A stretch of 27,418 nucleotides of DNA from an uncultured Clostridium sp. GTDB lineage: Bacteria; Bacillota; Clostridia; Lachnospirales; Lachnospiraceae. Under the pieces are notes generated by a model. The model searched no databases, was not told the origin of the DNA, and saw only the letters and a list, made by a program, of their open reading frames with translations. The stretch lies in the NCBI GenBank assembly GCA_900538475.1, contig UPYT01000029.1:1-27418 (forward strand), read 5' to 3'. Shown piece after piece: positions 1 to 27,418 of this stretch (position 1 is the first letter of the stretch; the number at the start of each line of letters is the position of its first letter). The translations under genes and the position numbers were made by a program.

Positions 1-4
1 GAAT

Positions 5-256
5 ATGATTGAACATTCTGGCGAGGTTCGAATGATGATATATAACTACATCGTGGATTATCTGGAAGATCATGGCTATCCGCCGTCTATCCGTGAGATT
101 GCGGATGGGGTGGGAGTGAGATCTATATAAACAGTGCATCACCATATCTGTATTATGCTCAAACGGAAAGAGCTGGAGACAGATGCAAAGCCCGGAACAC
201 CACGAGCCATTCGGGTTCCAGGGTATCGATTCACAAGAGGAGGAGAATATGGATGA
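5..256 (+). pseudogene. LexA-type DNA-binding domain protein, interrupted by a stop codon
   Basis: Reading from ATG at 5, the frame gives a LexA-like winged-helix N-terminus: a YIVDYLEDHGYPPSIREIAD stretch followed by GVGVRSI. The frame then hits TAA at 128-130. It continues in the same frame as TVHHHICIMLKRKEL and KPGTPRAIRVPGY to TGA at 254-256. LexA-family DNA-binding domains have Ser-Thr-Val-His at the break, so TAA probably replaced a serine codon (TCA). No autopeptidase domain follows, so even intact this would be a short phage-type single-domain repressor of about 83 residues. The true start could lie left of the window. It is called a pseudogene because the recognition region is split; a sequencing error at one base would make it intact. 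Confidence 0.6.
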
Positions 257-785
257 GATGAGAGAGGGGCTTCCAGGGCCGGCAAAAGAACCATGGTATG
301 AAAGCTTAAATCTGGAGGAGATTGATAATATCATTACAACAAAAATGAAAGAGACAGCCGAAAATGTAATTATTATAGGCTATTGTCTCCGGCAGATTGA
401 TGAAAAGAAGCTTTACCTGCAGGAAGGATACAATACAGTAGCTCGTTATGCGGAAGAAAAATATGGGATGGGCCCAGCCGCTGTATCTAAATACATAAAA
501 TGCAATATTCGTTTTTCGAAAAATGGATTTAGTATGGAATTGGATGACAGATATATAGGATTTGGAAAATCACAAATCCAGGAGTTATTGTCCTTAAATC
601 CTGAGCAGTTGGAGCAGGTAACTCCGGACATGACTGTAGCGCAAATTCGAGAGATACGAAAACCAAAGGAAGTGCCATATTATCCCCTGGAGGGCCAGAT
701 GGAGATCACAGAGTTCCTGGAGCCTGAAGAACCGGTTCAGGAGCCGTCAGAAGAGCCTGTAAGCTTCCAGATGGATGGTTTCTGA
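249..785 (+). CDS. Hypothetical phage protein, possible ParB/DUF3102-like DNA-binding
   Basis: This encodes 178 residues. I chose ATG 249 because an AGAGGAGGAG ribosome binding site lies just before it; the frame is open further upstream from 183, but that start lacks such a site and lies inside the LexA-like frame. The protein has an N-terminal helical segment (ETAENVIIIGYCLRQI), then a YAEEKYGMGPAAVSKYIK stretch that looks like a helix-turn-helix. A second helical region (GKSQIQELLSLNPEQLEQV) and a PDMTVAQIREIRK motif follow. The acidic, proline-rich tail looks disordered. Similar proteins recur in Clostridia phages and integrative elements near replication genes, which is family knowledge from memory. 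A DNA-binding role is inferred from the helix-turn-helix-like stretch only. Confidence 0.7.
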   Translation: MDEMREGLPGPAKEPWYESLNLEEIDNIITTKMKETAENVIIIGYCLRQIDEKKLYLQEGYNTVARYAEEKYGMGPAAVSKYIKCNIRFSKNGFSMELDDRYIGFGKSQIQELLSLNPEQLEQVTPDMTVAQIREIRKPKEVPYYPLEGQMEITEFLEPEEPVQEPSEEPVSFQMDGF

Positions 786-1788
786 GCTTGCCCCGGAAGA
801 ACCGGAGGAAGAGGCACAGGAAGCCTCTGCAATGGATTATAACACGCGAAGGGTATATTGTAATGCATTTGCCAGATTCCTGATTGAGCGTTTCGAGAGC
901 TGGTTTAAGAATGATTATGAAAACCGCGTCCTTTTGGTGACAGAATCCGAAAAGCAATTAAAAGAGCGGTTTCATGGCACATGGTATTTTCAGGAACCGC
1001 TTTGGGAAGGCGTAGCACACATCAATCTGTTTCCGGAATATATCCAGATATGGGACGGCGCAGGTAAATGCCTGGGAAATGCAGAATGGTTTTATTTGTG
1101 TGCATCGATACAGGGCGTGTGGAATGAGGTTGCTTTGGAGGATGCTGCAAAAATGCAGCAAATTCCCTCTGAGTGCTGCGAAAATAGCAGCGAGGAGGAG
1201 CTGGAGGAAATTGCGACATCACAACAGAATGAGCTGGAAGTGCCAGAGGAGGAACTTACAGACTTGGAGCTTCTTCGGGGGATGCTGGAAAAAGAGAAAG
1301 GTTATCTGGAGGAAATGATAAAGGTCAATGAGGCGGAGCCTCTTCCGGAAAACCTGATCCGGAAAAAGAGAATTCTGGTGGGAGCCTTGGCTGGGATGCT
1401 GTGCGACCTGGAAGAGCCGGAACCAGAGGAACCGGAACAGCCTCCCTTGCCGCTGATGCGAAACAACGACCAGCGGAAAGAGTGGCTGAGGGATTACAAG
1501 TCCTGGGGGCTGTGGTATGAAGATGAGCACATCGGCTGCCGGTATTACAAATACGATTTTGACAACGGGGCGCGGCTGATTGCAGAGGTGTATGACATTT
1601 ATAGCCCATTTGCAAAAACGGACTATGAATCATCGTATCTGCATCTGGTTGGAGGTCCAGAACCGGATGAGCATCCGTCTGGAGCCTATGGCAGATGGAG
1701 CAGGCATGAGAGATATAACCGGTTTCCGAATTCAGAGACGGAGCTGGTGGAATTTTTAAAGTCGATTCAGAAAGGGGAACGAAAATGA
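775..1788 (+). CDS. Hypothetical phage protein with acidic linker and conserved C-terminus
   Basis: This encodes 337 residues from ATG 775, which overlaps the previous stop by 11 bases and suggests translational coupling. ATG 832 is a possible later start preceded by AGGAAG. The first ~110 residues form a compact Trp/Tyr-rich domain. A long Glu-rich stretch (about residues 125-160 and 210-225) resembles a flexible linker. The C-terminal ~110 residues begin at RNNDQRKEWLRDYKSWGLWY and contain a YYKYDF motif and an aromatic-rich fold. That C-terminal pattern recurs in Clostridia mobile elements next to genes like the preceding one, which is an impression from memory. I do not recognise a function. 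Confidence 0.65.
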   Translation: MVSELAPEEPEEEAQEASAMDYNTRRVYCNAFARFLIERFESWFKNDYENRVLLVTESEKQLKERFHGTWYFQEPLWEGVAHINLFPEYIQIWDGAGKCLGNAEWFYLCASIQGVWNEVALEDAAKMQQIPSECCENSSEEELEEIATSQQNELEVPEEELTDLELLRGMLEKEKGYLEEMIKVNEAEPLPENLIRKKRILVGALAGMLCDLEEPEPEEPEQPPLPLMRNNDQRKEWLRDYKSWGLWYEDEHIGCRYYKYDFDNGARLIAEVYDIYSPFAKTDYESSYLHLVGGPEPDEHPSGAYGRWSRHERYNRFPNSETELVEFLKSIQKGERK

Positions 1789-2000
1789 GAGTAAGAATTG
1801 AACCAAGAAAGAAAATAGACAGGCACGGATATATTTGTATGCCGTTAAAGGAGAATGTGCCACATCCAAAAAGTAAAAGCTGGAAATTAACCACATGCAA
1901 AGGCTGCGGCCGAGAATGTTGGGATAGGCCATACCCGAAGGATATGTACTTTGACGGGAAGTTGTGCACAGAGTGCGCGATTAGAAAAAGTTTGGGATAG
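1785..2000 (+). CDS. Small zinc-ribbon-like protein
   Basis: This 71-residue basic protein has a four-cysteine pattern: CKGCGREC at about residue 46 and LCTEC near residue 62. The CxxC pairs suggest a structural zinc knuckle. The start overlaps the previous stop as ATGA, indicating coupled translation. Position and size fit the small accessory proteins of phage middle regions. The zinc role is inferred from cysteine spacing; the biological role is unknown. Confidence 0.65.
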   Translation: MRVRIEPRKKIDRHGYICMPLKENVPHPKSKSWKLTTCKGCGRECWDRPYPKDMYFDGKLCTECAIRKSLG

Positions 2001-2010
2001 GAGAAAATTA

Positions 2011-2109
2011 ATGGGCAAGAGCAGAGCGAATAAACAGAACCGCCTTCGGGCGCAGATTAAGCGGCAGAAGAATGATGTTTATAAGTTTAAGGGGGCAGGA
2101 AAGAAATGA
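2011..2109 (+). CDS. Very small basic protein (32 aa)
   Basis: The ATG at 2011 is preceded by TAGGAGAAAATTA, a good ribosome binding site, and the frame runs 32 codons to TGA. The product is highly basic (many Lys/Arg, starting MGKSRANKQNRLRAQIKRQK) and may bind nucleic acid. A 19-codon frame (2106-2165) overlaps its stop as ATGA but is too short to judge. No family is recognised. Confidence 0.4.
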   Translation: MGKSRANKQNRLRAQIKRQKNDVYKFKGAGKK

Positions 2110-2166
2110 AAAAGATTAAATTTTTCCCAGCACCGCACGTAAGTCCGGGTAAGTGTGACGGATGAG

Positions 2167-2325
2167 ATGGTTGCAGACCTGCGGGAGTGCAAACGGATGG
2201 CAGAAGAGACAAATTACGAAGGCTGCAAGGACTGCGATGATTGCAGCTGGCGGGATGTTGAGATAGAAAACACGTGTCTGTGTGAGTTTAATGAGGTGTG
2301 CAGGCAGTTACTGGAGGAGGGGTGA
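2167..2325 (+). CDS. Small Cys-rich protein (about 52 aa)
   Basis: This frame encodes a compact cysteine-rich peptide (CKDCDDC followed by CLCEFNEVC) that ends three bases before the XRE regulator start. GTG 2155 is an alternative in-frame start that would give 56 residues. No strong ribosome binding site precedes either start, so translation may depend on coupling from the upstream reading frames. The cysteine pairs suggest zinc binding. The upstream frame 2106-2165 (MKKIKFFPAPHVSPGKCDG) may be the original start joined by a frameshift. Function unknown. Confidence 0.4.
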   Translation: MVADLRECKRMAEETNYEGCKDCDDCSWRDVEIENTCLCEFNEVCRQLLEEG

Positions 2326-2327
2326 TA

Positions 2328-2705
2328 ATGGATCTTGGTGACAAGATTAAAGAGCTGCGCAAGCAAAAAGGGATGACCCAGGCAGACCTAGGGCTGGCTG
2401 TCGGTGTGTGCTATCAGTCAATATCTGATTGGGAACACAAAAGATATAACCCCAATTACGACAACATAAGCGAATTGGAAAGGGTGCTAGGAGAGCCGTT
2501 AAGGGGGTATAGTCTGGTTTTACCGCGAAAGACGGTAAAAGTATCGAGAAAAGAGAAAAAGCCCGTCTATGAGGCAAATAAGCCTATAGATGTGGGTAAG
2601 ATAGGTGCGCTGTACCGGGCACGATGGAGCATCGAGGAGATTGCCAGGGATGTACATATTCCGGCGAGCGAAGTTGTGAAGCATTTGAGGAGGATGGAGA
2701 GATGA
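2328..2705 (+). CDS. XRE-family transcriptional regulator
   Basis: This encodes 125 residues from ATG 2328, with GGAGGAGGGG six to ten bases upstream; the in-frame GTG at 2298 lacks such a site. Residues 1-55 are a Cro/cI-type helix-turn-helix (LGDKIKELRKQKGMTQADLG, then a recognition segment YQSISDWEHKRYNPN). A basic linker follows, then a second C-terminal helical unit (IGALYRARWSIEEIARDVHI, then SEVVKHLRRMER) that looks like another helix-turn-helix. The protein probably binds operator DNA in the phage middle region. Its stop overlaps the next ATG. The DNA-binding assignment is strong; its targets are unknown. Confidence 0.85.
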   Translation: MDLGDKIKELRKQKGMTQADLGLAVGVCYQSISDWEHKRYNPNYDNISELERVLGEPLRGYSLVLPRKTVKVSRKEKKPVYEANKPIDVGKIGALYRARWSIEEIARDVHIPASEVVKHLRRMER

Positions 2706-3160
2706 AAAGATTAACACAGAAAGATGAGCAGGGGAACTGGAGCCTGAAAGCTGTGCCGTGGGAAAGCCTGCGTGAAGGACAGGTTATCACAAAAGAACTG
2801 TGGGAGCGGCTGTATGGGGCGCTATGGAAACTGATGGAGTACGAGGATACCGGATTAAGTCCGGAAGAGGTGGAAGATGTCAATGATTTCAACAAGAGTC
2901 AGGTGAAGCATCTACTGAAGAAGCTGAGTGAAGAACAGCGTAAGCATCGCTGGATTCCTGTAAAGGAACGGCTGCCGGCAGAGGATGAAAGGGTAATTTT
3001 ATGCACACGGTATGGAACTGTGAAAGAAGGTACATACACAGAACGATATGGTTACGCAATGCGAAAGGGGTTTTTTACAGAAAACTGTTTTGAAGAGCTA
3101 TGCGACGTTATCGCCTGGATGCCACTGCCGAGGCCATATCAGGAGGAGGGAGAATCATGA
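2702..3160 (+). CDS. DUF551-like phage protein
   Basis: This encodes 152 residues from ATG 2702, coupled by ATGA to the XRE stop; the frame is open upstream from 2624 inside the XRE gene, but that is overlap only. The N-terminal part (KRLTQKDEQGNWSLKAVPWE and YEDTGLSPEEV) is a motif frequent in Clostridia phage proteins. The C-terminal ~60 residues start with RWIPVKERLPAEDERVILC and end with IAWMPLPRPY, the hallmark of DUF551. DUF551 proteins are common in phages and have no established function. Confidence 0.85.
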   Translation: MKRLTQKDEQGNWSLKAVPWESLREGQVITKELWERLYGALWKLMEYEDTGLSPEEVEDVNDFNKSQVKHLLKKLSEEQRKHRWIPVKERLPAEDERVILCTRYGTVKEGTYTERYGYAMRKGFFTENCFEELCDVIAWMPLPRPYQEEGES

Positions 3161-3336
3161 AGAACGCAGAGGGCTATCCTGACCCGACAGCAGGGAAGGC
3201 AATCCATAGAGCAGACAAGCAGCCGGACAATGTGGAACTGGCTATCCGGTTAATCAAGGCTGCTGCCAGAGAGTGCAATGTGGAAATCATTGGACGGATA
3301 GCAATTAGGGATGAAACTGGAAGAGTTTGGAGGTGA
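3157..3336 (+). CDS. Small hypothetical phage protein (59 aa)
   Basis: ATG 3157 has AGGAGGAGGG just upstream and overlaps the preceding stop as ATGA. The product starts MKNAEGYPDPTAGKAIHRAD and contains a predicted helix (ELAIRLIKAAAREC). Proteins beginning with a YPDPTA-like segment commonly sit immediately before RinA-like regulators in Clostridia phages (memory-based context). Its stop overlaps the next start (TGATG). No function can be assigned. Confidence 0.65.
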   Translation: MKNAEGYPDPTAGKAIHRADKQPDNVELAIRLIKAAARECNVEIIGRIAIRDETGRVWR

Positions 3337-3767
3337 TGCCGTTGGATAAGCAGATTTTAGAACAGTACATAGATGCCTGTGCACTCATTGAGGAGGCAAA
3401 AGAAGAACTGCGGAAATTAAAGAAGCAGAGAAAACGAATTGAACAGGACATTGTAAAAGGATCCTCTCCGGAGTTTCCATATACAGCTCATAATTTTCAT
3501 GTTCAAGGGATTTCATATTCTGTTCTCAAAGATCCCAGAAGCGTAGAAGTGCAAGAGAAGATATTGCAACAGAGGATTGATGATGCAGCGAAAATCAAGT
3601 TGCAAGTGGAAGAATGGATGCTTACAATTCCCCAGAGGATGCAGCGCATTATTAAGTACAAGATATTCGAGGAGATGACCTGGGCCCAGGTGGCTGCGAG
3701 AATAGGGCGGAAGGCTACACCGGACGGAGTTAGAAAAGAATTTGAGGCATTTATGAAATTAACATAA
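3336..3767 (+). CDS. RinA/ArpU-like late transcription regulator
   Basis: This encodes 143 residues from ATG 3336, which overlaps the previous TGA and is preceded by GGAGGTG. A coiled-coil N-terminal half (ILEQYIDACALIEEAKEELR, then KKQRKRIEQDI) is followed by a C-terminal sigma-70-region-4-like helix-turn-helix: QRIIKYKIFEEMTWAQVAAR and IGRKATPDGVRKEFEAF. This layout matches the family of phage late-gene activators placed just before the packaging genes. Its position, last before the tRNA and terminase region, supports a role in switching on the structural operon. Function is inferred from fold pattern and position. Confidence 0.75.
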   Translation: MPLDKQILEQYIDACALIEEAKEELRKLKKQRKRIEQDIVKGSSPEFPYTAHNFHVQGISYSVLKDPRSVEVQEKILQQRIDDAAKIKLQVEEWMLTIPQRMQRIIKYKIFEEMTWAQVAARIGRKATPDGVRKEFEAFMKLT

Positions 3768-3825
3768 GTTTTTCCGTTTTTTCCTGTTTTTCCGTTTTCA
3801 AAATGTTATAGTGTATCATGAAGCA

Positions 3826-3968
3826 AAAGGCATCCAGCCAGCGGCTTCTGGATTATCACCTCAAATGAGATTTCGACCGCCCGGTGTCACAGCCTGCGGT
3901 CGATTGGCCCACACCTGGGCTAGTACATAATACGTCGTCTCTAATTGCCCTGGTTAGCCTCCAGGGCA
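3826..3968 (+). ncRNA. Candidate structured RNA: four successive hairpins before the tRNA
   Basis: No plausible gene lies at 3768-4413. The first part (3768-3800) is a T-rich stretch with repeated TTTTCCG units. Four hairpins follow: ATCCAG/CTGGAT (3832-3837, 3848-3853), CGACCGC/GCGGTCG (3874-3880, 3896-3902), GCCCA/TGGGC (3907-3911, 3916-3920) and TGCCCTGG/CCAGGGCA (3946-3953, 3961-3968). Such dense perfect stems suggest a folded transcript that may be cotranscribed with the tRNA. No known RNA class is recognised. The strand is assumed to be that of the neighbours. Confidence 0.4.
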
Positions 3969-3972
3969 GCAA

Positions 3973-4046
3973 TGCGGGGTAGAGCAGTCTGGCAGCTCGT
4001 CGGACTTTTAACCCGAAGGTCGATGGTTCAAATCCATCCCCCGCTA
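3973..4046 (+). tRNA. tRNA-Lys (anticodon UUU), phage-encoded, slightly atypical
   Basis: The cloverleaf reads: acceptor TGCGGGG (3973-3979) against CCCCGCT (4039-4045); D stem GAGC/GCTC (3982-3985, 3995-3998); anticodon stem TCGGA/CCCGA with loop CTTTTAA (4005-4011) and anticodon TTT (4007-4009); T arm GATGG-TTCAAAT-CCATC (4022-4038). T8 and the TTC of the T loop are conserved. Oddities are a U-U first acceptor pair and an A-C pair closing the anticodon loop. CCA is not encoded. The body resembles a tRNA-Met scaffold carrying a Lys anticodon. It may be a phage tRNA supplementing AAA decoding, or a decaying copy. Confidence 0.8.
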
Positions 4047-4077
4047 TCATTGCCATATTCTCCTTTATCCAGAGAGA

Positions 4078-4101
4078 CATCCTCGCGAGAGGGTGTTTTT
4101 T
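4078..4101 (+). terminator. Rho-independent terminator after the tRNA
   Basis: CATCCTC (4078-4084) pairs with GAGGGTG (4089-4095), including one G-T pair, around a GCGA loop. Six Ts follow. It separates the tRNA transcript from the toxin-antitoxin operon. Confidence 0.8.
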
Positions 4102-4138
4102 GATTTTAAGGAATGCATAAATATTTAGTACAAAACAC

Positions 4139-4168
4139 TTGACAAAAGTATATACAATAGTATATACT
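4139..4168 (+). promoter_or_regulatory. mazEF promoter with palindromic operator
   Basis: A consensus -35 TTGACA (4139-4144) is followed 18 bases later by -10 TATACT (4163-4168). Between and over them lies a perfect inverted repeat, AGTATATAC (4147-4155) and GTATATACT (4160-4168), with a 4-base centre. AbrB-type antitoxins bind such palindromes and repress their own promoter, so this is most likely the autoregulatory operator. The binding protein is inferred, while promoter and palindrome are seen directly. Confidence 0.75.
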
Positions 4169-4242
4169 TACTTTGCCCGGTTATTTCTACTATAAGATAA
4201 GATACTAAAATACAAACTAAAATAATAAAAAGTATACAAATT

Positions 4243-4361
4243 AGAGCAGATAAAAAAGCTAACAAAAGAGCAGATAAAAAAGCTAACAAAAGAGCAGATA
4301 AAAAAGCTAACAAAAGAGCAGATAAAAAAGCTAACAAAAGAGCAGATAAAAAGCTAACAAA
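4243..4361 (+). repeat. Five 24-bp tandem repeats upstream of the antitoxin ATG
   Basis: Four identical 24-bp units start at 4243, 4267, 4291 and 4315. A fifth 23-bp unit (4339-4361) lacks one A in its six-A run. Each unit begins AGAGCAGAT and ends GCTAACAAA. Read in the antitoxin frame, the units spell RADKKANK. After the one-base-shorter unit, the frame stays open through to the antitoxin ATG at 4414 with no stop from 4201. No ATG, GTG or TTG occurs in this open stretch. Confidence 0.95.
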
Positions 4362-4413
4362 AGAACAAGAAAGAGAGCCAATAAAATTAATAAGAGGGCG
4401 AATATTAAATATT

Positions 4414-4686
4414 ATGAAGAACACTACATCATTAAAAAAGTGGGGAAATAGCATGGGCATTAGACTCCCTAAAAGTATTTTGGAATCCATGGGGATAGAG
4501 GAAGGTGATGTTTTAGAAGTTTCTTTGGAAGATGGAAAAATTATATTAACAAGAAAAAAAACAGTGAAATTTGAATCTTTGCAACATAGACTGGAATTCT
4601 TTTATGGCACTTCACTGGGTGAAATTCAACCACAATATACAGGAGAGGTTGAATTTGGAGTACCAGTCGGAAAGGAATTATGGTAG
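4414..4686 (+). CDS. mazE: MazE-like AbrB-type antitoxin
   Basis: This encodes 90 residues. The N-terminal ~50 residues are a SpoVT/AbrB swapped-hairpin DNA-binding domain (LKKWGNSMGIRLPKSILESM, then EEGDVLEVSLEDGKIIL). The C-terminal tail (KFESLQHRLEFFYGTSLGEI and onward) would wrap and neutralise the toxin. It overlaps the toxin gene by 7 bases, the usual antitoxin-first order. The ribosome binding site is weak and distant (AGAGGG, about 14 bases from the ATG). The reading frame is open 71 codons upstream through the tandem repeats, so a longer, non-canonically started form cannot be excluded. Autoregulation through the upstream palindrome is likely. Confidence 0.88.
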   Translation: MKNTTSLKKWGNSMGIRLPKSILESMGIEEGDVLEVSLEDGKIILTRKKTVKFESLQHRLEFFYGTSLGEIQPQYTGEVEFGVPVGKELW

Positions 4687-5012
4687 ACGGCATTTTCGAA
4701 AAAGGTGACATTGTAATCATTCAATGTACTCCACAAGCGGGGCATGAACAAGCAGGAAAGAGACCAGCGCTAGTTATAAGCAACTTTGTTTATAATAAGT
4801 ATAGCGGTTTTGCGATGGTATGCCCGATAACAAGTACCGAAAGGAAAAGCCCTTTTCATGTTAAGTTGGATAGTAGCACTAAAACCCAAGGAATGATTTT
4901 AGCTGAACAGGTAAAGTCCTTGGATGTGAGGGCAAGAAAAGGTACTTACGCAGAAAAAGCTCCGCAGGAGATTGTAGACGAAGTCGATGAAATAGTGAAA
5001 CAAAGTCTTTAG
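4680..5012 (+). CDS. mazF: MazF/PemK-type mRNA interferase toxin
   Basis: This encodes 110 residues of the PemK/MazF family. Motifs are FEKGDIVIIQCTPQAGHEQA near the N-terminus, KRPALVISN around residue 27, MVCPITST at about 45 and MILAEQVKSLDVRARK at about 77. Length and motif order are normal for an active ribosome-independent RNase. The first strand carries the basic/Gly residues and the PITST loop typical of the active site. It overlaps the antitoxin gene, and a terminator follows directly. Within a phage the pair may stabilise the prophage or act in abortive infection; that role is inferred. Confidence 0.93.
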   Translation: MVDGIFEKGDIVIIQCTPQAGHEQAGKRPALVISNFVYNKYSGFAMVCPITSTERKSPFHVKLDSSTKTQGMILAEQVKSLDVRARKGTYAEKAPQEIVDEVDEIVKQSL

Positions 5013-5023
5013 GTAAGGAATTT

Positions 5024-5047
5024 GAGCCGCCATCGTGCGGCTCTTTT
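5024..5047 (+). terminator. Rho-independent terminator of the mazEF operon
   Basis: GAGCCGC (5024-5030) and GCGGCTC (5037-5043) form a perfect 7-bp stem with a 6-base loop, followed by TTTT. It closes the toxin-antitoxin operon and precedes the terminase ribosome binding site by about 10 bases. Confidence 0.85.
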
Positions 5048-5072
5048 CTATACCCAAAAGGAGGTGAGCCAG

Positions 5073-5510
5073 ATGGCAAAATATGAATACTGGTTAACGT
5101 CGGAAGGCTTGCTGAAATTGGAAGCCTGGGCAAGAAATGGGTTGACGGATGAACAGATTGCCGGAAATGCCGGCATAGCAGTTTCGACACTGTATGAATG
5201 GAAAAAGACATACGTGGAGATTTCGGAGGCCTTAAAAAGGGGAAAAGAGGTAGTGGATATTCAAGTAGAGAACGCTCTCCTGAAGCGAGCCATGGGATAT
5301 TCGTATACGGAAAAAAAGACTGAGAATGGACCGGATGGAAAGAAAGTCACAGTAACAGTGAAAGAAGTTATTCCGGACACAACAGCTCAAATCTTCTGGT
5401 TAAAGAATCGTCGTCCGGATGTGTGGAGAGATAAGCAGGAGATTGAACACGGAGGAAAGATTGGAGGGGTAACGATTGTCAATGATATCCCAAAACCAGA
5501 CACAAGTTAA
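5073..5510 (+). CDS. terS: Terminase small subunit
   Basis: This encodes 145 residues. ATG 5073 is chosen for the AAAGGAGGTG site at 5057-5066; the frame is open to 5022 but that region is the terminator hairpin. An N-terminal homeodomain-like helix-turn-helix (LLKLEAWARNGLTDEQIAGN, then AGIAVSTLYEWKK) recognises packaging DNA. A central helix (GKEVVDIQVENALLKRAMGY) is the usual oligomerisation segment. The C-terminus (PDTTAQIFWLKNRRPDVWRD) is typical of Clostridia phage small terminases. The gene overlaps the large subunit by about 35 bases. Confidence 0.9.
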   Translation: MAKYEYWLTSEGLLKLEAWARNGLTDEQIAGNAGIAVSTLYEWKKTYVEISEALKRGKEVVDIQVENALLKRAMGYSYTEKKTENGPDGKKVTVTVKEVIPDTTAQIFWLKNRRPDVWRDKQEIEHGGKIGGVTIVNDIPKPDTS

Positions 5511-6768
5511 GCTTAGTGAGTTAATAGCGCCTTCTTTTTATGCGCTTCACTGGGATATCGCAGAACATCGGCACACGCACTATAAGCTTTCCGGAGGTCG
5601 TGGTTCTACTAAATCATCATTTGTGTCGGCTGAGGTTATTCTGGGCATGATGCAGGACCCAAAGGCAAATGCAATTGCTATGCGGAAGGTAGGGCGATTC
5701 CTAGAAGAGTCTGTATTCCAGCAGCTTATTTGGGCCATTAATGCTTTGGGCGTATCGGGAGAGTGGAAGATTCGTTATTCTCCGCTGGGACTTACTTATA
5801 TCCCCTTCGGGAACAAAATTATATTCCGGGGAGCAGATGACCCTCAGAAAATAAAATCCGTGAAACTGGCGAACGGATACTTTAAATATATCTGGTTTGA
5901 GGAGCGGGCAGAATTTGACGGAGACAGCGAAGAAAGAACAATACTACAGTCTCTGATGAGAGGTGGACCGGAATATTTTGTGTTCTACTCCTGGAACCCG
6001 CCTAAGTCTATGAATAATTGGGTGAACCAAGATATTCTTCAAGACAGAGAGGATACGCTGCATCACCACAGCGATTATCGGACAGTTCCTCCTGAATGGT
6101 TGGGAGAGCAGTTTTTCTTAGAAGCTGATGCCCTGAAGGAATTAAAACCCAAAGCGTATGAGCATGAATATTTGGGAATTGCAACAGGAACTGGAGGCCA
6201 GGTATTTGAAAATGTTACAGTCCGGACAATTACAGAGGAGGAAATGAATCGATTTGATAGAATCCGCCAGGGTCTTGACTTCGGTTTTGCTGCAGACCCG
6301 GCAGCATACATGAAATTGCATTATGACAGGACGCGGAAGCGTCTTTTTCTATTTGGAGAAATATATGGAGTGAAGCTGGGAAATACCAAATTAGCTGCAA
6401 AAATCCGCAAATATAATCCCTTGAATAAAATAATAACAGCGGATAGCGAAGACCCTCGTGCTATTGATGCGTTAAATGAATTGGGGCTGCGAGTGGTCGG
6501 TGCAAAAAAAGGACCTGGTTCTGTAGATTATGGCATGGAATTTTTGTCTGATGAAATCAATGAGATTATTATAGACCCTAAACGATGCCCGAATGCCGCG
6601 AGAGAGTTTACCAGTTATGAGCTCGACCAGGATAAAAACGGAAATTTTAAAGGCAGCTATCCAGATAGAGATAATCATACTATTGATGCGGTTAGATATG
6701 CCATGGAGGATGATATGACTATGAGAAGAGTAAGGCAGCGGAAGAAATCAGATTTCGGATTACATTAA
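5476..6768 (+). CDS. terL: Terminase large subunit
   Basis: This encodes 430 residues from TTG 5476, well spaced from GGAGGGG at 5463-5469; ATG 5482 is the alternative. The ATPase has a Walker A motif GGRGSTKS (residues 40-47) and a Walker B/catalytic pair IWFEE (139-143). The RNase H-like nuclease has acidic residues in GLDFGFAADP (D268), TADSEDP (D323) and the NHTIDAVRYA segment (H401, D404). It is of the PBSX/SPP1-type phage terminase large subunit group. It cuts concatemeric DNA and pumps it through the portal encoded next. Length is normal and all key residues are present. Confidence 0.97.
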   Translation: MSMISQNQTQVKLSELIAPSFYALHWDIAEHRHTHYKLSGGRGSTKSSFVSAEVILGMMQDPKANAIAMRKVGRFLEESVFQQLIWAINALGVSGEWKIRYSPLGLTYIPFGNKIIFRGADDPQKIKSVKLANGYFKYIWFEERAEFDGDSEERTILQSLMRGGPEYFVFYSWNPPKSMNNWVNQDILQDREDTLHHHSDYRTVPPEWLGEQFFLEADALKELKPKAYEHEYLGIATGTGGQVFENVTVRTITEEEMNRFDRIRQGLDFGFAADPAAYMKLHYDRTRKRLFLFGEIYGVKLGNTKLAAKIRKYNPLNKIITADSEDPRAIDALNELGLRVVGAKKGPGSVDYGMEFLSDEINEIIIDPKRCPNAAREFTSYELDQDKNGNFKGSYPDRDNHTIDAVRYAMEDDMTMRRVRQRKKSDFGLH

Positions 6769-6783
6769 AAGGCGGTGATACGG

Positions 6784-8163
6784 ATGCGCATATATACAAT
6801 GCCGAGAAGTGACTGGGATGAACAGAACCCAAACAAGCAAGCAATACTGACTCTCATTCTGAAGCATCAGAATGAGGTGGAGCGACTGCACAAATTGAAG
6901 CAATATTATGTTGGACAGCATGATATTCTGGGCGAGAACAGAAAAAATAAATTGGTTTGCAATCATGCGAAGGATATTTCGGACACTGCCAGCTCCTATT
7001 TTATTGGCAATCCGATATCATACAATAGTGATGAGGACATCTCCTTGCTTATGGATGCCTTTGAGCAGGCAGGTGCTGATGAGGCAGATGGAGATAATGG
7101 ATTGGATTTATCCATTTATGGATGTGCTTATGAGTATATTTATCCAATGGAGGATTCGACAGCCTTATCTGTCAAAAATCTATCTCCAGAAAACACTTTT
7201 ATGGTCTATGATGACACCATTGAGCAGAAAGAATTGTTTGCAGTGTACTATTATGTCAAAAAAGATGATTCCGATAATCGGAACCCGATATATGTGGCAA
7301 CTGTTCTGACAGCTAATTTAAAGTGGGTTCTTGATATTGAAAAAATACCAGGGCCTCAATCTCTTTTAGAAGAACCGGAGCCACATTATTTTGAACAGAT
7401 TCCGATTGTAGAATATTTGAATAATAAATTGGCTATCGGGGATTTTGAACTGCAAATTCCTTTAATCGATGCGTACAACGCACTGATGAGCGACCGTATT
7501 ACGGATAAGGAACAGTTTATTGATTCTATCTTAGCAATTTACGGCGCTTTGTTGGGAGATCCAGACGCGGTAGATGAAGATGGAAAAACAGCAAAAGAGC
7601 GGGTAAAAGAGGACAAGCTGCTGGAGCTTCCCAAAGACTCAAAGGCAGAGTATCTTACCAGAACCTTTGACGAACAGGGAGTTGAAGTCTTAAAGAAGGC
7701 CATTGAGCAGGATATTCATAAATTTAGTCATATTCCCTGCATGACGGATGAATCGTTTGGAGGGAATGTTTCTGGGGTTGCCATGGAATTTAAACTGCTT
7801 GGCATGGAGAATATCACAAAAATAAAAACCCGGTATTACCGCAAAGGATTGAGAAAACGCATACGGTTATTCACGGCCTGGTTAGAAAAAAGCCGGTCTG
7901 TAAATATCAATGCGGCTGGGATTACTCCTATATTTACGCGAGCACTTCCCAAAAATTTGTTGGAAATCAGTCAGATTGTAGCAAATTTATGGGGCAAGGT
8001 AAGTCGAAAAACACTTCTTTCCCAGATTCCATTTGTGGATGATGTAGACGCAGAGCTGGAGGCAGTGGAAAAAGAAACAGAAGAAGAGGTCAGACAGCAG
8101 CAGGCTCTTTTTGGACTGGGAAGCAACACCTCGCCAGAAGAGCTGGGAGATGTAGATGAATAA
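6784..8163 (+). CDS. Portal protein (SPP1 gp6-like)
   Basis: This encodes 459 residues from ATG 6784, which sits 6-7 bases after AAGGCGGTG; GTG 6775 is three codons earlier. The family pattern is clear: HQNEVERLHKLKQYYVGQHD near the N-terminus, NKLVCNHAKDISDTASSYFI, GNPISY, a long stem region and NVSGVAMEFKLLGMENITKI in the clip/crown part. It ends in an acidic tail and overlaps the MuF gene by 8 bases. It forms the dodecameric DNA channel at the capsid vertex. The size is typical. Confidence 0.96.
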   Translation: MRIYTMPRSDWDEQNPNKQAILTLILKHQNEVERLHKLKQYYVGQHDILGENRKNKLVCNHAKDISDTASSYFIGNPISYNSDEDISLLMDAFEQAGADEADGDNGLDLSIYGCAYEYIYPMEDSTALSVKNLSPENTFMVYDDTIEQKELFAVYYYVKKDDSDNRNPIYVATVLTANLKWVLDIEKIPGPQSLLEEPEPHYFEQIPIVEYLNNKLAIGDFELQIPLIDAYNALMSDRITDKEQFIDSILAIYGALLGDPDAVDEDGKTAKERVKEDKLLELPKDSKAEYLTRTFDEQGVEVLKKAIEQDIHKFSHIPCMTDESFGGNVSGVAMEFKLLGMENITKIKTRYYRKGLRKRIRLFTAWLEKSRSVNINAAGITPIFTRALPKNLLEISQIVANLWGKVSRKTLLSQIPFVDDVDAELEAVEKETEEEVRQQQALFGLGSNTSPEELGDVDE

Positions 8164-9691
8164 CGAGAAGTACTGGAAAAATCGAAAAGTCCAAGAGATG
8201 TTTCGATATATGGCTTCAGCTGAGGATGCTGCAGATGAAATTGCAAAAGTGTATTTAAAGGCTTCGCGTTACATCAGTTTTGAGATGGAAGCTATTTTTG
8301 AGCGGTTTATGAAAAAGCATAAGTTGTCTGAAAATGATGCAAGAAGGCTCATCCAATCGCTTCAAGACAAAACCTCTATTGATGAAATGAAGAGGGCTTT
8401 AAAAGCTTTCCCGAAAGGATCTGCTCATCAAAAAATATTGGCAGAACTGGAAAGCGTAGCTTATCAGGCGCGCTTAGAACGACTGAAGCAGCTTCAGAAC
8501 GAACTGGATAGAACGATGCAGCAGGTCTATAAACAGGAAAAGGCTGTTAATACGAAGCATTATGTTGATTTGGCAAATGAGGCATATTATCGGTCCATTT
8601 TTTATATTCAACAGTTGGCCGGCCTGGGATTTTCTTTTAGTGCAATTGATGAAGGCGATGTAAAAAGAATAATAAACAGTCGATGGTCTGGAGCGAATTA
8701 TTCAGAACGAATCTGGAAAAATACGCAGAGCTTAGCGCGTGATTTGAAAGAAGAATTGCTGATTAATTTGCTGACTGGTCGAACTGACCGGGAAGCGGCG
8801 GAAATTATTGCGAATAAATACGCTCAGGGTGCCAGCAACGCCCGAAGACTGGTGCGAACGGAATCCTGCAATCTTGTGACGCAGATGGATATGTTGTCCT
8901 ACGAGGAATGTGGGATAGAAACGTATATTTTTACCGCAACATTAGATGTGAAGACTTCTACGGTTTGCCGGGAACTGGATAGGAAAAGGTTCCCTGTTGC
9001 AGAGCAGCAGGCTGGAAAAAATTGTCCTCCGATGCATCCCTGGTGCCGTTCTACGACTATATGCGATATCTCGCCGGAAACATTGGCCCAAATGAAGCGC
9101 CGAGCCAGAGACCCAGAGACCGGAAAGACATACATGGTTCCGGCGGATATGTCCTACAAGCAGTGGCACGAGCAGTATGTTGAGAAGAATCCAGATAAGC
9201 GCCTGGCAGAGCGGAAGCAGCGAAATAAAAAGACAGATAATGAGCAGTTCCAAAGATACCGAAAAATACTTGGTAAGGATGCGCCTGAAACTCTGGATTC
9301 TTTCCAGACAATGAAGTATACTGATAGTGAGAAATGGAACGCTAAGAAGAGAGAATTTGCAACCATTTCAAAAATTATGGAAAAAGAATCATACTCAGAA
9401 GAGTACAGAAGTAAGATGCGGAGCACATATTACCGATTTAAGGATAAAGGATATGAATTTACGGATCATTCATTAAACCGCTATCTTGGACAGAAAACAG
9501 GAAGGGGAAAGAAGGCTTTTACCGAAGATGAATTATTAAAGGTGCTGGATTCTTCCGTGAATTATTTGGAAGAAGGGGGAAGAACAGTAAAGTTTTATAA
9601 TGGAATAGCTGCAATTCAGAATGAACAGACCGAAGAAGTGGTTTCGATTGTAGTCAGAAATAAACCGAAGAAGGGTTGGAAGAGTAAATGA
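8156..9691 (+). CDS. MuF-type head protein with C-terminal nuclease-toxin-like domain
   Basis: This encodes 511 residues, longer than a plain MuF minor head protein. Residues ~1-165 are helical and residues ~170-310 are the MuF domain (GRTDREAAEIIANKYAQGAS, RRLVRTESCNLVTQMDMLSY, CPPMHPWCRSTT). A charged linker follows. The C-terminal ~110 residues include FTDHSLNRYLGQKTGRGK (His438) and a VKFYNGIAAIQ strand, and end RNKPKKGW. Small domains of this kind appended to MuF proteins are polymorphic toxins, many of the PBECR barnase/EndoU/colicin-like RNase class. The two genes behind it fit an immunity region. MuF identity is strong; the toxin class is inferred from pattern and context. Confidence 0.9.
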   Translation: MNNEKYWKNRKVQEMFRYMASAEDAADEIAKVYLKASRYISFEMEAIFERFMKKHKLSENDARRLIQSLQDKTSIDEMKRALKAFPKGSAHQKILAELESVAYQARLERLKQLQNELDRTMQQVYKQEKAVNTKHYVDLANEAYYRSIFYIQQLAGLGFSFSAIDEGDVKRIINSRWSGANYSERIWKNTQSLARDLKEELLINLLTGRTDREAAEIIANKYAQGASNARRLVRTESCNLVTQMDMLSYEECGIETYIFTATLDVKTSTVCRELDRKRFPVAEQQAGKNCPPMHPWCRSTTICDISPETLAQMKRRARDPETGKTYMVPADMSYKQWHEQYVEKNPDKRLAERKQRNKKTDNEQFQRYRKILGKDAPETLDSFQTMKYTDSEKWNAKKREFATISKIMEKESYSEEYRSKMRSTYYRFKDKGYEFTDHSLNRYLGQKTGRGKKAFTEDELLKVLDSSVNYLEEGGRTVKFYNGIAAIQNEQTEEVVSIVVRNKPKKGWKSK

Positions 9692-9957
9692 AAGAAAAAT
9701 TATTGGAAATGATGCGACAGCTCATAGATGGAGAATATAACTGCAATGATTTTTCATACGATTTTCCAGAAGCAATGTTAGATTTAAAGGATGAAGAGTG
9801 GCTTGATATGTTAGATGATATGCCTGAGATATGCGCATCATATGAGCCTTTTGATGAGGCAGATGGGGAAGTGCTGAATGATAAGGAATTAATACAGGCA
9901 GTAACAGAAATTTACCATAAAATTTTATTAAGAGGAGATGTACATGGCCAGAGATGA
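9688..9957 (+). CDS. Putative immunity protein for the MuF toxin (colicin-immunity-like)
   Basis: This encodes 89 very acidic residues, coupled to the MuF-toxin stop by ATGA. The start LLEMMRQLIDGEYNCNDFSY, with DFPEAMLDLKDEEWLDMLDD after it, and the C-terminal helix ELIQAVTEIYHKILL resemble the four-helix bacterial colicin-D-type immunity fold. Strong negative charge suits neutralising a basic RNase domain. Immediate adjacency to the toxin-bearing gene is the main argument. No experimental link is visible. A structural head accessory protein is the alternative, but such proteins are rarely this acidic and small at this position. Confidence 0.6.
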   Translation: MKEKLLEMMRQLIDGEYNCNDFSYDFPEAMLDLKDEEWLDMLDDMPEICASYEPFDEADGEVLNDKELIQAVTEIYHKILLRGDVHGQR

Positions 9958-10285
9958 TTATTTTGTGATAGCCGCAAAGATTCTTGACTATTTATACAAA
10001 TGCTTGAAAAAGGGAATTGCTCCAGATCCAGAACTGCTTTCTCCGGAAGCACTTGGTATCAATGAATCATACTGGAACTATATTTTTCAGAACTTATCAG
10101 AGTATGGTTACATTACAGGTGTGATATCTAAAAAACTAATGGGAAATCCAGAGGTGCAAGTAAAGCTTCAATACAATAAATTGAGAATAACGCCGCCAGG
10201 GATTGAGTATTTGGCGGAGAATTCTTCAATGAAAAAAGCATTGGATACATTGCAAACGATAAAAGACTTAATACCGTTCATTTAA
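9944..10285 (+). CDS. YjcQ-like winged-helix protein
   Basis: This encodes 113 residues from ATG 9944, six bases after GAGGAG; the ATG at 9938 directly abuts that site and is less likely. The pattern of an N-terminal helix (IAAKILDYLYKCLKKGI), SYWNYIFQNLSEYGYITGV, and a C-terminal RITPPGIEYLAENSSMKKAL matches the YjcQ family, a small winged-helix group common in Firmicutes phages. It overlaps the putative immunity gene and ends just before a terminator, so it belongs to the MuF-toxin operon. It may be a regulator or a second immunity-like accessory; the function is unknown. Confidence 0.75.
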   Translation: MARDDYFVIAAKILDYLYKCLKKGIAPDPELLSPEALGINESYWNYIFQNLSEYGYITGVISKKLMGNPEVQVKLQYNKLRITPPGIEYLAENSSMKKALDTLQTIKDLIPFI

Positions 10286-10286
10286 G

Positions 10287-10312
10287 CCAGGGAATTTATC
10301 CCTGGTATTTTT
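10287..10312 (+). terminator. Rho-independent terminator closing the packaging/MuF block
   Basis: CCAGGGA (10287-10293) pairs perfectly with TCCCTGG (10299-10305) around ATTTA, followed by TATTTTTA. A terminator between head genes is unusual and marks the left edge of the inserted fibre cassette. Confidence 0.8.
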
Positions 10313-10324
10313 ATACCCTTTTTA

Positions 10325-10338
10325 TTGCGACATCGCAA
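10325..10338. repeat. Short perfect palindrome before the fibre gene
   Basis: TTGCGA (10325-10330) and TCGCAA (10333-10338) with a 2-base centre lie two bases before the GGAGG site of the 1111-aa fibre gene. It could be a regulator-binding site or an RNA hairpin that controls access to the ribosome binding site. Confidence 0.5.
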
Positions 10339-10349
10339 CGGAGGTAAAC

Positions 10350-13300
10350 ATGATAACAGCAGTATTTACAGATAACAGCGACTATGCCCGCGCTACTGGC
10401 CTCTGGCAGTGGGACTACGGGCAGAGGCTACGGATAGAAGGATTGAAACTGCCCGCAGCGGTAGAAATCCATTTCGCCCTGACAGAACAGTCCGGGGATG
10501 CCATTACCCGAGTAGGTACCACCAAGGACGGTGTGACAGAGGTAGTCATCCCGGATAGCCTGTTGGAGAATCAGGCAGCAGGCGCGACCTATGAAATCTA
10601 TGCATGGATCTATCTGGCAGACAAGACATCCGGTGAAACCATCAAACGGATTTCCATGCAGGTCAAGCGCAGAGCAAAGCCGGAAGGGCATGACACACCA
10701 GAGGATGCAGAACTCTTCCGGGATGCCATTGCGCAGGTGAACGCATCTGCAGACCGGGCAGAGACAGCGCGAGAAGGAGCCGAAGCCGCTCAGGAGGCAG
10801 CGGAAGCAGCAGCCGGTAAAATTGAGGGTGAGATTACCGGAGCCGGGCAGATTGCCAAGCAGGTAAAGCAGGATGCGGCAGCAGTTGCGAAAGATAAGCA
10901 GGCAGTCTCTCAGATGGTTACAGAGACCACCCAGAACGCTCAGAATGCAGCCGAAGCAGCACAGGCAGCAGAACGTTCCAGTACCGCCGCGAAGCAAGCA
11001 CAGGCCGCCGCTGAGAGTGCTAAGGCGGGAGCAGATTCAGCCATGAAAGAGGTGGAGCGAGACCGAGTTGAGGTTTCAGAGACCCACAAGGCGGTGGAGC
11101 AGATGCGGGAAGCGGTGGATACTGACCGGCAGGCAGTAGCAGCGGACCGGCGGGCGGTAGAAAATACTGTCACGCAGTTTGGACAGTTTGCTCAGAGCGC
11201 GATTAATGCTGTTGGACAGGCTCAGGAGGCGGCTGTGGGGGCAGTTTCCGCAGAAGGGCAGAGACAGGCCACAGCGGTGCAGCAGGCAGGCACACAGGCA
11301 GTCAGTGACGTTGAAACAGCTAAGGCAAAGGCGGTTCAGGCAGTCACCACAGAGGGTGATACGCAGGTCAAGAGGGTGCAGGATGCGGCTGCTGGAATTG
11401 TGGCTGACCGGGAGCAGATTGCGGCGAATAAAGCCGGAATTGAAGCCCTGCACCAGGGCAAAGCCGATGCCATTGTGGAGACCGCGCAGGGTGAGACCAT
11501 GACCCTGACGGACAGCTCCGACAAATTGTTTGAGGGTCTGAAAGTATTCGGGAAGAGTACGCAGGATGGGACGCCGAGTGTGGAAAATCCAGTGCCGATT
11601 GTGAATGTCGGTGAGAGCGGAAGTATTACGGTTGAGGTGACGGGGAGGAACCTATTCAAGAATTCGCAGCACTCAGCAGGTTTTTATACCGGAGATGTAG
11701 GAAATACAATAAATTCGGTTATGAATGCTGGATATTCATGGGAAGCGGATCTGTCAGTGTTACCCGGTACAGAATTAACATTGAGCGTAATGTCGCCAAT
11801 ACTGTCTAAGTTCCGATTCTTTGTTATTGATAACAACGGGATAATTCTTCTGAAACATGAAGACTATTCTGCTAATAGTATGGACTATACGAATACATTT
11901 ACCATGCCGGAGAATGGTTTTAGACTGTGTGTAAGCGTAATAGAAGTGTCAGCACCAGAAGGCGTTACAATTATGCTTAACATAGGGAATATGGCTTTTT
12001 CGTACGAACCCTACATTGAGCCTCAAACCTTAATCCTCAAAACCCCCAACGGTCTCCCTGGTGTGCCAGTCAGCAAAGACGGCAACTACACTGACCAAAA
12101 CGGTCAGCAGTGGGTTTGCGATGAGATTGACTTGACAAAAAAGAAGTATGTACAGAGGGTGAAAGACTTCATTATCACTCAGGATACTCAGATATCAACC
12201 TCAATGGGTGCTTATGGCGCACCAGAAAAAGATACCATTTTGGCTCGTTATTTAGATAGGACCATTAAAAAAAATGGTACTATTTTATGCCGAGAGTTGA
12301 TACATATTCCAAACTGGAATGTCGATAGTGAATCAGTACATACAACAGAAACCTCTATTGATTTTAGACTTTCAAGAAAAAGACTTGGATTAGGAACAGA
12401 GACAACGGCTGATGAAAATAAAACAGCGGTTCTTAAATTTTTGGAAACAACTCCGCTTCATTGCCTTGTGGAATTAGCTACCCCCATCGAACGCGACCTC
12501 ACACCAGAAGAACTTACCGCTTACGAAGCCCTCCGTACCAACTATCCGACCACCGTTATCACAAACGATGCCGGAGCACACATGGAAGCGACCTATGTGG
12601 CCGATACTGGAAAATACATCCAGAACCTGGAAGAGCGCCTGAATGCCAAGCTGGTGAATATCCAGTCAGCCCTAATTAGTCAGAAAATTTCTGGGGGGGG
12701 TATAAAGGTAACTGACAGTTCGAGGGTGCCGGTTGTGCGGTTTGCCATGTGGGGTAAGACGGAGCAGAGGAAGACGACAGGGAAGAATCTGATTGATATA
12801 AAAGGTGAAATAACCTTTTCAAAAGGAACTTTTGACATAAAAGATAATCTTATTGATTGCACTCTAGCAGACACTTGGGGCGGTAGTTACATTATGTTTT
12901 CCAAGGAGTATCCTGCCGGAGAATATACTTTTTCCGCTGATAAGATGAAAAATGATACAGTGCAAAAAATAGCTATTCTTTTGACCGTAGAACCATTATC
13001 GAATAGCGCGGATGCTTGTGTTTTTAATGATTATTACAAAAAATATCTGATTAAAAATGGCAAGACATTATCCAGAGACATAACATTCAAGGTCGATTCA
13101 CCATTTGAAATTGGTATTCCACTTTCGGGAGATGTTGATGCAGTCGGAGAGACTTTGAGTATAAAAAATATCCAGCTTGAGCGAGGAGTTTCCGCCACTG
13201 CCTATGAGCCTTATTCCGGCGGCTTCCCTTCCCCCTCTCCTGACTGGGAACAGCCCATCGAGATAACCGACCAGCCTGTGACAATCACCGTCAAGGGCGG

Positions 13301-13685
13301 CACAGAGCAGCAGTCTATCACTCTGATACCGCCTCGCCCATTTACCAAGTGGGACAAGCTGGAAAAGGTGGATGGAGTGTGGTGCTGGGTGTATCAGAGC
13401 AAGCATATTCTGTCTTATAGCGCAGAAAGCATCACAGGAGAATATTTTTCCACAACAGGAGAGCTGAGTGCAGGGGCAGAGGTGTATTACAAGGCTTCTG
13501 CACTTGAACTCATCCCCCTCTCCCCATCCGAACAGGACAAACTCAACGCCCTCACGATGTACGCAGGCACCACCGAAGTCACCAACACCGGCGGCTGCAA
13601 CATGGAATTAACCTACACCGTAGATACAAAATCCTATGTAGACAGTAAAATCGCGGCTATCAGCGCCGCAGTATTGGAGGTTTAA
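10350..13685 (+). CDS. BppU-like fibre/baseplate protein with duplicated receptor-binding modules
   Basis: This encodes 1111 residues; GGAGG precedes the ATG. Residues 1-120 form a BppU-type N-terminal beta domain (ATGLWQWDYGQRLRIEGLKL and onward). Residues ~125-360 are an Ala/Gln/Glu-rich coiled coil. Two related beta modules follow, marked GRNLF (~435) and GKNLIDIKGE (~814), each preceded by a strand-rich leader and followed by a jelly-roll-like domain. Each module ends in a helical TPEELTAYEALRTNYPTTVI- or LNALTMYAGTTEVTNTGG-type closing segment. It probably binds cell-surface glycans. Oddities are its location between head genes, higher G+C than its neighbours, and a G8 tract at 12693-12700 within coding frame. 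Confidence 0.85.
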   Translation: MITAVFTDNSDYARATGLWQWDYGQRLRIEGLKLPAAVEIHFALTEQSGDAITRVGTTKDGVTEVVIPDSLLENQAAGATYEIYAWIYLADKTSGETIKRISMQVKRRAKPEGHDTPEDAELFRDAIAQVNASADRAETAREGAEAAQEAAEAAAGKIEGEITGAGQIAKQVKQDAAAVAKDKQAVSQMVTETTQNAQNAAEAAQAAERSSTAAKQAQAAAESAKAGADSAMKEVERDRVEVSETHKAVEQMREAVDTDRQAVAADRRAVENTVTQFGQFAQSAINAVGQAQEAAVGAVSAEGQRQATAVQQAGTQAVSDVETAKAKAVQAVTTEGDTQVKRVQDAAAGIVADREQIAANKAGIEALHQGKADAIVETAQGETMTLTDSSDKLFEGLKVFGKSTQDGTPSVENPVPIVNVGESGSITVEVTGRNLFKNSQHSAGFYTGDVGNTINSVMNAGYSWEADLSVLPGTELTLSVMSPILSKFRFFVIDNNGIILLKHEDYSANSMDYTNTFTMPENGFRLCVSVIEVSAPEGVTIMLNIGNMAFSYEPYIEPQTLILKTPNGLPGVPVSKDGNYTDQNGQQWVCDEIDLTKKKYVQRVKDFIITQDTQISTSMGAYGAPEKDTILARYLDRTIKKNGTILCRELIHIPNWNVDSESVHTTETSIDFRLSRKRLGLGTETTADENKTAVLKFLETTPLHCLVELATPIERDLTPEELTAYEALRTNYPTTVITNDAGAHMEATYVADTGKYIQNLEERLNAKLVNIQSALISQKISGGGIKVTDSSRVPVVRFAMWGKTEQRKTTGKNLIDIKGEITFSKGTFDIKDNLIDCTLADTWGGSYIMFSKEYPAGEYTFSADKMKNDTVQKIAILLTVEPLSNSADACVFNDYYKKYLIKNGKTLSRDITFKVDSPFEIGIPLSGDVDAVGETLSIKNIQLERGVSATAYEPYSGGFPSPSPDWEQPIEITDQPVTITVKGGTEQQSITLIPPRPFTKWDKLEKVDGVWCWVYQSKHILSYSAESITGEYFSTTGELSAGAEVYYKASALELIPLSPSEQDKLNALTMYAGTTEVTNTGGCNMELTYTVDTKSYVDSKIAAISAAVLEV

Positions 13686-13688
13686 GAA

Positions 13689-14126
13689 ATGTACGAGATT
13701 GTAAAGAATGTAATTGAATCCGGTCAGTACGAATTGACCGATATGCTGAAAAAGATTGATACTATCTGGCTCCAGGGAACCTTGGATGACACCCAGCGGA
13801 CAGAACTCATCGAGCTGGCTCGCAGCCGGGCAGACCCGAAGCAGAGCTACGATATCCAGAAGCAGTTAGAAACCATATTTTCCAACCTGTCTGAGATGGG
13901 ACAGGCAATTTTAGAACTGACTGACCGGGTGACGAAATTGGAGGGCGGCAGCGTAACTCCTCCGGTGGTGGATGAGTATCCACAGTTCGTTCAGCCGACT
14001 GGGGCGCATGACGCGTATAATACCGGTGATAAAGTGACCTACAATGGCAAGAAATACATCTGCCAGATGGATAACTGTGTGTGGACACCGGATGCATACC
14101 CGGCAGGATGGAAGCTGGTGGAATAG
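13689..14126 (+). CDS. XkdX-like/coiled-coil protein with C-terminal carbohydrate-binding module
   Basis: This encodes 145 residues. The N-terminus (VKNVIESGQYELTDMLKKID and onward) with LDDTQRTELIELARSRA is typical of small tail-tip accessory proteins. A central coiled coil (LETIFSNLSEMGQAILELTD) follows. The last ~45 residues (AYNTGDKVTYNGKKYIC, then CVWTPDAYPAGWKLVE) are a CBM5/12-like chitin/peptidoglycan-type carbohydrate-binding fold with the expected aromatic residues. It starts three bases after the large fibre gene and probably works with it in host adhesion. Such a gene normally sits next to holin genes, so this position is displaced. Confidence 0.82.
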   Translation: MYEIVKNVIESGQYELTDMLKKIDTIWLQGTLDDTQRTELIELARSRADPKQSYDIQKQLETIFSNLSEMGQAILELTDRVTKLEGGSVTPPVVDEYPQFVQPTGAHDAYNTGDKVTYNGKKYICQMDNCVWTPDAYPAGWKLVE

Positions 14127-14160
14127 ATTTAGTCATAAGATAGTCATAGATTTAGTCATA
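14123..14160. repeat. Pair of 15-bp direct repeats at the end of the fibre cassette
   Basis: ATAGATTTAGTCATA occurs at 14123-14137 and again at 14146-14160, with a further partial copy (ATAGTCATA) between them. The first copy overlaps the stop codon of the preceding gene. It may be a scar of a duplication or recombination event at the right edge of the cassette. Confidence 0.9.
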
Positions 14161-14162
14161 GG

Positions 14163-14188
14163 CACGCGGGAAACCGGGTGTTATTTTT
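14163..14188 (+). terminator. Terminator after the fibre cassette
   Basis: CACGCGG (14163-14169) pairs with CCGGGTG (14174-14180), with one G-G mismatch, around a GAAA tetraloop; TTATTTTT follows. It separates the fibre pair from the scaffold and capsid genes. Confidence 0.65.
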
Positions 14189-14244
14189 ATGCCATGAAAT
14201 GGTCTGGACTTGGATGGACTGGGGCATGGCGGAAAGGAATAGAT

Positions 14245-14883
14245 ATGAAAAAAGTAATATGTAACAGGGAACAGTCAAGAAAAGGAAAATTCAAAATGAA
14301 TCTGCATCTCTTTGGCCATGATGGAGACGGTACCGGTGCTGATAGAGGTAACGGTGATGGAGCTGGCGAAGGCGAGGGAGATGGAACTTCTGGAAAGGAA
14401 CCTACTTTTGACGACATACTGAAAAACGGTCATCAGGCAGAATTTGACCGCAGAGTTCAGAAAGCTATTGACACAGCACTGGGGAAAGCGAAGGAAAAAT
14501 GGCAGGCGCTTACAGATGATAAATTATCCGAAGCGGAGAAGCTGGCAAAAATGACAAAAGAGGAAAAAGCCCAGTATATGCAGCAGAAACATGAAAAGGA
14601 GCTGGCTGACAGGGAAGTGGCTATCACAAAACGAGAGCTGATGGCAGAGGCGAAAAATACACTGGCGGAAAAGAAGCTTCCTTCGGATCTGGCGGAGGTA
14701 TTGAACTATGCGGATGCAGATAGCTGTAATAAATCCATTGCATCAGTTGAAAAAGCTTTCCAGGCTGCAGTGCAGGCTGCGGTTGAAGAGCGGCTGAAGG
14801 GCGGAACTCCTCAGAAAAAAGCAACATCAACAGAAAATGACACCTTAGAAAGTCAGGTTGAGCGCCTGATTATGGGACAGTAA
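14245..14883 (+). CDS. Capsid scaffold protein (DUF4355-like)
   Basis: This encodes 212 residues from ATG 14245, with GGAAAGGA upstream. ATG 14296 begins the classical MNLHLFG start of this family and is also preceded by AAAGGA, so the shorter 195-residue form is possible. A Gly/Asp-rich flexible segment (~25-50) is followed by FDDILKNGHQAEFDRRVQKA, a long charged coiled coil (~75-140) and a C-terminal LESQVERLIMGQ peptide. These are typical of scaffolds that guide capsid assembly and are then expelled or degraded. Its position directly before the major capsid gene supports the assignment. Confidence 0.88.
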   Translation: MKKVICNREQSRKGKFKMNLHLFGHDGDGTGADRGNGDGAGEGEGDGTSGKEPTFDDILKNGHQAEFDRRVQKAIDTALGKAKEKWQALTDDKLSEAEKLAKMTKEEKAQYMQQKHEKELADREVAITKRELMAEAKNTLAEKKLPSDLAEVLNYADADSCNKSIASVEKAFQAAVQAAVEERLKGGTPQKKATSTENDTLESQVERLIMGQ

Positions 14884-14903
14884 AGAAAGGATGGTAGAAC
14901 AAT

Positions 14904-15836
14904 ATGGCGATTAATACTTTAGCAACAGCAACATTATTTCAGAAAGCCCTTGATAAGGCTGCCGTAAGAGAAGCGGTAACCGGCTGGATGGATGCGAATG
15001 CAGGACAGGTTATTTATAACGGCGGCGCGGAGGTGAAGATTCCTAAAATGTCTGTACAGGGTATGGGAAACTACGACCGGGATGCCGGTTATCAGATGGG
15101 CGGAGTTACCCTGGAATACGAGACCCGGAAAATGACTCAGGACCGCGGCAGAATGTTCCAGTTAGATCCCATGGACATCAATGAAAACAATTTTGTCACT
15201 ACTGCCGCAGCTGTCATGGGAGAATTCCAGAGAGCGCAGGTAATTCCAGAAATTGATGCATACCGTATCTCTAAAATTGCGACAGAGGCTATTACTGCTA
15301 AGAAGGCTGGCATGATTCAGTATGGATATACTCCGGGAGCCGAAGGAACTTCTGCACTTCGAAAGCTGAAAGAAGGGATTAAGGCAATCCGGGAACTGTA
15401 TAATGGAGCCATTGTATGCCATGCTACACCGGATTTTATTATGGAACTTGAGCTGGAGCTTGCCGGAAAGATTACTGCAGTAACTTTTTCCAAAGGTGGA
15501 ATTGATACGCAGGTTCCGTCTGTAGATGGAGTTCCGATTATCTCTACTCCTTCTAACCGTATGTATACAGTAATCAAAATCAATGACGGAAAATCAGGCG
15601 GCCAGGAAAAGGGTGGATACGAGAAAGGCTCTTCGGCAAAAAATATTAATTTCTTCTTATGCCCCAGAACAACTCCGATTGCAATCACAAAGCAGGATGT
15701 GATGCGTATTTTCGATCCAATCACAAATCAGAAGCTGAATGCTTGGCAGATGGATTACAGACGCTTCCACGACATTTGGGTGCTGGATAATAAACTGGAT
15801 TCTGTTTACTTAAGCATTAAGGATACAGAAGGTTAA
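14904..15836 (+). CDS. Major capsid protein (HK97 fold)
   Basis: This encodes 310 residues. Recognisable family stretches include KIPKMSVQGMGNYDRDAGYQ, TRKMTQDRGRMFQLDPMDIN and EFQRAQVIPEIDAYRISKIA, with a C-terminal YRRFHDIWVLDNKL. These are typical of the Clostridia siphophage major capsid group with an N-arm, E-loop, P-domain and A-domain. Placement after scaffold and before the connectors fits. The ribosome binding site (AAAGGATGG) is adequate. No protease gene is evident, in line with scaffold-dependent assembly. Confidence 0.93.
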   Translation: MAINTLATATLFQKALDKAAVREAVTGWMDANAGQVIYNGGAEVKIPKMSVQGMGNYDRDAGYQMGGVTLEYETRKMTQDRGRMFQLDPMDINENNFVTTAAAVMGEFQRAQVIPEIDAYRISKIATEAITAKKAGMIQYGYTPGAEGTSALRKLKEGIKAIRELYNGAIVCHATPDFIMELELELAGKITAVTFSKGGIDTQVPSVDGVPIISTPSNRMYTVIKINDGKSGGQEKGGYEKGSSAKNINFFLCPRTTPIAITKQDVMRIFDPITNQKLNAWQMDYRRFHDIWVLDNKLDSVYLSIKDTEG

Positions 15837-15847
15837 GGAGGCTCGGA

Positions 15848-16090
15848 ATGAGATTAATTAGAAAAAATGTAGAACGCGAAGCGGAGGGGGCAGAAGCGGA
15901 ACGTTTGATGAAAGATGGATTTGTACCAATTGACGCATCAAATGCAGAAAGTGATGACTCCGAAAAAGTCAATTTAAAAGAAATGAAAGTGGATGATCTT
16001 AGAAAATTGGCTGCGGAAAATGGAATTGATAACGCAGGGAGTCTAACAAAGGCTGAGCTTCAGGCTGTGTTAAAGGACGTGGTTTCTTGA
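15848..16090 (+). CDS. Small head protein with HeH/LEM or Rho-N-like domain
   Basis: This encodes 80 residues, preceded by AAGGAGG. The C-terminal half (VNLKEMKVDDLRKLAAENGI, then a TKAELQAVLKDV helix) forms the two-helix extension-loop-helix fold seen in small phage head proteins between the capsid and connector genes. The N-terminal half is charged. The next gene begins with TTG overlapping its stop. It probably helps capsid maturation or head-tail joining; the exact role is unknown. Confidence 0.78.
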   Translation: MRLIRKNVEREAEGAEAERLMKDGFVPIDASNAESDDSEKVNLKEMKVDDLRKLAAENGIDNAGSLTKAELQAVLKDVVS

Positions 16091-16401
16091 ACAATATTGA
16101 TAAATTAAAAATTCTAACCAGAGAAAGTGATGAAACGCTTCTGGAACTTCTTCTGGCCGATGCTGCGGAAGTGGTACTGTCGTATACGAACAGAGAAAAA
16201 ATGATTCCGGAGCTGGAGTATCCGGTCAGAGAATTGGCCTTAATCGCTTACAACAGGATGGGAACAGAAGGAGAGTCCGGAAGAAGCGAGGGCGGAGAAA
16301 GTTATAGCTTTGAAGATGCTCCGAAGCGTATCTATGATGTTTTGGACAAATACAGGTTGGTGCGAGTAGGGGGGCGTGCTTATGAGGATAAAAAGAAGTA
16401 G
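16087..16401 (+). CDS. Head-tail connector (gp6/gp15-like adaptor)
   Basis: This encodes 104 residues from TTG 16087, which overlaps the previous TGA (TTGA coupling). The helical pattern (KILTRESDETLLELLLADAA, EVVLSYTN, YPVRELALIAYNRMG) is the standard adaptor protein that binds beneath the portal. The C-terminal region DAPKRIYDVLDKYRLVRVG ends the helix bundle. Length and order, first of the connector series, fit. Confidence 0.88.
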   Translation: MNNIDKLKILTRESDETLLELLLADAAEVVLSYTNREKMIPELEYPVRELALIAYNRMGTEGESGRSEGGESYSFEDAPKRIYDVLDKYRLVRVGGRAYEDKKK

Positions 16402-16753
16402 ATTAAAAACCTATTATCTTCGCTCTGCTCTGAAACAGAAAGATGAGGAAGGCAATTCTTTTATAGAATATGGCCCTCCTCATTCTTTTTCCGCTGAAAC
16501 TTGGCCTGGAGGGGGAAAAGTACAGGCGGAGATATATGGGCAGCGGCTTCCCTATATCTGGAATTTGCGGATAGATGGAGCGTATCAGGAAATTATTCAG
16601 TCAGATGGACATGTCGCTTACTGTGTAGGCAGTTCTATTTTTCAGGAAAACGATGGCATATGTTTACATGTTGGCGCAGATAAGAATCCTGATTTTCGAA
16701 TTATTTCTATCCGCCCTTATCGCTTCCTGAAATTGGAGGTGGAAAGGATTTAA
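16382..16753 (+). CDS. Head-closure/stopper protein
   Basis: This encodes 123 residues from ATG 16382, seven bases after AGGGGGG; an earlier in-frame GTG at 16376 is less well placed. Mostly beta, with FSAETWPGGGKVQAEIYGQR and LRIDGAYQEI, then PDFRIISIRPYRFLKLEVER. This resembles the second connector (stopper) of SPP1-like head-tail interfaces. Its stop is directly at the start of the next gene. Assignment rests mainly on order and size. Confidence 0.75.
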   Translation: MRIKRSRLKTYYLRSALKQKDEEGNSFIEYGPPHSFSAETWPGGGKVQAEIYGQRLPYIWNLRIDGAYQEIIQSDGHVAYCVGSSIFQENDGICLHVGADKNPDFRIISIRPYRFLKLEVERI

Positions 16754-17286
16754 TGGCAAATGGAGTAAAAGGGCTTGATAAGCTTATGAAAAAATACGGA
16801 GATTTAGCGACAGCTGCAGCGGGTCCGGGGCTAATAAAAGCAGTTGGAGCATCTGCGAAACTGATACAAGGCGAGGCAAAATTGCTTTGTCCTGTATCAG
16901 ATGGCGAACTAAGACAAAGCATAAGAACCAGTACAGAGCAGCAGGATGAGAGCGTTATCGGTGCTATCTATACGAATAAGAAATATGCCCCATACATCGA
17001 GTTCGGAACGGGTCCTAAAGGCGAAAAGAATCATGAAGGAATTTCGCCACTGGTAACTCCTGTATATTCACAAAGCCCCTGGTGGATACATGAAAGCCAG
17101 ATTGATGCGGAAACAGCAGAAAAGTATCATTGGTTTTATATTGACACAAAGGATGGCCGATTCTATCAGTGTTCTGGTCAAGCAGCACAACCATTTTTAT
17201 ACCCGGCATTAAAGAATAATGAAGACCGTGTGACAAGGAATATTTCCAATTATGTAGCGCGAGAAATCAGAAAGGTGTGTAGCTGA
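16753..17286 (+). CDS. HK97 gp10-like neck/tail-completion protein
   Basis: This encodes 177 residues. The N-terminal KGLDKLMKKYGDLATAAAG and KLLCPVSDGELRQSIRTS, and the motif YAPYIEFGTGPKGE followed by FLYPALKN, are the classic signature of the HK97 gp10 family. Members bridge neck and tail. It is about 30 residues longer than many relatives, with an insert around SPWWIHESQIDAETAEKYHW. One base overlaps each neighbour at start and stop. Confidence 0.93.
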   Translation: MANGVKGLDKLMKKYGDLATAAAGPGLIKAVGASAKLIQGEAKLLCPVSDGELRQSIRTSTEQQDESVIGAIYTNKKYAPYIEFGTGPKGEKNHEGISPLVTPVYSQSPWWIHESQIDAETAEKYHWFYIDTKDGRFYQCSGQAAQPFLYPALKNNEDRVTRNISNYVAREIRKVCS

Positions 17287-17645
17287 TGTTAAATGTAAAG
17301 GATGAAATTTATCAGGCATTGCAAACAGTGACGGAGAATGTAACAGATTATTATCCCAGGGATTGGGAAAAGGATTTGGTAATCCAGTACATGGAAGAAG
17401 ATAATCGAGTGGTTGAATATACCGATATGGAGGAGCAGAAAGCATATTGCCGGTATCGGATTGATATTTTTTCTAGGAAAAGTACTTCAGCTACTGCAGT
17501 TGCCGTGGATGCAGCAGTATCTGCTCTTGGATTAAAGAGGACACAGTGTGCGGATATTGAAGATCCGAACGGTTGGAAACACAAGCAGATGCGCTATGAG
17601 ATGGTTATTGATGTAAAGACAAAACGGGTATATCACAACGCATAA
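17286..17645 (+). CDS. Tail terminator protein
   Basis: This encodes 119 residues, start overlapping the previous stop. A helix-strand protein: VKDEIYQALQTVTENVTDYY, CRYRIDIFSRKS, VDAAVSALGLKRTQCAD and MRYEMVIDVKTKRVY. This follows the alpha-beta plan of tail terminators that cap the tail tube at the neck. The position just before the tube protein matches. The family identity is inferred from order plus fold pattern. Confidence 0.8.
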   Translation: MLNVKDEIYQALQTVTENVTDYYPRDWEKDLVIQYMEEDNRVVEYTDMEEQKAYCRYRIDIFSRKSTSATAVAVDAAVSALGLKRTQCADIEDPNGWKHKQMRYEMVIDVKTKRVYHNA

Positions 17646-17665
17646 ATTGCAGAAAGGAGCATTTG

Positions 17666-18076
17666 ATGTTAGCAAATGGAATTACATTAGGAGTAAAAAA
17701 GACTAAGGAAGCTCCTACATATACAGAATTAGAAGGCTTGAAGGAGGTTCCAGAGTTAGGAGCTGATCCGGAGAAAGTAGACAACACAACCCTTGCAGAC
17801 AAAACAAAAATTTATGAGCTTGGAATTGGAGATCCTGGTGATTTGACATACAAATTCAAATGGGATAACAAAGAAGGTGGATCATACCGTACTTTGAGAG
17901 ATATTGCAGACAAGAAAGAAACGGTAGCCTTTGAGGAGACCTTCCCGGACGGAACTAAATTTCATTTTGATGCACAGTGTAGCGTAAAAGTTGGTGGGGG
18001 CGGAGTTAATGGGGCAATAGATTTTACTTTAAATCTTGGATTGCAGAGCGATATTGTTGTAGTGGATCCGTCATAA
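17666..18076 (+). CDS. Major tail tube protein
   Basis: This encodes 136 residues from ATG 17666, eight bases after AAAGGA; the in-frame TTG one codon earlier is not needed. It is beta-rich: YTELEGLKEVPELGADPEKV, DNTTLADKTKIYELGIGDPG, then DLTYKFKWDN. The C-terminal FTLNLGLQSDIVVVDPS completes the pattern of tail tube subunits that stack as hexamers. Position before the tail chaperones and tape measure is canonical. Confidence 0.9.
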   Translation: MLANGITLGVKKTKEAPTYTELEGLKEVPELGADPEKVDNTTLADKTKIYELGIGDPGDLTYKFKWDNKEGGSYRTLRDIADKKETVAFEETFPDGTKFHFDAQCSVKVGGGGVNGAIDFTLNLGLQSDIVVVDPS

Positions 18077-18094
18077 AGAGAGGAGTGTAAGAAT

Positions 18095-18541
18095 ATGGGA
18101 TACAATTTTGATGATGAGAACGAGAACAAGGACGAGGGGGGCGCTGGTGGAGAAGTAATCAGCATGGAGAAACGCAGAAAACCCTTTGCCTACTGGACCG
18201 TTGGGGAAAAGGAGTACAAATTAAAGCTTACAACCACTGAGATTTGCCGTCTGGAAGAAAAATTGAAAAGAAATCTTCTGGACGTTCTTTTTTCTTCCGG
18301 AAGCGTTCCTCCATTGACAGTAATGCTTGGAATTGTTCATGGAGCTATGAAGCCCTGGCATCATGGAATTAAGTATGAAGATGTGCAGAAAATGTTTGAC
18401 AGATATTGCGAAGAGGGCGGCACACAGATGACATTTATGGTAGATGTCCTTATGGAGGTGTACAAAGTATCCGGTTTTTTCTCGGAGAACCAGGCAGAGA
18501 CCATGGATGCCAAAATGGAGGAAGTAAAGGAACAGATGTAA
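18095..18541 (+). CDS. Tail assembly chaperone (gpG-like)
   Basis: This encodes 148 residues, with AGAGAGGAG upstream. After an acidic N-terminus, a domain with FAYWTVGEKEYKLKLTTTEI, CRLEEKLKRNLLDVLF, then VHGAMKPWHHGIKYEDVQKM matches Clostridia tail chaperones encoded between tube and tape measure. The stop at 18539-18541 lies inside the downstream open frame, which is -1 relative to it. This is the arrangement in which a minority of ribosomes slip to make a longer GT-type fusion. Confidence 0.85.
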   Translation: MGYNFDDENENKDEGGAGGEVISMEKRRKPFAYWTVGEKEYKLKLTTTEICRLEEKLKRNLLDVLFSSGSVPPLTVMLGIVHGAMKPWHHGIKYEDVQKMFDRYCEEGGTQMTFMVDVLMEVYKVSGFFSENQAETMDAKMEEVKEQM

Positions 18542-18936
18542 AATGGGTCTCTGACACGATTTCTGACCTTCTCCCGGTAGCACTTGACTGCGAAATAACC
18601 TGCCAGATGTTCTGGAATATGAGCCTTCCGGAAATTGAGGATACTATAGAAAGCTATGTACGCCAGGAGGAGCGTCAGAAAAAGCAGAACTTACTTTTCA
18701 TTCATTTTGCAGCCAGGGACATTGGACAATATGTAAATCTGGTATTAAACGGAAGCGAGAATGCAGAGCTGAAGGAACTCTGGGATTTCTTCCCGGAATT
18801 ATTTAAGACAGAACAGAAAGAAGCAGAGAAACAGCGCAGGGAACAGCAGCTCGCAGTATATAAGGCGCAGATGAAAGATTTTGTTGCACGCCACAATAAT
18901 AAACAAAAGGAGGTGACAAAGCAATGGAAGGCATAA
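18541..18936 (+). CDS. Tail assembly chaperone, downstream frame (T-like, probably made by -1 frameshift)
   Basis: This open frame (about 131 residues) continues straight on from the gpG-like gene in the -1 frame. It has no credible start codon near its beginning; the first ATG is at 18607, inside a conserved segment. The sequence SDLLPVALDCEITCQMFWNM and SLPEIEDTIESYVRQEER, with a helical basic tail, is typical of the second tail chaperone. A possible slip site is AAG at GTA-AAG-GAA near 18527, which allows Lys tRNA re-pairing on AAA, but no perfect heptamer is seen. It overlaps the tape measure start by 13 bases. Confidence 0.75.
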   Translation, partial: KWVSDTISDLLPVALDCEITCQMFWNMSLPEIEDTIESYVRQEERQKKQNLLFIHFAARDIGQYVNLVLNGSENAELKELWDFFPELFKTEQKEAEKQRREQQLAVYKAQMKDFVARHNNKQKEVTKQWKA

Positions 18937-21900
18937 CACTTGAACGGCTGCAGGTCATCATAGAGGCTTACACAAAGCCATATAGAGATGAACTGGATAA
19001 GGTCAAAAAGCAAACATCTTCTGTCACCTCGCAGGTAGAGTGGCAGACTCAAAAAATGCGAAACTCTTTCCGGAGAGTGGGGGCAGCGGTGGCATCGGTA
19101 CTTGGTACTGGTGCCATCATTGCTTTTGGAAAATCATGCATTGATTTAGGCTCTGATTTGCAGGAAGTCCAAAACGTAGTGGATGTAACGTTTGGTTCTA
19201 TGAATAAACAGGTGGATGCTTTTGCCAAAAATGCTATAACGCAATTTGGGCTTTCGGAATTGACAGCTAAGAAGTATATGGGCACTTATGGTGCAATGGC
19301 AAAATCCTTCGGAATCGTTGGCGAAGCGGGATACCAGATGTCTGCAGCTATTACAGGTTTGACCGGTGATGTAGCTTCTTTCTACAACCTATCCACAGAT
19401 GAAGCCTACACGAAGCTGAAAAGTATTTTTACCGGTGAAACAGAGTCTCTGAAAGAACTTGGCGTAGTTATGACTCAGACAGCTCTTGACCAATATGCCC
19501 TGAATGAAGGACTGGGAAAAACAACACGCACCATGACAGAGCAGGAAAAGGTTCTTCTGAGGTACCGTTATGTCATGAGCACATTGTCGGATGCATCCGG
19601 AGACTTTGCAAGGACCTCCGGCAGTTGGGCGAACCAGACCCGGATTCTGGCGCTGCAGTTTGACAGCCTGCGAGCAAGTATTGGACAGGGACTGATTAAT
19701 GTATTTACGCCGGTAATTCATGTGATTAACACAGTACTGGCTAAAATGCAGACACTTGCAGCATATTTCAGAGCTTTTACAGCCGCTGTATTTGGGGATG
19801 CAAACGGAGGATCTTCCGGTGTGGCAGATTCTATGGAGTCGGCGGCCGGCTCTTCTGGAGCTATGGCGGATAACATGGGAGCTGCGGCTTCCTCAGCGAG
19901 GGACATGAAGAAGAGTCTTGCAGCGTTTGATGAAATCAATAACCTTACCAGTAGTCAGAACGGTAACGGAGGCAGCGGGGCTGCTGGTGGAAATGCAGAG
20001 ATTGATTTTGGTAACGTAAACTGGAATGATGAAACTCTGGTGGAAGAGTTTAAAAAGAAGTTCAATAGTCTGTATGAGATAGGGGAATACATCGGAGATG
20101 TCCTGGAATCCTCAATGGATCGGATTGATTGGGAAAGCATTTACCATAAAGCAGATCATTTTGGAACAGGCCTTGCAGATTTCCTCAATGGATTGATTTC
20201 CCCAGGATTATTCAGTGCGACCGGAAGAACGATTGCCGGTGCGCTGAATACAGCGATTTATGCGGCGCTTTCTTTCGGCGGAGAATTTGACTGGACGAAT
20301 CTGGGGCTTTCTATTGCATCTGGAATTAATGGCTTTTTTGAAACATTCGATTTTGCGGCAGCAGGGCAGACGGTAAACACATTTGCCAACGGCCTGCTGG
20401 ATATGGCTATTTCTGGTGTGGAAAATACAAATTGGTTTTCAGTAGGGCAGAAGATAGGTGATTTCTTTGGAGAATTGGACTGGGGGAAAATACTGGCAAA
20501 AACAGGAAAATTGATTGTTTCTGGAATAGGAGCATCATTGGCAGTATATGCAGGAATGGTGGAAGTATCTCCTATAGAAGCATCAATTCTTGCAGGGATT
20601 GCAGCTTTTCGCTTCCCTGGAGTAGGAAAGATTATTGCGAAAAGGATTGGAGAATCTATATCTGGTGGAATATCCCTAAAAACCATTGTGCTCACAGTTG
20701 GAAGCATGACTCTTTCAGGCGCATCTTTGCCGGCTTTAGATGTGGTAGGAAATCAAATTATGGATTTACTTTCTTCATTTTTGAAAGAATTGATTCCTGA
20801 TTGGGCTTTTGATTTCCTTAGCCATTTAGGCGCAGGAATTTCGCTGGGGGCTGTCGCCGGTTCCTGGTTTCCTGGTGCCGGAACAGTAGCGGGAGCGATT
20901 GTTGGAGGAATTCTTGGAGCGCTGGCAGGCATTAAGATAGATGGGAAGAGCGTCTTAAAAACAATTGGCGATAAAATATTCAATTTTGATATGACAAAGT
21001 TCTTTTTTGAGGAAGCGAAAAAAAGCCTTGAAACGGCTTTTGACGCGGATTCGTTTGGAGAAATTGGATTGAATATTGTCATGGGAATTCTGGAAGGAAT
21101 TGCCGGTGCTATTACGTTTGTGGCTGAACCGTTTGTAGATTTATTTGAATGGATTTATAACGGAATTTGCGATGTATTCGGTATTGCGTCTCCTGCAAAG
21201 GAAATGGAGCCGTTGGGAGAATATATCCTTTTAGGTATTATAGAGGGATTTCGTGGCACTTTTGAAGATTGGACGAAATCTTTGGATGAATGGTTTGATG
21301 ATCATATTGCTCCCTGGTTTACTGTAAAAAAATGGAGTGAACTTTATGAAACCATGAAGTCCCAGATGAAAGAAAAATGGGATGAAACAGTAAAACAATG
21401 GGATTCGGATATTTCTACATGGTGGGAAGATCATGTACTGAGCTGGTTTTCTAAGGAAAAATGGACATCCGGATTGAGTGGTGTAAAAGATGGATTTGAG
21501 GGTGCTTTTTCCGCAGCATTTGATGCAGTAAAGCAGCTCTGGAATCGATTTGCAAATTGGCTTAATGAAAAGCTGAATTTCGATATTGACCCGATAGAAA
21601 TTGGCGGAATTCGTGTTTTTGATGGCGCTGAAATCAATTTAGGAAAAATCCCAACCTTTGCATCAGGAGGGTTCCCTGCAGCTGGGCAGTTATTTGTTGC
21701 CAGAGAGCGCGGGCCAGAGTTGGTTGGTCGAATTGGAAGCAGAACTGCGGTAGCCAATAATGAGCAGATTGTAGATGCAGTGGCAAGAGGTGTTTATATG
21801 GCATTAAATGGTTCTGGAACTGATGAAGACGCTCTATATCGAGCGTTCAGGAGGGCTTTAGCAGATGAATCAATCCATGCAGTTTTGGATTCAGAAAGAA

Positions 21901-21968
21901 CCTTCAAGAGGATGCAGAAGCTTGCAAAGGAATATAAGAATCGGACAGGAGTACCTGCTTTTGGATAG
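18924..21968 (+). CDS. Tail tape measure protein
   Basis: This encodes 1014 residues, with AAAGGAGGTG before the ATG. The N-terminal third has the typical helical tape-measure domain (DLGSDLQEVQNVVDVTFGSM, AAITGLTGDVASFYNLSTDE, ESLKELGVVMTQTALDQYAL). The middle holds hydrophobic glycine-rich segments around residues 640-680 (LGAVAGSWFPGAGTVAGAIV) that may cross the host membrane. The C-terminus contains Trp-rich repeats (WFDDHIAPWF and WWEDHVLSWF) and a helix-rich end. Its length implies a tail of roughly 150 nm by the usual length rule, which is only an estimate. No peptidase domain is evident. Confidence 0.96.
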   Translation: MEGITLERLQVIIEAYTKPYRDELDKVKKQTSSVTSQVEWQTQKMRNSFRRVGAAVASVLGTGAIIAFGKSCIDLGSDLQEVQNVVDVTFGSMNKQVDAFAKNAITQFGLSELTAKKYMGTYGAMAKSFGIVGEAGYQMSAAITGLTGDVASFYNLSTDEAYTKLKSIFTGETESLKELGVVMTQTALDQYALNEGLGKTTRTMTEQEKVLLRYRYVMSTLSDASGDFARTSGSWANQTRILALQFDSLRASIGQGLINVFTPVIHVINTVLAKMQTLAAYFRAFTAAVFGDANGGSSGVADSMESAAGSSGAMADNMGAAASSARDMKKSLAAFDEINNLTSSQNGNGGSGAAGGNAEIDFGNVNWNDETLVEEFKKKFNSLYEIGEYIGDVLESSMDRIDWESIYHKADHFGTGLADFLNGLISPGLFSATGRTIAGALNTAIYAALSFGGEFDWTNLGLSIASGINGFFETFDFAAAGQTVNTFANGLLDMAISGVENTNWFSVGQKIGDFFGELDWGKILAKTGKLIVSGIGASLAVYAGMVEVSPIEASILAGIAAFRFPGVGKIIAKRIGESISGGISLKTIVLTVGSMTLSGASLPALDVVGNQIMDLLSSFLKELIPDWAFDFLSHLGAGISLGAVAGSWFPGAGTVAGAIVGGILGALAGIKIDGKSVLKTIGDKIFNFDMTKFFFEEAKKSLETAFDADSFGEIGLNIVMGILEGIAGAITFVAEPFVDLFEWIYNGICDVFGIASPAKEMEPLGEYILLGIIEGFRGTFEDWTKSLDEWFDDHIAPWFTVKKWSELYETMKSQMKEKWDETVKQWDSDISTWWEDHVLSWFSKEKWTSGLSGVKDGFEGAFSAAFDAVKQLWNRFANWLNEKLNFDIDPIEIGGIRVFDGAEINLGKIPTFASGGFPAAGQLFVARERGPELVGRIGSRTAVANNEQIVDAVARGVYMALNGSGTDEDALYRAFRRALADESIHAVLDSERTFKRMQKLAKEYKNRTGVPAFG

Positions 21969-21980
21969 GAGGGAGAAAAT

Positions 21981-22367
21981 ATGGCTACAGCTTTTAAGGG
22001 CTATTTATTGAAGATTAACGGGAGAGAAGTGCCTGTAAAATATATAGCGAGCTATAAATCAACTCCCAATCAGCGGCAGGACCAGGACTCCTATCAGGAC
22101 GTTACCGGACAGCTGCATCGGGAAGTGCTGCCACATACACGAACCAAAATTGAATTAACAACAAAGTATTTGTGGCTGGAAGATAAAATCGTCTTCCAGT
22201 CACTTTTTCCGAATCGTGTAAAGGCATCGGTAACATATTGGAATGATGAAATCAATAATTATTCTTCTGGTGAATTTTATATACCAGATATCACCTACGA
22301 GGTATATCGGGTTGAAGATATGGATATGGAATACAAGCCAATTCGGGTGGCGCTTATAGAATATTAA
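21981..22367 (+). CDS. Distal tail/tail-tip adaptor protein (small)
   Basis: This encodes 128 residues, with AGGAGGGAG upstream. The sequence FKGYLLKINGREVPVKYIAS, HREVLPHTRTKIELTTKYLW, then a strand-rich region ending VYRVEDMDMEYKPIRVALIEY, is the short protein that follows the tape measure and precedes the hub in many Clostridia siphophages. It probably joins the tube end to the hub. I recognise the pattern but no named function has been shown. Confidence 0.75.
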   Translation: MATAFKGYLLKINGREVPVKYIASYKSTPNQRQDQDSYQDVTGQLHREVLPHTRTKIELTTKYLWLEDKIVFQSLFPNRVKASVTYWNDEINNYSSGEFYIPDITYEVYRVEDMDMEYKPIRVALIEY

Positions 22368-22379
22368 TGGGGTGATGTG

Positions 22380-24425
22380 ATGTATGAAGTAAGTGAACAG
22401 TTAAAAGAGCTATACCGCACCGACACAGTGCCTAAAACTATGGTTGCAGAATTTCGGAGGCAAGGAGAGAGTGCTCCATTTTTGACAATTTCAGACAATA
22501 CCCGTTTTTTCGCAATGTCAATAGAAGAATCGTTAAGCAGCGGTGAAAATATAGAGTATGGCAGTTGTGAGGCATCCGAAGTAAAATTAACTGTAAAGGA
22601 TGTCCCAACGAGCATAAAAAACAGCGAAATGACCTTGCGTCAAATAATAGGAGGGCGTACCTTGCCCTTTGGGAAATATGTAATTCAGTCGGTTGAAAAG
22701 CAGGAAAATTCGGAATTCCGAGATATAAAAGGGCTGGATTATATGTCTAAATTTGATATTGATGTTGTCTCGTGGTACAACTCCTTATCATTTCCACTGA
22801 CGCTTCAAGCCTTTCGAGCAAGTTTGTGCGCCTTTGTCGGAGTTGCCGAAAATATCCCGGATTACCTTCCCAACGATAATATGCCGGTACATAAGACAGT
22901 AGATACGCTGGAACTGTCCGGTAGGCAGGTGTTGATAGCCTGTGAGCAGGTTAATGGTTCTTTTGGACATTTTGACAGAAATGGCGTTCTGCAGCATATT
23001 ATTTTACAGCCCAATGACCGCCTGGTGCCGGCTTCGGATTTATATCCATCTTCGGCGTTGTACCCACAGGCCCCAGGCGAGATGAATACGCAGATATACG
23101 ATGAAAGCATCGAGCCACATCTACTTATATCGTGTACCCTGGAAGAATACGCAGTAAAGAGTATTGATAAGGTGCAGATACGTCAGGAGAGCGGTGATAT
23201 TGGCGCTTTATATGGGAATGGCACCAACTGTTATACCCTGGAAGGCAATTTTCTTCTGTATGGAAAGACAGCGGCGGAACTGAATCAGATCGCTATGGGA
23301 ATCTATGGCATGATAAGCGGGCGAATTTATACTCCGTATGAAGCTGAAATCAAGGGCCTGCCATATCTGGAGGTAGGAGACGCGATTCGTTTGGGATTAG
23401 ATGATGATGCGATTGTGTCTTACATCATGAAGCGAACGATGAAAGGGATCTATGCGCTGAGAGATTCTTACAGCGCCACTGGAGAGGAAATCCGGAGCGT
23501 ACAAAGCGATATTAACGCAGATATTACTCAATTGAAAGGGCGAGCTGCATTTCTTGTTAAGAGCGTAGATGAAGTATCTGCGAAATTAATTGATGTAGAG
23601 AAAAATGTGGAGGCTCAGTTAAAGGTAACAGCAGAACAGATATCATCTACAGTCAAGCGCTTATCTGAAGCAGAGTCGTCCATTAAGCAGACAGCTGAAA
23701 AGATTGAACTGAAAGTAAGTAAGGGAGAAATTTCATCCGCCCTTTCTTTAGAATCAGACAAGGTAACATTAACATCCAACAGATTAATCGTTGACAGCAC
23801 CAATTTTAAGCTGGATGAAAACGGGAATGCCTCATTTTCTGGAAATATTACTGCAGGAGCTACGATTACAGGAGCCACAATGAATGCAGGCACTATAAAT
23901 GGTTCGGAAATTAGGATAGGTGTTTTTCGAGCTGAAAACGACGTAATAAGAATGGGTGATTTTTATGTCCTTGGTGACGACAATGGCGTTATTCGTTCCG
24001 AAAATAAAGATATAATTATCCAGGCAGATGGGGGAGAACTTGGCTCTGGAGCAAAAATCCGCGTAAGGAATGGAGATGTAATTTTCGGAAGCGGATATTC
24101 TCTTTTGGAATTATATCGATATGTGCATGGTGGAGGCTGGGAGCCGTGTAGAACATATTCCTGTTCTTCTGATGATTGTGATGATTGTCCTCGATATACA
24201 TGTAGTCAAGGCGATTGTACTGGAGATTGTCCTGATGAGATACCTATTACCTGCGATATTGAGGGTTGTGGCACATATGGCTCTTGCGGCCCATATTCTT
24301 GTGGTGCAGGTGATAATAGTTGCAGTTGCGATGGTGGATATTGTGGAGGCGATTGCGGCGGAGACTGTAGCGGAGAATGCGGCAGCGTATGTTCGGACGG
24401 ATGCGGCCCTGGAGACAGAGGTTAA
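22380..24425 (+). CDS. Tail hub protein with cysteine-rich RiPP-like C-terminal extension
   Basis: This encodes 681 residues from ATG 22380; the preceding in-frame GTG is too close to the GGGGTGAT site. Residues 1-360 are the gp27/gp44-like hub (GRTLPFGKYVIQSVEKQENS and the DYMSKFDIDV region). Residues ~375-460 are a coiled coil, then a triple-beta spike-like stretch (NASFSGNITAGATITGATMN). Residues 590-681 are a separate extension with 19 cysteines, rich in Gly, Asp and Ser. Only five cysteines occur in the first 589 residues. The next gene, nine bases on, is a radical SAM/SPASM enzyme, so the extension is probably its substrate; disulfide or metal binding are alternatives. Confidence 0.9.
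   Translation: MYEVSEQLKELYRTDTVPKTMVAEFRRQGESAPFLTISDNTRFFAMSIEESLSSGENIEYGSCEASEVKLTVKDVPTSIKNSEMTLRQIIGGRTLPFGKYVIQSVEKQENSEFRDIKGLDYMSKFDIDVVSWYNSLSFPLTLQAFRASLCAFVGVAENIPDYLPNDNMPVHKTVDTLELSGRQVLIACEQVNGSFGHFDRNGVLQHIILQPNDRLVPASDLYPSSALYPQAPGEMNTQIYDESIEPHLLISCTLEEYAVKSIDKVQIRQESGDIGALYGNGTNCYTLEGNFLLYGKTAAELNQIAMGIYGMISGRIYTPYEAEIKGLPYLEVGDAIRLGLDDDAIVSYIMKRTMKGIYALRDSYSATGEEIRSVQSDINADITQLKGRAAFLVKSVDEVSAKLIDVEKNVEAQLKVTAEQISSTVKRLSEAESSIKQTAEKIELKVSKGEISSALSLESDKVTLTSNRLIVDSTNFKLDENGNASFSGNITAGATITGATMNAGTINGSEIRIGVFRAENDVIRMGDFYVLGDDNGVIRSENKDIIIQADGGELGSGAKIRVRNGDVIFGSGYSLLELYRYVHGGGWEPCRTYSCSSDDCDDCPRYTCSQGDCTGDCPDEIPITCDIEGCGTYGSCGPYSCGAGDNSCSCDGGYCGGDCGGDCSGECGSVCSDGCGPGDRG
24147..24422 (+). 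other. Cys-rich C-terminal domain of the tail hub (candidate RiPP-like core)
   Basis: The cysteines are at residues 590, 595, 600, 603, 608, 613, 617, 625, 630, 636, 641, 648, 650, 655, 659, 663, 667, 671 and 675. The last six (655-675) are exactly four residues apart (CX3C). Many cysteines are followed within two to four residues by Asp or Glu (CSQGD, CTGD, CGGD, CSGE), the spacing used for Cys-to-Asp thioethers in ranthipeptides such as freyrasin. The domain has almost no large hydrophobic core, so it needs cross-links or metal to fold. Confidence 0.85.
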
Positions 24426-24434
24426 GGAGAATTT

Positions 24435-26288
24435 ATGGAAATTATCATTAACGCAGACAAACGATTATCTGCAATTATGGGGAGCCAGAACTATCTCCCA
24501 TCAACAAAATACAGAAAAATATACTACATTTGCGAAGCTGTTCAGGATGGGGCGGTGCTTTTGTACCACACCCTTACCCGGCAGCTTATTTCTTTGTCGG
24601 AATCAGAGTATCGGGAACCGGATGATGAGCTTATTCGCTTTTTGGTAAATCATTGGTACATGATTCCGGAAACTGTCGATGAGCGGAGCCTGTGTTATTC
24701 TATGATGCAGGCATTTTACTCGAGATATGCTCCACAAAGGTCTGGAAATAGCGGAATTACAGGATACACCATATTTACAACCACGGATTGCAATGCCAGA
24801 TGTCCCTATTGTTATGAAATAGGTCGTCCAAGGATAGCTATGAGCAATGAGATGGCATTGAAAACAGCTGAATTCATTGAAAAAAACCGTGGAAATAACC
24901 GTGTGAATTTAAGTTGGTTTGGTGGTGAACCGCTGTATAGTAGTAAGGTCATCGGGATTATATGCGATTATCTGGCAGCCAGAGATATCCCCTATACTTC
25001 GACAATGATCAGCAATGGTTTTCTCATAAACCAGCATTCGGCAGAGGAAATTTTGGAGCGATGGAAACTTCAGCGAATTCAAATAACATTGGATGGCACA
25101 AGAGAAGTTTATAACAACACAAAGAAATATATCTATGATGACGAAAACCCGTTTGAAAGAGTTCTTCAGAACATAGAATACCTGACCAATATTAAAGTGA
25201 GAGTATCTGTACGAATGAACATTTCTTCGGACAACATAGAAAATCTAAAGGAATTGGTGGCGTTGCTATCAAAGAGGTTTCATGGAAATCAGTATTTCAG
25301 TGCCTATTCTCACCCGATTTTTAATGATTCCGGGGAATTGGAGAAAAGTGAATATGAAGTATTGTGTCAGGCCTGCGTTGACATTCAGAAAATGCTTACA
25401 GAATATGGAATTTCAAACGGAGGAGGACTTCATTCTATAAAATCCTGTCATTGCATGGCTGACAGCGGAAAATCTGTTTGTGTAACTCCAACCGGAATGC
25501 TGACTTTGTGCGAGCATCATAGTGACGATGAATTTGTAGGTTCTTTAGACACTGGAATTATTGACCAGGATACAGTCAATTCATGGAAAGAACGCATAGA
25601 AGAAAAAGAAGAATGCCAGACGTGCTTCTATTATCCGATGTGCGTGAAGCTCAAAAAGTGTGTGACTGGATATGAATGTGATTATGGGATGAAAGTGTTT
25701 TGGGAACAGAATACAAAAAATTCCATGATATCATCTTATCGTTCTTGGTTGCGAAAAAGAAATGCAGCAGAGGCAGCAGAGAAAGAGGTATTAAATACAG
25801 AAAATTCAGAGCCAAGCAATCAGGCGGAAGTGATGGCAATTATATCTGCGGCCAGAAAAGAGGTCGGATATGCTGTTGACGGGAATGTATCAAAATATAT
25901 TGTAGAGACTTTCCGTGGAGATCGCTATAAGCCGTGGTGCATGTCTATGATTAACTGGCTGTTTGAACAGTGCTTTGGGGCGGTCAAGGCAAGACAAATG
26001 CTCTTTCAGGTCAGCGGCTTTACGAATTACTGCTATATGGTTTTTGAAAAGTTTCAGGACGCCCGCAGGACATCTGGAACACCACGGGTGGGAGATTTGG
26101 TTTTCTTTCATATCAATGCGTGGACTGACCATGTAGGTCTTGTTACTGAGATAGAAAATGAACAGATAAAAGTTGTTTCCGGAAATGTGCGTTTGGAAAA
26201 TGGGCAGAATGGAGTCGTTGAGTTATGGTATAGCTTAAATGATGAAAGTATCGTAGCGTTCGGTCATCCAGATTGGAGGGTAGCATAG
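24435..26288 (+). CDS. Radical SAM/SPASM peptide maturase fused to a CHAP hydrolase domain
   Basis: This encodes 617 residues, preceded by AAGGAG. Residues ~20-90 resemble the N-terminal peptide-recognition region of RiPP maturases. Residues ~110-330 are the radical SAM barrel, with the 4Fe-4S motif CNARCPYC (C119, C123, C126) and GGEP (163-166). Residues 338-415 are a SPASM domain with nine cysteines (338, 340, 349, 359, 394, 397, 403, 409, 415) for two auxiliary clusters. A Glu-rich linker (~440-465) leads to a CHAP domain (~466-617) with PWCMS (C502), GDLVFF (553-558), DHVGLV (H566) and SGN (582-584). A possible internal start, ATG 25833, could yield CHAP alone. Known relatives make thioethers; the substrate is inferred. 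Confidence 0.92.
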   Translation: MEIIINADKRLSAIMGSQNYLPSTKYRKIYYICEAVQDGAVLLYHTLTRQLISLSESEYREPDDELIRFLVNHWYMIPETVDERSLCYSMMQAFYSRYAPQRSGNSGITGYTIFTTTDCNARCPYCYEIGRPRIAMSNEMALKTAEFIEKNRGNNRVNLSWFGGEPLYSSKVIGIICDYLAARDIPYTSTMISNGFLINQHSAEEILERWKLQRIQITLDGTREVYNNTKKYIYDDENPFERVLQNIEYLTNIKVRVSVRMNISSDNIENLKELVALLSKRFHGNQYFSAYSHPIFNDSGELEKSEYEVLCQACVDIQKMLTEYGISNGGGLHSIKSCHCMADSGKSVCVTPTGMLTLCEHHSDDEFVGSLDTGIIDQDTVNSWKERIEEKEECQTCFYYPMCVKLKKCVTGYECDYGMKVFWEQNTKNSMISSYRSWLRKRNAAEAAEKEVLNTENSEPSNQAEVMAIISAARKEVGYAVDGNVSKYIVETFRGDRYKPWCMSMINWLFEQCFGAVKARQMLFQVSGFTNYCYMVFEKFQDARRTSGTPRVGDLVFFHINAWTDHVGLVTEIENEQIKVVSGNVRLENGQNGVVELWYSLNDESIVAFGHPDWRVA

Positions 26289-26452
26289 TGTATGAAATAA
26301 CTGAAAAACAGGTCAACAACCTGCAATACATCATCGAACGATTAACAGTAACCGGGCCAGAACAGGGACGATTGCTATATGTTGCTGGGGAAACTTTAAA
26401 GCAGGTACAGTGCCAAAAATGCGGTAATATAAGGGAGGTGGAAGCAAAATGA
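26288..26452 (+). CDS. Small CxxC protein (54 aa)
   Basis: GTG 26288 overlaps the preceding TAG and is eight bases after GGAGGG, so the start is well supported. The product is 54 residues with a helical N-terminus (YEITEKQVNNLQYIIERLTV) and a C-terminal CQKC pair. Its stop overlaps the fibre ATG as ATGA. It could be a small tail accessory protein (structural order) or belong to the maturase module; nothing decides between these. Confidence 0.6.
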   Translation: MYEITEKQVNNLQYIIERLTVTGPEQGRLLYVAGETLKQVQCQKCGNIREVEAK

Positions 26453-27051
26453 CAATCAAAGATTTTGTGGCTTATGTTAAGCAGGCGTGGTATAACAAAC
26501 CAAATACATCCACTCCGGTTGAAGCGTCCAGACTACTGCACATTGAAAACGGGATTAAGGGAAATAGTGATGCAATTGAGAAAATCGCGGCAGCAGTGGT
26601 TAGCCAGATTGTGAATGATCCAGATAAGATTGCTTCGATGGCTGCATTGTTTTCTGTGAATCAGAAAATTGCCCAGCAAGGGGAACAGATCACTAAATTA
26701 AATAGTGATTTCACTAATTTAGGATCATCAAATTTCACCATAACCAAGGATATTCCTGAATTAAAATTATCAGGAAGCGAAAAACGATATACTCGAATCA
26801 TAAAAAATGCCAAAGGTACAGGTATTGATTATGGCACAGTTATCTCTGATTTTAGTGATGGAATAGAAACAAAACTAAATATTCAACAAAAAAATGCAAC
26901 AATAAATGGTCAAAAAATTGTAAAAGTTACCGACTTTGGAGGCGGTATAATAGATTTTGATTCGATTGGCTTTACAAAAGATACAGACGGAAAATTTAAG
27001 CTTCATTTTTACAAGGACGGAACATGGATAGGGAGTATGAAAGGGGCGTAG
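26449..27051 (+). CDS. Tail fibre protein, expressed form with exchangeable C-terminus
   Basis: This encodes 200 residues; GGAGGTGG lies seven bases before the ATG. Residues 1-88 are the constant part: an N-terminal anchor (IKDFVAYVKQAWYNKPNTST), a helical segment (ENGIKGNSDAIEKIAAAVVS) and a coiled coil (QKIAQQGEQITKLNSDF). Residues 89-200 form a beta-rich tip (TITKDIPELKLSGSEKRYTR to GTWIGSMKGA) with lower G+C. The junction at residues 85-89 coincides with a 13-bp sequence repeated in inverted orientation at the end of the opposite-strand cassette. The gene is therefore probably one of two inversion states. It is the likely receptor-binding protein. Confidence 0.85.
   Translation: MTIKDFVAYVKQAWYNKPNTSTPVEASRLLHIENGIKGNSDAIEKIAAAVVSQIVNDPDKIASMAALFSVNQKIAQQGEQITKLNSDFTNLGSSNFTITKDIPELKLSGSEKRYTRIIKNAKGTGIDYGTVISDFSDGIETKLNIQQKNATINGQKIVKVTDFGGGIIDFDSIGFTKDTDGKFKLHFYKDGTWIGSMKGA
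26702..26714 (+). repeat. Inverted-repeat recombination site, left copy
   Basis: ATAGTGATTTCAC occurs here in the + strand, inside codons for Asn-Ser-Asp-Phe of the fibre gene. Just upstream, ATCACTA (26689-26695) and TAGTGAT (26703-26709) form a perfect 7-bp dyad around a 7-base spacer, as expected of a site-specific recombinase binding site. Confidence 0.85.
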
Positions 27052-27065
27052 TTTGCAATCCATAT

Positions 27066-27374
27066 TTACATTTTATTCAAATCGACTTTATACCACCCAG
27101 ACCAGCCTTTCGAATCACTTCCATACCCATTATAAAAATTATAAAAGATACCACTAAGGCTTGTCGGCACAAACTGAACAAAAATCCAGTTATTATCTGC
27201 ATATTTTGTAATAGTAAGTTGACCATAATTACTTGTAGGAATATTTTTTGTGTTAGGTCCAATGCCATATATACCATTCTTGTTTGTTATATCCAAAGCA
27301 TCAGTGATAGGATTTGTTGATATTATAAATGGCAAATATGGAGTATCATTCTTCAGTGTCGTGAAATCACTATA
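27066..27374 (-). CDS. Silent, start-less alternative C-terminus of the tail fibre (inverted cassette)
   Basis: Read on the minus strand, an open frame runs from just inside the repeated site (SDFT) to TAA at 27066-27068. It encodes TTLKNDTPYLPFIISTNPIT, NGIYGIG, YGQLTITKYADNNWIFVQFV, and ends GWSGWYKVDLNKM, the layout of pyocin-knob-like tail-fibre tips. It has no start codon with a ribosome binding site: TAA (27377-27375) lies two codons before the conserved Ser. After inversion, the constant part (88 residues) would join it in frame to give 186 residues. It ends tail-to-tail with the expressed gene, 14 bases apart. Confidence 0.75.
   Translation of the reverse strand, partial: YSDFTTLKNDTPYLPFIISTNPITDALDITNKNGIYGIGPNTKNIPTSNYGQLTITKYADNNWIFVQFVPTSLSGIFYNFYNGYGSDSKGWSGWYKVDLNKM
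27361..27373 (-). repeat. Inverted-repeat recombination site, right copy
   Basis: GTGAAATCACTAT is the exact reverse complement of the left copy at 26702-26714. Over 24 bases (26691-26714 against 27384-27361), 20 match, and the flanking CACT is conserved. The site lies in the same reading phase of the minus-strand cassette. Beyond it (27375-27418) I see no gene that can be called. Confidence 0.85.
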
Positions 27375-27418
27375 TTACTGAGTGGCACAATCAGAAACGT
27401 TCTTTTATGATTATCATG

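Follow-up and report, generated by a model that had tools for sequence, protein, structure and literature searches.

Within the window, by which we mean the whole 27,418-nucleotide stretch of DNA that was analysed, a set of forward-strand genes of a gut phage includes, as context, those for a tail length tape measure protein (18924..21968; phrog_1535, E 4.6e-95) and a DUF6711 protein (21981..22367; PF20458, E 2.6e-47). These are followed by the gene for a 682-aa hub/spike protein (22377..24425; phrog_18190, E 8.9e-163), whose open reading frame starts with GTG at 22377 and has an ATG next, at 22380, and by the gene for a 617-aa radical SAM/SPASM-CHAP fusion enzyme (24435..26288; Pfam PF04055 and PF05257). 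The hub and enzyme genes are separated by nine bases, GGAGAATTT, and a Shine-Dalgarno-like AAGGAG (24424..24429) overlaps the hub stop codon. Further downstream lies a gene for a minor tail/fibre protein (26449..27051; phrog_2012, E 3.9e-11), also context.

An AlphaFold2 model of the hub (pLDDT 69.2, pTM 0.54) features a gp27/VgrG-like hub domain at residues ~10-369 (22404..23483), a beta-repeat spike at residues ~390-468 (23544..23780), which shows regular strands at moderate confidence, and an unstructured Cys-rich C-terminal tail at residues 591-682 (24147..24422; pLDDT 30-41). Some alignments with injection-system/VgrG spikes extend to residue 468, with an rmsd of 11-15. The tail contains 19 cysteines versus 5 in the remaining 590 residues (hypergeometric P 1.3e-13 for at least 19 of 24 Cys), and a GGG stretch stands before the first of them. 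A preliminary description of this DNA had proposed a tail hub with 19 Cys in its last 92 residues, six of them in perfect CX3C spacing, nine bases ahead of a radical SAM/SPASM gene. The predicted fold agrees with that identity, a recount returned the same number of cysteines, the CX3C spacing lies at positions 656-676, and direct reading upholds the nine-base spacing. The window hub shares its fold with gp27/VgrG/Mu gp44-type hubs with variable C-termini but differs from them in that its extension is Cys-rich and has a radical SAM gene as partner.

The enzyme (model pLDDT 84.7, pTM 0.66) contains a Radical_SAM domain (PF04055, 53.1 bits against a cut-off of 29.5), the CX3CX2C cluster motif CNARCPYC at residues 119-126 (24789..24812), and a SPASM region with nine Cys within residues 338-415 (25446..25679), as the preliminary description had read them. 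Seven of these cysteines (340, 359, 394, 397, 403, 409 and 415) are invariant in all 19 rows of an alignment that includes the window enzyme. The N-terminal domain (residues 1-100; 24435..24734) shows, by DSSP of the model, strands followed by helices in an order that fits an RRE, and in a whole-enzyme comparison residue 1 of CteB aligned at model residue 29. By three measures drawn from profile and fold searches, the closest relative is CteB, a thioether-forming RiPP maturase, and the suggested kinship with thioether formers is thereby substantiated. On these features the sequence places the enzyme in the broad class of radical SAM/SPASM peptide maturases. With the curated NCBIfam cut-offs as a test of equivalog membership, it scores far below those of TIGR04463 (rSAM_vs_C_rich; 121.9 bits versus 525), TIGR04334 (100.7 versus 600), NF038107 (91.1 versus 600), NF047865 (81 versus 340), TIGR04115 (CXXX-repeat maturases; 64.9 versus 350) and TIGR03906 (41.8 versus 453), and belongs to none of them. 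TIGR04463 and TIGR04115, which are among the top profile matches, point by name to Cys-rich or CXXX targets.

Fused to the enzyme is a CHAP/NlpC-type domain (residues 464-614; 25824..26276), which the preliminary description did not mention. The PF05257 match scores 30.1 bits against the Pfam cut-off of 26, and the catalytic residues Cys502 and His566 are kept in 19 of 19 alignment rows. The domain resembles the wall hydrolase LytE and phage endolysins; a phmmer search of this part against the PDB gave no meaningful match. Of the 15 stand-alone enzymes measured in phages, 14 have a length of 404-452 aa, which is too short for a CHAP domain and indicates that the Cys tail occurs without one; the fifteenth (L002) is 528 aa. 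In overlapping draws of 250 family-level and 392 order-level genomes, searched at thresholds of 1e-60 and 1e-80, none of the five matched places (four distinct) held a CHAP-fused enzyme as judged by reading.

The pairing of a Cys-rich protein end with a SPASM gene recurs in other, quite different phages, an aspect absent from the preliminary description. Of 20 tail-gene loci, a set that includes the window and was not picked blind, 19 have such an end just ahead of the SPASM gene. The ends belong to four kinds of tail protein, and the pairing is also present in TAG-recoded phages. At the one exception (L021) a Ser/Asp tail adjoins the enzyme. L010 encodes its Cys-rich sequences as separate proteins, and so in part does L002. 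In hub-based scans, the enzyme accompanied 11 of 12 hubs with at least three Cys in the last 100 residues versus none of 38 hubs with fewer, and syntenic relatives that lack the enzyme also lack the cysteines, as empty sites. The co-occurrence search proposed earlier has thus been run, with the outcome that was predicted, and the case named as contrary to the idea, a Cys-rich hub tail with no enzyme, did not appear in the 50 hub-based loci that were informative; L144 passes the three-Cys threshold, but its three Cys are scattered and form no tail. Chance low-complexity sequence was ruled out as the origin of the tail by the hypergeometric enrichment of Cys together with this linkage.

No Cys-tailed hub was present in nine GenBank phage records (H1-H5, H7, H8, H10 and H25, that is L202-L209 and L211) examined out of 74 with an enzyme match, a set that also holds H6 (Enterococcus phage IME_EF3, 2782 bases), H9 and jumbo-phage matches, among others; in most of the examined records the radical SAM gene looks cellular and sits on a faecal scaffold that carries no annotation. 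Three other phage-type enzymes had no close relatives in the same collection of 50,697 records, where a single record reached at least 80% query coverage, at 25.4% identity. Neither the whole annotation of Parabacteroides phage PDS1 nor that of Campylobacter phage CP220 in the region of one radical SAM match has a SPASM gene beside a Cys-rich-ended tail gene. A single-sequence scan of viral contigs returned no match, and alignments were required.

We consider it likely that hub and enzyme form a phage-encoded tail-tip maturation pair, in which the enzyme cross-links the RiPP-core-like end of the gp27/VgrG-like spike. That the hub tail would be the substrate is well supported by the comparison of loci. 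The RRE-like domain would bind the hub, and the enzyme would take hydrogens from acceptor residues, so that sulfur-carbon cross-links form between these and Cys. Across the tails, Cys-x-x-Asp/Glu units are in directional excess (61 versus 36.5; 0 of 5000 shuffles), which suggests that the acceptors are most likely Asp/Glu three residues past a Cys and that the cross-links of the spike tip probably run from Cys to Asp/Glu. The floppy Cys/Asp/Gly tail would become a rigid polycyclic tip ahead of virion assembly, and the fused CHAP domain may hydrolyse peptidoglycan in lysis or entry.

Known systems offer partial parallels. In the CteB/CteA and SCIFF-ranthipeptide systems (PDB 5wgg, 5why) the substrate is a short precursor peptide, and ranthipeptides have a dedicated one with a leader, whereas the candidate substrate here ends a 682-aa virion hub; the CHAP fusion is likewise a feature of the window enzyme. 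PapB/PapA (freyrasin) resembles the hub tail in its repeated Cys-Xn-Asp/Glu units with Cys first, but its units are CX3D whereas CX2D/E is in excess in the phage tails, and the enzyme falls short of the PapB cut-off (81 bits versus 340). QhpD, the quinohemoprotein amine dehydrogenase maturase, links Cys to Asp and to Glu by thioethers within an enzyme protein and not in a released peptide, according to one report (PMC8326336); our proposal shares a protein target, but QhpD is not a phage protein and the window enzyme scores 41.8 bits against a cut-off of 453.

The tail might instead be modified by sactionine (alpha-thioether) formation, epimerisation or other C-H chemistry, with its Cys in disulfides or binding metal as in PAAR-type tips. 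This is unlikely given that CteB is nearest by all three measures, and the directional bias also counts against other chemistries. It is quite improbable that the tail serves as a genuine RiPP precursor, cleaved after modification, perhaps by the papain-like CHAP domain, and set free as a diffusible peptide, for instance against rivals or in superinfection. The CHAP fusion in the window clade with its invariant catalytic pair, the GGG stretch and the separate Cys-rich proteins of L010 and partly L002 would fit such release, but the tail occurs with enzymes too short for CHAP, in most loci it forms the C-terminal end of a large tail protein, and the domain looks like a wall hydrolase.

The least probable reading takes the radical SAM gene for a moron, a piece of metabolic cargo that lies beside the hub by accident. 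Radical SAM genes of phages CP220 and phiPDS1 have been interpreted as metabolic (PMC2853527, PMC10773633). However, all 11 Cys-tailed loci compared have the start of the CX3CX2C motif 303-333 nt past the hub stop, and in the window it lies at 363 nt; this linkage, the joint presence or absence of enzyme and Cys, and the empty sites already contradict an accidental neighbour.

Returning to tail-tip maturation, we lean towards the broader view that tailed phages of several lineages, TAG-recoded ones included, carry a mobile cassette, made up of a RiPP-core-like tail, grafted onto whichever tail protein forms the tip, and its own SPASM enzyme, which yields a polycyclic tip that can be swapped and that binds a receptor or pierces. 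Exchange of the tip between hubs as a cassette makes a role in recognising the host or in the first contact with the wall most likely. As far as our searches show, within the open-licence literature covered, this would be the first case in which radical SAM chemistry matures a class of structural proteins of the virion; the titles and abstract openings listed from that literature, which excludes preprints and most subscription journals, name no phage tail protein as a radical SAM substrate. If so, RiPP-type radical chemistry would finish a virus particle, where it first touches the cell wall, rather than make a released peptide, and phages may chemically harden or shape their own tail tips. 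A set of phage radical SAM genes that lack an explanation would gain a function, gut phages an exchangeable tail-tip module of a new kind, and naturally evolved display scaffolds of cross-linked peptide would come to hand; the idea lends itself to a direct test by co-expression with mass spectrometry. In a search with the tail alone, all five protein clusters recovered were hub homologues, and 67 of the best 120 hub relatives end in an S74-chaperone-like motif (Pfam PF13884) instead.

The structural genes in the window resemble those of a siphophage: terminase, portal, minor head, scaffold, major head, neck and major tail proteins are encoded, then the tape measure, a DUF6711 protein, the hub and the enzyme. 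As the preliminary description had observed, the hub (22377-24425; phrog_18190, E 8.9e-163) ends in a Cys-rich tail and adjoins a radical SAM/SPASM gene: 19 of its 24 cysteines lie in the last 92 residues, and only nine bases separate the hub stop codon, which is overlapped by AAGGAG, from the enzyme start. The radical SAM and SPASM domains assigned there to the enzyme were borne out, and a fused CHAP domain had been missed; in the 617-aa protein, an N-terminal RRE-like domain is followed by radical SAM, SPASM and CHAP domains. The CHAP domain, whose Cys502 and His566 are invariant in 19/19 rows of the fused-enzyme alignment, window included, may act in entry, processing or lysis. In broad terms the enzyme belongs with the SPASM maturases, yet it scores below the curated cut-off for each family tested.

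We used the fused-enzyme alignment to scan viral contigs, which yielded 38 loci, and genome contigs, for which the best 80 of at least 540 loci were kept. A tail- or fibre-like gene precedes the SPASM gene in 16/38 viral loci (L001-L013, L015, L018 and L021) and in three of the best 80 genome loci (L039, L042 and L101, all from Lachnospiraceae MAGs). With the window included, the upstream protein has a Cys-rich end in 19/20 tail-gene loci, which were chosen by reading neighbourhoods and not blind to Cys, and which count L010 through small separate Cys-rich ORFs rather than the end of the upstream protein. A fairer count is that of the best-scoring viral loci, L001-L013, in which 13/13 have a Cys-rich upstream end or ORFs. 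No Cys-rich upstream neighbour was found in the 19 inspected of the other 22 viral loci (L029, L032 and L038 lie outside this count), and no Cys-tailed hub was seen in the nearest-neighbour listing of the remaining 77 of the best 80 genome loci, several of which (e.g., L070, L079 and L102) have short Cys-containing peptides upstream. The sole exception among the 20, L021, has a Ser/Asp/Gly-rich tail; its final 100 aa contain 2 Cys, and it terminates in CGPGDGL, like L005. This locus represents a natural test of the enzyme's requirements. At L021 2525-4537, the SPASM gene adjoining this Ser/Asp-rich hub tail is truncated by the contig end.

We also examined hub relatives retrieved with hub-side rather than enzyme queries, which gave 58 loci: 26 from the hub alignment, and 15 and 17 from two small pre-tail modules (A7 and A8, respectively). 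Seven loci (L120, L138, L141, L142, L225, L226 and L228) were excluded because the hub end was open or the sequence beyond it was missing, and L021 was set aside, leaving 50. Of the hubs with three or more Cys in the final 100 residues, 11/12 have the enzyme motif within 3 kb, as against 0/38 of those with fewer (Fisher 3.2e-10); by clusters, the counts are 8/9 and 0/22 (1.1e-6). With L021 included, the low-Cys group would contain one locus with the enzyme. The twelfth high-Cys hub, L144, lacks the enzyme; its three Cys are scattered, and it has no tail. Because the module queries derived from contigs already found by the enzyme scans, the 11 positives were previously known, and what these searches newly contribute is the negative arm, together with the absence of any Cys-tailed hub without the enzyme among the 50 loci. 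In the family of L039, the hub occurs in 7/250 genomes; only L039's own genome shows the Cys tail and enzyme, neither of which was found in the stretches examined, some incomplete, of the other six. Empty sites show the same association. The hub of L241, which has neither the Cys nor the enzyme, is 44-51% identical to those of L235 and L236, which have a Cys tail and the enzyme. The next gene is 82% identical across its initial 147 and 96 residues, with the enzyme interposed between hub and next gene in L235 and L236. The pattern recurs between L224 and L218/L219, with 66-69% identity in the hub and 67-68% in the next gene, and the comparison of L223 with L217 is weaker (next gene 25%). Taken together, these comparisons make it well supported that the enzyme would act on the hub tail.

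The chemistry would most likely be thioether cross-linking of the hub tail, as the preliminary description had proposed. Pooled over twenty tails, the composition is 20.1% Cys, 18.8% Asp, 17.6% Gly and 12.0% Ser. In the 17 less redundant tails, Asp/Glu is in excess at Cys+3 (61 against 36.5 expected; 0/5000 shuffles; z at least 3.9 throughout when single tails are left out), without excess at Cys-3 (32 against 36.3) and depleted at Cys+2 (26 against 37.1). Nine tails favour +3, three favour -3 and five are tied, and the Cys+3 signal is due in part to a four-residue Cys repeat. PapB links Cys to an Asp or Glu that comes after it, tolerates CXnD spacings of n=0-6 and leaves the reversed residue order unprocessed (PMC9413430); in the phage tails the spacing is CX2D/E, not CX3D. 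QhpD makes Cys-Asp and Cys-Glu links in quinohemoprotein amine dehydrogenase (PMC8326336).

PHROG matching of the upstream proteins from the window, L001, L003, L005, L006, L015 and L101 divides them into four kinds: phrog_18190 (window, L001); a phrog_1067/5555 group (L005, L006, and L101, which matches phrog_3558 best and this group as well); phrog_13589 (L003); and a short protein with weak matches only (L015, a phage with a P22-type portal). These four kinds, and the recurrence of modules A7 and A8 immediately ahead of the tail, indicate that the Cys tail is grafted on several architectures. Among the best 120 of 852 hub homologues, 23 contain at least four Cys within the final 100 residues and the other 97 contain fewer; 67 of the 120 carry an S74-chaperone-like motif close to the end. 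Relatives of the window hub differ in which part is conserved. The first 340 residues of P0124 are 99% identical and its 26-residue Cys tail is another one; those of P0128 are 40% identical and its tail is 89% identical with 19/19 Cys kept; P0122 is 95% identical in the body and 70% in the tail, with 17/19 Cys kept. We infer that such body/tail exchange would be expected of a recognition module. A Gly-Pro motif (CGPGD, CGPDD, CYGPGW, YGPGGV or DGPGC) recurs at or near the extreme C-terminus of the tails of the window, L001, L004, L005, L006, L009, L010, L021 and P0175, and is a possible recognition signal for the enzyme.

In a 71-row enzyme tree, which is arbitrarily rooted, has long branches for L003 and L010 and draws its cellular rows from the best 80 hits only, one branch with 96/100 support divides 28 cellular rows, six of unknown context and L002 from 18 fused, 16 phage and two of unknown context. 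All phage rows except L002 thus stand apart from the sampled cellular rows, and the L002 enzyme looks like a separate acquisition. Fused enzymes other than that of the window are P0002-P0015, P0022, P0035 and P0043. The SPASM enzymes of L005 (7971-9293) and L012 (7812-9152) themselves terminate in CGVC. Two large viral contigs, L004 and L010, require TAG as sense, with which their genes are far more open. The L002 fibre gene (1-7026) requires TGA, with eight in-frame TGA codons at places that by eye are Trp-like, so that TGA may encode an amino acid in this phage.

The new point would be a virion hub as the proposed SPASM substrate. Among the papers listed by searches of an open-licence full-text collection, which excludes preprints and most subscription journals, no title or abstract opening names a tail protein of a phage as the substrate of a radical SAM enzyme, and two earlier reports of phage radical SAM genes read those genes as metabolic or signalling (PMC2853527, PMC10773633). 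In two of the other 22 viral loci (L035 6821-11778; L036 6877-11909), three radical SAM genes have a gene for a Cys-rich protein downstream of them. This protein, of 188-189 aa, has a CNCNYCxCNCNF-type Cys repeat, in a region that matches phrog_26958, followed by SDERLK, which we take to be S74-chaperone-like; it had zero matches in the phage records searched. The cluster is perhaps a second, different system that would pair radical SAM enzymes with a virion protein.

Elsewhere in the window, a 1111-aa ORF of unknown function, the N-terminal part of which resembles phrog_16164, lies amid the head genes (10350-13685). Within 26449-27418, a plus-strand fibre gene is followed by a minus-strand ORF that is fibre-like by eye (27066-27335), and inverted repeats are present at 26691-26714/27361-27384 (24 nt, 83%) and 27059-27076/27325-27342 (18 nt, 83%); this segment is possibly an invertible fibre cassette.
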